From assembly GCA_020073115.1 (NCBI GenBank), contig JAIQFU010000010.1:1-46257 (forward strand): a stretch of 46,257 nucleotides of DNA, written 5' to 3'. The stretch comes from Terriglobia bacterium (GTDB lineage: Bacteria; Acidobacteriota; Terriglobia; Bryobacterales; Bryobacteraceae). Positions 1-46,257 of this stretch are shown here, in pieces. Each line of letters begins with the position of its first letter. The first letter of the stretch is position 1. The notes beneath the pieces are model-generated. The model did no database searches, had not been told where the DNA came from, and was given only the letters and a program-made list of their open reading frames with translations. The translations under genes were made by a program, and so were the position numbers.

Positions 1-228
1 GCGGCGGAGTTCGCACCCGCCTACACGTCGGTAAGCGGCTCGCAGCCAAAGGGGGCCGGCATTCGAGTCACCCGGGTGCAAAGCGCCGGCCTGCGGCTCG
101 GCCCGTTCTGCGATAAGAGACCGCGAGCCTCTGCCTCATCGACGGCGGCTGGACGGCGTCCCGTTCGAAAGGCGGCGGCCTCCTGCCCCCGCGCAAACCG
201 CAAGCGCGCCGTCCTTCCACGGCCCTAA
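1..228 (+). other. Possible 3' end of a gene entering from the left edge
   Basis: Frame 1 of the plus strand is open from the window edge to a TAA at 226-228, giving about 75 residues that begin AAEFAPAYTSVSGSQ. It would end 8 bases before the convergent stop of the secreted repeat protein. The second half is rich in arginine and alanine and looks like high-GC noise, and no domain is recognised. It could equally be non-coding. No terminator or repeat is obvious in this stretch. Confidence 0.2.
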
Positions 229-236
229 TGGAAAAT

Positions 237-1856
237 TCACGGGCGGAGTTCCGTGCCCGAAACCACCAGGAAAATCGAAGCGGCCTGGGTAACTCCAGCC
301 AGATTGGCGGTGATCACGGCTGTTTGACTGGCCGCCAGATCCCCCGCCGTGACCGTGAAGTTGGAGCTCGTGAGTCCGCCTGGGACGCTCACCCGCAGCG
401 GGACCTCCAGAAGAGTGGTGTTGCTCGACACGAAGATACGCACCCCTTCGCCTGCCGGTTGGGAGAGGGTAATGGTGCAGATAGCGCTCATGCCGGGCCC
501 CAGAACCGCCGGCGCGCAGGCCATCTGTTGTAACAGGGGCGAACCGGCCAGCGCGGTTAGGAATACCGGCATCGAATTGCCGTTCAGGGACGCGGTCAGC
601 GCCGTCGTTTGATTCTGCGCCACGGTCCCGGCCGTAACCGGGAAACTTGCGGTAAGGCTGCCGGCAGGAACAGTCACGGAATCGGCGGCGGTCAGAACGG
701 AGGCGGCATGCGACAGCGCCACGCGAATTCCCCCTTGGCCCGCGGCTTTCGAAAGCGTGACCGTGCACGTAGAGGTCTTCCCGGACGCGATGCTCGTTGG
801 CGCGCACCAGAACGCCCCGAGGGAGGGCGGCGTACCCAGGACGATCGACGCTGCCACGGAGCTTCCGTTCAGTGTGGCTGTGATCGTGGCCGTCAGGTCG
901 GCGGCTACTGCCCCTGCCGTCGCCCCGAAGGTTCTGGTTGTGCCGCCCGCCTCCACGGTTATGGAAGGGGGTATGCTCAGCGCGCTCGCGCTGCTCGAGA
1001 GCGCCACGGCCGCCCCGCCCGCGCCGGCCGCTTTGGAGAGCGTCACTGCGCACATGGCGTTCGCTCCCGCCGCCAGGGTGGCCGGATTGCACGTCAGCCC
1101 GGCGACCTTCGGCGGGACGACGAGCGAAATCGGGAGGGTCAGCGACCGCCCGTTCAGGGTGGCCGTGATGGCGGCCTGCCGGTCGCTGGCGATCGTCCCT
1201 GCCGCGGCCATAAACGTCGCCGCCGTGCTCCCCGCCTGCACCGCAACGGCGGGCGGCGCCGTCAAAGCGGCCTCATCGCTCGCCAGAGTTATGGTGGCGC
1301 CGCCCTCGCCCGAGACGCTTGCCGTGCACTTCGCACTTTCACCCGGCCCGAGGCTCGTTGGGCTGCATGCCAGCGCCGCGAGAGCCGCGGGAGCCGATAG
1401 CGCCGGGGTGACCACGCCGCCCACGCCGCTAACCGCCAGCGAGTCTCCGTACCAACCGGCGCCGAGGACGCCTGTCACGCCGATAGCCGTACTGCTTACT
1501 CCCGGCGCCATCGCCACTTTGACTACGGCGGCCACCCCGTCCCGGATGATTCCGACGTTCAAGCCGGCCAGCAGACAGAGATAGGAACCCCGCCGTCCGG
1601 TGCAATAGATGGACTTGCCTGCCGTAGCGGCGCTGTCTCCCGTGACGGCGCTCATCGATACGACATCCGCCCGCGAGTAAGTTAATTCCCATTGAATCGC
1701 CGCGGGTGCGGCTCCTCCCGGCGAGGTCAGGTTCAGAGTCAACGTGGCGGAGCCGTCGGCGGAGACGGTCCCGGGAGTCAACGATAGGTAGCCCTGTCCG
1801 CGAGCCCCACCGGACGATGCGATCAGAATCCCCAACATACAGAGAATTCGAATCAT
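237..1856 (-). CDS. Secreted cohesin-like protein with four Ig-like repeats
   Basis: The 539-residue product starts with a signal peptide (MIRILCMLGILIASSGGARG). Residues about 22-150 resemble a cohesin-type beta-sandwich: a 'LSLTPGTVSADGSATLTL' strand, an 'IQWELTYS' strand and a 'GVAAVVKVAM' strand. Four tandem repeats of about 85-90 residues follow to the C-terminus. Each opens with a Cys-Pro or Cys-Ala pair (LACSP, LTCNP, FWCAP, MACAP) and has a second Cys about 15 residues later (KCTAS, MCAVT, TCTVT, ICTIT), so each repeat probably holds one disulfide. No catalytic motif, dockerin or membrane anchor is visible. It is probably an extracytoplasmic adhesive or structural protein. It lies outside the operator-bearing locus, and no copy of the palindrome was found upstream. 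Confidence 0.8.
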   Translation of the reverse strand: MIRILCMLGILIASSGGARGQGYLSLTPGTVSADGSATLTLNLTSPGGAAPAAIQWELTYSRADVVSMSAVTGDSAATAGKSIYCTGRRGSYLCLLAGLNVGIIRDGVAAVVKVAMAPGVSSTAIGVTGVLGAGWYGDSLAVSGVGGVVTPALSAPAALAALACSPTSLGPGESAKCTASVSGEGGATITLASDEAALTAPPAVAVQAGSTAATFMAAAGTIASDRQAAITATLNGRSLTLPISLVVPPKVAGLTCNPATLAAGANAMCAVTLSKAAGAGGAAVALSSSASALSIPPSITVEAGGTTRTFGATAGAVAADLTATITATLNGSSVAASIVLGTPPSLGAFWCAPTSIASGKTSTCTVTLSKAAGQGGIRVALSHAASVLTAADSVTVPAGSLTASFPVTAGTVAQNQTTALTASLNGNSMPVFLTALAGSPLLQQMACAPAVLGPGMSAICTITLSQPAGEGVRIFVSSNTTLLEVPLRVSVPGGLTSSNFTVTAGDLAASQTAVITANLAGVTQAASIFLVVSGTELRP

Positions 1857-2379
1857 GGTGACCTATTCTGGCATGGCACGCTCGAAGGAGCTATAAGGAC
1901 AAAACATTGCGCGCGTTCGCTACTCCCTCGGCAGTACGCCGGAGTTGAAGGCGTTCCTTGTCTCAGACCAAGTGGATCGGCGCAGGGCGGTGGACTGTGT
2001 GGCCGGAGGGCAATGCCATGTCCTCCACCTTGGCCAGGAGCCGCTTACGCTTCTTCCAATCGCTTCATATAGCAGGGTTTGCCCGAGAAGGCGGGGCAGA
2101 GCCATGTACTCCACCTGGCCCATGGCGGTCGAACGTGGGTGCCCGGGGCGCGAGCGGGCGGGCGTTAGGGAGGGCGCTACAGGGCGCTGTGGGGCCCTTG
2201 TTTTCCGGCTGGGTTTCGATTCGGCGGTTTGGGGGCGTTGCGTTAAAAGGCTCATCAGAACGGCGGTTGAGTGGGGCACGTGAGACCCCGCGTAAGCACT
2301 TACGACGCTGGCGAGTGGGTTACTAAAGATGCGTGTACGTGTGCGCGCCGCCCTGTGTGCATATAATGTTAGGAATCTT
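1857..2379. other. Intergenic region with short direct repeats, no supported gene
   Basis: This 520-base divergent gap contains a short imperfect direct repeat, GCCATGTCCTCCACCT at 2015-2030 and GCCATGTACTCCACCT at 2101-2116. It also has a near-palindrome CGTAAGCACTTACG at 2291-2304. A TATAAT hexamer lies at 2362-2367, only about 13 bases before the glycosidase start, with no good -35 box. Open frames on both strands here are Arg/Pro/Ser rich and not convincing. The region may hold remnants of an older gene or mobile element, but nothing recognisable. Confidence 0.4.
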
Positions 2380-3771
2380 ATGAGAAGCGCTTTACGTATC
2401 GGAATCAGCCTCACATTTGCGGCCGTGCTCGCCGGAGCCCAGCAGCGCAGGGCGACGGTGATCGTGTCCACTAACGAGGTCACGGGCCCTCTGGATATGG
2501 GACGTATGGCTCTGGGACAGGGTGGACTCTCGGAGCAGCCGATGTGGGAGAATCGCGCCGCCGAAATCCGCGCTTTGCGTCCCCGGTTGATACGCCTGTT
2601 CATTCAGGAGTACTTCGACCTTTTGCCGGCGCGTGGAAAATATAACTTCGCGCAGCTCGATCGCTCGGTGGACCTGATTCTCAAGACCGGCGCGAAACCG
2701 CTCATGAACATCGATTTCAAGCCGCGTTTGCTCTACCCGAAGATCGATCAGGATGTCGTCGAGCCGAACGACTGGAAGGAGTGGGAGCAGTTGATCTCGG
2801 CTCTGGTGAAGCACTACAAAGACCGGGGCGACGGCATTCGGTACTGGGAAATCTCGAATGAACCGGACATCGGCGAAGACGGTGGCTGCCCCTTGCGGTT
2901 CCGCCCTGACAACTACACCGTATATTACCAGCGGACGGCCGCCGCCGTGCGCGAGGCCGACCCCGAGGCGCGTGTTGGAGGCCCCGCTCTCGCTAATTGG
3001 AGATCGCCGATCCTGCCGGCTCTCCTGGATTTCTGCGCCCGCGGCCAGGCGCCGCTCGATTTCGTTTCATGGCACGCCTACACCAGCAACCCCACCGATT
3101 TTCGCCGGTCCATCGACAGCGTTAAGAAGCTGATCGCGGCGCGCCCCTCGCTTCATCCCGAGACGATGCTGAACGAGTGGAATATCGCGCTGATGAAGCC
3201 CGATCCGAACAACCTGGTAATGCAGCCTGCGTTCATCCTCGAAACCGTCCGCAACATGCTCGACGGCGGGCTCGATTACTCGTGTTACTACCACATTCGC
3301 GATTACCACGTAGAGCCGGGGACTTTTGCGAGATTCATGTCGCCGCACGGCGTGGCCTTTATGGCGGGCTGGTGGAACCGAAGGCCGCAATACGACGGGC
3401 TGTTCGATTTTCAGAACGAGGTCCGGCCGGCGTATTTCGCCTTCAAGCTGCTCTCACGCGTGACCGGCCGGCGCGTGAAGGTGGAAGCGGACAGCGTCAG
3501 CGCATTGGCCGCCATCGACCCTCAATACGAGTTGGAGAACGTCTTGATCTGGAATTTCTCCGACGCTCCCGTGAGAACCTCGCTGCAGTTCCTTGGCCTC
3601 ACCGGCCCCACTAAAATGGAACGAGTGAAGCTGGATGCCCGCGATCCGTCGCCCGACGAGGCAGCTCGCCTGAAATTCCAGATCGCGTCCACGCTGTCCC
3701 CGGAAGATCATCAGCGCGAAATCGTCCTCGATCCTTACGGAATCGAGTTGTGGTTTTTCCAAAAGCGATAG
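2380..3771 (+). CDS. GH39-like clan GH-A glycoside hydrolase, secreted
   Basis: This is a retaining glycosidase of the (beta/alpha)8 type, most like GH39 beta-xylosidase/iduronidase proteins. The start used is the ATG at 2380, because AGGAAT lies just upstream and the protein then begins with a clean signal peptide (MRSALRIGISLTFAAVLAGA); an in-frame upstream ATG at 2329 adds an odd leader. Length from 2380 is 463 residues. The proton donor is probably Glu161 in YWEISNEPD and the nucleophile Glu266 in MLNEWN, both typical of clan GH-A. 'SWHAYTSNP' precedes the nucleophile strand. A C-terminal beta-sandwich (from about residue 370) is typical of GH39. It stands alone, divergent from the cohesin-like gene, with no copy of the shared operator, so it is probably regulated separately. 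The substrate is unknown. Confidence 0.78.
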   Translation: MRSALRIGISLTFAAVLAGAQQRRATVIVSTNEVTGPLDMGRMALGQGGLSEQPMWENRAAEIRALRPRLIRLFIQEYFDLLPARGKYNFAQLDRSVDLILKTGAKPLMNIDFKPRLLYPKIDQDVVEPNDWKEWEQLISALVKHYKDRGDGIRYWEISNEPDIGEDGGCPLRFRPDNYTVYYQRTAAAVREADPEARVGGPALANWRSPILPALLDFCARGQAPLDFVSWHAYTSNPTDFRRSIDSVKKLIAARPSLHPETMLNEWNIALMKPDPNNLVMQPAFILETVRNMLDGGLDYSCYYHIRDYHVEPGTFARFMSPHGVAFMAGWWNRRPQYDGLFDFQNEVRPAYFAFKLLSRVTGRRVKVEADSVSALAAIDPQYELENVLIWNFSDAPVRTSLQFLGLTGPTKMERVKLDARDPSPDEAARLKFQIASTLSPEDHQREIVLDPYGIELWFFQKR

Positions 3772-3845
3772 CGGGGAGCCGGGCGTGACCGCAGGAGCAG
3801 GCCGGTGGTCTCCTCAAAAGTGAAGCCATGCGGTGGCTGCATGTT

Positions 3846-5117
3846 CTAAGACAGCAGTGCGGCGCCGTGACCGTTCCAGACGACCGTCTTCCCGCCGTTC
3901 CGGATTGACATGCCGCCCATGAGGGTGGGAATGGTGGAAAAGGCGCCGATTTCGATGTCGGCCACCGGCCGCTGGCGGCTCTTCACACACTCCATGAAGT
4001 TCTTGACGTGTTTGGCCTCGTCGGCATCGAACGTCGGCTTGCTCTGCGGAGGTTCATCGTGAAGCGCGACCCGTTTCTCTTCAAACGGCTTCGCGCTGCC
4101 GGTGCGCGTCCAGTCCTGGCCCGCCGGAACCGGCCGCACGATGTAGCCGTACCGGTTGACGAACAGCACGCCCTGGTCACCCCACAAGTAGGTACCTAGA
4201 AGATCCGATCGCGAACTGTAGTCGGCGACGAAGTTCGGATATTGCCAGGCGACCTCGGTCGTATCCGGAAATCGTTCGTCCTGTGGCCGGTTGAACGATC
4301 CAGACGCCGCGGCCGCCGTGCGCGCGGGCTCGGTGACTCCCATGTACCAATGCGCGATGTCGAGGAGATGCACGCCCCAGTCGGAGAGCGGACCGCCACC
4401 GTACTCCCAATAATTCCGCCAATTCTGCTGGCGTTGAAGGCTGTACGGCCGGCGCGGCGCCGGCCCCTGGAACGCCTCCCAATCGAGGCCCGGAGGGGGA
4501 GCTGAAGCCTCGGCCGTTGGTCGGCGGCCGCCACCCCCCGCAGCGCTCCCGCCGCCGGGCCGCGCACCGCCGCCCGGATTGATCAGGACAACGTGGCGGA
4601 CCTTGCCGATTATGCCGCTCTGCAGGACTTTGTAGGCCTCCAGGAACGGCGTGCTGCTGCGCTGTTGCAGGCCGACTTGCACCACGCGATTGTTCTTCCG
4701 GGCGGCTGCTACCGCCTTCACACAGGGGTCGATTTCATTGGAGAGCGGCTTCTCGACGTAAATGTCCTTGCCCGCTTCGCAGGCCGCGATGATCATCGGA
4801 CAGTGCCAGTGGTCAGGCGTCCCGATCACCACCGCGTCAATGTCTTTGCGGTCGAGTATCCGCCGGTAGTCGCCATAGGTGTCGACCTTACCGCCCGCGA
4901 TGGAAACCGCCAGGTCCAGGTTAGGTTTGTACACGTCGCACATCGCGGCAACGCGCACGTTGTCGAACAGTTTAAAGCTCGGAATCAGGTGCCTTTGAGC
5001 GCGGCCTCCCGTACCGATAAACCCGACCACTAACTGGTCGGAGGCAGCCGGAGCCGAAGAGCCGGCGGCCGCGGCCACTCCCAGAGCTCCGGTGAGGAAC
5101 GATCGTCGTTGTAGCAT
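3846..5117 (-). CDS. Tat-exported Gfo/Idh/MocA oxidoreductase (Gfo-1)
   Basis: This 423-residue sugar oxidoreductase has a twin-arginine type leader (MLQRRSFLTGALGVAAAAG). A Rossmann motif GFIGTGGR lies at 32-39 and the family motif EKP at 122-124 (VEKPLSNE), followed by the C-terminal alpha/beta domain. A Gly/Pro/Ala-rich insert sits at about 181-210, at the same place as in its close paralogue at 28022-29299. Export through Tat fits the periplasmic glucose-fructose oxidoreductase type, which is folded around its NAD(P) cofactor in the cytoplasm first. It is the last gene of the six-gene minus-strand operon, 74 bases after the DUF1080 gene. The probable role is oxidation of a bound sugar to a keto sugar (often at C3) before DUF1080-type cleavage; the substrate is inferred, not seen. 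Confidence 0.88.
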   Translation of the reverse strand: MLQRRSFLTGALGVAAAAGSSAPAASDQLVVGFIGTGGRAQRHLIPSFKLFDNVRVAAMCDVYKPNLDLAVSIAGGKVDTYGDYRRILDRKDIDAVVIGTPDHWHCPMIIAACEAGKDIYVEKPLSNEIDPCVKAVAAARKNNRVVQVGLQQRSSTPFLEAYKVLQSGIIGKVRHVVLINPGGGARPGGGSAAGGGGRRPTAEASAPPPGLDWEAFQGPAPRRPYSLQRQQNWRNYWEYGGGPLSDWGVHLLDIAHWYMGVTEPARTAAAASGSFNRPQDERFPDTTEVAWQYPNFVADYSSRSDLLGTYLWGDQGVLFVNRYGYIVRPVPAGQDWTRTGSAKPFEEKRVALHDEPPQSKPTFDADEAKHVKNFMECVKSRQRPVADIEIGAFSTIPTLMGGMSIRNGGKTVVWNGHGAALLS

Positions 5118-5191
5118 GCTAAGAATCCTTTCTGAAGATAGAACGGCCCGTTATCCCACGAGCCGGCGCGTCCGATGTTTGCGTCACGATG

Positions 5192-5989
5192 TCAGTTCCC
5201 ATCCCTTCCGGTACCCGGCGTGTATGGACCGGTCGATCCCGATGGAGCCAGGCGTCGTATCCAAATGTTCCGGAACTTCATAATGGTATCGGGGGCCGGC
5301 CCTTGGACCCCCTGAGATATTGCGATCGTCCGGCCGACGACTCGGCTATGGTCCTGGAGGACTATAGGCCCTTCCTCGACGCAACGGCGTCCCCGCACCG
5401 GGGCATGGTCCTGGACCAGCACGCCATTCTGGAAAACCGTGAGGCTTCCAGGCGTCTGAGTGGAGCCGTCGGAAGCGCAGCGCGGAGCGTGAAACACGAT
5501 GTCGTAGCTCTGCCACTCAGCGGGCGGGCGGCAAGCGTTCACCAGCGGTCCCCACGATTCAAATCCGCCGCAGGACTCGCTGCTCGCACCCGTATCGTTT
5601 TTGTACGAGTCCACAATCTGGACCTCGTATCGGTTCAGCAGGATGATGCCGCTATTCCCGCGCGCCCAGCCTTTCGCGTCAGGCATGTAAGGAATCATGA
5701 ACTCCACATGGACCTGGGCGTCCCGGATTTTCTCGGTGCTCGCCGTATCAAGGTCGCCGGTACGGCAAGTCATCACGCCGTCGGCCACCGTGCAATGGGA
5801 CGGGGCGCCGTCCACACGCGTCCACCCGGTATTGTCCTTCGCGTGAATCAAAACGACGGCGTCCGAGGGAGGCTTGCCCGGGCCGCCTGGATCCACTACC
5901 GAAAGTTGCGCCCCAGTCACCCGCTGATAAGGGTATGCCAGTCCCACGGCAAGGAGGCATATCGCCAACGTACGTTCTCTTCTCATCAT
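5192..5989 (-). CDS. DUF1080 / 3-keto-glycoside hydrolase-lyase family protein
   Basis: This 265-residue exported protein has an N-terminal hydrophobic signal (RTLAICLLAVGLAYPYQ) and a concanavalin-like jelly-roll fold. DUF1080 features are LIHAKDNTGWTRVDG near the start, 'CTVADGVMTCRTGDL', 'SGIILLNRYEVQIVDSY' in the middle and 'IMKFRNIWIRRL' near the end. Known DUF1080 members cleave 3-keto-disaccharides or 3-keto-glycosides. It lies between a DUF6259-type glycosidase-like gene (25-base gap) and Gfo-1 (74-base gap), the expected pairing of cleavage enzyme and oxidase. The cassette DUF1080 then Gfo is repeated at 27242-29299, and the two DUF1080 proteins are clearly paralogues. Two adjacent ATG codons at the start are preceded by GGAG. 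Confidence 0.88.
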   Translation of the reverse strand: MMRRERTLAICLLAVGLAYPYQRVTGAQLSVVDPGGPGKPPSDAVVLIHAKDNTGWTRVDGAPSHCTVADGVMTCRTGDLDTASTEKIRDAQVHVEFMIPYMPDAKGWARGNSGIILLNRYEVQIVDSYKNDTGASSESCGGFESWGPLVNACRPPAEWQSYDIVFHAPRCASDGSTQTPGSLTVFQNGVLVQDHAPVRGRRCVEEGPIVLQDHSRVVGRTIAISQGVQGPAPDTIMKFRNIWIRRLAPSGSTGPYTPGTGRDGN

Positions 5990-6013
5990 TACTCCATCGG
6001 TATTCAGTTCGCC

Positions 6014-8245
6014 CTACGAGCGTCGGAAGACCAGGACGGCTACATCGCCCGGCATGATCCAGTGATCCGGACCCGACCAGCTTGGGTCCTGCCACTCCGC
6101 CGTCTCGAGCTGGTAACCAGACGCCAGCACGCCGGCTCGCTGCGCGACATCAGTCGGATTCCACAGCGTCACCGCCATGCGATTCCCGGCCACGAGAGCG
6201 TGTGAAGAAACCCGGCTGTTGTCGCACAGGAAGCCCTCGGTATCCACGAAGCGTCCTTCCAGAAGAATGTCCGCATGCTTGTTGTAGAGTGCGATAAGCC
6301 GGGTCATGTAAGGATCTTGCGCACGCCCGGCGCCCTCGAAGCGTAGCCCCAGAGAAAACGCATGGCCGAATTGTTTCTTGCGATCGGACTGCTCCGGGCC
6401 CTGGACGCGATTCGTGACGATGGCCTCGGGAAAGGTGTAGCGAAACATCTCCCCGAAAGACTCGGGATCGACGTAGAAACCGATGCCCTCGGAATGAATG
6501 AGATCGACCCACCCGGCGTAGCAGTCGGCTACCAACTCGATCGCCAAAATAGCGTCCGGGTCATGCGCCTTGACCACCTCGCGCAGTTGCTGGAAATTCT
6601 TCACCTTCCACGGGCCAACCGCCAGAGACGGTTTGCTGTGCTGGTGCTCCTTGGAAAAACAGATGTACGGAGGACCGCCTCCCAGCTGGTCATAGAAGAC
6701 CCCTTGCGCGCCGAAGCCAAGAACCATCCTGGCCTGCGAGACGAGTTGATCGCCCCACCCTGGAGCGGCCGGACAGGCCACGCCAAACCACTTGTTGCGC
6801 ATGACGCCCATGAAGGCGCCGCTTCCGTTTCCGCCATACGTTTCGCGATATTCGTAGCCCCAGATATCCTTGGCCGCGAACCGCTGGCCCTTGGTCCGAT
6901 ACCACTCGGAGGCCGGATCAATCAACTGTCCCTGAGTGTAAAGGAAACTCTTACCCCCGGCCTGTTTTATCTGTGCAAGCGCCTTTTTGAGGGCGGCCTC
7001 TCCTCCCATCGCCTCATCAAGGGAATATTCGGGGTAATAGTCGTCGAAACCTTCCTTATTCCAGCCATCGATCTTGATGAGGTTTACGCCGACCGCCTGG
7101 GCTCTTTTCAGCACGTCCGGCAGGTCGGCATAGGTGGAGCGAATCCGCCCGCTTTGGCCCTTCAACGTTGAGCCACTCCATCCGGGGGTACGCCGGACCC
7201 ACTGCGGCGGATCGGGCTTACGCATCCATGTGTCAGCCCATGTCCGGTAGGTCCGCGCGGCTTCGTGCCAGTCCCCCCGGTAGAGCTGGACCACAACCGG
7301 CTCGGAATTCCAGGTCTCCCCCGCGCTGACGAACGGAAACTTCACGATGGACGCCGACATTGCCTTCTCGGCGTCAGCCCCGGCCCGCGCTGGGCCGGCC
7401 CCCCCCGACGACCTGCGCTCACCGGAGCCGCTGGCCACGTTCAGGACGGTACTCATCAGGGTCTTGTCGTGGCTGCCGAAATACAGCCCTTCCTGGCCGT
7501 TGTTGAACGTGAACCATTGCATGCACGCCGGGTAGGGATAGGCAAGCCGGTAATCGGGCGCTCCGGTGTCGCTGTACGACCAGGTTGGATTCGACCCGAA
7601 GCCGGTGGGCTGGGCCGGGCCAGTCGCCGTGGTTACCTTGGTGTAGGGGGCCTCGATCCGGCGGCCGCCCCGGGTCGGCCAATAAAGAGCATCGGCTTCC
7701 GGACCCATTCCCATATTGCCAATCCCGTAGATCCAGGGCAGCCAGAGCTCGGAAATCTCGAGCCCTTTGTCTTTCTCGCGATTGTCAATCCTCGCTGTCC
7801 AAATCAGCCGGTCCCCTTCCAACGCGACCCGCACAAGTAAGCCGATCTGCAATTCCCGCGTTTTGCCGGTCTGCGGCATTGCGCCTGTCAGGCTTTCATA
7901 GGAAAGCTCCAGACTGTTGCCCTGCCGCCTGACCCGGCCTTTCTGGCCATCCGTCGGTATCTCCAGCTCCAGAGCGCCATCGAGCGGCGTGTTCCAGCGG
8001 TAGTACATCCGCCAGGGCGCGTGCCGCGAAGCAGTCGCCAGATAAGCGTTTCCCGTCTGCCGGTTGGTCAACTCCATCAGCCGCCCTTCGCTATCCAGCG
8101 CCACCCGAACGCTTTCGTTGGATAGTTCGTAGCGCTCGCCGGCGGCGTTCTCCTGCGGCGCCGCAACGGAGGCGGCTGAAGCCGAGGACGCTCCGGTAGC
8201 CAGTCCAAGAGTCGCCTTACTCAAGAATGATCGTCGGTTTTCCAT
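6014..8245 (-). CDS. Tat-exported DUF6259-type glycosidase-like protein, copy 2
   Basis: This 743-residue protein is very close to the product of the preceding gene and clearly arose by tandem duplication. It has a Tat-type leader (MENRRSFLSKATLGLATG). An N-terminal beta-sandwich (about 30-330) is rich in aromatic residues. A TIM-barrel-like region follows (about 345-640), with motifs FDDYYPEY, GVFYDQLGG and AIELVADCY. A C-terminal beta-domain (AVTLWNPT, VLVFRR) closes it. By analogy with alpha-galactosidase-like barrels, the Asp of FYDQLGG and the Glu of AIELV are catalytic candidates; this is inference. Compared with copy 1, a Gly/Ala-rich stretch near residues 275-285 is encoded beside a run of eight G's (C run at 7399-7406 on the plus strand), a possible slippage or sequencing-error site. 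The substrate is unknown. Confidence 0.8.
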   Translation of the reverse strand: MENRRSFLSKATLGLATGASSASAASVAAPQENAAGERYELSNESVRVALDSEGRLMELTNRQTGNAYLATASRHAPWRMYYRWNTPLDGALELEIPTDGQKGRVRRQGNSLELSYESLTGAMPQTGKTRELQIGLLVRVALEGDRLIWTARIDNREKDKGLEISELWLPWIYGIGNMGMGPEADALYWPTRGGRRIEAPYTKVTTATGPAQPTGFGSNPTWSYSDTGAPDYRLAYPYPACMQWFTFNNGQEGLYFGSHDKTLMSTVLNVASGSGERRSSGGAGPARAGADAEKAMSASIVKFPFVSAGETWNSEPVVVQLYRGDWHEAARTYRTWADTWMRKPDPPQWVRRTPGWSGSTLKGQSGRIRSTYADLPDVLKRAQAVGVNLIKIDGWNKEGFDDYYPEYSLDEAMGGEAALKKALAQIKQAGGKSFLYTQGQLIDPASEWYRTKGQRFAAKDIWGYEYRETYGGNGSGAFMGVMRNKWFGVACPAAPGWGDQLVSQARMVLGFGAQGVFYDQLGGGPPYICFSKEHQHSKPSLAVGPWKVKNFQQLREVVKAHDPDAILAIELVADCYAGWVDLIHSEGIGFYVDPESFGEMFRYTFPEAIVTNRVQGPEQSDRKKQFGHAFSLGLRFEGAGRAQDPYMTRLIALYNKHADILLEGRFVDTEGFLCDNSRVSSHALVAGNRMAVTLWNPTDVAQRAGVLASGYQLETAEWQDPSWSGPDHWIMPGDVAVLVFRRS

Positions 8246-8279
8246 TTGACTTCAAACCTCCGTTCGGGATTCAGCATGG

Positions 8280-10505
8280 TTACGCGCGGCGAAAGACCAG
8301 CAGCGCTACGTCGCCCGGCATGATCCAGTGATCCGCACCCGACCAGCTTGAATCCTGCCACCTCGCCGCCTCCAGCTCGTGGCCGGCCGCTGCGACTCTG
8401 GCTCGCTGCGCAACCTTCGTTGGATTCCACAGCGTAACCGCCATGCGGTTCCCCGCCACGAAAGCATGGGAGGATACCTGGTTGTTGTCGCACACGAAGC
8501 CCTCAGTATCCACAAAGCGCCCTTCTAAAAGGAGGTCCGCGTAGGTCTTGTAGAGCTCAGAGAGCCGGCCCACGTAACGCGCCATGGCTGGATCCTGGGC
8601 GTCTCGACCGCCAGTCTCCAAGCGGTATCCCAGAGAGAACGCAAGGCCGAATTGGCCCCTGCGATCAGCCCTCTGCGGGCCGTCAGCGCGGTTCGTAACG
8701 ATGAAATCGGGGAATGTGTACCGGAACATTTCCCCGAAAGATTCCGGATCGAGGTAGAAACCGATGCCCTCGGACCAGATAATGTCGGCGAATCCGGAGT
8801 AGCAATCGGTGACCAGCTCGAACGACAAAACCGAGTCCTTATCCCGCGCTTTGATCACCTCGCGCAGCCGCTGCAAGTTTTTCACCTTCCACGGACCGAC
8901 CGCCAGAGACGGCTTGCTGTGTTGGTGCTCTTTGGAGAAACAGGGGTACGGAGGGGCTCCTCCCAGTTGGTCGTAGAAGACGCCCTGGGCGCCGAAGTCG
9001 AGAACCGTTTTGGCCGTCGATACAAGCACGTCGATCCAACCGGGGGCCGCCGGACAGGCCACGCCGAACCACTTATTGCGCATCACTCCCATGAACGCGC
9101 CGCTTCCGCTTCCGCCATAGGTCTCGCGATATTCGTAACCCCAGATGTCCTTGGCGGTGACGTGCCGGCCCTTGGTCCGATACCACTGCGCGGCCGGATC
9201 GATGAGCTGCCCCTGTATATAGAGGAAACTTTGGCCGCCGGCCTGCCTCACATCCGCAAGCGCTTTCTTGAGGCCGGCGTCCCCGCCCATGACTTCATCC
9301 GTATCGTACTCGGGATAGTAGTCATCGAAACCCTGTTTCATCCAGCCAAAGACGCGTAACAGATTGATGCCTATCGTCTGGGAGGCTTTCAGCATGCCCG
9401 GTATTTCGGCATAGGTGGAGCGAATCCGTCCGCTCTGGCCCTTCAAGGTGGTGGTACTCCACCCTGGCGTGCGCCGGACCCACTGCGGAGCATTGGTCTT
9501 TTGCATCCATGTTTCCGCCCACGCCCGGTAAGTCCGCGCCGCCTCGTGCCAGTCCCCGCGGTAGATCCGGGTCACAACCGGTTCCGAATTCCAGGTCTCG
9601 CCCCCCGCGACGAATGGAAACTTCACGATAGAGGCCGACATTACCTTCTCGTCGTCAGCCAGGGCACGACCCACTTCCCACACCGAGGAGCGGCGGTTCA
9701 TGGCTCCGTCGGCGACGGTCAGGACGGTCGTCATGAGGGTCTTATCATGGCTGCCAAAATAGAGACCTTCCTGGCCGTTGTTGAACGTGAACCATTGCAT
9801 GCACGCCGGATAAGGGTAGGCGAGGCGGAAATCGGGCGCTCCGGTGTCGCTGTAAGACCATGCCGGATTCGCCCCGAAGCCCGTTGGCTCCGGTACTGTG
9901 CCGGCGGCCGCCATCAACTTCGTATAGGGGGCCTGTACCCGGCGCCCGCCCCGGGTCGGCCAGTAGAGCGCGTCGGCTTCCGGACCCATTCCCATATTGC
10001 CAAGCCCGTAGATCCAGGGCAGCCAGAGCTCGGAAATTTCGAGCCCTTTGTCTTTCTCGCGATTGTCGATCCTGGCCGTCCAAATCAGCCGATCCCCTTC
10101 CAGGGTGATCCGCACGAGTAAGCCGATCTGCAATTCCCGGGTCTTGCCGGTCTGCGGCATCGCTCCCGTCAGGCTTTCATATGAGAGCTCCAGAGTGTTG
10201 CCATCGCGTCTGACACGGCCTTTCTGGCCATCGGTAGGTATCTCCAGTTCCAGAGCGCCATCCAGCGGGGTGTTCCAGCGGTAGTACATCCGCCACGGGG
10301 CGTGTCGCCCACCCTTCGCCAGATAAGCGTTCCCTGTCTGCTGGTTGATCAACTCCACCAGCCGCCCTTCGCTATCCAGCGCCACCCGAACGCTGTCGTT
10401 GGACAGTTCGAAGCGGGCGCCTGCCGCCGCCTCCGGCGCGCTAGATCCGGCTCCCGCCGCTAGTCCCAGACTCGCCTTCGTCAAGAATGATCTTCGGTTC
10501 TCCAT
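8280..10505 (-). CDS. Tat-exported DUF6259-type glycosidase-like protein, copy 1
   Basis: The 741-residue product has a Tat-type leader (MENRRSFLTKASLGLAAG) and an N-terminal sugar-binding beta-sandwich to about residue 330. A probable (beta/alpha)8 barrel spans about 345-640, and a small C-terminal beta-domain ends VALLVFRRA. Conserved acidic positions likely to be catalytic are Asp512 in FYDQLGG and Glu563 in LSFELVTDCY, inferred from their placement at barrel strand ends. It is followed after 34 bases by a near copy (6014-8245). The two differ mostly in surface segments, for example INLLRVFGWMK here and VNLIKIDGWNK in copy 2, so they may have different specificities. It is the third gene of the operon starting at the TonB receptor. 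I recognise the family only as DUF6259-like; no activity can be assigned. Confidence 0.8.
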   Translation of the reverse strand: MENRRSFLTKASLGLAAGAGSSAPEAAAGARFELSNDSVRVALDSEGRLVELINQQTGNAYLAKGGRHAPWRMYYRWNTPLDGALELEIPTDGQKGRVRRDGNTLELSYESLTGAMPQTGKTRELQIGLLVRITLEGDRLIWTARIDNREKDKGLEISELWLPWIYGLGNMGMGPEADALYWPTRGGRRVQAPYTKLMAAAGTVPEPTGFGANPAWSYSDTGAPDFRLAYPYPACMQWFTFNNGQEGLYFGSHDKTLMTTVLTVADGAMNRRSSVWEVGRALADDEKVMSASIVKFPFVAGGETWNSEPVVTRIYRGDWHEAARTYRAWAETWMQKTNAPQWVRRTPGWSTTTLKGQSGRIRSTYAEIPGMLKASQTIGINLLRVFGWMKQGFDDYYPEYDTDEVMGGDAGLKKALADVRQAGGQSFLYIQGQLIDPAAQWYRTKGRHVTAKDIWGYEYRETYGGSGSGAFMGVMRNKWFGVACPAAPGWIDVLVSTAKTVLDFGAQGVFYDQLGGAPPYPCFSKEHQHSKPSLAVGPWKVKNLQRLREVIKARDKDSVLSFELVTDCYSGFADIIWSEGIGFYLDPESFGEMFRYTFPDFIVTNRADGPQRADRRGQFGLAFSLGYRLETGGRDAQDPAMARYVGRLSELYKTYADLLLEGRFVDTEGFVCDNNQVSSHAFVAGNRMAVTLWNPTKVAQRARVAAAGHELEAARWQDSSWSGADHWIMPGDVALLVFRRA

Positions 10506-10546
10506 CTGAGTTCGAACCTCTGTGAACGGGAAGCCATCTCGTTGAA

Positions 10547-11893
10547 CTACAGTTCCCAGCCCTTGCGATACTCGTGGTGGATGAACCGGTCAGCCTCGGA
10601 TACGCCTTTTACGCGCATATTCTTTGCGTCCCATTCGATCGGCTTGCCCACGCGCACTGCCAGGGTCCCCAACGCACCGATCTCGAAAATCCGGCTCGAG
10701 TAGCTGTCAAATGCGCAACTGGCCGGGTCGCCGCCCTTGATGGCGTCGAGCCACTCGTTGAGGTGTTCCTGGTCCTTTACGCGTGGCAAGGTTTTCGGTG
10801 GCGGCTGGAAGTCCTTCATCCTCGATCGGGGCAAAAGCCATCCCTGATCGGACTCGAGATAAGATTTGCGGCCCACGGCCAGGAGCTTACCCTTGCTTCC
10901 AACCATCAGGTAGCCGCCGCCGTTGGGGAGTTCCTCGCCAGGGTCGAGTTCCTCGGGCCGCGGCGGCTTCCTGCCGCCGTCGTACCACTTGAGCGTCACG
11001 GGCGGGAGCTTCCCTCGCGCCGGAAACTGGTACCTGAGGGTGGCCGACTGCCACGCAACTTCCGAAACGTCGCCGCCGTCCCACTGCGGTTCAATCGAAG
11101 TGGGCGCACCCAGGTCCAGGCTCCAGATCGCGCAATCGAACAAGTGCCCGCACCAGTCCCCCAGAATTCCCGTGCCGAAATCCCACCATCCCCGCCAGTT
11201 CAACGGATGCAGTCCAGCGTGGTAGTCGCGGTAGCGCGCCGGGCCGAGCCAGAGGTCCCAATTCAAATAGGCCGGCACGGGCAACGGTGCCTTGATGTCG
11301 GGGTAGCCTCTGGGCCGGTCGCTGGCCTCCCCTTCCCAGATGTGGACCTCCCGGACCTCGCCGATAGCGCCGGCTTTCACCCACTCCACCATGCTGCGCA
11401 ACTCGTCAAAGGCGTGGCCTTCCATATCGCACTGCGTGGCCACTTTCTTGTACTTTCTGGCGGCGGCCGCCAAAACCCGGAGCTCTGAGATTGTGCGCGC
11501 CAGCGGCTTCTCGCAGACAACGTGCTTGCCCATCTCCATCGCCCGCATAGAGATCACCGCGTGAGTGTGATCGGGCGTGGATACGAACACGGCCTCGATG
11601 TCTTTTTGTTTCTCGAGCATCTCGCGGAAGTCCGTCCAGGTTCGGAGGCCGGTGGGAAACTCTTTGAACGCTTTTCGGGGATTCCGTTGGAGCGGGTCCC
11701 GGCTGTCCACGTCGCACAAGGCGACGATGTTGATCGGCAGCTTGATCATGCGGCCGATATTCCCTATCCCCATGGTTCCGACGCCCACCGCCGCGACGTT
11801 AATTCTTTCATTGGCCGCGTATGTCCTGGCGGAAAGGGCGGGGATGATTGTAAACGCCGATTTCAGGCAATCGCGCCGTGACGGCAGACCCAT
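10547..11893 (-). CDS. Tat-exported Gfo/Idh/MocA oxidoreductase (Gfo-2)
   Basis: The ATG at 11893 is chosen over the in-frame one at 11929 because AGGGAGAGGAAG lies directly upstream and the protein then starts MGLPSRRDCLKSAF, a Tat-type leader. It is 448 residues long. The NAD(P)-binding turn is AAVGVGTMGIGNI, the family motif is CEKPLART, and a C-terminal substrate domain follows (HPLNWRGWWDFGTGILGDW). It belongs to a different subgroup from Gfo-1 and Gfo-4: it lacks the Gly/Pro insert and carries a proline-rich loop (KPPRPEELDPGEELP). It follows the TonB receptor gene across a strong hairpin (11952-11990), so its expression may depend on read-through. The probable role is sugar oxidation in the periplasm; the substrate is not visible. 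Confidence 0.86.
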   Translation of the reverse strand: MGLPSRRDCLKSAFTIIPALSARTYAANERINVAAVGVGTMGIGNIGRMIKLPINIVALCDVDSRDPLQRNPRKAFKEFPTGLRTWTDFREMLEKQKDIEAVFVSTPDHTHAVISMRAMEMGKHVVCEKPLARTISELRVLAAAARKYKKVATQCDMEGHAFDELRSMVEWVKAGAIGEVREVHIWEGEASDRPRGYPDIKAPLPVPAYLNWDLWLGPARYRDYHAGLHPLNWRGWWDFGTGILGDWCGHLFDCAIWSLDLGAPTSIEPQWDGGDVSEVAWQSATLRYQFPARGKLPPVTLKWYDGGRKPPRPEELDPGEELPNGGGYLMVGSKGKLLAVGRKSYLESDQGWLLPRSRMKDFQPPPKTLPRVKDQEHLNEWLDAIKGGDPASCAFDSYSSRIFEIGALGTLAVRVGKPIEWDAKNMRVKGVSEADRFIHHEYRKGWEL

Positions 11894-11951
11894 TGGCTTC
11901 CTCTCCCTAAATGCCCCGGCAGTTTTCAATACTTATGCCTCTTCAAACTCG

Positions 11952-11990
11952 AAAAGGTGATCGGGCGCACCTGAGGTGCGACCGATCACC
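11952..11990 (-). terminator. Hairpin with T-tract between receptor and enzyme genes
   Basis: On the minus strand this reads as a 9-bp stem (GGTGATCGG with CCGATCACC), one mismatch, then a 6-bp inner stem (CGCACC with GGTGCG) around a 3-base loop, followed at once by TTTT (AAAA at 11952-11955 on plus). It sits 26 bases after the TonB receptor stop and 58 bases before the start of Gfo-2. It looks like an intrinsic terminator with a short U-tract, so probably a partial terminator or mRNA-stabilising element giving more receptor than enzyme transcript. Confidence 0.65.
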
Positions 11991-12016
11991 GATGCCGGGA
12001 CGCGCATTCCCGGTGC

Positions 12017-15000
12017 TCAGAAGTTCACGTGCCCGCTCCAGTACACCCTACGGGGCGCGCTTTGTTCGGCGTTGATGATGCCAAAACTGCCGCTCGTGGG
12101 GCTGGTGGTGGGGCTGCCCAGCCACACCCGATTGAGTGCGTTCATAAACTCGATCTTGAACTCGAGGTTTGCTCTTTCGGTGAACCTGAACCTCTTGATC
12201 GCGGAGAAATCCGCGACGTTAAGAGAGTCGGCTCTGAGCCAAGAGAAACGGGAAGGCATTGTGACCAGGTTGCTGGACAGCTGCTGGTTGGAAGCGGTCA
12301 CGAAACAACCAGTATTGAACCAATGGCTCCAACTGCGCTTATCCGCCGGCAGGGTAATGTCTCTCCAGGTGCAGGAGCTATTGAGGAGGGCGTTGCTGAA
12401 GCCAATGGGCGGCCCCGACTGGAAGCGGTACATCGCCTCAAGCTGCCATCCTCCCGCGAGAATGTCCACGGCTCGTGAGGTGTTGCCGAGGAGCGCGCGC
12501 CCGCGTCCGATGGGCAGCTCATAAATGGAGCTGAGGGCGAGGTAGTGGGGGCGGTCCACCGAGCTGATCATTTCAGTGGGAAGCGAATCGCCGCCGTTCA
12601 GGAAACTGGAGGCTTCCATTGCCTTCGACCAGGTATAGGAACCCTGGACCGTGAATCCCTTCGACATTCGTTTTTCGGCCGTCAATGACAGGCCGTGGTA
12701 CCAGCCATACCCCTGTTGAGTATCAAAACTGACGCCGGTGAATTGCGGATAGGGGATCAGTAGTTGCGACCGGGCGACGGTGGAGTTCGTCCCCAGGCTC
12801 GCTCCCGGTATCAGCCCCTTGAACGGATTGGCGATGTTGCGGCTCAGATAATCGATCGTGGCCTGGTCGCGGACCGGAGATCTACTCAGATAAATGTTGG
12901 CCAACGCATCGAGGTTCCTGCTGGTGCTCAGACGCGTCTGGCGGCTTCCGTTGTAGCCGGCGGTCACCACCATGCGCCACGGCAACTCGCGTTGCACGTT
13001 GAACTCCCATCTTTGGGCGTACAAGCCTTTGGGGTTCATGACATACACGGTAATGCTGTTTCCAGCATTGGTCATGGGTCCCAAGCCCGCGCCGACCGGC
13101 TCCAGCACCCCGGTGGGGAACGGGTTGGACAGAGGACTCGGGTAGGTCAAGCCGTTGTCCAGCGAGGCGTTCGCCGTCGTCGTCCGGCTGAAGCCATCTT
13201 GCCGCACCGACTGGTAGGCAAGCCCGAGGGGGCCGTAGAAGATCCCGTAGCCGGTGTGAATTACCGTCTTGTCGTTCAAGCTGTAGGCAATCCCGATACG
13301 GGGCATCCAGTCGTTAACGCCGCTCCCCAACGAATGCCCGAGACCGCCTGCACCCGCAAATACGAGGCCTCCGTGCACGGGAAGTTGGCTCACTTCTGGC
13401 GTCGGGTTCAACAGATACGCCGCCTGAGCTTGCGCCGCAATCGGAAGCGAAGCATTCGGGTCCCAGCCGGCGGTGGCGCGGTCGAAGCGTTCCGCCGTAG
13501 GGCCCCAGTGCTCATACCGCAGGCCCAGATTCACCGTCAGCTTCTGGTTTACGCGCCAGTCATCCTGTAAGAAAAAGGCATGGGACACGGACTGGGACGC
13601 GGAACTCGGCACCCGATTCATCGAGGAACTCGTGGGCAACCCGTACTCCATCTGGGCCAAACCGGGTCCAATCGACGCTTGCGGCGAATTATCAAGCGGA
13701 CCAGCCAAATAGGTTCCATTGAAATTGTAGGAGCCGGTCGCCGCAATGCCAGGCGCGTAGTTGTTCACACGACGCACGATCGCGTCCCATCCGAAATTCA
13801 TGGTGTGCGCTCCCCGGGTCTTGGTGAAATGGACCGAAGGTGTGTAGCTCATGCGTACATTGAACGAGAGAGCCGCTCCGGGCGGCGCGCCTTGAATTCC
13901 CGAAGGGTTGAAGCCGGGCATGCGCTTTATCTGCGGATCGACCAAAGAGTCCATGTACGCCGGGAATCCGTTTGCCGCATACGTCCAGTTGAGAACGGCC
14001 GGCCCCAACGCGTCGATATGGAGGTCATTGTCATCGAACCCCAAGCGCGAGTCCACGATCAAGCTAGGGCTGACCATGAACACATAGTCGACGAGGCCGC
14101 CGCGTGGTTTAGCGTTCCACGAATCCCCGCTGACGTCATTCTGAAAAATGTTGTAGTCCTGGTTGATGCGGTCGGAGCGATACATGGTGCCGTATACCCG
14201 GTGACGGGCGCCAAAGTTGTGGTCCAGGCGAAGGGTCATGCCCCAATACTGGTTGCTCTGGCCGCTGTTGTTGCAGTAGAAATTCAACGAGCCGTCCGGC
14301 TGGCCCGCCTGGTTGGGCGAAGGCCAATATTTCAGCAGGCCCATACCGATCGCATCTTGCCGGTTCTTCGGAACGAAGTTCCCGGCAAGGGGCGTGGAAC
14401 TTACCCGGCCGTTGGCAGCGGGTTGCCTGGAGAATGGATCGTAGAGTTGGTACGTGGAACCTAAGGGCAGCAGGGCCGAGAAATCACCGCTGCGCTCCGG
14501 CACGGTGGGAACGGTGAGGGATTGGGTCAGTACCTGCGTTCGGTGGATTCCTTCGTAACTGATGAAGAAGAATGTCTGGTTTCTGCCGTCGTGTATCTTC
14601 GGGATGTACACCGGCCCGCCGATGGCAAAACCCCTGCGGAAATAGGGCCCGGAGGGAGACTTGGGCAGTCCCCTGACCACATTAAAATACTGATTGGCGA
14701 TCAGGCTTCCGTTCCCCCCGCCGTACCAGTACACGCTTCCGTGGGGAGCGTTGGTCCCGGATTTGAGGCTGACGTTCATGTTGCCGCCCTGGGTAAACCC
14801 CTGAGTGGCGGTGTAGTTCGACGTCATCACTTGCAGCTCGCCGACGGCCTCCTGCGGGGGGGTGAAGGAGGGCGATCCGTTAAACTGCCCGCCGGCCGCG
14901 CCGTCGATGCTCAGCAAGTTGGCGGTCGCGCTGGCGCCGGTCACCGAATACCAGGTGACCGTGCCGTCATATGGATTTTCGTCGAGGGTGTTCGTTGCCG

Positions 15001-15493
15001 TTGAGATCACGCCCGCGCTCAGGGCAATCAAGTGCCACGGGACCCCCTGCCGAACGGGAAGCTCCTCAAGGCGCCGGGAATCGATCGTCTGGCCCACCGA
15101 GGCGCTTGCCGCGTCCAGCAGCGGCGTCTCTGCTTGAACGTTAACCGTTTCCGTCGAAGACCCGAGATCCAGTTTAGCGTCGACCTGCAAAGCCTGGTTG
15201 GCGCGGACTTCTATCGGACTCCGTTCAAAAGCCTTGAATCCCGGTTGTTCCACGTGCAGGCTATACATTCCAGGTTGAAGGTAGGGGATCGTGTAATTCC
15301 CCTCGGCATTTGTGTCCGTCATCAGGCGGACGTTGGTAGCTGTGTTGGTCAAAGTCAAATGCGCGCCCGGAACGGCCGCGCCGCTCGGGTCCAGCACACG
15401 ACCAGACAAAGAGCCCCGATACTCCTGGCCGAACAGCCCTTCCGTGGCCAGGAAAAGGGCGAAGATCAGATACACCCATATCCGCAGTCTCAT
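12017..15493 (-). CDS. TonB-dependent receptor with carboxypeptidase-regulatory-like domain (receptor 1)
   Basis: This outer-membrane importer should carry oligosaccharides into the periplasm using TonB energy. The ATG at 15493 is used: it follows GGAGCATTCAA and gives a signal peptide (MRLRIWVYLIFALFLATEG), whereas the longer frame from 15712 covers the 5' leader. The length is 1158 residues. Residues about 24-105 form the CarboxypepD_reg-like domain (GSLSGRVLDPSGAAVPGA), about 115-235 the plug (RRLEELPVRQG, GGNMNVSLKSGTN), and the rest the 22-strand barrel, ending in an aromatic residue (SGHVNF) as BAM substrates do. No SusD-like lipoprotein gene is adjacent. It is the first gene of a six-gene operon, with its own promoter and operator at 15756-15801 and an approximately 270-base leader. 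Confidence 0.92.
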   Translation of the reverse strand: MRLRIWVYLIFALFLATEGLFGQEYRGSLSGRVLDPSGAAVPGAHLTLTNTATNVRLMTDTNAEGNYTIPYLQPGMYSLHVEQPGFKAFERSPIEVRANQALQVDAKLDLGSSTETVNVQAETPLLDAASASVGQTIDSRRLEELPVRQGVPWHLIALSAGVISTATNTLDENPYDGTVTWYSVTGASATANLLSIDGAAGGQFNGSPSFTPPQEAVGELQVMTSNYTATQGFTQGGNMNVSLKSGTNAPHGSVYWYGGGNGSLIANQYFNVVRGLPKSPSGPYFRRGFAIGGPVYIPKIHDGRNQTFFFISYEGIHRTQVLTQSLTVPTVPERSGDFSALLPLGSTYQLYDPFSRQPAANGRVSSTPLAGNFVPKNRQDAIGMGLLKYWPSPNQAGQPDGSLNFYCNNSGQSNQYWGMTLRLDHNFGARHRVYGTMYRSDRINQDYNIFQNDVSGDSWNAKPRGGLVDYVFMVSPSLIVDSRLGFDDNDLHIDALGPAVLNWTYAANGFPAYMDSLVDPQIKRMPGFNPSGIQGAPPGAALSFNVRMSYTPSVHFTKTRGAHTMNFGWDAIVRRVNNYAPGIAATGSYNFNGTYLAGPLDNSPQASIGPGLAQMEYGLPTSSSMNRVPSSASQSVSHAFFLQDDWRVNQKLTVNLGLRYEHWGPTAERFDRATAGWDPNASLPIAAQAQAAYLLNPTPEVSQLPVHGGLVFAGAGGLGHSLGSGVNDWMPRIGIAYSLNDKTVIHTGYGIFYGPLGLAYQSVRQDGFSRTTTANASLDNGLTYPSPLSNPFPTGVLEPVGAGLGPMTNAGNSITVYVMNPKGLYAQRWEFNVQRELPWRMVVTAGYNGSRQTRLSTSRNLDALANIYLSRSPVRDQATIDYLSRNIANPFKGLIPGASLGTNSTVARSQLLIPYPQFTGVSFDTQQGYGWYHGLSLTAEKRMSKGFTVQGSYTWSKAMEASSFLNGGDSLPTEMISSVDRPHYLALSSIYELPIGRGRALLGNTSRAVDILAGGWQLEAMYRFQSGPPIGFSNALLNSSCTWRDITLPADKRSWSHWFNTGCFVTASNQQLSSNLVTMPSRFSWLRADSLNVADFSAIKRFRFTERANLEFKIEFMNALNRVWLGSPTTSPTSGSFGIINAEQSAPRRVYWSGHVNF

Positions 15494-15755
15494 TTGAATG
15501 CTCCAGTTGGCAGCCGGAAACTCGGCCGCCATCTCGGTAAACTCGGTTGTTGCCTTGGGCAAATCACGAAGTCGCAAACCGCGACACCTTCGCGACGAAC
15601 TGGCCCACTCATCCGTCCCCCGCGCGTTCACGCCGACGATCCCTTGCTGTCGGTGGTTAGCAACGCGGACGCTCGCCCCTGCCGTGGAGACGCAAGAAAC
15701 GGCGCCTTGCATTCCACTCCTAGCCCTCTATACAGACCGATGCCGACCCCGGTTA

Positions 15756-15801
15756 CTGATATAACAACTGAGAGAATACGGCAAACCTTTTTGAATGTCA
15801 A
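15756..15801 (-). promoter_or_regulatory. Promoter and operator of the receptor-1 operon
   Basis: On the minus strand TTGACA (15796-15801) is separated by 17 bases from TATTCT (15773-15778). The operator-like 12-mer CTGATATAACAA (15756-15767, plus strand) follows, 9 of 12 matches to the palindrome CTGATATATCAG. The leader from here to the receptor ATG is about 270 bases and contains no convincing gene. The operator would sit across the transcription start, as expected for a repressor site. Confidence 0.65.
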
Positions 15802-16091
15802 TCGGAAAAACACAAGCGCTGGATCCTACGCCAGATCCGGTTTTTTACCCAGGCAGCTGGGTGTAGGCCGGGCTTGCCGCAATCGCCGTGCGATCCCGCG
15901 TCCCCGAGCGGAAGCGGCGCGCTTGCCCGGACAGGAAGGGGTCAGGCAAGGAGATGCGGCTGCCCAATTAACATTTCAGATTCGAACTTCGTTAAACGCC
16001 GACCCGCTTGCCGTAGTGGAATGTGCGCCAAGCCGGCCAGGGGGCTGCAGGCCAGGGGGCCGCTCTCCGCAGTCGCGGAAGCGCGCCGGAG

Positions 16092-17561
16092 TCAGCCCAG
16101 TTTCCTCACCACGCTTGCCCACGGCTCGCGCATCGGTACGGACATCATCTTCTTGGCCGCCTCATCGTTGACGATCGTCTCCTTCTTCGGATCCCAACGG
16201 ATCTTGCGACCCATGCGGATACAGATATCCGAGAGCTGAGAGATCAGGTCCGATCGAAAGGCGCTTTCGATGGGGTCCACCGTTTTCACCTCGGCTTTAG
16301 TGCTCTTTTGTATTTTGAGGTCCTCGATCCACCCTAATGCATGGGCCGCCACCGGTCCATCCCACACGTTCAGTCCTGGCGGTATGCGCTCCTCGTGCTG
16401 CGGATGTTTTGGCAGATGAATCTCGTTCGGACCGATTTCAGAGGTGAGCAGGGAACCTGGCTGAGTGAACACCCTTTCGTAGGCGCTGGCGACCCATCCT
16501 TCCGTTCCGACCCAGAGCGCAACATTGTTGATCGGCCGGTCCGGTCCAAGCGTCAACTGCGGAACGTCTGACAGGGTCTGATATGTCTTGTTGTCCACAT
16601 AGCGTAAAACAAGCCCGTTCTCATAAGTGCAGCGCAGATTCCACTCCGTGGCGCAGTTGAACAGGCCGCCTTGGGCGATTTTACCGACACCCTCGTAGGT
16701 GACCGGGACGGTCAGATCGGAGTGGTCGGCCCACAACTGCACCTGATCCAGGGGATGGCCGCCCCAATTGGCGATCATCCCCAGGCTGTAATCGCGGATC
16801 TCGAAAATATTGCCCTTCCTGACGCGGTCGGCGCAGAAAGGCGCGTGCGGGGCGGGTCCCAGCCAGAGGTCATAATTCCAGCCTTCGGGCACGGGAAGCT
16901 CCGGAGTCGCCGAGCCGCCGGACCGCGAGAAGGGGCAGGTGACAACGACCTCCTTCACTTTGCCGATGCGCCCGTTGAGCACCAGTTCCACGGCATGACG
17001 GGCAGGCAGGTAAGAGCGGCGCTCGGCTCCGTACAGAAAGGATTTCCGGTACTTTCGTACGGCTCTCAGGGCGGCCAAGTCCATCTCAATGCTAACGCCC
17101 AGCGGCTTTTCGGTGTGGCAGTGCTTGCCTGCCTTTTGAGCCAGGATGGTCATGGGCACGTGCCAGTGGTCGGGAGTAGCAATGTAAACGGCGTCGATGT
17201 CCTTCTGCGCGAGCAAGTCGCGGAAGTCCTCATACGGCCGGATCCCGCCGTAGGTTCCACTCGGTTTCCGTTCCGCGTAGAGCTTCGACAGCTTTTCCTT
17301 GAAGTCCTCCCGGCGGCTTCTCTGCACGTCGCAGACGGCAACGATCTGGCACTCGTCGATCGGAACGTAGAACGGAGATTCAAACGGCCCGCGCGTGCCA
17401 CAGCCGATGACCCCGAACGTGATGCGGTCACTCGGCGGCGTCGCGCCGCCGCGCCCCAGCGCACTGGCAGGCACGATGAGCGGCGCGGCTATAGATCCGG
17501 TGACTGCGCCCAGAAAGCCACGTCGAGTCCGGAGATCGGCAACCGGCTTAGGGTTGTCCAT
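16092..17561 (-). CDS. Tat-exported Gfo/Idh/MocA oxidoreductase (Gfo-3)
   Basis: Starting at the ATG at 17561 (GAGGAGAGAAAG just upstream) the protein is 489 residues. A Tat-type leader is seen (LRTRRGFLGAVTGSIAAPL). The Rossmann turn is FGVIGCGTRGPF, the EKP motif is TEKPLGVS, and 'ATPDHWHVPM' is typical of the family. The C-terminal domain includes WGGHPLDQVQLW. It differs from Gfo-1, Gfo-2 and Gfo-4 by length and sequence, so is a separate specificity. It is apparently monocistronic: its own promoter and operator lie at 17677-17725, and the next gene on the strand (receptor 1) has its own promoter. Probable NAD(P)-dependent oxidation of a sugar or sugar acid in the periplasm. Confidence 0.86.
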   Translation of the reverse strand: MDNPKPVADLRTRRGFLGAVTGSIAAPLIVPASALGRGGATPPSDRITFGVIGCGTRGPFESPFYVPIDECQIVAVCDVQRSRREDFKEKLSKLYAERKPSGTYGGIRPYEDFRDLLAQKDIDAVYIATPDHWHVPMTILAQKAGKHCHTEKPLGVSIEMDLAALRAVRKYRKSFLYGAERRSYLPARHAVELVLNGRIGKVKEVVVTCPFSRSGGSATPELPVPEGWNYDLWLGPAPHAPFCADRVRKGNIFEIRDYSLGMIANWGGHPLDQVQLWADHSDLTVPVTYEGVGKIAQGGLFNCATEWNLRCTYENGLVLRYVDNKTYQTLSDVPQLTLGPDRPINNVALWVGTEGWVASAYERVFTQPGSLLTSEIGPNEIHLPKHPQHEERIPPGLNVWDGPVAAHALGWIEDLKIQKSTKAEVKTVDPIESAFRSDLISQLSDICIRMGRKIRWDPKKETIVNDEAAKKMMSVPMREPWASVVRKLG

Positions 17562-17676
17562 TCTTTCTCTCCTCTTGCAGTTCACTGGCTCCGGCGCTCT
17601 ATCTATGCCCGGGGCAGTCAGCGATGGGCAAGAGCCCGGTTCCCTCAGGCGACCCGCGTAGTTCTCGAATCTCCTT

Positions 17677-17725
17677 CTGCGATATCAGTAGTCCGAATCT
17701 TAGTTCTGTTTGAGTCCTCTGTCAA
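17677..17725 (-). promoter_or_regulatory. Promoter and operator of Gfo-3
   Basis: Minus strand: TTGACA (17720-17725), 17-base spacer, TAAGAT (17697-17702), then CTGATATCGCAG (17677-17688), 10 of 12 matches to CTGATATATCAG. The same 12-mer occurs exactly at 38506-38517. The Gfo-3 ATG is about 115 bases downstream. This is one of the strongest promoter boxes in the window. Confidence 0.75.
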
Positions 17726-17829
17726 GAGCCATTTTGGGTTCTGTCAGGGTGTTTGCGGCCAGGGCGATCTCCAATGGGCAGAACCAGTTGCGAGCCTATT
17801 TGACCTTCACAAGGCGTCGGCCCCGGCGG

Positions 17830-18795
17830 TTATGTGCGCGCCAGGAGGGCATTGCGCAGGGCCGGCAGAGTGGCCCGGTGGTCGCCGCAAAAATAGAAGC
17901 TCGCGCCGCCATCGGCGACGGTTCGGACCAGGATGGTCTTATAGGGCCGGAAGTAATACCCGGGATCGGATTTCGGCAGCTCCGCATGGATTTCGCCGCT
18001 GATGGGCAGCAGATCGAAAACCGCAGTGGCGAAGTTTCGAATGGTCCTGCCCCGCTGGCGCGCCACGTTCCGCGCCATTGACAACGCCTTCAGATATACC
18101 TCCGGCCCCATGACTGCCGAGCCGAAGCTCATCATAACGCCGCCCTCCAGCCGCTCGACAGAGCGGGCGAAGATCAGGAAATCGTTGTAGCTGGCGGCGC
18201 CCAACGCGGCTCCGTCGCAGTTCGGATGCTCATGGATTATGTCGTAGCCGATTCCCACGTGTACGGTCACCGGCACGCCCACCCGGTACGCCGCGCCGAA
18301 TACCGAGAGAGGCTTGAAGGGAAAATCACTCGCCTCGATATGCCGCCCCACGTTTTCTCCCAGTCCGAGCGACTCCGCCGCCGCCTCGCGGATCCATTCG
18401 TTCAGCTCACCCGTCTCGCGCCACAAGCCGAACTCCCCCGAGCGGATGTACCGGGCCACGCTCTCCGTTGTGGCCCCGATGCGCGCGAGTTCGTAATCGT
18501 GAATGGCTCCCGCGCCGTTTACGGCGATGTGGTCGATCCACCCGCGCTCGAGGAGGTCGATGATATGCCGGCCCACCCCCGCGCGCAGCACGTGGGCGCC
18601 CATCATCAGAATCCGTGCGGCGCCCGCCTGACGGGCCCCCGATAGCCGTGCGGCAAGCGCCGGAAGGTCCCGGTGGTCGAAGGGCGGCGCCACGTCGTCC
18701 AGCGCGAGCCAATGCCCGGCGCGCAAATCGTGCGCCCGTTCGGCCAGCGGTTTCAACTCGAGCTGCGCACGGTCAAAGAATTCGTATCGAGACAT
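17830..18795 (-). CDS. Deoxyhypusine-synthase-like protein of unknown role
   Basis: This 321-residue cytoplasmic protein has no signal peptide or membrane segment. A glycine-rich 'AVNGAGAIHDYELARIGAT' stretch, 'SVARYIRSGEFGLWRET' and 'VTVHVGIGYDIIHEHP' recall bacterial members of the deoxyhypusine synthase-like superfamily (NAD-binding Rossmann-type fold). Bacteria have no eIF5A substrate, so true deoxyhypusine synthesis is unlikely. It is the last gene of the minus-strand group alcohol dehydrogenase, SDR, HAD, this gene, 33 bases after the HAD stop, with AAGGA directly before its ATG. The pairing with a HAD phosphatase suggests a cytoplasmic step in metabolism of the sugar released by the locus. 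The family assignment is tentative and the function unknown. Confidence 0.6.
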   Translation of the reverse strand: MSRYEFFDRAQLELKPLAERAHDLRAGHWLALDDVAPPFDHRDLPALAARLSGARQAGAARILMMGAHVLRAGVGRHIIDLLERGWIDHIAVNGAGAIHDYELARIGATTESVARYIRSGEFGLWRETGELNEWIREAAAESLGLGENVGRHIEASDFPFKPLSVFGAAYRVGVPVTVHVGIGYDIIHEHPNCDGAALGAASYNDFLIFARSVERLEGGVMMSFGSAVMGPEVYLKALSMARNVARQRGRTIRNFATAVFDLLPISGEIHAELPKSDPGYYFRPYKTILVRTVADGGASFYFCGDHRATLPALRNALLART

Positions 18796-18828
18796 TCCTT
18801 CGCACCATCCAGGGGCGCCCGGCCCGCT

Positions 18829-19629
18829 TTACTCCAGTATCCTGTTCAGCAATGCTTCCCACTCCAGATAATTGGGAATCACGTAGTCCGCGCCTACGCC
18901 GATCAGCCGGCGCCGCTTCCACTGGTCGGCAACGCGGCACTCAGGTTCATCCGTGGCGACCCCAACCGCCACACCGCCTACTCGCTTCACCTCTTCGATC
19001 TCCACATATCCGTCGCCGAACCCGATCAACTCGCCTCCGCACACGTCGGACGACGCGAGCATCCGCTGGATTACGATACGTTTCGAGAAGCTTTGATAAT
19101 CGTCCAGCGCGCCGTACACTCCACCGTCGAAGTAGCGGGTGACATCCAGCAGATCCGCCTCTTCCTTCATGAAGGGCTCATCCGTTCCGCTTGCCAGGTA
19201 AAGGCGCAAACCGCGCTCTCGGAGCGCTTCGAGCAACGCGCGAGATCCCGGCACCAGAAACTGCGAAGGTGGGTAATGGCCGCGGCGCAGACCTTCGACG
19301 CGATCGCGGATCACGTCCGACAGCCGCTCCAGATACCGGCGCTTGTACGCCAGCGGATCGAGGGCTGCCGCTCCGCGCAGCTTGACCTGCGCGGCCAACT
19401 CAATCATCTGGTAAATCGTCTCTTGTCCAGTGAGCCGCCATACGAACCCCTCGACGACCTGCCGCAGTTCCTCTTCCGTCTCGCCCGACTGAGCCTCCGT
19501 GAGGGCCTCCACCATCATCGGAACCATCACCTGCATCCAGCCGGTCCGAATCAGGGAGAGACTGCCGTCGAAATCGAATAGCGCTACTTTTGCGCGTTGC
19601 GCCGTGGCGCGCCGAATGATCTCAATCAT
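18829..19629 (-). CDS. HAD-superfamily hydrolase
   Basis: This 266-residue haloacid-dehalogenase-fold phosphatase shows all four motifs: I DFDGS with Asp19 and Asp21; II the SGT at about 147-149; III Lys183 in FSKRIV; IV GDGYVE at 205-210. A large helical cap domain between motifs I and II (about 25-130) is of the C1 type seen in beta-phosphoglucomutase and phosphoglycolate phosphatase relatives. It probably removes phosphate from a small sugar phosphate or acts as a phosphosugar mutase. It lies 39 bases after the truncated SDR and 33 bases before the deoxyhypusine-synthase-like gene, so all are probably co-transcribed. Confidence 0.8.
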   Translation of the reverse strand: MIEIIRRATAQRAKVALFDFDGSLSLIRTGWMQVMVPMMVEALTEAQSGETEEELRQVVEGFVWRLTGQETIYQMIELAAQVKLRGAAALDPLAYKRRYLERLSDVIRDRVEGLRRGHYPPSQFLVPGSRALLEALRERGLRLYLASGTDEPFMKEEADLLDVTRYFDGGVYGALDDYQSFSKRIVIQRMLASSDVCGGELIGFGDGYVEIEEVKRVGGVAVGVATDEPECRVADQWKRRRLIGVGADYVIPNYLEWEALLNRILE

Positions 19630-19668
19630 TCCCTCGCTTCCCCGCTTCCTGGAGTGGACTCTCGCGAT

Positions 19669-20392
19669 TCAAACTGTTTGCCTATCGTGTTTTCGCGCTT
19701 CGGATAGAGTTGCCTTGGTGGCGCCCGTGGATATCCCGCCATCTACGAGCAGCGTCTGTCCAGTGATGTATTGAGACGCGTCCGAAGCCAGAAACACGAT
19801 AGCGCCATCAAGATCATTGGGCTTTCCGGGGCGCTTCAGTGGAATCCGATCGCACAAGTACTCAACCCACGCCTCGTTAGCATAAAGGGCTTCGTTCTGT
19901 TTCGTCTTGAACCATCCCGGCGCAAGGCAGTTCACCGTAATGCCAAACGGGCCCCAATCGTCGGCCAGGCTCATGGTCAACTGCTTCACGCCGCCGCGAC
20001 TCGCGCAGTAGGGCCCCAGGCCGGCATAACCGAAAACACTCGTCGCCGAGCCAATGTTAATAATTCGCCCGCATTTGTTCGGGATCATCTTCTTTGCAAT
20101 AGCCTGGGCCACAAAGAAGGTCCCGCGCAGGTTCGTGTCGAGTACCGTGTTCCAGTCTTCCCAACTTACATCGAGCGCCTGCTTGCGGATGTTGCAGCCC
20201 GCGTTGTTAACCAGGATATCGATCCTGCCGTATGCGGCCTGGGCTGCATCGGCCATTTTCTGGATGCTGCTGAGATCCCGCACGTCCAGTTCGACCGGCG
20301 CCGCGCGGCGCCCCCTGCGTTCAACTTCGCGCCGGAACGGATCGAGCGACTCGAGCTTCCGCGCCGTGATCACTAAATCCGCGCTCAGTCAT
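19669..20392 (-). pseudogene. SDR oxidoreductase lacking its N-terminal cofactor-binding segment
   Basis: The frame from the GTG at 20373 encodes 234 residues of a classical SDR: NNAG motif (ILVNNAG), catalytic Ser (INIGSATS), Tyr in YCASRGG (the usual YxxxK has Arg-Gly-Gly here), and 'TGQTLLVDGG' at the end. The first approximately 40 residues, with the TGxxxGIG nucleotide-binding turn, are missing: coding homology begins at ADLVITARK, directly after an in-frame TGA. A possible relic of the original start is ATG ACT GAG at 20392-20384, preceded by AAGGA, which is out of frame with the rest. A deletion of roughly 110 bases between that ATG and 20380 would explain it. The alcohol dehydrogenase stop is only 10 bases upstream. 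The product is unlikely to bind NAD(P); an assembly error is the alternative. Confidence 0.72.
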
Positions 20393-20402
20393 GTCCTTGC
20401 GC

Positions 20403-21431
20403 CTACGGCTGTAAGATCACTTTCATAAGATTGGGCTCGCGACTAAAGAGGCGGCCGAACCACACACGGCCTTCCTCCAGGGGCGCAATTGCGCTAATCA
20501 GACGATCGACCCGAATGGCTTTGCGCGCGAGGAGATCGATACAGGCGGGGTATTCGCCCGCGGAAGCGCAAGAACCCATGACGCGTATTTGCCGGGTCAC
20601 GATCCACTGCAGCGGGAATTCTACTTTCGGGGAGATGTTCCCCACAAGGGTCAGAGCGCCGCCTTTGCGAAGACTCTCCGCCGCGGCCCGCAAGGTCTCC
20701 GAAGTGCCGACAACCTCCACCCCGATATCGGCGCCACGGCCCGAATACGCACGCACCTCGGCCGGAACGTCGCATCCGCCGGCATTCAAACAGAGGTCGG
20801 CTCCATACTCCCGAGCCAACTTCAGCCGGTTTTCGTCGAGGTCTACCGCAACAATTCGACTGCATCCTGCGAGGCGGAGCGCTTGAATCACTAAAAGGCC
20901 GATCATTCCAGCGCCGACCACCACGGCGGTGTCGCCCAGTTTTACAGGCGTCAATCCGACAGCATGGACCGCCACCGATACGGCCTCGATCATGGCCCCC
21001 TGCTCAAACGTGAGGCCCTCGGGAAGCGAATAGACGATGTGTTCCGGGACGGTTAAGAACTCCGCAAATGCGCCGTCTCGGCAATACTCGCCTACCGATG
21101 CGCCGAGCACTCGGCGGTCGTCACAGAGGTTGACCTCCCCCCGGCGGCAGAAATGACATCGTCCGCATGAAACGGTGGAATCGAACGTGACGCGGTCTCC
21201 GGCCTGAAACCGCGTTACCCGCTTTCCGGTTCGGAACACGATGCCGGAGGCCTCGTGACCCATAATCACAGGCGGAATTCGCCGTCCCGTGCTCCCATCG
21301 TATCCGTGAACATCGCTCCCACAGATGCCGCAAGCTTTCACGCGCACCAGCACATCGTCCGGCCCGACCGCCGGCTCCGGCATCTCGACTAACTCGAGTG
21401 TCTTGTATTCCTTGAGTAACAGTGCTCGCAT
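20403..21431 (-). CDS. Zinc-dependent medium-chain alcohol/polyol dehydrogenase
   Basis: The product is a 342-residue MDR-family dehydrogenase starting MRALLLKEYKTLEL; an in-frame start at 21440 adds three residues. Catalytic zinc ligands are in CGICGSD and GHE (IMGHEASG), and structural zinc cysteines in CGRCHFCRRGEVNLC. The nucleotide-binding turn is VVVGAGMIGLLV. It resembles sorbitol, threonine and galactitol dehydrogenases, so it probably oxidises a sugar alcohol or sugar acid in the cytoplasm. It heads the group that continues with the broken SDR, the HAD protein and the deoxyhypusine-synthase-like protein. No TTGACA-type promoter or operator is seen between it and the ISL3 fragment upstream; it may once have been read from the promoter at 22036-22059, now separated by the insertion. 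Confidence 0.85.
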   Translation of the reverse strand: MRALLLKEYKTLELVEMPEPAVGPDDVLVRVKACGICGSDVHGYDGSTGRRIPPVIMGHEASGIVFRTGKRVTRFQAGDRVTFDSTVSCGRCHFCRRGEVNLCDDRRVLGASVGEYCRDGAFAEFLTVPEHIVYSLPEGLTFEQGAMIEAVSVAVHAVGLTPVKLGDTAVVVGAGMIGLLVIQALRLAGCSRIVAVDLDENRLKLAREYGADLCLNAGGCDVPAEVRAYSGRGADIGVEVVGTSETLRAAAESLRKGGALTLVGNISPKVEFPLQWIVTRQIRVMGSCASAGEYPACIDLLARKAIRVDRLISAIAPLEEGRVWFGRLFSREPNLMKVILQP

Positions 21432-21523
21432 GGCAACCAACTTTCGGCTCTGCGCAGGAATCTGACAGGCTCCCAGACTGACGGGCTTTCGGCCCGCAGC
21501 GTCTTTCGGCTACACTCGGCAGT

Positions 21524-21829
21524 TTGAGAGACAGCGATTGGACCAGGATCCTGGGCTGGCCGGGCTACAGGGTTTATTGGAACGAGATCGACGAACAGGC
21601 CAAGACTCTGAAACTGTGGGTGCGTCGGAAGGCAGGGAACCGGAGGCTGGTGTGCTCCGGTTGCGGACGCCGGGTGAGCGAACTCCACGAGGTTTATGAA
21701 CGGGAGGTGCGCGATCTGCCGTGCTTTGAATACCGCACGACGGTGGCGCCCTTCAGCAAGCGATTCGAAGAGATTGTGGGCCAGGCTTGCGAGAGTGCGG
21801 CGGCGCGGCAAGTCGCGCGACGATTCGGC
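21524..21829 (+). pseudogene. ISL3-family transposase fragment, internally deleted
   Basis: From a TTG at 21524 the frame encodes an ISL3-type N-terminus: a leading segment (DWTRILGWPGYRVYWNEID), a first zinc knuckle CSGCGRR and a conserved 'EREVRDLP' stretch. At about 21745 the sequence jumps from FEYRTTV to APFSKRFEE, skipping the segment that normally carries the second zinc knuckle. Homology ends at VARRFG (about 21829), where the frame runs into antisense of a GntR gene. The DDE catalytic domain is absent, so it cannot transpose. It is oriented opposite to the surrounding genes and separates a GntR stub from the alcohol dehydrogenase. No clear terminal inverted repeats or target duplication were identified. 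Confidence 0.8.
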
Positions 21830-21832
21830 GCT

Positions 21833-21955
21833 CGACAACGCGGCGCCGAGGGGATACTGACCACGCAGGATTTTGTCCCGGATCGACTGGTAGGCTCGTT
21901 CCGACAAGCTCTCGTCAGCGCGGAATCGGTTGGACGTACTCACATGTCGCAACAT
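21833..21955 (-). pseudogene. GntR-family regulator, 5' stub only
   Basis: Forty-one residues of a GntR-type winged-helix domain start at the ATG at 21955. ESLSERAYQSIRDKILRGQ and then YPLGAALS match the first helix and turn of the regulator at the right end of the window almost residue for residue (ESLSDRAYELIRDKILRGQ, YPLGTALS). After Ser41 the frame enters antisense of the ISL3 transposase fragment, so the recognition helix and the effector domain are gone. Its upstream region keeps an operator-like palindrome (22036-22047). It is a decayed paralogue of the right-end regulator. Confidence 0.8.
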
Positions 21956-22035
21956 GATTCTCAGTCAGCTCCGAACAGACCCGCCGCCGAACCGCCCACA
22001 GGAGAACGCGGCAACCGTATCAACACGGCCCCAAA

Positions 22036-22059
22036 CTGACATATCAAACGTCGAGTATA
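22036..22059 (-). promoter_or_regulatory. Operator and -10 box of the broken GntR gene
   Basis: CTGACATATCAA (22036-22047) matches the palindrome CTGATATATCAG at 10 of 12 positions. On the minus strand it follows a TATACT -10 box (22054-22059) by 6 bases. No good TTGACA is found 16-18 bases further upstream, so the promoter is weak or decayed. The site lies 80 bases before the start of the GntR stub, which suggests that the lost regulator was autoregulated. Confidence 0.5.
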
Positions 22060-22086
22060 CCTGACGAAGACATAAGCCGGTGCGAA

Positions 22087-23358
22087 TCATTGGGCAACCC
22101 GGGGCGCTTCACGGGAATTCAAGTGCAGGACTTCGGGCAAGAACCAAACAATCGAAGCCGCAATCAAGGGCAGAATTCCGAATCCGAAGAATACCGGCAC
22201 GTACGAGTAGTGGTCCACAACCCAACCCGTCGCCAAACTGAAAATCATTCCACCGAAGCCTGCTCCCATGCTCGCAATACCCCAGACGGAACCCACCGTG
22301 TTCTTTGGAAATCTGTCCGCCGGCATCGCCAGCATGTTTGCGAGCGCTCCTGTGTACCCCAGCGTTGCTGTCGAGATCAGAGCAATTGACAGAAAGACGT
22401 TGGACACGAGCACTGCGGGGATCGCCGAGGTCATCAGCAATGCGAAACACAACACTGCGACCTTGCGCGCTCGGGCCACGGGAACGCCACGGTGCAACAG
22501 GGCGGCCCCGAATGCGCCGCCAATCAGGTTGCCCGCGTCGGCGGTTATGAACGGGATCCACGCAAACTTGCCGATGGATGCCAAGTCAAACCCACGTGCG
22601 CTCTTCAGGTATTGCGGAAACCAGAAGATGTAGAAGTACCAGACCGGGTCACTGAAGACCTTGGACAGGGTAAACATGCAGATCCACCGGTTCCGCAGAA
22701 GCGTGGAAGCCGGGAGGGGTGGTTCCGTGACCTCCGTGCGGACGTTCTGCGGGGTAGAGTAGAGCAATAGCCACGCGATCAGCCAGAGAATGCCGGCGCC
22801 GCCGACCATCAGGAAGGCGCTTCGCCAGCCCGACTGAAGAACGATCCAGGCCACCAGGGGCGGCGCAACAACGGCCCCAATAGAAGAGCCGCTATTAAAG
22901 ATACCCGACGCCAGGGCCCGCTCCTTGACAGGAAACCACTCGGCCACAACCTTTACCGCGGCCGGCCAGTTGCCCGCCTCGCCCATACCTAACAGGAAAC
23001 GAAACGCGCCCAGGCTGAACGACCCTCGGGCGAGCGAATGCAGCATCGCGGCGGCGCTCCACCACCCAATGCAGATGGCGTAGCCCAGTTTCGTGCCCAA
23101 GCGGTCAATCATCGGGCCCGAAACGCCGTTCATGATGGTGTAAGCCAGCATGAATGCGAAGACGACACGCGAGTAGCCCACATTGGTCATGTGAAACTGC
23201 TCGGTAATGACAGGCGCCACTACGGAAAGAGTCTGGCGGTCCAGGTAGTTGATGACGGTGGCGAAGAAAACGAGGCCGATCATCAGCCATCGGCGGCGGG
23301 AAATTGCGCCCGTGATGAGGTCCTTATCTGCTAATCTCGCGCCGGAATTTATGGACAC
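22087..23358 (-). CDS. MFS transporter, hexuronate (ExuT/ACS) type
   Basis: The 423-residue protein has 12 predicted membrane helices. It resembles the anion:cation symporter branch of MFS that takes up hexuronates, glucarate and related sugar acids, with the characteristic first-helix segment VINYLDRQTLSVVAP and an N-terminal loop motif GPMIDRLGTKLGY. 'GEAGNWPAAVKVVAEWFP' after helix 4 is also typical. The GTG at 23358 is used as start; its ribosome site is weak, and a start slightly downstream is possible but would approach helix 1. It follows the fucosidase gene by 45 bases and is probably read from the same operator-controlled promoter (25005-25052). Likely role: uptake across the inner membrane of the acidic sugar released by the locus. 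Confidence 0.85.
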   Translation of the reverse strand: MSINSGARLADKDLITGAISRRRWLMIGLVFFATVINYLDRQTLSVVAPVITEQFHMTNVGYSRVVFAFMLAYTIMNGVSGPMIDRLGTKLGYAICIGWWSAAAMLHSLARGSFSLGAFRFLLGMGEAGNWPAAVKVVAEWFPVKERALASGIFNSGSSIGAVVAPPLVAWIVLQSGWRSAFLMVGGAGILWLIAWLLLYSTPQNVRTEVTEPPLPASTLLRNRWICMFTLSKVFSDPVWYFYIFWFPQYLKSARGFDLASIGKFAWIPFITADAGNLIGGAFGAALLHRGVPVARARKVAVLCFALLMTSAIPAVLVSNVFLSIALISTATLGYTGALANMLAMPADRFPKNTVGSVWGIASMGAGFGGMIFSLATGWVVDHYSYVPVFFGFGILPLIAASIVWFLPEVLHLNSREAPRVAQ

Positions 23359-23403
23359 GGTTCTGGTTCCGAAAAGAAATCGGCTGGTAAACGTTTTCCG
23401 GAC

Positions 23404-24924
23404 TTATGCCAGGTCCTGGCGGATCTCGAACCCCCATGCGAACCGGCACGGACGCCTGGATTCGTCCTGCATTCCGGGCGGCAACTGCACTTCCAGACCG
23501 TCCGCAGATACGCTCCACTTCAACGGTTCGGCCGTCCCTAGCATCCGAATTGTGGAGCCATTGGCCGGCTTCACTGTACGGATGAGCATCTTGTCGCCGG
23601 GCCATTTCAGGGAGAAAGCGTATACCGTCCGGTTGTCCTTGGTTCTGGTGAACCGCAGGTCCGCTCCCTCGGCCCAAAACTCGCCCTCGCGGCCGCGTGA
23701 AGAGTAGATTCCGGTCCCGTTCACCTTCAGCCATTCACCAACCTCCTTCAATTGGCTTATAGCCGTGGGGTGGAACCGGCCTTGGCCATCCGGACCGATC
23801 CCCACCATGAAGTTGCCGCCTTTGGCTACGGAATCGACCAGGTTTCGCACGATCCACGGGGCGCCTTTGTAGTTTTGAGAAATCGGCTCGTAGGAGAAGG
23901 AAGTTCCCAAAGGGTAGATCACGAACCAGGGCGTATCCGTGTTTTCTTTTCTGCCCGGTACGAAGCCTTCGGGGGTGTAGTAGTCACCGTAGTTGCCAAT
24001 GCCCCGGGCGCGGAGCATCACATCCGGCTGTAATTCCCTCAGGCGCAGAACCGTTTCCCGGATCCTGGGCCATATCTTCGGCCCAAACCACATGTCAAGG
24101 CAGACCATGTCGATCGGTCCATATTGGGTCAGCAATTCACTGAGTTGAGCGCGATGCCGCGCCACCATGCGATCGACCTCTTCCGGCGTTGGATCGGGAA
24201 CGGTCACCATCAAATCTCCCAGCCGTTGTTTCGCTGTCGCGAAATCCCTGGTCAGGATGTTGGAAGAAGGCGTCTGCAGGGGATGGTAGATATAGGGCCG
24301 GAAATCTGCGTCGTACCAGTCCGGGTGGGAGAAATACAGATCGATCTTAATATTCCGCTTCCTGGCTGCATCACACAGTTCTTTCACGACATCCCGGCGG
24401 AAGGGCGTCTCCGCGATGCTATAGGCAAGATCGCAGGGCTCCATGCGCGGACCACCCGGAGCCGTCCAATCCGTCCGTTGCCGAACACGCGTGCGCGTGT
24501 GGTACATGGAGAAGCCGTCGTGGTGTTTAGAAGTGAAAGCAAACATCTTCATGCCGCCCGCGGCAAAGAGATCCGTCCACTCATCGGCATTGAATCCCTG
24601 GGGATTCCAGGTCTTATACAACTGCTGATACCGCTGCCGCTCTGGAAAGGACATATTCAGAAACGGCCAGGATTCCTTCGGGTCACCTTTAATCGAGTAG
24701 AGTCCCCAATGCAACCGCACGCCATACTTGATATCGCGAAACGCCTCGTAGGCCTTTTCGGAAGCCCAACGGTATTGGGGAACCGGTACATCCTCGACGT
24801 AGGATTCCACTTGCCGGTAATGGGTGTCGGATTTAGGGAGAAAATGGTTTATGCGCTGAGCGGCAGCGCGCTGTAAGGCCGCGGGGGATGCCAGACCGGT
24901 GATTAAGAAGTCTCGGCGGTTCAT
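23404..24924 (-). CDS. Tat-exported GH29 alpha-L-fucosidase family protein
   Basis: Starting at the ATG at 24924 (AAGGAGG 5 bases upstream) the protein is 506 residues with a Tat-type leader (MNRRDFLITGLASPAALQ). The (beta/alpha)8 domain has the GH29 hallmarks RLHWGLYS near the start, FTSKHHDGFSMY, and a nucleophile-strand Asp in CLDMWFGP, where most members have WFDG. 'LVDSVAKGGNFMVGIGPDGQG' closes the barrel and a C-terminal beta-sandwich follows (about 410-506). GH29 enzymes hydrolyse alpha-linked L-fucose by a retaining mechanism; some members act on other sugars. A longer frame from 25077 would overlap the promoter and is rejected. It is first in an operon with the hexuronate-type transporter. 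Confidence 0.87.
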   Translation of the reverse strand: MNRRDFLITGLASPAALQRAAAQRINHFLPKSDTHYRQVESYVEDVPVPQYRWASEKAYEAFRDIKYGVRLHWGLYSIKGDPKESWPFLNMSFPERQRYQQLYKTWNPQGFNADEWTDLFAAGGMKMFAFTSKHHDGFSMYHTRTRVRQRTDWTAPGGPRMEPCDLAYSIAETPFRRDVVKELCDAARKRNIKIDLYFSHPDWYDADFRPYIYHPLQTPSSNILTRDFATAKQRLGDLMVTVPDPTPEEVDRMVARHRAQLSELLTQYGPIDMVCLDMWFGPKIWPRIRETVLRLRELQPDVMLRARGIGNYGDYYTPEGFVPGRKENTDTPWFVIYPLGTSFSYEPISQNYKGAPWIVRNLVDSVAKGGNFMVGIGPDGQGRFHPTAISQLKEVGEWLKVNGTGIYSSRGREGEFWAEGADLRFTRTKDNRTVYAFSLKWPGDKMLIRTVKPANGSTIRMLGTAEPLKWSVSADGLEVQLPPGMQDESRRPCRFAWGFEIRQDLA

Positions 24925-25004
24925 ACATGCCTCCTTATTGCCGCGCCCCCGATGCGGCCGATTCAGGGCCGGGTTAGCCGGCGAGGGCTCGAAGCGTTGC
25001 ATCC

Positions 25005-25052
25005 CTGATATATCAGTAAGCGATTGTAGCTCGTCTCCGGCATGCGCGTCAA
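25005..25052 (-). promoter_or_regulatory. Promoter and perfect operator of the fucosidase-MFS operon
   Basis: Minus strand: TTGACG (25047-25052), 18-base spacer, TACAAT (25023-25028), then the perfect palindrome CTGATATATCAG (25005-25016). The -35 box overlaps the stop codon of the upstream SDR gene (25049-25051). The fucosidase ATG is 81 bases beyond the operator. With 46018-46029 this is one of two exact palindromes in the window. Confidence 0.78.
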
Positions 25053-25801
25053 ACCATTCGCATGGCCATACCGCCATCCACGGGAACTTCGGCGCCGGTA
25101 ATGAAGTCGTTCTCCGCTAATGCCGCAAGCGCCGCCGCCACGTCTTCCGGCCGCCCTTCCCGATGCAGCGGAATCCGGTTCTCGATATTATTTGCGACCT
25201 GTTCGGCCGTAAGATACTCCTGAAACCTGGTCCGAATGATGCCGGGAGAAACGCAATTCACGCGGATGTTCGAATCAGCCAGTTCGCGCGCCAACACCCG
25301 CGTGAATTGGGGGATGGCCCCCTTGGCCACGCCGTAGGCGATAGCGCCCTGACAACCCCGGTTTCCCGCGGCCGAGGAAATCAGCAGGATGGCGCCCCCG
25401 CCGCGCTCCACCATATGCGGAACAGCGGCCCGGGCGAGATGAAATACTGCATGGACATGAATCTCGAAAGCCTTGTACCAAAGACAGGGGTCGATTTCGA
25501 GCAGGCCGCCTGGCGCCGGGCCACCCGCGCAATGGACAAGAACGTCCAACTGCCCAAGGGCGTCAACGGTACGCTCGACGCAAGCGGCCGCCTGAACTGG
25601 TTCCGCAACGTCAGCCGAAATCGTCAGAGCCCTACGATTCAGGGCCTCCACGTCTCGTTTCACGCCCTGGGCGAGAAGGTCGTCGGCCGGCAAACCGCAA
25701 ATCGCGATATCAGCCCCGAGAAAAGCGAACTCGCGCGCAGTGGCCGCGCCGATGCCGCTGCTCCCACCTGTAATCAGGCAAACCTTTCCGTCGAGTTTCA
25801 T
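25049..25801 (-). CDS. Short-chain dehydrogenase/reductase (SDR)
   Basis: This complete 250-residue classical SDR carries the nucleotide-binding motif TGGSSGIG at about 11-18, the catalytic Ser in LLISSAAG, and Tyr-xxx-Lys in YGVAKG. The C-terminal 'FITGAEVPVDGGMAM' completes it. It is cytoplasmic with no signal. It probably oxidises or reduces a sugar acid or keto sugar derived from the glycan, as uronate and aldonate dehydrogenases of this family do; the substrate is inferred from context only. It follows the nitrilase-fold gene by 50 bases and is probably read from the promoter at 27012-27055. Unlike the SDR at 19669-20392 it keeps its full N-terminus. Confidence 0.88.
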   Translation of the reverse strand: MKLDGKVCLITGGSSGIGAATAREFAFLGADIAICGLPADDLLAQGVKRDVEALNRRALTISADVAEPVQAAACVERTVDALGQLDVLVHCAGGPAPGGLLEIDPCLWYKAFEIHVHAVFHLARAAVPHMVERGGGAILLISSAAGNRGCQGAIAYGVAKGAIPQFTRVLARELADSNIRVNCVSPGIIRTRFQEYLTAEQVANNIENRIPLHREGRPEDVAAALAALAENDFITGAEVPVDGGMAMRMV

Positions 25802-25851
25802 AGGGTCCTGGCTATTTTCTCCCTTTCATCGTCCGTTTGATGAGCCCGGCG

Positions 25852-26877
25852 TTAAGTAAACTGCCACCCACGCGCCTGATCCACGATGCTGCGACTGCGG
25901 TTCAGGTAGGGCCTGCGCTCCTCCAAGCCATACTGCCGGGCCAAAGCTCGCGCGCTGACGCCGGGACGCTTGGCCTTCAGCACAAACAGTTTTTCCATGG
26001 GCAGCGATTTCTCCCGCGCCACGTCCTCACCGCGTTCTTTAAGCAATTTCGCCAGGCGGTCGGGGGCGTTGAGGTCCTCGTGGAAGATGCAGCGGTCCAG
26101 GTCAAAGGTGAATTGTGTGACGTTGAAGTCTCCCCTGTTGGCCTTCTCGTAAAGGAGCCGGTCGCCGTCGATATCGAATACCAGGCAATCAGCTTCCCAC
26201 GTCGCGCTCATAATGTAATAGCTGAAATCGATTGCCCGGGCCTGCAGCGTCCGTCCCGCCGAATAGGCGCTCGGCCAAATCACCAATTCCGCTCCGAAGT
26301 CCGACAGCCGCTGCCAGAGAGGGGCCCAGTTCACGTCGTAGCAGATCGCGAGGCCCAGGCGGCCGAAATCGGTTGGAATCACCGTAACCGCCTTGCCGGG
26401 CTGCACTGGAGGACGCCTTTCGAACTCGTCGACCCAGAAAGGATAGAGCTTGTCGTAGGCGCCGGCGATTTTCCCCCGGCGGTCCAGGAGCACGGCAGAG
26501 TTCAGCCGCAGGTTGCCATCCTTCCGATCGATCGGCGCCACGATATAGGTGCGGTGTTTCTCCGCCAGGCGAGCCAGGGCCGACACGGTAGGGCCATCCA
26601 GCGTTTCCTGCGTTTTTTCGTCCTGCCCCCGGAAGGTCTCCGGCAGAACGATCACGTCAGTGCCGCGCGCTCCCTCTTTATCGACTATTCCGGCGATTTG
26701 CTCGAGCGAAGGCCCCGGCTTGAAGCCGATGCTCACGGCCCGGACGGGACGTCCGATCTTACCCGCCGCACCCGCGACTGGCGTTGTCTGCTGCTCCTCT
26801 GTGACTCCGCCCGCTGCAGTTTCGGCAGCGGTCAAATAACCCGTTGCGGTAGCCGAAATGAATTGTCTTCTGTCCAT
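25852..26877 (-). CDS. Tat-exported nitrilase-superfamily (carbon-nitrogen) hydrolase
   Basis: The start is the ATG at 26877, after AGGAGGAG, giving 341 residues with a Tat-type leader (MDRRQFISATATGYL). The catalytic triad is visible in family order: Glu80 in VLPETF, Lys143 in YDKLYPF, Cys179 in AICYDVNW. These enzymes cleave C-N bonds (amides, carbamoyl groups, nitriles) or transfer acyl groups. An exported member in a glycan locus is unusual; it might act on an amide or amino-acyl decoration of the polysaccharide or on a transported by-product, which is speculation. It is the first gene of a two-gene operon with the SDR, divergent from the DUF1080 operon on the plus strand. Confidence 0.83.
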   Translation of the reverse strand: MDRRQFISATATGYLTAAETAAGGVTEEQQTTPVAGAAGKIGRPVRAVSIGFKPGPSLEQIAGIVDKEGARGTDVIVLPETFRGQDEKTQETLDGPTVSALARLAEKHRTYIVAPIDRKDGNLRLNSAVLLDRRGKIAGAYDKLYPFWVDEFERRPPVQPGKAVTVIPTDFGRLGLAICYDVNWAPLWQRLSDFGAELVIWPSAYSAGRTLQARAIDFSYYIMSATWEADCLVFDIDGDRLLYEKANRGDFNVTQFTFDLDRCIFHEDLNAPDRLAKLLKERGEDVAREKSLPMEKLFVLKAKRPGVSARALARQYGLEERRPYLNRSRSIVDQARGWQFT

Positions 26878-27011
26878 GTCTCCTCCTGCCAGACACGAAG
26901 GCGGGACGAATCCCGTTGCCGGCTGCAGCCGCCGCACAAATTGCCTGTGGCCCATTCCGGTGTGCCAGCTTATGGTCCGTCGATGTTCGGCCCGTGGTCA
27001 TAGAAGTTCGT

Positions 27012-27055
27012 CTGATATTGCAGTCAATCCTAATCCGATTCGCCAAGAGTGTCAA
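27012..27055 (-). promoter_or_regulatory. Promoter and operator of the nitrilase-SDR operon
   Basis: Minus strand: TTGACA (27050-27055), 17-base spacer, TAGGAT (27027-27032), then the operator, CTGATATTGCAG on the plus strand (27012-27023), 10 of 12 to the palindrome and starting 3 bases past the -10 box. The nitrilase ATG is about 135 bases further. This site and the one at 27160 form a divergent regulatory region of about 360 bases. Confidence 0.75.
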
Positions 27056-27119
27056 TAGGCGTTTTGGCCTGGCAGTCGAGATCACCAACGGCCCCGCCAC
27101 TCGCGGGGAGGAATCTCTC

Positions 27120-27171
27120 TTGACAGGGATCGCCAGGGGGCCTTATGATGATTCACGAAATGATATGTCAG
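27120..27171 (+). promoter_or_regulatory. Promoter and operator of the DUF1080-Gfo-4 operon
   Basis: Plus strand: TTGACA (27120-27125), 18-base spacer, TATGAT (27144-27149), then ATGATATGTCAG (27160-27171), 10 of 12 matches to CTGATATATCAG. The DUF1080 ATG at 27242 is 70 bases downstream with GAGGAA as ribosome site. The spacing from -10 to operator (10 bases) is the widest in the set. Confidence 0.7.
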
Positions 27172-27241
27172 AGCCGAGGTCGCCAGTGCGATTTCGGCTT
27201 TTTTGTTGGCGGGCTTTCCGCGCCTTTGAGGAAATACAACG

Positions 27242-27988
27242 ATGATGACAAGATGTGTAATTGCAGTGTGGCTGCTTGCGATAGGAGCGGCATACGCCCA
27301 GAAGTCGGAGGGGCCGCAGCCGCCGGTTGTGGATCCAGGCGGTCCAGGCAAGCCGCCGTCGGATGCCATCGTTTTGTTCAACGGACGGGACAATTCCGGT
27401 TGGACCAGAATGGACGGGTCGCCGTCGCGCTGCACAGTCGCTGACGGCGTGATGACCTGCAAAACCGGCGCCCTCGATACGCAGAGTACGGAGAAATTCC
27501 GCGATGCGCAGATCCACGTAGAGTTCAATCTCCCTTCCGAGCCGGAAATGAGGGGGCAGGGGCGTGCGAACAGCGGAATTGTGCTCCAGAACCGGTACGA
27601 GATACAGATTCTGGACTCTTATCACAATGAAACTTACGCTAACGGGTCCTGCGGCGCGCTCTATGGACAATCAGCGCCGCTGGTTAACGCGAACCGGCCC
27701 CCCGGCGAGTGGCAGAGCTATGATATTACGTTCCACGCCCCAAGCTGCGCCGCCGATGGCTCCGTAGCGACCCCTGGCAGCCTCACGCTGCTGTTCAACG
27801 GCGTGCTGATCCAGGACCACGTGCCCGTGCGGGGGCGGAAGTGCGTGGCCGACGCGGGCCCATTAGTCCTGCAGGACCACAGCCAGTCTGTGGGCCGGAA
27901 GATCGGGACGGCTACAGGGGTAACCGAGGGCGCCCCGGATACGACGATGAAATTCCGCAACATCTGGATGCGGAGGCTGAGCCAATAG
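27242..27988 (+). CDS. DUF1080 / 3-keto-glycoside hydrolase-lyase family protein, second copy
   Basis: The 248-residue paralogue of the protein at 5192-5989 shares the same landmarks: an N-terminal signal (RCVIAVWLLAIGAAYA), VDPGGPGKPPSDAIVLFNG, 'CTVADGVMTCKTGAL', 'SGIVLQNRYEIQILDSY', and a final 'MKFRNIWMRRL'. The fold is a jelly roll. DUF1080 proteins cleave the bond of 3-keto-glycosides produced by a partner dehydrogenase, and here the next gene, 33 bases on, is again a Gfo oxidoreductase. The cassette order DUF1080 then Gfo matches the minus-strand copy, so the pair was duplicated as a unit. It acts in the periplasm and is under the operator-bearing promoter at 27120-27171. Confidence 0.88.
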   Translation: MMTRCVIAVWLLAIGAAYAQKSEGPQPPVVDPGGPGKPPSDAIVLFNGRDNSGWTRMDGSPSRCTVADGVMTCKTGALDTQSTEKFRDAQIHVEFNLPSEPEMRGQGRANSGIVLQNRYEIQILDSYHNETYANGSCGALYGQSAPLVNANRPPGEWQSYDITFHAPSCAADGSVATPGSLTLLFNGVLIQDHVPVRGRKCVADAGPLVLQDHSQSVGRKIGTATGVTEGAPDTTMKFRNIWMRRLSQ

Positions 27989-28021
27989 CGTACCAATGTA
28001 TTTTCAGAAGGAGTCTTCAAC

Positions 28022-29299
28022 ATGGAAAACCGACGATCGTTCTTGACCAGGGCGATGGCGGGAGTTGCCGCGGCGGAGGTCTCCAAGGCTCCGGCCGCCT
28101 CCGACCAGTTCGTGGTGGGGTTTATTGGGACCGGCATTCGAGCCAATTCAGCCCTGATTCCACAATTCAAGTTCAACCCGTCCTTTCGCATCGCCGCGCT
28201 GTGCGATGTGTACAAGACTAACTTGGACGAGGCCGCCGGTCGCGTGGGCGGCGCCGTGGATACGTATGGGGATTACCGGCGAGTGCTCGACCGCAAGGAT
28301 ATCGACGTCGTGGTGATCGCGGCGCCCGACCACTGGCACTGTCCAATGGTCATGGCGGCCTGCGAGGCGGGCAAAGACATTTATCTGGAGAAGCCGGTCT
28401 CGAACGACATCGACATGTGCCTCAAGGCGGTGGCAGCCGCCCGGAGGTACAAACGTGTGGTACAGGTCGGCTTGATGCAGCGTAGCAGCTTGCCGTTCAC
28501 GGAGGCCTACAAGGTCGTCCAGAGCGGTATCCTCGGCAAGGTTCGCCATGTCGTGGTGATAAATCCGGGCGGCGCCGTGCGGCCGGCCCGCCCGGGGGCG
28601 CCGGCAGCCGCCGGGCGCCAGGCAAGGACCGAGCCTTCCGACCCTCCGCCGGGACTCGATTGGGAGATGTTTCAGGGCCCGGCTCCGCGCCGGCCGTACA
28701 GCTACTCGCGCCAGCACGATTGGCGCATGTATTGGGACTATGGCTGCGGCCCACTCTCGGACTGGGGCGTGCATCTCCTCGACATTGCGCATTGGTACAT
28801 GGGAGTCACCGAGCCCGCGCGCACAGCTGACGCGGTGTCTGGATGGTTCAACCGGCCCCAGGACGAACGGTTTCCGGACACGACCGAGGTCTCCTGGCTA
28901 TATAAGGATTTCGTCGCCAACTACAGCTCGCGATCGGATCTTCTAGGTACTTACTTATGGGGTGACCAGGGCGTGCTGTTCGTCAACCGGTACGGCTACA
29001 CCGTTCGGCCCGTTCCGACGGGCCAGGACTGGACGCGCACCAGCAGTGCGAAACCGCCGTTTGAAGAGAAAAAGGTGGCCTTGCACGACGAGCCAGGGAA
29101 CTACCAGGCATCCTTCGAGTCCGACTGCGGCCGGCACATTATGAATTTCCTGGAGTGCATAAAGAGCCGGGAGCGGCCGGTGTGCGATATCGAGATCGGC
29201 GCCGTCTCCACCATGCCTACCCTGATGGGAGGCCTTTCCATCCGGAACGGCGGGAAGACTGTCGCCTGGAATGGTCACGGCGCCGAGCTACGGGCATAG
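28022..29299 (+). CDS. Tat-exported Gfo/Idh/MocA oxidoreductase (Gfo-4)
   Basis: This 425-residue protein is the close paralogue of Gfo-1 (3846-5117) and shares nearly all motifs. It has a Tat-type leader (MENRRSFLTRAMAGVAAAE), a Rossmann turn GFIGTGIR, the EKP motif LEKPVSND, 'DHWHCPMVMAACEAGKDIY', and a Pro/Ala-rich insert at about 183-210 before PPPGLDWE. AGAAGGAG precedes the ATG. The shared C-terminal half includes 'WGVHLLDIAHWYMGVTEPART', identical in Gfo-1. It is probably the oxidase partner of the adjacent DUF1080 protein, making keto sugars in the periplasm. Having two such pairs in one locus may widen the range of glycosidic linkages handled. Confidence 0.9.
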   Translation: MENRRSFLTRAMAGVAAAEVSKAPAASDQFVVGFIGTGIRANSALIPQFKFNPSFRIAALCDVYKTNLDEAAGRVGGAVDTYGDYRRVLDRKDIDVVVIAAPDHWHCPMVMAACEAGKDIYLEKPVSNDIDMCLKAVAAARRYKRVVQVGLMQRSSLPFTEAYKVVQSGILGKVRHVVVINPGGAVRPARPGAPAAAGRQARTEPSDPPPGLDWEMFQGPAPRRPYSYSRQHDWRMYWDYGCGPLSDWGVHLLDIAHWYMGVTEPARTADAVSGWFNRPQDERFPDTTEVSWLYKDFVANYSSRSDLLGTYLWGDQGVLFVNRYGYTVRPVPTGQDWTRTSSAKPPFEEKKVALHDEPGNYQASFESDCGRHIMNFLECIKSRERPVCDIEIGAVSTMPTLMGGLSIRNGGKTVAWNGHGAELRA

Positions 29300-29346
29300 C
29301 GCCTTGCTTCGCCAGATGGTCCGTATTCGGGTGAGGAAGGAACAGT

Positions 29347-31140
29347 ATGGATGGAAACGATGAACTGTCCCGCCGAGGCTTCCTTCAGGGCGGTGCGACG
29401 GCGGCGGCCGTTGGCTTGCCACGCGCGGCGGCGGCGGCGACGCCGGACGGCGAAACACGAGTTTCGATTGACGACCAGGGCGTCATTCACGTACAGACCA
29501 AGACGCTGCAGGCGAGAATCGAAAAGGGCTATCTCACTTCGCTGAGGAGCAAGAGTTCGGGCCAGGAGTGCATCCGGGAATTCGACCGCGGGAAATCCGA
29601 TGCTCTCCAACTCGTCTATCCAGGCGGCGAATCGGTAGACGTCGGCGAGCAAGGCTTCGGGAAAATCACGGTTCGAAGCGTGTCGGACAGCCGCGCCGAT
29701 TTCATTTTCCACAACTGGCATGGCGACGGCGTTATGAGCGTTTCCGCAGATCCGGAAAACGGCGACCTGCTCATCGAGCCGTCTGCTTTTTCCTCACGGC
29801 CGGGCGTACGGGGCTGCCGATGGCTGATGAAAGGACTTCAGCCTGGCCTCAAACTCGTCGCGCCTCTCTATCAGGGTGTTGCTCTCGAACTGGAAGATCC
29901 GCTGATTGCCAAAAGCAACTGGGAGTGGCCTATGGATTGGGCTGCCGGCCTGGCTATCCTCCAGGGGCGCTCCAGCGGGTGCTGGGTCCACGCCAGGGAC
30001 ACTCGATACCGTTACAAGCGCCTGCAGATCGGACTTAGCGACGACGCGCGCGGCTTGGGCTTTGACACCGAAGCTTACGGCCCCATTGACAACAACCTGG
30101 CTTCCGGCGGACTCGTTTGGCGCCTCAATGTCTTCGACGGCGATTGGAGAGTTCCGGCCGCCCAATACCGCTCCTGGCTTTGGCAGGCTTTCGGACTCAG
30201 CGCCGCGGAGCGCCAACGGGAAGAATGGGTCCATCAGCTCGAGATGGCCATATCGTGGTGCCCCGGTAGTATCGACATTCTCGAAGCGATTGCCGGACGG
30301 GCAGACCCCCGCAAGGTCGTCCTCCATTTCTCCAACTGGCGGACCGACGCCTATGACGAAAACTATCCCACGTACATCGCCAGCGATCCAGCGCGGAAGT
30401 TCATTGCCCGGGCGCATGAATTGGGATTCCACGTGATGCCGCACTTCAATTCGATGGAGACAGACCCGAACAATCCCGTTTACACGGCCCTCCGCGACTT
30501 CGGATACCGCGACGTCGAAACCAAGAGGCTGCAGGGATGGAGCTGGGTCAACCGCCGCGCGATCGGGGTTCCCGAATCCAACGCCAGCCGCCTGGAATTT
30601 CGCGACAAAAAGGTAATGGTCAAGATCCATCCGGGGCTGGCGATGTGGCGGTCCACGTTGTGCGACCGAATTGCAGAGGCGAAGCGCCAACTGGCATTGC
30701 GGGAGGTCTTCGTGGATGTGGCGTTCATCACCCGCAACCTCCACAATGCCTTGGTGGAAAACATGACCTCGACGGAGGGTATGAACTGCCTGCTCCACGA
30801 GGTGGGCGAGATCGGAGATGGCCTGGCGGTCGGGGCCGAAGGCCTAAATGAAATCAACTTCCAGGCGCTATCCGTCGCGCAGGTTCACCTTTTCAAGAGC
30901 GGTCAGGAAAACATCGAAGGCCTGGAACGGACCGGCGGGTGCCCCCTGAACAATTTTCTTTTCGGGAAGCTGACTCGTTCCTTTGGGTACTCCGGGCTCA
31001 GCGGAAAAACGCCTCAAGAGGAGTTGCGCGCCCGGATCCACGACGAGCACGAGACGCTCGCGACCATTACCGTCCGTTCAGCGAGCGAGATTACCAGCCC
31101 GACACCGACCGTGAAGCGGGCCCTCGATCGTGCGAAGTAG
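29347..31140 (+). CDS. Exported DUF6259-like glycosidase-like protein
   Basis: The 597-residue product has a Tat-type leader (ELSRRGFLQGGATAAAVGL). An N-terminal beta-sandwich (about 40-265) is followed by 'YRSWLWQAFG', a segment that also links the two domains in the 741- and 743-residue proteins at 6-10.5 kb. The C-terminal part (about 285-580) looks like a TIM barrel with 'VVLHFSNWRTDAYDENYP', 'REVFVDVAFITRN' and 'GEIGDGLAVGAEGLNEINF'. Acidic residues in VFVDVAF and AEGLNE are catalytic candidates by position. It is shorter than the tandem pair because it lacks the C-terminal beta-domain. It lies 47 bases after Gfo-4 in the plus-strand operon. The substrate is unknown; a glycosidase role is inferred from fold and context. 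Confidence 0.7.
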   Translation: MDGNDELSRRGFLQGGATAAAVGLPRAAAAATPDGETRVSIDDQGVIHVQTKTLQARIEKGYLTSLRSKSSGQECIREFDRGKSDALQLVYPGGESVDVGEQGFGKITVRSVSDSRADFIFHNWHGDGVMSVSADPENGDLLIEPSAFSSRPGVRGCRWLMKGLQPGLKLVAPLYQGVALELEDPLIAKSNWEWPMDWAAGLAILQGRSSGCWVHARDTRYRYKRLQIGLSDDARGLGFDTEAYGPIDNNLASGGLVWRLNVFDGDWRVPAAQYRSWLWQAFGLSAAERQREEWVHQLEMAISWCPGSIDILEAIAGRADPRKVVLHFSNWRTDAYDENYPTYIASDPARKFIARAHELGFHVMPHFNSMETDPNNPVYTALRDFGYRDVETKRLQGWSWVNRRAIGVPESNASRLEFRDKKVMVKIHPGLAMWRSTLCDRIAEAKRQLALREVFVDVAFITRNLHNALVENMTSTEGMNCLLHEVGEIGDGLAVGAEGLNEINFQALSVAQVHLFKSGQENIEGLERTGGCPLNNFLFGKLTRSFGYSGLSGKTPQEELRARIHDEHETLATITVRSASEITSPTPTVKRALDRAK

Positions 31141-31212
31141 GCCAAGCCGTTGGCCCGAAAGGCCCACAAGGATATTGTCGATTGTGAATTCCAACTACGC
31201 TGGAGGCGATCC

Positions 31213-32283
31213 ATGAAGGCTGTAGTGCTGAGGAGTCCGCAAGTCCTGGAGTACATGGAGGTCCCTGCGCCGAAGCTGAGCCGGGCGGAAGAGATACTGA
31301 TCAGCGTGAGGGCTTGCGGGATCTGCGGTAGTGATCTCCGCTATTGGCAAGGCGAGAACCCGTGGGCGCTGCACACGCTCGGTCATCACGTGGATAATCC
31401 GCCAAACATCATCATGGGTCATGAATACGCGGGAATAGTCGAGCAGGTGAACTCCCCAGCTTACGAACATCTGCTTGGCGCGCGGGTCGGCGTCCAGCCG
31501 TACCGTGTTTGCGGCCAATGCGAGTATTGCCGTTCCGGCCGTCATAACCTTTGTAAGGCGACGATTCACATGGGCCACGCACAGGGCTGGGGCAAGATGG
31601 AGTTCTATCCGGGCGCTTATGCCGAATACTGCCTGGCCTGGGGGGATTTGGTGTACCCGATTCCCGAGGGCATTTCGTTCCAGGAAGCCGCCATGGCAGA
31701 CATTTTCGGAGTCGCCGTCCACGCGACCGGGAGGACGGAGATTCCGAAGGGCGCCGCCGTGTTGTGCATTGGAGGCGGCCCGATAGGGCTGAGCATTGCG
31801 CAAGTAGCGCGGGTGCGGGGCGCCGGAAAGGTGTTCGTTTCGGAAACGTCCTCTATGGCGCGACGTGTACTGGAGCAGTTTGATCTTATCCTGGTCGAAC
31901 CACGATCGATCCACGAAGCACTGGCGACCCACCTCGGGCGTCCGGAAGTCGCCGTTATCTACGATACGGTCGGAAGCGCTGAGACCTTTGGCGAAGCTCT
32001 TCCCCTGCTCGCAGCCTCGGGGACATACGTGAACCTCGCGGTACACGCTGCTTCCCTGCCATTCAATCCTATCCTGGTGGGATCCGAAAGAACGATCACA
32101 ACCTCCTCGAACGGATACTATGAGGACGTGAGTGAAGCGTACGACCTGATCTTTTCACGACAGGTCAAGGGCGGACCGATGATTACGCACTGTTTGCCGC
32201 TTGCCGAGTACAAGCGGGCATTCGATCTGCTGCTGAGCGATCCCAGGCAGGCCTACAAGGTCGTTTTCACAGCCGCTTCGTGA
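31213..32283 (+). CDS. Zinc-dependent medium-chain alcohol dehydrogenase
   Basis: Starting at the ATG at 31213 (GGAGG about 10 bases upstream) the protein is 356 residues. An earlier in-frame start at 31150 adds an unlikely leader. Zinc ligands appear as CGICGSD and GHEYAG, structural zinc cysteines as CGQCEYCRSGRHNLC, and the dinucleotide turn as LCIGGGPIGLSI. It resembles sorbitol and threonine-type MDR dehydrogenases and is only distantly related to the one at 20403-21431. It is cytoplasmic. As the last gene of the operon (DUF1080, Gfo-4, DUF6259-like, this gene) it probably handles the keto or reduced sugar after import. It ends 27 bases from the convergent isochorismatase-fold gene. Confidence 0.86.
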   Translation: MKAVVLRSPQVLEYMEVPAPKLSRAEEILISVRACGICGSDLRYWQGENPWALHTLGHHVDNPPNIIMGHEYAGIVEQVNSPAYEHLLGARVGVQPYRVCGQCEYCRSGRHNLCKATIHMGHAQGWGKMEFYPGAYAEYCLAWGDLVYPIPEGISFQEAAMADIFGVAVHATGRTEIPKGAAVLCIGGGPIGLSIAQVARVRGAGKVFVSETSSMARRVLEQFDLILVEPRSIHEALATHLGRPEVAVIYDTVGSAETFGEALPLLAASGTYVNLAVHAASLPFNPILVGSERTITTSSNGYYEDVSEAYDLIFSRQVKGGPMITHCLPLAEYKRAFDLLLSDPRQAYKVVFTAAS

Positions 32284-32310
32284 GTTCCGGCGGGGCGTGG
32301 CGTACTCGTC

Positions 32311-33225
32311 TCAGCGCGCGATCGGACCATCCGTGCCGGGGATCACACGCGTCAGATCGTCGCTTAAGATCGATGGACACCAGCGGGCCTCGATGTGCTC
32401 GACGACCAGTTCAGTACCGCGCGCTTCGCTGACGAATGGGCGCCTGCGCGGATCATACCCCGCGTCGGTCAGATCCCGCACCAGTACCATGTTGAAGCCG
32501 AGCCGGGTCATCATGCGGATTGCGAACGAGCGGTCGAGGATACAGGCATTGGTGTGAACGCCCATGATGGCGAGATTGGTGATGCCTTCCTGCTTACAGT
32601 AGTTGTAGACTTCCTGGCCGTCGTCGCTGATGCCGTCAAAACCCACGATATCAATGGCCGGGTGCTCGCGCTCCCACGGATAATTACCCCTTGTAGTTTT
32701 CGGCCCGGGACCCACGTATTCCTTGTCGATCGGATCGCTACAGCCGCCGCTTATGGGAAAGATGCGCCTCTCTTCCGGGGTCTGCACGGTCGCCTTGATC
32801 GGGATGGGTGAGGAAGCCATCGGCGCACGCTGCATTCTGAGCCGCTCGGGTCTCCCCTCGTAATATTTGATCGTGTCACTGGGACAGTGAAAGATCATGA
32901 CGCCCCGGTTGCGGGCGGCGTTGACGACCTGGTTCATCCGCGGCGCCATAACGGCCACACGCTGTGCCTGACCAGGGCAGGTGTGAGTGTCCCACATATC
33001 GCAAATGATGATAGCCGTCTGCGCCACTTCCCAGCGCAGTTCCTCTTCAGAGGGCCGCACGTTGCCGCTGCCGGGCGGCTGCTCCACGCGGCGGCGCGCC
33101 CGAAGGCTGAGCGTCCCGGGGACTTTGGGGCGATTGAGCTGCCATTCGCTCTCCGGCTGCGCCATCTGCGCGGCGGCCATCCCCAGCGCGCCCGGCAGAA
33201 CTGCTAGAAAAGATCGTCGATACAT
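32311..33225 (-). CDS. Exported isochorismatase-fold cysteine hydrolase, copy 1
   Basis: The 304-residue product has a Tat-like leader (MYRRSFLAVLPGALGMAAA). Isochorismatase-superfamily residues are the catalytic Asp76 in ICDMWDTH and the nucleophile Cys228 in GVHTNACIL. Compared with typical members (about 180-210 residues) it has an insert at roughly 118-185 containing two further cysteine and proline-rich segments. Family members hydrolyse amides and ureido or imide bonds, or vinyl ethers. The exact partner copy lies at 42795-43709 on the plus strand with the same length and no gaps. It is second in the operon after the GH9 gene. Function in a glycan locus is unknown; it might act on an amide or acyl decoration. 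Confidence 0.8.
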   Translation of the reverse strand: MYRRSFLAVLPGALGMAAAQMAQPESEWQLNRPKVPGTLSLRARRRVEQPPGSGNVRPSEEELRWEVAQTAIIICDMWDTHTCPGQAQRVAVMAPRMNQVVNAARNRGVMIFHCPSDTIKYYEGRPERLRMQRAPMASSPIPIKATVQTPEERRIFPISGGCSDPIDKEYVGPGPKTTRGNYPWEREHPAIDIVGFDGISDDGQEVYNYCKQEGITNLAIMGVHTNACILDRSFAIRMMTRLGFNMVLVRDLTDAGYDPRRRPFVSEARGTELVVEHIEARWCPSILSDDLTRVIPGTDGPIAR

Positions 33226-33351
33226 AATCCTCCTCTTTGGTCCTGGTTGGGCCGGGGTGATTTTCCCGGTCGTCTTCGCAGATGAAACCGAACCTCCGCC
33301 TGCCGAACGGCAGGAACTCCCGCGCGTCCGGCCGTATCGCTCCCTCGCGTT

Positions 33352-35913
33352 TTAACCCCGGCGGGGCTGATGCTCGAGGATCCACCGCGCTGCAAGCACA
33401 TCGAAAATGTAGGAACCGGCGCCATGTATTACGTATTCCGTCTGGTTAAAGTAGTAAGGGAAGTTCTTCAAGTCCATGAACTCCGGCCGCATGAATGACG
33501 CGCCTGAGATCACCCCTCCCGGAATATACGCGTAGTCGTCCCGGTTCAAGCCATAGGCGATCAGCGCTGAGTTCGCTCCCACGCCGGATACATAACTTGT
33601 GTTCGTTGCCGGGTGACACCCGAGCACGAAATTCACAACGTTCAGCAGCGTGTCCGGACCGAAGATCTCGGGCAGATGCTTGTGATAGAAGTAGTCGCGC
33701 ATGGCATCGCTCTGCAGATCCCATCCGAAGCCCATGATCGAGCCGCCTCTGGCACGCTCGGCCGAGTCCAGTTTCCACTCCGATTTCAGGACGTAGGAAG
33801 GAAAACGAACGCCGTAAGGATTCGAGGCCTCCACTGCATCCGCGGCAGCCCTCCATTTCTTCGCGATCTCCAGAACGAGGCTGCGAAATTCCGGATCGGA
33901 AACCTTGGGCAACAGGCGCACCAGCGCCCATCCTGGCCCACGGCCTACCTGCTCCGCCGGCGCGGACCGTATTTGGGGAAGCAGCGCGGACAAACGGTTC
34001 TGGTAGACCGGATCGCTGGTGGTAAGCCATAGCTCGGCCGTAGCGGCGATCTCGTCCCCCGGGAAACTCCCGCCGCGTCCCACGTATGCGTTCGGCGCAT
34101 AGAGGGGCGGGTTCGTCTGCTCGTACTCCCAAAGCTTGCGAGCCGCGGCCAGGCACTCGTCCGCAAGCGCGGCTTTCTTCAGACGCAATACGCGGCTGGC
34201 GACAGCGAGCGTTTGGGCCACTCGGTATTGCAGCCCGGTGTTGCGGTTCGTGAATGCCCAGCGGTCATCTGCCTTGCCGGAGCGCTCTCCCTGTATCTGG
34301 TCGGGCTTTAGGCTATTGTCATAGACGCGATTGTCCGTGATGTTGATTGGATCGCCCGAAATATCGTATTGGGTCTGCGAATTCTCGATAATGCCGGCGA
34401 AGATGTGCCCCGCCACCCGGAAAGACGCCAGCAGTCCTTCCACTCCGTACTCGACCTGTTGCAGAAGGTCTTCTTCTCCGTCCGGGACGTGGAGCAACAC
34501 CTCCCGGCTGGCCCGGCGGACGGTAGTCGCGTCCAACCCCGGCTTGAACTCCTCCTGTGCCAGGGCCAGGGCCAAGGTTGTGGCCGTGATGCTGCCGGCC
34601 GGCAGATCGTAATCGGCGGCATCGTGCCATCCGCCCCAATTCATGCCGGGAATGTGCTCGTAATCGGCGAATTGCGTCTCACGCTGGCCTTGCTGGTACC
34701 CGTCGAAATGCATCTTGCCGGCCGGCGCCTGCAGCGCGTCGTCTAAATGGCACGCTCCGTGCCAAATACGATTTCTCTCGCGGACGGCCACATGGCACAT
34801 CTGAACAGGGAGGAAAACCTCCAGGGTCGGCTGCCAGGCATCGTCATACACCTGCCGGTCGATGCGGAACGGCCCAGCCGTCTGCCCCCCGTATTCCAGG
34901 ACGTAGGCCCCGGGGGTTATAACATCGGTGAAATCGAATATAGCGTACCGGTAGTAGAGGAAACGCCCCCAAGGTTTCGGCGCGCCGGACTTCACCAGCT
35001 CCTTTTCCCCACTGAGGGTCAATTTGAAGAGGCTGGCCTGTTCCACGGCTTGCTCACGATGGTCGAGTTCCAGAACTGCCCGTTTTGGCTGCTGGGGATG
35101 GTATCCCACCTGGGAGATGCCAATGACCGGCGGGCGGCGCCAACTCGGATCGATGGAAGGGGTGATCTGAAGCTCCAGTTCGGTTTCGCTCGACCCCGGC
35201 TCGATGGCCGCGGTCACCGAAAACCATCCGGTCGGGTGGCCGCCCCGCTCGTCGCCGAGTTCGAGCGTGCCGCCTCGCCGCTCCCATTTGATGCTGTGCG
35301 GCCGGTCCTCTTGAGCGACGCGCAAAGTGCGAGTGGAGCTCATCAGGACCCGCTGTCCTCCGTACTGCCGGGGAAAGACGCCCGTCGTCGCATCGCCCTG
35401 AAACGATTTCAGAAAGTATGCAGGAGGGTAGAGGTACATGCGAAGGGCCGCCTGGCGGAGCTTGCTCCAGTCCAGCGGTCCGCCGAACTTAAGGTTGACG
35501 AACATGCGCTCGCCGTCGGTCCGGCATATCAACTGGTAAGCCAGGCTCAGGCCGGACGCTTCTCCGATAATCGTGGCCGTCGACCGCTCCCGGTCGACTA
35601 CGCGGCGCAACACGCGGGCGGACGCGCGGGAGGAGGAGTCCCGCCCCGTAACCAGCAGGTCGGAAGCGAGCAGCCACTCGCCAGCTTGCATCATCTGGAG
35701 CCCGCCCCGCATGCTCGGGTCGGTATTGTGATAGACCAGGAATACGAAGCCCGGCGCCTCGAAGTACTCCTTCTCCGCGAGAGCGATGCGCGCTGCTGGA
35801 GGCGCTGGGGTCCTCTGCTCTTGCGCCTGCGGCGCAGGGGCCTCGGATCCCTCCGCGGAAACGAGAGAGCCCAGCGCCGCCGCCGAGTTCCTCATGAAGT
35901 TTCTTCTGTCCAC
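33352..35913 (-). CDS. Tat-exported GH9 glycoside hydrolase with N-terminal Ig domain
   Basis: The start is the GTG at 35913, because GGGAGGAGG lies 7 bases upstream and the protein then begins (M)DRRNFMRNSAAALG, a Tat-type leader; it has 853 residues. An additional N-terminal beta domain (about 45-250) precedes a cellulase-type Ig domain (about 262-355, starting VIGISQVGYHP). The (alpha/alpha)6 GH9 domain follows. The paired catalytic aspartates are in GGWHDAADYD (about Asp431 and Asp434) and the proton donor is probably the Glu of NQTEYVIHGAG (about 826), near GH9's C-terminus. 'LGCHPATNTSYVSGVG' is the usual GH9 substrate loop. GH9 enzymes cut beta-1,4-glucans and related backbones by inversion. 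It heads an operon with the isochorismatase-fold gene; its promoter and operator are at 35961-36003. Confidence 0.88.
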   Translation of the reverse strand: MDRRNFMRNSAAALGSLVSAEGSEAPAPQAQEQRTPAPPAARIALAEKEYFEAPGFVFLVYHNTDPSMRGGLQMMQAGEWLLASDLLVTGRDSSSRASARVLRRVVDRERSTATIIGEASGLSLAYQLICRTDGERMFVNLKFGGPLDWSKLRQAALRMYLYPPAYFLKSFQGDATTGVFPRQYGGQRVLMSSTRTLRVAQEDRPHSIKWERRGGTLELGDERGGHPTGWFSVTAAIEPGSSETELELQITPSIDPSWRRPPVIGISQVGYHPQQPKRAVLELDHREQAVEQASLFKLTLSGEKELVKSGAPKPWGRFLYYRYAIFDFTDVITPGAYVLEYGGQTAGPFRIDRQVYDDAWQPTLEVFLPVQMCHVAVRERNRIWHGACHLDDALQAPAGKMHFDGYQQGQRETQFADYEHIPGMNWGGWHDAADYDLPAGSITATTLALALAQEEFKPGLDATTVRRASREVLLHVPDGEEDLLQQVEYGVEGLLASFRVAGHIFAGIIENSQTQYDISGDPINITDNRVYDNSLKPDQIQGERSGKADDRWAFTNRNTGLQYRVAQTLAVASRVLRLKKAALADECLAAARKLWEYEQTNPPLYAPNAYVGRGGSFPGDEIAATAELWLTTSDPVYQNRLSALLPQIRSAPAEQVGRGPGWALVRLLPKVSDPEFRSLVLEIAKKWRAAADAVEASNPYGVRFPSYVLKSEWKLDSAERARGGSIMGFGWDLQSDAMRDYFYHKHLPEIFGPDTLLNVVNFVLGCHPATNTSYVSGVGANSALIAYGLNRDDYAYIPGGVISGASFMRPEFMDLKNFPYYFNQTEYVIHGAGSYIFDVLAARWILEHQPRRG

Positions 35914-35960
35914 GCTTAAGCCTCCTCCCGGTTCCGGCTCCCAGGACACGGCACCTGCTT

Positions 35961-36003
35961 CTGGTATTGCAGTAATCTTAATCGGGGGCGAGAGGACTGT
36001 CAA
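35961..36003 (-). promoter_or_regulatory. Promoter and operator of the GH9 operon
   Basis: Minus strand: TTGACA (35998-36003), 17-base spacer, TAAGAT (35975-35980), then the operator, CTGGTATTGCAG on the plus strand (35961-35972), 9 of 12 to the palindrome and 11 of 12 to the site at 27012. The GH9 GTG is 47 bases beyond the operator. The whole box, including the bases around the -10 element, resembles the nitrilase promoter at 27012-27055. Confidence 0.75.
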
Positions 36004-36054
36004 GGCTCGCAGATCTGAAGGGCGGCTGTACAGGATCCCGATAAACTATACATC

Positions 36055-36099
36055 TTGACTTCGACCGACCCTGACCGTATCTTGTAATTGCTATCGCAC
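36055..36099 (+). promoter_or_regulatory. Promoter and weak operator of the alpha/beta-hydrolase gene
   Basis: Plus strand: TTGACT (36055-36060), 17-base spacer, TATCTT (36078-36083), then TTGCTATCGCAC (36088-36099), 9 of 12 matches to CTGATATCGCAG (the variant at 17677 and 38506) and 7 of 12 to the perfect palindrome. It is the least certain operator in the set. It is divergent from the GH9 promoter, 52 bases away. Confidence 0.5.
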
Positions 36100-36136
36100 T
36101 AATAGAGGTGCGGAATTCAACGGCCTGTTGAACCCA

Positions 36137-38458
36137 ATGAGATCGCCGCAAATGAGGAACCGCATCAAAATTCGAGCCATCGCACTACTTCTTGTGGGCA
36201 TCCCTCTGCTGGCCCAGGACAATCTGGCGGGCACTTCGCCGCTCACCATGACGGGCGACCTGGCAGCCGCCATGGTGAACGGCATTCACCGGTTCCTGGA
36301 CCGAGAAACGGCTGCCGCGCCGCAAAATCGCGCGCGCTTCTGGCGCCGCGATTACGGTTCGCCGGAAGCGTACAGCAAATCGGTCGCCGCAAATCGCGAG
36401 AGGCTGAGGACCATCATCGGCGCGGTGGATGAACGTGCCCGCTTCGACGCTGTCAGCCTGATCGCCGACACCCGCGCCGGGTCCTTAATCGGCAGAGGTC
36501 CGGGCTATCGTGTCCATGCCGTCCGCTGGCCGATTTTCGGCGGTGTGACGGTGGAGGGCCTCATGCTCGAACCGGACGGCGTTCCCATAGCCCGCGTGAT
36601 CGCCATACCGGATGCCGACTGGTCGCCCGAGATGCTTGCCGGTCTGGCGCCCGGCATCCCGCCGGGAGCGCAGTTCGCGCGGCGGTTGGCCGAGAACGGC
36701 TGCCTGGTCCTGGTCCCCACCATCATCGACCGCAAGGATACCTGGTCCGGAATTCCCGGCATCCGGATGACCAACCAGCCGCACCGGGAGTGGATCTACC
36801 GCATGGCCTTCGAGGCCGGACGCCAGATCGTCGGGTACGAAGTGCAGGCCGTGCTCGCCGCAGTGGACTGGTTCGAGCGGGAGAATGCCAAAACGCGCGC
36901 TCCCATCGCTGTTGCCGGCTACGGCGAAGGCGGCCTCATCGCCTTCCACAGCGCGGCTCTCGATCCGCGCATCGACGCCGCGCTGGTGAGCGGATACTTC
37001 CAGCCTCGCGAGGAACTTTGGAAAGAACCGATTTACCGCGACATCTGGTCCCTGGTGCGCGAGTTCGGCGAGGCGGATATCGCCAGCCTTATCGCCCCGC
37101 GCGCGCTGGTGGTGGAGTACTGCCGCTTTCCGCTTGTGACCGGCCCGCCGCCGCAGACGGACCAGCGCCGGGGCGCCACACCGAATGGAACAATCACGAC
37201 ACCGCCCGCCGAGGCCGTGCGGGGCGAGGTCGAAAAGGCGCGTGTCCATTTCGAGCGGCTCGGCGCGGGGGAACGCCTGACGCTGGTGGAAGACGGCGCC
37301 GAAGCGCAGCCGGGTTCCGACCAGGCGGTGGCCGCCCTGCTGCGCGCCGTGGGCGCCAAGCGGCCCATGCGGGTGGCGGGCGCCCTCCCACGGCGCATAG
37401 ATTCCGGCCCGAATGCCGAAGACCGTATGCATCGGCAGTTCGATACCTGGGTGAACTACACGCAATGGCTGATCCGGGAATCCCCCAAGCGCCGCCAGGA
37501 GTTTTGGGCGAAGGCTGACGCCTCCACCCCGGAACGATGGAAGCAAACGACACAGTTCTATCGCGACTACATCTGGGACGAAATCATTGGACGGTTGCCC
37601 GCTCCCAGTCTGCCGATAAATCCGCGGACGCGGCTCATCTATGACAATCCGAAGTTCCGCGGCTATGAAGTGGCGCTGGACGTTTGGCCGGACGTGTTCG
37701 CATATGGCATTCTGCTGTTGCCCAAGGACCTCAAGTCCGGCGAGCGCCGCCCTGTGGTAGTGTGCCAGCACGGCCTGGAAGGGCGCCCGCAGGCCGTCGC
37801 GGATCCTAACGTCGATAACCCCGCATACCACCGGTACGCCGCGCGCCTGGCGGAACAGGGATTCGTCGTATATGCGCCGCAGAACCCTTATATCGGCCAG
37901 GACCGTTTTCGCCTGCTGCAGCGCAAGAGCCATCCCCTCAAGTTGTCGCTATTCTCCTACATCCTCGGCCAGCAGCAGCGCACTCTCGAATGGCTCAAGT
38001 CGCAGCCGTTCGTCGACTCGCGGCGCATCGGCTTTTACGGCCTTTCTTACGGTGGTAAGGCTGCGGTCAGAGTTCCACCCCTGCTCGATGATTATGCGCT
38101 CTCCATCTGTTCGGGCGACTACAACGAATGGGTCTGGAAGACCACCAGCGTCGAGTCGCCGTACTCCTACATGCTGCTGCAGGAGTATGACATGTTGGAG
38201 TTCGACTTTGCGAACAAGGTAAACTATTCGGACCTGTCCAACCTGATGGCGCCCCGTCCGTTCATGGTGGAAAGGGGGCATCGCGACAGCGTGGCTCCGG
38301 ACGAGTGGGTGGCGTATGAGTACGCCAAAACCCGCCTCTTCTATTCGCAAATGAAGATCGAAGACCATGTCGCGATCGAGTTCTTCGACGGGCCGCACAT
38401 GATCAACGGCCAGGGCACGTTCGACTTTCTGAAACGGTATCTGAATTGGCTGCGCTGA
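36137..38458 (+). CDS. Two-domain alpha/beta hydrolase, exported, N-terminal domain lacking its serine
   Basis: The ATG at 36137 is used; a TTG at 36128 or an ATG at 36152 (MRNRIKIRAIALLLVG) are alternatives, and the last gives the cleanest signal peptide. Counting from 36128 there are 776 residues. Two alpha/beta-hydrolase domains follow one another. The first, about 130-410, has the nucleophile elbow GYGEGG at 264-269, with Gly where the Ser should be. The second, about 505-776, has GLSYGG with Ser640, a probable Asp720 in ERGHRDS and His757 in DGPHMIN. The second domain is therefore probably active, as an acetyl-xylan-esterase or dienelactone-hydrolase type enzyme, and the first degenerate or regulatory. 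Its likely job is removing acyl groups from the glycan. It is apparently a single-gene unit. Confidence 0.8.
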   Translation: MRSPQMRNRIKIRAIALLLVGIPLLAQDNLAGTSPLTMTGDLAAAMVNGIHRFLDRETAAAPQNRARFWRRDYGSPEAYSKSVAANRERLRTIIGAVDERARFDAVSLIADTRAGSLIGRGPGYRVHAVRWPIFGGVTVEGLMLEPDGVPIARVIAIPDADWSPEMLAGLAPGIPPGAQFARRLAENGCLVLVPTIIDRKDTWSGIPGIRMTNQPHREWIYRMAFEAGRQIVGYEVQAVLAAVDWFERENAKTRAPIAVAGYGEGGLIAFHSAALDPRIDAALVSGYFQPREELWKEPIYRDIWSLVREFGEADIASLIAPRALVVEYCRFPLVTGPPPQTDQRRGATPNGTITTPPAEAVRGEVEKARVHFERLGAGERLTLVEDGAEAQPGSDQAVAALLRAVGAKRPMRVAGALPRRIDSGPNAEDRMHRQFDTWVNYTQWLIRESPKRRQEFWAKADASTPERWKQTTQFYRDYIWDEIIGRLPAPSLPINPRTRLIYDNPKFRGYEVALDVWPDVFAYGILLLPKDLKSGERRPVVVCQHGLEGRPQAVADPNVDNPAYHRYAARLAEQGFVVYAPQNPYIGQDRFRLLQRKSHPLKLSLFSYILGQQQRTLEWLKSQPFVDSRRIGFYGLSYGGKAAVRVPPLLDDYALSICSGDYNEWVWKTTSVESPYSYMLLQEYDMLEFDFANKVNYSDLSNLMAPRPFMVERGHRDSVAPDEWVAYEYAKTRLFYSQMKIEDHVAIEFFDGPHMINGQGTFDFLKRYLNWLR

Positions 38459-38505
38459 CAGGTCGCGGCCGCGTTTCCGGACCAGAATCTGCGCTCTATG
38501 CCATA

Positions 38506-38551
38506 CTGATATCGCAGCCGTAGAACACGGAATCGCCGCATTCTGAGTCAA
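38506..38551 (-). promoter_or_regulatory. Orphan promoter-operator pointing into the hydrolase gene
   Basis: CTGATATCGCAG (38506-38517) is identical to the Gfo-3 operator. On the minus strand a TTGACT (38546-38551), 18-base spacer and TGTTCT (38522-38527) precede it. Transcription would run against the alpha/beta-hydrolase gene, with no minus-strand gene to serve. It may be an auxiliary operator for receptor 2 (centre to centre about 145 bases from 38651-38662), a relic of a lost divergent gene, or an antisense promoter. Confidence 0.5.
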
Positions 38552-38618
38552 TCTCCGGCAATACTCCGCAAGGTCTCTTGTTGATTTTGCCCTCGAAAAC
38601 ACGCGATGCAAGTCGCTC

Positions 38619-38662
38619 TTGACAGCATCCGGGAATCCGAGTACGATTGACTGAAATACCAG
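38619..38662 (+). promoter_or_regulatory. Promoter and operator of the receptor-2 operon
   Basis: Plus strand: TTGACA (38619-38624), 17-base spacer, TACGAT (38642-38647), then CTGAAATACCAG (38651-38662) starting 3 bases past the -10 box, 9 of 12 matches to CTGATATATCAG. The geometry equals that at 27012-27055. The receptor ATG is about 320 bases downstream. Confidence 0.72.
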
Positions 38663-38980
38663 AAGCCAAAGGCTTGGGCCTGCCCCGGCCGGATGATCGC
38701 CCGCGGCGGGCGATGTCTACCGGCTGCGCAGGCGCTTGTCCCAAAGGAATGGATTGCGCGTGACACCAGCTATGCACGGCGGCGCAACGTTTGTCCTCTC
38801 CCTACCCCCGGCGCCAGTCCGCGCCCCACTCGCTTTCGGTCGCACGTGCGCGGTTCAGAGCCGCGGCCCTAAGGGAGCGGGGCGCGGACGCGCCGCGGGC
38901 AGAAGGTCGCGCGCTGCTTCCACTCCGCCGGGAACTCCCATCCTGTACAGATTTACGATCCACACCGTAGGAGAGAAATC

Positions 38981-41900
38981 ATGCTTTTGCAGCTAGCATC
39001 GCGGGTTGCCTTGTCGGCCGTTGTGTCGGCGATGATCCTAACCGCCCAGACTGGAAGCGGCACGGTCCAAGGCGTCGTCAAGGACGCCAGCTCCGCCGTG
39101 GTTGCGGGAGCGAAAGTAACCCTCGTTCATACCGCGACGATGAGAGAGTACGGGACGACGGCCAACGACGTCGGAGCCTTCCGGTTCCCGCCCGTCCAGC
39201 CCGGTTCTTACGAGATCACCGTGACATCTTCCGGTATGGAGACATGGAAGGGCGCCTTCCTGTTGGCCGTCGGGCAGACGGCGGAGATCAGCCCTGTCAT
39301 GAAGGTGGGGGCAGTGACCACCCAAGTCACCATAGAAGGGGAGGCTGCTCCCCTGCTTGCCACGACGGAAGCGACCATCTCGAGGAACCTCGAGCGCGCA
39401 CGCATCGAGCAGTTGCCCGTCGACGGGCGTAACATTGCGAACCTCGTATTGATGAGCACCCCCAGTCTGGTCGGGGGACAGGACGGCGCCATCAACCCAA
39501 TTAACACGGGATTGCGCGACGGTGTGGAGTTGTACCAGGACGGCGCGGTCATCAAGAACCGCGACGTGGGGGACTGGAGCGGACGCCTTCCCGGCGTTGA
39601 CAGCGTCGAGGAATTGCGCGTGGAGACGAGCCTTTCCTCGGCTCAGTTCGACCGCCCCGGGTCGGTCATGCTCTCCACCAAAAGCGGGACGAACCGCGTT
39701 CACGGAAGCCTGTTCGAGACGAACCGGAACAGCGGCGTGGGCGTCGCCCGGCGGCGCCAGGACTACTACACCAAGCCCCCGCACTACGTGCGCAACGAAT
39801 TCGGCGGATCGGTGGGCGCGCCGGTGTACCTTCCAAAGATCTACAACGGCAAGAACCGCACGTTCTTTTTCACCTCGTATGAGGCCTATCGCCAAGCCAG
39901 CGCCTCCACCACGGGCACCACCATGCCGACGATGGCGATGCGCAACGGCGACTACAGCGGGTTGGTCGACAACCTCAACCGGTTGACCGTCATATATGAC
40001 CCGTTGAGTACCGGAACGAAAGCGCAAAACTGGGCGCGCACGCCGTTTGGGAACAATGTGATCCCGGCGAATCGCCAAAGCCCCAACGCCAAGTATCTCT
40101 ACAGCATCATGCCGGAGCCGACGTTCCCGGGGGTCAATCCCAATATCGGCAACAACTTCTACGGCGTCCTCGGCAATTTCACGACTGACTATATGAGCAC
40201 GAGCCGGATCGATCACCGGCTGGGCGACCGCGATCAAGTGTTCGGCAGAGTTTCGCGCAATGTGGACACTCAGATCTACGGGAACGGCACGCCGACGCTA
40301 ACCCCGGCAAGCAATCCCCTGAACGAGGTCCGCAATTACTACGGCGACAGCAGCGCCGCCGGGTCTTGGACCCACTCGTTCTCGCCTTCATTCCTGAGCG
40401 AGTTGCAGGTCTCGTTCGCGCACGAGTTCAAGTTCACAGGGGCCCCTTCGGCGCCTGGCATCGGCAACATGGCCGATTATCTGGGCATGCCGAATATAGG
40501 CGGCTCGTCCCTGACGGCATACCAGACCAGCGGCATGGGTTTTGGGACCAACTACTCCGTGCAGCAGGCGCGCCAGAACACCACCAGGATTTTCCTGGTA
40601 AATGAAAATCTTACGCGTATGTACGGCCGGCACCAGATCCAGTTCGGCGGCCAACTCCACATGGAGTTCCTCAATGTGTGGATCGACCAGCCTACGTCCA
40701 CGATCAGCTACGGTAATCTGGCCACGGCGCTCTTCGATCCGGCCAGCGGATCGTCGTACGGCGCCGCTGCGCGAACCGGCTTTACGGGCGCGAGTTTCTT
40801 CCTCGGCTACGTCAACACATTCAAGCAGACTACCAAGCGCCCCGCGTTCGACCTGCGCGAAAACAAGTACTCCGGATATGTTCAGGACAATTTCAAAGCC
40901 AACTCCAGGCTGACCCTGAATTTCGGCCTGCGCTACCAGAATATGCCTGCTCAAAGCGTGGAAGGTAATTTCCAGGTTGGGTTCGATAAGAGTACGCACT
41001 CAATGGTGCTCGGACGATCGCTCCAGGATATGTACGCAGCCAATATGACTACTCCCGGCGTGATCGGTCAGTTGCAGGCGATTGGCGCAAAATTCGAGTC
41101 GGCGGATCAAGCCGGGCTTCCGTCGGGCTTGATACACGGCAATCCATGGAACTTCGAGCCGCGCTTCGGGTTCGCCTACCGGCTAGGCGACACCATGAAG
41201 GCGATTATGTTGCGCGGGGGCTGGGGCCTTTACGATTCGCAGACGGCCCTGCGCACCTGGGACAACCTTGCGGGCAGCGGAATACCCTACGGCTACCCAA
41301 TTCAGTACTGGGTTAGCAACCAGGCGCTGGCTGGAGTCATACCTGGCCCGGATGGCCTGCCAAATTATGAACTCCGGTCGGTTCCGCAGTTCGTAGCCGG
41401 CGTCAATACACGGAACGTTCTCGACAATCCATCGTTTGTACAGATTACGCCCGGCTGTTGCGCCCTGCAATTCATGAGCCCCGATCAGCCGCCCACCATA
41501 GCTCAGGAGTGGAATTTGTCCATAGGTCGCGAACTGTTTTCCGGTATCGTGGCCACAGCCAGTTACGTGGGCACGCACGCGAAAAATCTCCCGCAGCAGT
41601 ACAATTTCAACGCTGCCCCGAACTCGTATATATGGTACGTAACGACGGGTCAGCCGACGCCCAGCGGCACGTATGCTTCGACGGGAATGAACGACTACGA
41701 TAAGACCACGTACGGTAGCATGACCGAGTATGTGAAGAGGGCAGTCTCCAACGCGAACAGCGCCACCATCGAAGCGCAGCGCCGGTTCTCCCGTGGCGTT
41801 GGCTTCCAGTTCTCCTATGTAATGACCAACCCGTTCACGGAGTCAACCCTGGTCGGAAATGGCGGCGGCACCACATTGACGCCGGCTTCGAGTTATATGC

Positions 41901-42697
41901 CGGGCGCGGTTCCAACGGATCTCGACGCGATGAATCGCTTCCTGAATTACGCACGAGACACGGCGATCCCCCACCACCAGTTGAGGTGGAACTGGGTGGC
42001 CGAGCTTCCGTTCGGGCGAGGCAAGCTTCTAGGCCACAATGCCGGAAGGCTTCTCGACGCCGTCATTGGCGGATGGCAGGTCGCCGGAACGGGTTCCTAC
42101 AATAGCCGGTACTGGTCGCTCCCGACCAGCAACTGGGGCACGACAGGGAAAGTGGAGACGTACGGGACCCAATACCCGATTCAGGACTGCTCCAGCGGCG
42201 TGTGCCGCCCTGGTTACCTGGCCTGGAACGGGTACATTTCGCCGCCGCTTGTCAACCGGAAGGACGCCGCCGGCAATTGCACCGGCATTTGCGGCATTCC
42301 TTCGAGTTACGCTCCGTCCAATCTGCCGTTGATTCCCTACGGCCAGACGGCTCTGCCGCCTAATGCTCCTTCCAATACCGTCATGTCCACCTACTGGGAG
42401 ACCAACACCGTGTGGATACCACTGCAAAACAATACCGTGACGCGGACCAGCGTGAACACGAACCTGCATTGGTGGAGGAATCAGTTTATGCCGGGTCCAT
42501 GGGCGTTCAATCTTTCAGCGTCGGCGTTCAAGAGCGTTTCCTTGACAGAATGGGTTAAGCTACGGCTCAATGCCGATTTCTTCCAGGTGTTGAACAACCC
42601 AGGGATGTCAACGCCGGGGAGCAACGGCATTCTGAGCACGCAGAACTCGTCGAACTCGCCGCGGAACCTTCAGCTCACTCTGAGGCTGACGTGGTAA
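38981..42697 (+). CDS. TonB-dependent receptor with carboxypeptidase-regulatory-like domain (receptor 2)
   Basis: The 1238-residue outer-membrane importer starts at the ATG at 38981 (TAGGAGAG upstream) with a signal peptide (LLQLASRVALSAVVSAMILTA). Residues about 25-110 form the CarboxypepD_reg-like domain (GTVQGVVKDASSAVVAGAKV), about 115-240 the plug (RIEQLPVDGRNIANLVL, SVMLSTKSGTN), and the rest the barrel. The last residues LTLRLTW end in an aromatic, as BAM-assembled proteins do. It is related to receptor 1 but clearly divergent, and again no SusD-type lipoprotein gene is adjacent. It heads the operon with the isochorismatase-fold and beta-helix genes. The long leader and operator (38619-38662) resemble those of receptor 1. 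The ligand is unknown. Confidence 0.92.
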   Translation: MLLQLASRVALSAVVSAMILTAQTGSGTVQGVVKDASSAVVAGAKVTLVHTATMREYGTTANDVGAFRFPPVQPGSYEITVTSSGMETWKGAFLLAVGQTAEISPVMKVGAVTTQVTIEGEAAPLLATTEATISRNLERARIEQLPVDGRNIANLVLMSTPSLVGGQDGAINPINTGLRDGVELYQDGAVIKNRDVGDWSGRLPGVDSVEELRVETSLSSAQFDRPGSVMLSTKSGTNRVHGSLFETNRNSGVGVARRRQDYYTKPPHYVRNEFGGSVGAPVYLPKIYNGKNRTFFFTSYEAYRQASASTTGTTMPTMAMRNGDYSGLVDNLNRLTVIYDPLSTGTKAQNWARTPFGNNVIPANRQSPNAKYLYSIMPEPTFPGVNPNIGNNFYGVLGNFTTDYMSTSRIDHRLGDRDQVFGRVSRNVDTQIYGNGTPTLTPASNPLNEVRNYYGDSSAAGSWTHSFSPSFLSELQVSFAHEFKFTGAPSAPGIGNMADYLGMPNIGGSSLTAYQTSGMGFGTNYSVQQARQNTTRIFLVNENLTRMYGRHQIQFGGQLHMEFLNVWIDQPTSTISYGNLATALFDPASGSSYGAAARTGFTGASFFLGYVNTFKQTTKRPAFDLRENKYSGYVQDNFKANSRLTLNFGLRYQNMPAQSVEGNFQVGFDKSTHSMVLGRSLQDMYAANMTTPGVIGQLQAIGAKFESADQAGLPSGLIHGNPWNFEPRFGFAYRLGDTMKAIMLRGGWGLYDSQTALRTWDNLAGSGIPYGYPIQYWVSNQALAGVIPGPDGLPNYELRSVPQFVAGVNTRNVLDNPSFVQITPGCCALQFMSPDQPPTIAQEWNLSIGRELFSGIVATASYVGTHAKNLPQQYNFNAAPNSYIWYVTTGQPTPSGTYASTGMNDYDKTTYGSMTEYVKRAVSNANSATIEAQRRFSRGVGFQFSYVMTNPFTESTLVGNGGGTTLTPASSYMPGAVPTDLDAMNRFLNYARDTAIPHHQLRWNWVAELPFGRGKLLGHNAGRLLDAVIGGWQVAGTGSYNSRYWSLPTSNWGTTGKVETYGTQYPIQDCSSGVCRPGYLAWNGYISPPLVNRKDAAGNCTGICGIPSSYAPSNLPLIPYGQTALPPNAPSNTVMSTYWETNTVWIPLQNNTVTRTSVNTNLHWWRNQFMPGPWAFNLSASAFKSVSLTEWVKLRLNADFFQVLNNPGMSTPGSNGILSTQNSSNSPRNLQLTLRLTW

Positions 42698-42794
42698 GAG
42701 GTTGACGACGCAGTTTGGCGGGCGCCGGCGGCCTTTGTATTAGCGGGCTGCCGGCAACTGCCAATCGGCTGCGACCCCGTGCAAAGGAGCCTTA

Positions 42795-43709
42795 ATGTAC
42801 CGACGATTCTTCCTTGCCATGCTGCCCGGAGCGCTGAGCATGGCCGTGGCGGATGCCCAACAAGCGGACAGCGAATCCCTGCCAAAACGCCCCAAAGTGC
42901 CCGGAACGCTGCGACTGCGGGCGCGCCGCCGCCAGGAACAGCCGCCCGGCAGCGGCAAACCGAAGATCTCCGAAGAGGAGTTGCGCTGGGAGGTCGCCCA
43001 GACCGCCATCATCATCATCGACATGTGGGACACTCATCTCTGCGGTCTTTCGGCGCAGCGTGTGGCTGCAATGGCGCCGCGGATGAACCAGGTCGTCAAT
43101 GCCGCCCGTAACCTGGGCGTGGCGATCATCCATGCTCCCAGCGACACGATGAAGTATTACGAGGGAAGACCCGAGCGGCAGAGAATGCAGCGTGCGCCAA
43201 TGGCTCCCTCATCCATCCCGGTCCGGGCGACCGAGCCAAGCCGGGAGGAGCAGGCGATATTTCCGATATCCGGCGGCTGTGATGACCCGGTCTCGAGGAA
43301 ATTTACCGGTCCCGCGCCGCCCACTACCAGGGGTGTGTATCCCTGGGAGCGCGAGCACTCGGCCATCGACATCGTCGGGTATGACGGCATCAGCGACAGC
43401 GGGCAGGAAATCTACAATTTTTGTAAGCAGGAAAGCATCACGAATATCGCCCTCATGGGCGTCCACACCAACATTTGTATCCTCAACCGCGCCTTCGGAG
43501 TCCGCGAGATGACGCGACTCGGCTTCCACGTGGTAGTGGCGCGGGATTTGACGGATGCGATGTACGATCCGCGAAAGCGACCGTTCGTCAGCCACGCGCG
43601 CGGTACGGAACTGGTTGTCGAGCACATCGAGGCTAACTGGTGTCCGTCAATCCTGGGCGAGGACTTGACGCGGGTGATCCCGGGCACGGATGGCCCTGCT
43701 TCGGCCTAA
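42795..43709 (+). CDS. Exported isochorismatase-fold cysteine hydrolase, copy 2
   Basis: This 304-residue paralogue of the protein at 32311-33225 aligns without gaps along its length. It has a Tat-like leader (MYRRFFLAMLPGALSMAVA), Asp76 in IIDMWDTH and Cys228 in GVHTNICIL, plus the same mid-protein insert ending TTRG-YPWEREH. AAAGGAG precedes the ATG by a few bases. It sits 97 bases after receptor 2 and 44 bases before the beta-helix gene. Members of this superfamily hydrolyse amide or related bonds; export and duplication within two operator-controlled operons suggest a specific role in processing the substrate. The reaction is unknown. Confidence 0.8.
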   Translation: MYRRFFLAMLPGALSMAVADAQQADSESLPKRPKVPGTLRLRARRRQEQPPGSGKPKISEEELRWEVAQTAIIIIDMWDTHLCGLSAQRVAAMAPRMNQVVNAARNLGVAIIHAPSDTMKYYEGRPERQRMQRAPMAPSSIPVRATEPSREEQAIFPISGGCDDPVSRKFTGPAPPTTRGVYPWEREHSAIDIVGYDGISDSGQEIYNFCKQESITNIALMGVHTNICILNRAFGVREMTRLGFHVVVARDLTDAMYDPRKRPFVSHARGTELVVEHIEANWCPSILGEDLTRVIPGTDGPASA

Positions 43710-43753
43710 GTTCGAGACTGACGTGGTAACGAGGAAACGAGCACGGAGGCATC

Positions 43754-45934
43754 GTGAACCGACGATCATTTTTGACGAGCAGCTTCGTTGCCGCTGCGGG
43801 CGCCCAGACGCCGCGCGGCGCTGTCGCGAACGGCGCCGAGGTCTACGTCGCGCCCAGTGGCCGGGACGAAAACCCCGGCAATAAGATCAGACCCTTTGCC
43901 ACCCTGCAACGTGCGCGAGACGAGGTGCGCAAATTAGTCGCCAAGGGGCTCAAATCAAATGTCACCGTATGGATTCGCGGAGGCACGTACACGCTGCGCG
44001 ATCCGCTGGTTTTCGGGCTTGAGGATTCCGGCACGGACCGATACTCGATTACCTACCAGGCGGTTCCGGGGGAGCGACCCATCATCACTTCTGGCGTGAA
44101 AATCACAGGCTGGAAGGAGCCGGAGACCATGCTCAGCGAACTCCCGGTTACTGCCGGCGGAAAGGTCTGGGTGGCAGATGTTCCGGATTCCCTCGGCCGC
44201 TTCTACACTCTGTACGACGAGCGAGGACACTTGCCGCGTGCCCAAGGGAGAGGCTTCAACCCCGAGGATCCGCCGGCCGGCGTGGAACGAAACGACCGGA
44301 CCAGCCGCGTCCGCAACCTCTACTATCCCGCGGGCATACTCCGCAACTGGAGCAACCTCGATGATGTCGAGATAGTGATTCGATCGACTCCTTCCTCTCA
44401 ATCGACTATGAATGTCCTGGCGCTGGAGTCGGTCGACGAAAAAGCGCGGTTGGCGCGCACCAAGATCCCCGCCACCTACTCTCTGGCCAAAACGACGACG
44501 AGGCAGCCGACGGCCTGGGTGGAGAATGTGCTGGAGGTTCTGGACCACCCCGGAGCATGGGCGCTCAACACTCATACTCGCAAGCTTTACCTGTGGCCGC
44601 GAACGGAGAAGCCGGAAGGCATAGTGGCCCCGCGCCTCCGCGAGTTGATCCGCGTGGAGGGCAAAATCGATATCGATGGTCCCACCGACATCCCGGTTCG
44701 TAACCTCATCTTCCGGGGGCTGACGTTCGCGCACGCCGATCGCGACGTGTGGAACGAGAACGATGTCGGCATGCAGCACGATTGGGAGATGATCGACAAA
44801 CCTAATGCTCTGGTCCGCCTGCGCGGGGCCGAGCGATGTACGGTCCAGAATTGCAGGTTCCGGGATAGCGGCGGCGACGCCGTTCGGCTGGATCTGTACG
44901 CCCAGGGTAACCGCATTGAAGGCAACGAAATCCGTCACATGGGACAGGGGGGCATCCTACTGCTCGGGTACGGAGCCGGCCGCAAGGACGTCAACAAGCG
45001 CAACGAGATTCTCAACAATCATATTCACGATTGCGGCTTGATCTATTGGCACTCGCTTGGAGTGGTGTTGTGGCAGAGCGGAGAGAACCACGTCGCGAAC
45101 AACTACATTCACCACATGCCGCGCCACGCTATTTGCCTGGCCGGCCCTCGCGTTCCCTATTTCCAGCGGCCATGCGATACCCGGGAAATCTGCAAGAGTC
45201 TGCGCTGGCAGGAGATCGGAGGACCCAAGACGGCGTGGGACGACGTCATACCGTTCCTGCACACCAGGAAGAACCTCATCGAGAACAATGAAGTGGAGCG
45301 CGTACTGCAGAAACTGGGCGACGGGGCGGCCATAAACGTTAGCGGCTGCGGCGAAGGCGATCTCATCAAGCGTAACTACGTCCACGACATCTTCTCGAAC
45401 GAGTGGGTGAGCGGCTGTCTGCGCACGGACGACTGGCAGCGTGGAACCACCTGGGAAGAGAACGTCATCTACCGCTCCAACGCCGGTGCATGGGAACACA
45501 AGGGCGGTAACAGCGTCATCAATAACTACGCGATCGACGTCCTTCCAAGAGGCTATTTCCGGATTTTCAGAGACGGCCCTGGGGAGCGCATTGACGGAAG
45601 CGTGCTGGAGCGGAACATTTTCTACAACTCGAACGGGGCCGCGGTGTTTTACACGTTCGCTATCGGCCCGCAACAGGTGGCCAAATCGAAGATCGAGCAT
45701 AACCTGTATTACTGCGGCGGAGTGCAGGAGAGTTCCACGCCGGCGTTTTTGCAGACTCTTCGCGCGCAGGGCGTCGCCTCGACGGACGCGTACGCCGATC
45801 CGATGTTCCTGGAGTTGCAGCCCCGCGATTTTCGGCTGAGGCCTGATTCGCCGGCGCTCAAGATGGGAATCAAGCAGATCGATTTGAAAGATGTCGGGCT
45901 AAGAAGGGACTTTCCGAAATGGCTGCTGGAATGA
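43754..45934 (+). CDS. Right-handed beta-helix glycosidase/lyase-like protein (GH141-like)
   Basis: This 726-residue exported protein starts at a GTG (43754) after CGGAGG, with a Tat-type leader (MNRRSFLTSSFVAAAGAQ). The N-terminal region 'EVYVAPSGRDENPG' and 'PFATLQRARDEVRKL' is typical of right-handed parallel beta-helix CAZymes. An intervening beta domain (about 100-290) follows. The helix region (about 300-640) has repeated N-x-I/V turns such as NRIEGNEIRHM, NEILNNHIHDC and NHVANNYIHHM. The arrangement resembles GH141 and related families (alpha-L-fucosidase or xylanase activities) or pectin-lyase-fold enzymes; I cannot fix the family. Candidate acidic residues lie in FRDSGGDAVRLD and GDGAAINVSG. 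It ends the receptor-2 operon. Confidence 0.8.
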   Translation: MNRRSFLTSSFVAAAGAQTPRGAVANGAEVYVAPSGRDENPGNKIRPFATLQRARDEVRKLVAKGLKSNVTVWIRGGTYTLRDPLVFGLEDSGTDRYSITYQAVPGERPIITSGVKITGWKEPETMLSELPVTAGGKVWVADVPDSLGRFYTLYDERGHLPRAQGRGFNPEDPPAGVERNDRTSRVRNLYYPAGILRNWSNLDDVEIVIRSTPSSQSTMNVLALESVDEKARLARTKIPATYSLAKTTTRQPTAWVENVLEVLDHPGAWALNTHTRKLYLWPRTEKPEGIVAPRLRELIRVEGKIDIDGPTDIPVRNLIFRGLTFAHADRDVWNENDVGMQHDWEMIDKPNALVRLRGAERCTVQNCRFRDSGGDAVRLDLYAQGNRIEGNEIRHMGQGGILLLGYGAGRKDVNKRNEILNNHIHDCGLIYWHSLGVVLWQSGENHVANNYIHHMPRHAICLAGPRVPYFQRPCDTREICKSLRWQEIGGPKTAWDDVIPFLHTRKNLIENNEVERVLQKLGDGAAINVSGCGEGDLIKRNYVHDIFSNEWVSGCLRTDDWQRGTTWEENVIYRSNAGAWEHKGGNSVINNYAIDVLPRGYFRIFRDGPGERIDGSVLERNIFYNSNGAAVFYTFAIGPQQVAKSKIEHNLYYCGGVQESSTPAFLQTLRAQGVASTDAYADPMFLELQPRDFRLRPDSPALKMGIKQIDLKDVGLRRDFPKWLLE

Positions 45935-45990
45935 CCGGCAGCCTGGAGATAATCGAGCCATGTCGCGCTCCGGATCATCTCGGCGGCAGC

Positions 45991-46029
45991 TTGACTCGAC
46001 TGCTCCGGCATGGTACTCTGATATATCAG
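45991..46029 (+). promoter_or_regulatory. Promoter and perfect operator of the right-end GntR gene
   Basis: Plus strand: TTGACT (45991-45996), 17-base spacer, TACTCT (46014-46019). The perfect palindrome CTGATATATCAG (46018-46029) overlaps the end of the -10 box. A repressor bound here would block RNA polymerase directly, as in negative autoregulation. The GntR ATG is 92 bases downstream of the operator. Confidence 0.78.
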
Positions 46030-46121
46030 ATGTGGGCGTCCTTTAGGCGTGCTTACGCGTTGCGTCGCTCCGCCGTTTGCTCCACGGGAAGCGGTCGCAG
46101 TATCTTCAAACAAGGATCTAA

Positions 46122-46257
46122 ATGACCTCGAAACATCCAGTGCCTGCGGGCCGACTCTATGCCACCGAGAGCTTGTCGGACCGGGCCTACGAGTTAATAC
46201 GTGACAAAATCCTTCGGGGCCAATATCCCCTCGGAACTGCTCTGTCCCGACGCCAAC
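46122..46257 (+). CDS. GntR-family transcriptional regulator, N-terminus only (runs off the window)
   Basis: From the ATG at 46122 (AAGGAT five bases upstream) 45 residues are visible. ESLSDRAYELIRDKILRGQ then YPLGTALSRRQ is the first part of a GntR winged helix-turn-helix; the residues that would complete the recognition helix and the effector-binding domain lie beyond the edge. GntR proteins of sugar-acid loci bind short palindromes as dimers and release DNA on binding a small metabolite. The perfect palindrome in its own promoter, and the same motif before most units of this locus, make it the best candidate for the shared regulator. Confidence 0.85.
   Translation, partial: MTSKHPVPAGRLYATESLSDRAYELIRDKILRGQYPLGTALSRRQ

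Follow-up and report, generated by a model that had tools for sequence, protein, structure and literature searches.

The Asp-Lys-Cys triad has been named the signature of the isochorismatase-like hydrolase (IHL) family (PMC7948467), and in the biuret hydrolase BiuH it was shown by mutagenesis, with Lys142 being replaceable by Arg alone and at the cost of a ~25-fold loss (PMC5806882). The triuret hydrolase TrtA carries the same triad, and the ureidoacrylate amidohydrolase RutB (PDB 8bkd, 8bll), which in E. coli, as annotated, begins near the domain and without a leader, has its Lys at K133. YcaC is described as a further IHL protein without the triad Lys, in which Ala is found instead (PMC12553813).

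The stretch of DNA analysed here (the window; 46,257 nucleotides of a Terriglobia bacterium, contig JAIQFU010000010.1) encodes two proteins of 304 aa, ICH1 (32311..33225, minus strand), supported by its ORF, Pfam and pairwise comparison, and ICH2 (42795..43709, plus strand), which groups with the copy of another locus, L009. They align without gaps and are identical at 226 of 301 positions (75%), with dS of ~0.62 and dN of ~0.18 (Nei-Gojobori), which indicates purifying selection. Each exceeds the PF00857 gathering score of 27 bits (38.2 and 45.8 bits), with the match limited to residues ~203-257. The pair described in the sequence-only reading is thus borne out and, in line with its remark that members of the superfamily are usually shorter, the other three isochorismatase frames of the genome measure 177, 217 and 237 aa; that reading had missed a third ICH copy, 46% identical, on another contig of the same genome.

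Unlike RutB, both proteins carry leaders: a twin-arginine motif followed by a hydrophobic stretch occupies approximately residues 1-28 of ICH1 (RRSFL; 33142..33225, minus strand) and of ICH2 (RRFFL; 42795..42878, plus strand), the leader ends being approximate. By pattern matching, 21 of the 22 window-clade rows have the twin-Arg motif, the remaining one being truncated by a contig end, and 79 of the 87 family rows have a hydrophobic stretch ahead of the domain. The shared RRxFL motif and N-terminal hydrophobic stretch thus point to Tat export, as previously suggested for the pair.

The predicted structure model (pLDDT 80, pTM 0.81) resembles RutB (Z 17.4, rmsd 3.3, 182 aligned residues), the triuret hydrolase (Z 17.1) and the biuret hydrolase (Z up to 16.5), and the best Foldseek match is the triuret hydrolase (E 1.9e-8). 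Together with the alignments, this places ICH1 and ICH2 in a predicted exported branch of the IHL fold, a little-studied one that appears to combine a known fold with a rebuilt active site. The unusual insert proposed at about residues 118-185 was an overstatement: the stretch from H113 to D197 spans 84 residues, 18 more than the 66 that separate the aligned points in RutB, the model places helices at 119-122 and 126-133, in blocks of pLDDT 86-94, and its poorly predicted part is confined to ~160-190. Given these helices and an equivalent length of 64-94 residues across 86 relatives, a big family-specific insert was discarded. Two smaller features were also considered. The TTRG motif is confined to ICH1, ICH2 and L009 among the 86, that is, a clade-specific change. 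Cys83 and Cys162 are each conserved in most family rows, but a C83-C162 disulfide was rejected as a characteristic of this exported branch, because C83 persists in 10 of the 11 proteins without C162.

The active site is where the ICH proteins depart from the described systems. The catalytic Asp of RutB (D24) aligns with ICH2 codon 76 (43020..43022, plus strand; 32998-33000 in ICH1, minus strand) and its nucleophile Cys (C166) with codon 228 (43476..43478, plus strand; 32542-32544 in ICH1, minus strand), and as in TrtA and BiuH a Gly precedes the Cys by six residues. C228 is kept in 86 of 86 relatives and D76 in 85, with a gap in the remaining row. H224, H113, D197, N226 and D251 are equally present in all 86, R232 and W78 in 85 each, and H81 in 83. 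However, triad Lys K133 aligns with Gly195 (ICH2 codon 43377..43379, plus strand), Gly also being the residue in ICH1, and Lys occupies this position in only 2 of the 86 relatives; this pairing comes from the A3 alignment in hhalign, while the A2 alignment puts the Lys in a gap. In these alignments, therefore, no Lys stands at the third triad position, although another part of the fold might supply a Lys or Arg. Besides K133, RutB Q26, F139, T142 and T170 face W78, D201, Q204 and R232 of ICH2 at the aligned places, and of the 9 active-site positions given for BiuH and its homologs, the ICH family has other residues at 6.

By the same alignments, the loss of Lys is not by itself unique to the ICH branch: as in YcaC, known here from its published description, another residue stands in its place in L105 and L106 (both with Glu), two of the genome's three further isochorismatase frames, although these, unlike ICH2, retain the equivalents of F139, T142 and T170. 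The designation as cysteine hydrolases is supported as regards the fold and the Cys but not the triad Lys, so that the standard amidase mechanism cannot be assumed for ICH1 and ICH2. Might the fold have been retained and the chemistry lost, leaving a non-catalytic binding protein or scaffold? The unaligned Lys and the six replaced positions would suit it, but we consider it very unlikely in view of the near-complete conservation of Asp and Cys, of the new invariant His, Arg and Asp that accompany them, and of YcaC as another IHL protein that does without the Lys.

Both genes lie in what appears to be a locus for plant-glycan use. ICH1 follows, on the same strand and after a gap of 126 bp, a GH9-type gene (33352..36003, minus strand; PF00759, 6.3e-19), and ICH2 follows, after 97 bp, a TonB-type outer-membrane barrel gene (38981..42697, plus strand; PF25183, 3.2e-134), in agreement with the arrangement noted before; 44 bp downstream of ICH2 begins a GH141-like beta-helix gene (43754..45934, plus strand; Beta_helix, 1.5e-15, and GH141_M, 8.7e-5, under the cut-off). 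The same locus comprises a carbon-nitrogen hydrolase gene (25852-26955), a DUF1080-type (3-keto-disaccharide hydrolase) gene (27242..27988, plus strand; PF06439, 4.2e-34) and a GFO/IDH/MocA oxidoreductase gene (28022..29299, plus strand), the last two within 5 kb of ICH1; ICH2 and L009 have no GFO/IDH/MocA, DUF1080, ThuA or AP_endonuc_2-type gene within that distance. The description of the operons as operator-controlled has only circumstantial backing. The palindrome CTGTACAG precedes two starts, that of GH9 by 22 bases (36026..36033) and that of the barrel gene by 30 (38943..38950), distances that depend on mechanical start codons. The window has these two copies, and of 100 shuffles one had at least as many, for a motif chosen after inspecting these regions; on the other hand, the syntenic locus L009 lacks it, and no regulator was tied to it.

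This setting is the basis for reading the proteins as amidases or deacylases that act on the glycan imported by the locus and strip it of an amide or acyl group. Apart from the GH9 and barrel genes adjoining the ICH genes, that reading draws on the nearest folds (the C-N hydrolases RutB, BiuH and TrtA) and on the carbon-nitrogen hydrolase gene, present both in the window and in a homologous locus, L216. The latter is a compact locus that contains GH9 kin (76%) and has no ICH, and the close ICH relatives are located elsewhere. Since, in addition, there is no aligned triad Lys, a residue that in BiuH tolerates only Arg, we regard such an activity as unlikely, and no support was found for amide- or acyl-substituted sugars specifically.

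Are the ICH proteins, then, a conserved step in the processing of this glycan? The close relatives argue against it. According to our own profiles, GFO/IDH/MocA, DUF1080 and ThuA genes are within 5 kb in 0 of the 19 clade-mates outside the window and L009, and relatives of the GH9 or GH141-like genes lie beside ICH only in L009 and in none of the other clade-mates, so that the association with such a sugar locus is seen in two genomes, that of the window and that of L009. The homologous TonB-GH9-fucosidase locus of genome G424 has no ICH, nor does the G424 genome at E 1e-20, and none is present in the 13 kb of the G583 locus (L217), which is ended by the contig. At E 1e-100, relatives of the GH141-like protein were found in 1 of 80 other genomes and those of the GH9 protein in 4 of 80. 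Among close relatives the claim of a conserved step is thus not supported: to the extent covered, their clade lies mostly outside glycan loci, which is the outcome that the sequence-only reading had itself named as refuting it. Conserved neighbours were likewise given up as a functional clue in this clade, as none recurs in more than three loci, with clusters derived from a simple ORF caller that missed the ICH frame in 7 of 62 loci (placed by tblastn). Pfam searches of the clade-mates' 66 nearest neighbours gave at least one GH10 and at least two AP_endonuc_2 among the matches listed (25 of 100 families). As for distribution, a phylum-wide search with a single window protein found relatives in at least 5 of 396 genomes, its own included and with at most five candidates scored per genome; profile searches found ICH in 30 of 61 nearer relatives, again counting its own genome, and in 8 of 119 genomes of the phylum of G460, G460 included. 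In the tree, ICH1, ICH2 and L009 form a clade (support 100/99) in which ICH2 and L009 group together (100/94), and the duplication would, most simply, predate the split from JOPF133.

It is in the distant relatives that a more general link to sugars emerges, and to this extent the proposed tie to glycan processing, which failed in the close clade, retains some ground. ThuA (PF06283), a separate domain family that neither window protein contains, is fused to ICH in 12 of 29 group-D rows (12 of 28 distinct loci) and lies within 5 kb in two further rows, themselves a near-identical pair, making 14 of 29 fused or near. The fused proteins are ~40% identical to ICH2; 10 of the 12 fusions, L152 among them, are also above the Pfam cut-off, and on the tree the fused state needs three changes, at least two of them forced, so that the fusions are not independent. 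Some architectures go further: L153 is ICH-ThuA-SGL, with a gluconolactonase-like domain, L027 is ICH-DUF7133-HEAT-cytochrome c, and the extensions of L151, L155, L159, L163 and L164 resemble GH2/beta-galactosidase-type sugar-binding domains, all under the Pfam cut-off. Among neighbours, 4 of the 12 group-C loci have AP_endonuc_2-type genes, where ~0.7 would be expected given 285 Pfam matches in ~46 Mb; GFO genes likewise occur in 4 of the 12, and PQQ-like propellers in 13 of 21 group-B loci, which are close kin.

These counts have to be read with care. The seeds of the GFO, PQQ, ThuA and AP_endonuc profiles came from counted loci, so that part of the matches (11 of the 12 ThuA fusions and all 4 AP_endonuc matches) were bound to be found, and the 40 control windows, set at pre-chosen round-number places in seven genomes and giving 0 hits, understate the background; Fisher tests (e.g., p 5e-7 for ThuA) were set aside, as they count kin loci as independent and use self-seeded profiles. 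Pfam backgrounds are a fairer yardstick for ThuA and AP_endonuc_2, the GFO and PQQ counts resting on our own profiles. The AP_endonuc profile also proved insensitive, having missed a Pfam AP_endonuc_2 that lies ~1.5 kb away from L152, an ICH-ThuA gene of G568, and both of those among the clade neighbours. For ThuA, Pfam yields 66 matches over seven genomes that make up the ~46 Mb (1.4 per Mb), of which only 4 are ICH fusions, and many of the 32 matches in the three planctomycete genomes among them lie in frames of 500-2068 aa. ThuA is thus a promiscuous partner, and its fusion to ICH tells less than usual.

Part of the same evidence could also be read in terms of nitrogen. A general periplasmic enzyme that hydrolyses small nitrogen compounds, whether ureides, N-carbamoyl or amino-acid derivatives, and for which the glycan-locus position would be incidental, is suggested by a fold whose nearest neighbours are ureido amidases and by the diverse neighbours in the close clade. 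The group-B loci L068 and L073, with a SelA-like PLP enzyme, class-V aminotransferases, a P5CR-type reductase, an amidohydrolase and DUF3500, would also fit nitrogen compounds, and an Amidohydro_2 gene (annotated in L029) is repeatedly found upstream of the fusion genes in three planctomycetes. Against it stand the recurrent fusions with ThuA and with sugar-type domains, and the presence of ICH in the sugar locus of two genomes, and we hold this to be rather unlikely.

The reading that we prefer, tentatively but as a real possibility, is that ICH works in the periplasm as a Cys enzyme on small molecules derived from sugars, and that this lineage recruited and duplicated it; both the loss of Lys elsewhere in the genome and the promiscuity of ThuA have slightly lowered our estimate of this reading. 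Cys228 would attack (or protonate) the small substrate in the periplasm with Asp76 as the base, His224 would occupy the place of the second oxyanion-hole residue of BiuH and TrtA, and His81, His113 and Arg232, presumably grouped around Cys228, could substitute for the lost active-site residues. Judged by the partners, the most fitting class of substrates would be oxidised sugars or their products (3-keto-glycoside, 2-hydroxy-3-keto-glycal or lactone). The use of thuAB runs via 3-keto derivatives (Ampomah et al., cited in PMC7404187), the DUF1080 protein BT2157 is a 3-ketotrehalose hydrolase (PMC9007349), and of the sugar-phosphate-isomerase-like TIM barrels one is a 3-keto-O-glycoside eliminase and another probably a hydratase (PMC10628242). 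The ICH gene may then have been recruited into the plant-glycan locus, with its DUF1080 and GFO/IDH/MocA genes, as an accessory rather than a core element.

A broader version, which we find doubtful though worth stating, extends this to the exported IHL family as a whole: an Asp-Cys pair with new His and Arg partners would replace Asp-Lys-Cys and, together with ThuA, act on oxidised sugars in the periplasm; a 3-keto-glycal or lactone might, for instance, be opened, hydrated or hydrolysed. In the openly licensed literature, no prior description of an exported, sugar-linked isochorismatase family was found by title, nothing was found on isochorismatase with ThuA or on "ThuA domain" in Planctomycetes, and the text available on isochorismatase with signal peptide in Acidobacteria gave an unrelated mention alone.

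The outcome is that an over-reading, in which these proteins were a conserved step of one glycan locus, is corrected, and a wider, testable reading takes its place. If true, it would define a sugar-acting branch of a superfamily whose named relatives act on C-N bonds or isochorismate, and the ICH family, with its ThuA, gluconolactonase-like and sugar-binding-like fusions, offers a concrete, expressible candidate for such a sugar step. Should the chemistry be confirmed, the isochorismatase fold would be found performing sugar chemistry without its usual Lys.

ICH1 (32311-33225, minus strand) and ICH2 (42795-43709, plus strand) appear from their sequences to be a real, duplicated and exported pair within the isochorismatase superfamily: the two ORFs lie where the sequence-only reading had placed them, they align without gaps (226 of 301 residues identical), and their neighbours are those it described, with a GH9 gene before ICH1 and a TonB-type outer-membrane barrel gene before ICH2. 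A GH141-like beta-helix protein is encoded after ICH2. Both proteins exceed the gathering score of the Pfam Isochorismatase model, with a match confined to residues ~203-257, and neither matched any NCBIfam model at 0.001. Their divergence (dN ~0.18 and dS ~0.62, Nei-Gojobori) is consistent with selection keeping both. Elsewhere, the same genome encodes a third, more distant copy (46%), on another contig and less than 1 kb from a GFO/IDH/MocA gene, as well as three further isochorismatase frames, shorter than ICH1 and ICH2. In the maximum-likelihood tree, the pair forms one clade (100/99) with the single copy now found in genome JOPF133, at the syntenic locus L009; within it, ICH2 pairs with the L009 copy (100/94), and the whole nests inside a 22-row window clade (100/100), a grouping repeated in a second tree. 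Most simply, the duplication would be older than the split from JOPF133. A scan of genome contigs returned 23 loci, of which 17 are 62-72% identical; these 17 are from Acidobacteriota records except one labelled Acidimicrobiia. A profile search places the family in 30 of the 61 nearer relatives (this genome counted) and, within the phylum of the planctomycete G460, in 8 of 119 genomes (G460 counted). Two planctomycete proteins adjoining the window clade in the tree (L143 and L156, from group D) carry an N-terminal part of ~184 aa, for which no Pfam match was found at 0.001.

The AlphaFold model of ICH, computed with 25 relatives as input (pLDDT 80, pTM 0.81), has as its nearest solved structures the ureidoacrylate amidohydrolase RutB (Z 17.4), triuret hydrolase (17.1), a Pseudomonas cysteine hydrolase (17.0) and biuret hydrolase (at most 16.5); the best Foldseek match was triuret hydrolase (E 1.9e-8). 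The insert that had been seen at residues 118-185 is mostly ordinary, its first part being a confident helix in the model, while ~160-190 is poorly predicted; the stretch from H113 to D197 has 84 residues where RutB, between its aligned points, has 66. Within it, ICH1, ICH2 and L009 have a change of their own, namely a longer C162-W184 stretch and a TTRG motif. In profile-profile alignments that took in E. coli RutB, PncA, YecD and EntB along with the genome's three other isochorismatase frames, D76 is matched to RutB D24 and C228 to RutB C166; a second alignment leaves the triad Lys of RutB in a gap, and neither alignment matches any Lys to it. Of the nine active-site positions listed for BiuH and homologs, the window proteins retain Asp, Gly and Cys, and the remaining six are W78, H81, G195, D201, Q204 and R232 in ICH2, as mapped by spacing counted from Asp and Cys and by one gapless hhalign stretch. 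Across 86 relatives, W78 (85), H81 (83) and R232 (85) are near-fixed, and H113, D197, H224, N226 and D251 are invariant. The retention of Asp76 and Cys228, with no aligned Lys and with new invariant His, Arg and Asp residues, is evident at the level of sequence. Lys occupies position 195 in 2 of the 86 and falls somewhere within 190-203, at variable places, in 22; Arg or Lys is found at 186 in 76, and this conserved basic residue could in principle stand in for the triad Lys. The loss is not peculiar to ICH1 and ICH2: the triad Lys is reported lost in YcaC, another protein of the isochorismatase-like hydrolase fold (PMC12553813), and the corresponding alignment column holds Glu in two of the genome's three other frames. 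Unlike ICH1 and ICH2, these two Lys-less frames retain the listed Phe and both Thr. Judged by spacing, H224 takes the second oxyanion-hole place of BiuH and TrtA, whose hole is described in PMC5806882 and PMC7948467 as formed by two backbone nitrogens, that of Cys and that of the fourth residue ahead of it.

The proposed Tat-like leaders were borne out. In 21 of the 22 window-clade rows an RRxFL-like twin-arginine motif lies ahead of the domain, the other row being cut by its contig end, and a hydrophobic 12-mer lies upstream of the domain in 79 of 87 family rows (20/22, 20/21, 11/12, 25/29 and 3/3 by group), these being pattern matches on frames extended back to the preceding stop, with predicted starts only. 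Among the four group-D rows without the 12-mer, two come from one N-terminally fused protein that entered the count twice, and the other two, orthologs that are nearly identical, do have the twin-Arg motif. An export-type leader is evident in the sequences, and export looks like a family-wide property.

A conserved step in glycan processing, as the sequence-only reading had suggested, is unsupported among close relatives. L009 retains much of the window locus (DUF1080, GFO/IDH/MocA, GH9 twice with one cut, GH141-like, fucosidase, MFS and SDR), with ICH directly after the GH141-like gene. Within 5 kb of ICH in the 19 other clade-mates, GFO, DUF1080 and ThuA genes were found in none and a PQQ-type propeller in 3; their 66 nearest neighbours (two on each side where present) include, among the Pfam matches listed, at least one GH10, at least one TonB-type barrel and at least two AP_endonuc_2. 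Genome G424 has a 76% identical GH9 gene in a compact locus, L216 (barrel, CN-hydrolase, GH9, SDR, fucosidase and MFS), whose content suggests the core genes of the locus; an ICH gene was looked for there and none was found, nor did a profile search of that genome at E 1e-20 return a family member. Given these clade-mates and L216, ICH is, as far as gene content indicates, an accessory of the glycan locus in this lineage. So far as these searches reach, the close relatives lie mostly outside glycan loci, the outcome that the sequence-only reading had named as refuting its suggestion. L216 also holds a fragment resembling the 188-aa ORF of the window, and its main genes are 63-81% identical to those of the window. 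The window locus itself contains DUF1080-type genes at 27242-27988 and 5192-5989 (minus strand), the second 61% identical to the L009 copy over 5249-5986 (tblastn), three DUF6259 proteins (6014-8245, 8280-10505 and 29347-31140) and four GFO/IDH/MocA oxidoreductases (3846-5117, 10547-11929, 16092-17585 and 28022-29299), the last of which, the one scanned against NCBIfam, has a glycoside 3-dehydrogenase model as its best match, far under cut-off.

The evidence for operator-controlled operons is circumstantial. The window has two copies of the palindrome CTGTACAG, 22 bases before the GH9 start codon and 30 before the barrel start codon (chance expectation of the exact palindrome 0.17; two or more copies in 1 of 100 shuffles), and a one-base variant, CTATACAG, occurs once (15728-15735), 15 bases upstream of the second barrel gene. 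As it was chosen after inspection of these same upstream regions and is absent from L009, CTGTACAG stays a candidate operator. L009 encodes a GntR/FCD regulator of 259 aa, whose N-terminal part has a short match at 21809-21913, within window 21389-21955 (minus strand); with a second short match at the contig edge (46122-46256, plus strand) as the only other trace, the window may carry one disrupted regulator gene and another truncated by that edge.

A link to sugars emerges in distant relatives. Fusions are evident in group D, which comprises planctomycete and verrucomicrobial records plus some same-phylum genomes: ICH is followed by ThuA in a single polypeptide in 12 of 29 rows (28 distinct loci), 10 of the 12 being supported by Pfam above cut-off, and ThuA lies within 5 kb in two further rows, which are near-identical orthologs. 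On the tree, three changes of the fused state are required, and well-supported branches force at least two of them. As background, seven genomes totalling ~46 Mb have 66 Pfam matches to ThuA (1.4 per Mb), and the central 10 kb of 40 control windows contained no match to our own ThuA profile, with ~0.6 expected. Other domain orders are ICH-ThuA-SGL (gluconolactonase-like; L153) and ICH-DUF7133-HEAT-cytochrome c (L027), and the C-terminal extensions of L151, L155, L159, L163 and L164 resemble GH2/beta-galactosidase sugar-binding domains, all under the Pfam cut-off (best 1.2e-4); the same search found no match for the L154 extension or the N-terminal part of L030. Within 5 kb in group C, an AP_endonuc_2-type gene occurs in 4 of 12 loci against 0 of 40 controls (~0.7 of 12 expected from 285 Pfam matches in 46 Mb), and a GFO/IDH/MocA gene in 4 of 12 against 3 of 40. 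Among TIM barrels of the AP_endonuc_2 type are a 3-keto-O-glycoside beta-eliminase and a probable hydratase (PMC10628242), DUF1080 includes a 3-ketotrehalose hydrolase (PMC9007349), and thuAB work via 3-keto derivatives (PMC7404187). The loci in which our ThuA and AP_endonuc profiles were counted had also supplied their seeds, which makes those counts partly a matter of construction, and the sugar link rests on the Pfam results. ThuA, exported and sugar-related, is itself a promiscuous domain: many of its planctomycete matches fall in frames of 500-2068 aa, the very long ones (1299-2068 aa) sometimes with two ThuA each (e.g., G568:C1:2961812-2963386 and G532:C1:2855007-2855642), and ICH fusions make up only 4 of the 66.

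Group B (21 loci, mostly one family of close kin) bears on a different reading, a hydrolase of small nitrogen compounds for which the position in a glycan locus is incidental. In the two annotated loci, the nearby genes encode a SelA-like PLP enzyme, aminotransferases, an amidohydrolase, a P5CR-type reductase and DUF3500, and a PQQ-like propeller is present in 13 of the 21; besides sugars, these neighbours also point to nitrogen compounds or to propeller-type dehydrogenases. We consider the nitrogen reading unlikely, if slightly less so in view of the missing Lys in two other frames of the genome and the promiscuity of ThuA. In L071-L074, L077, L078, L099 and L100, the exported ICH gene comes after a PQQ-like propeller gene of the same orientation; in L072, L073 and L078 its downstream neighbour belongs to the SelA-like PLP cluster. 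The best-supported hypothesis is a broader sugar role for the family, which we hold to be possible at somewhat short of even chances, lowered slightly by the same two facts. In this reading, Asp76 would activate Cys228, with His and Arg residues taking over from the lost active-site residues, and the enzyme would act in the periplasm on a small carbonyl compound derived from sugar. More tentatively, and with considerable doubt that these two facts also deepen slightly, an Asp-Cys pair with new partners instead of the triad might carry out an unassigned periplasmic step on oxidised sugars alongside ThuA.
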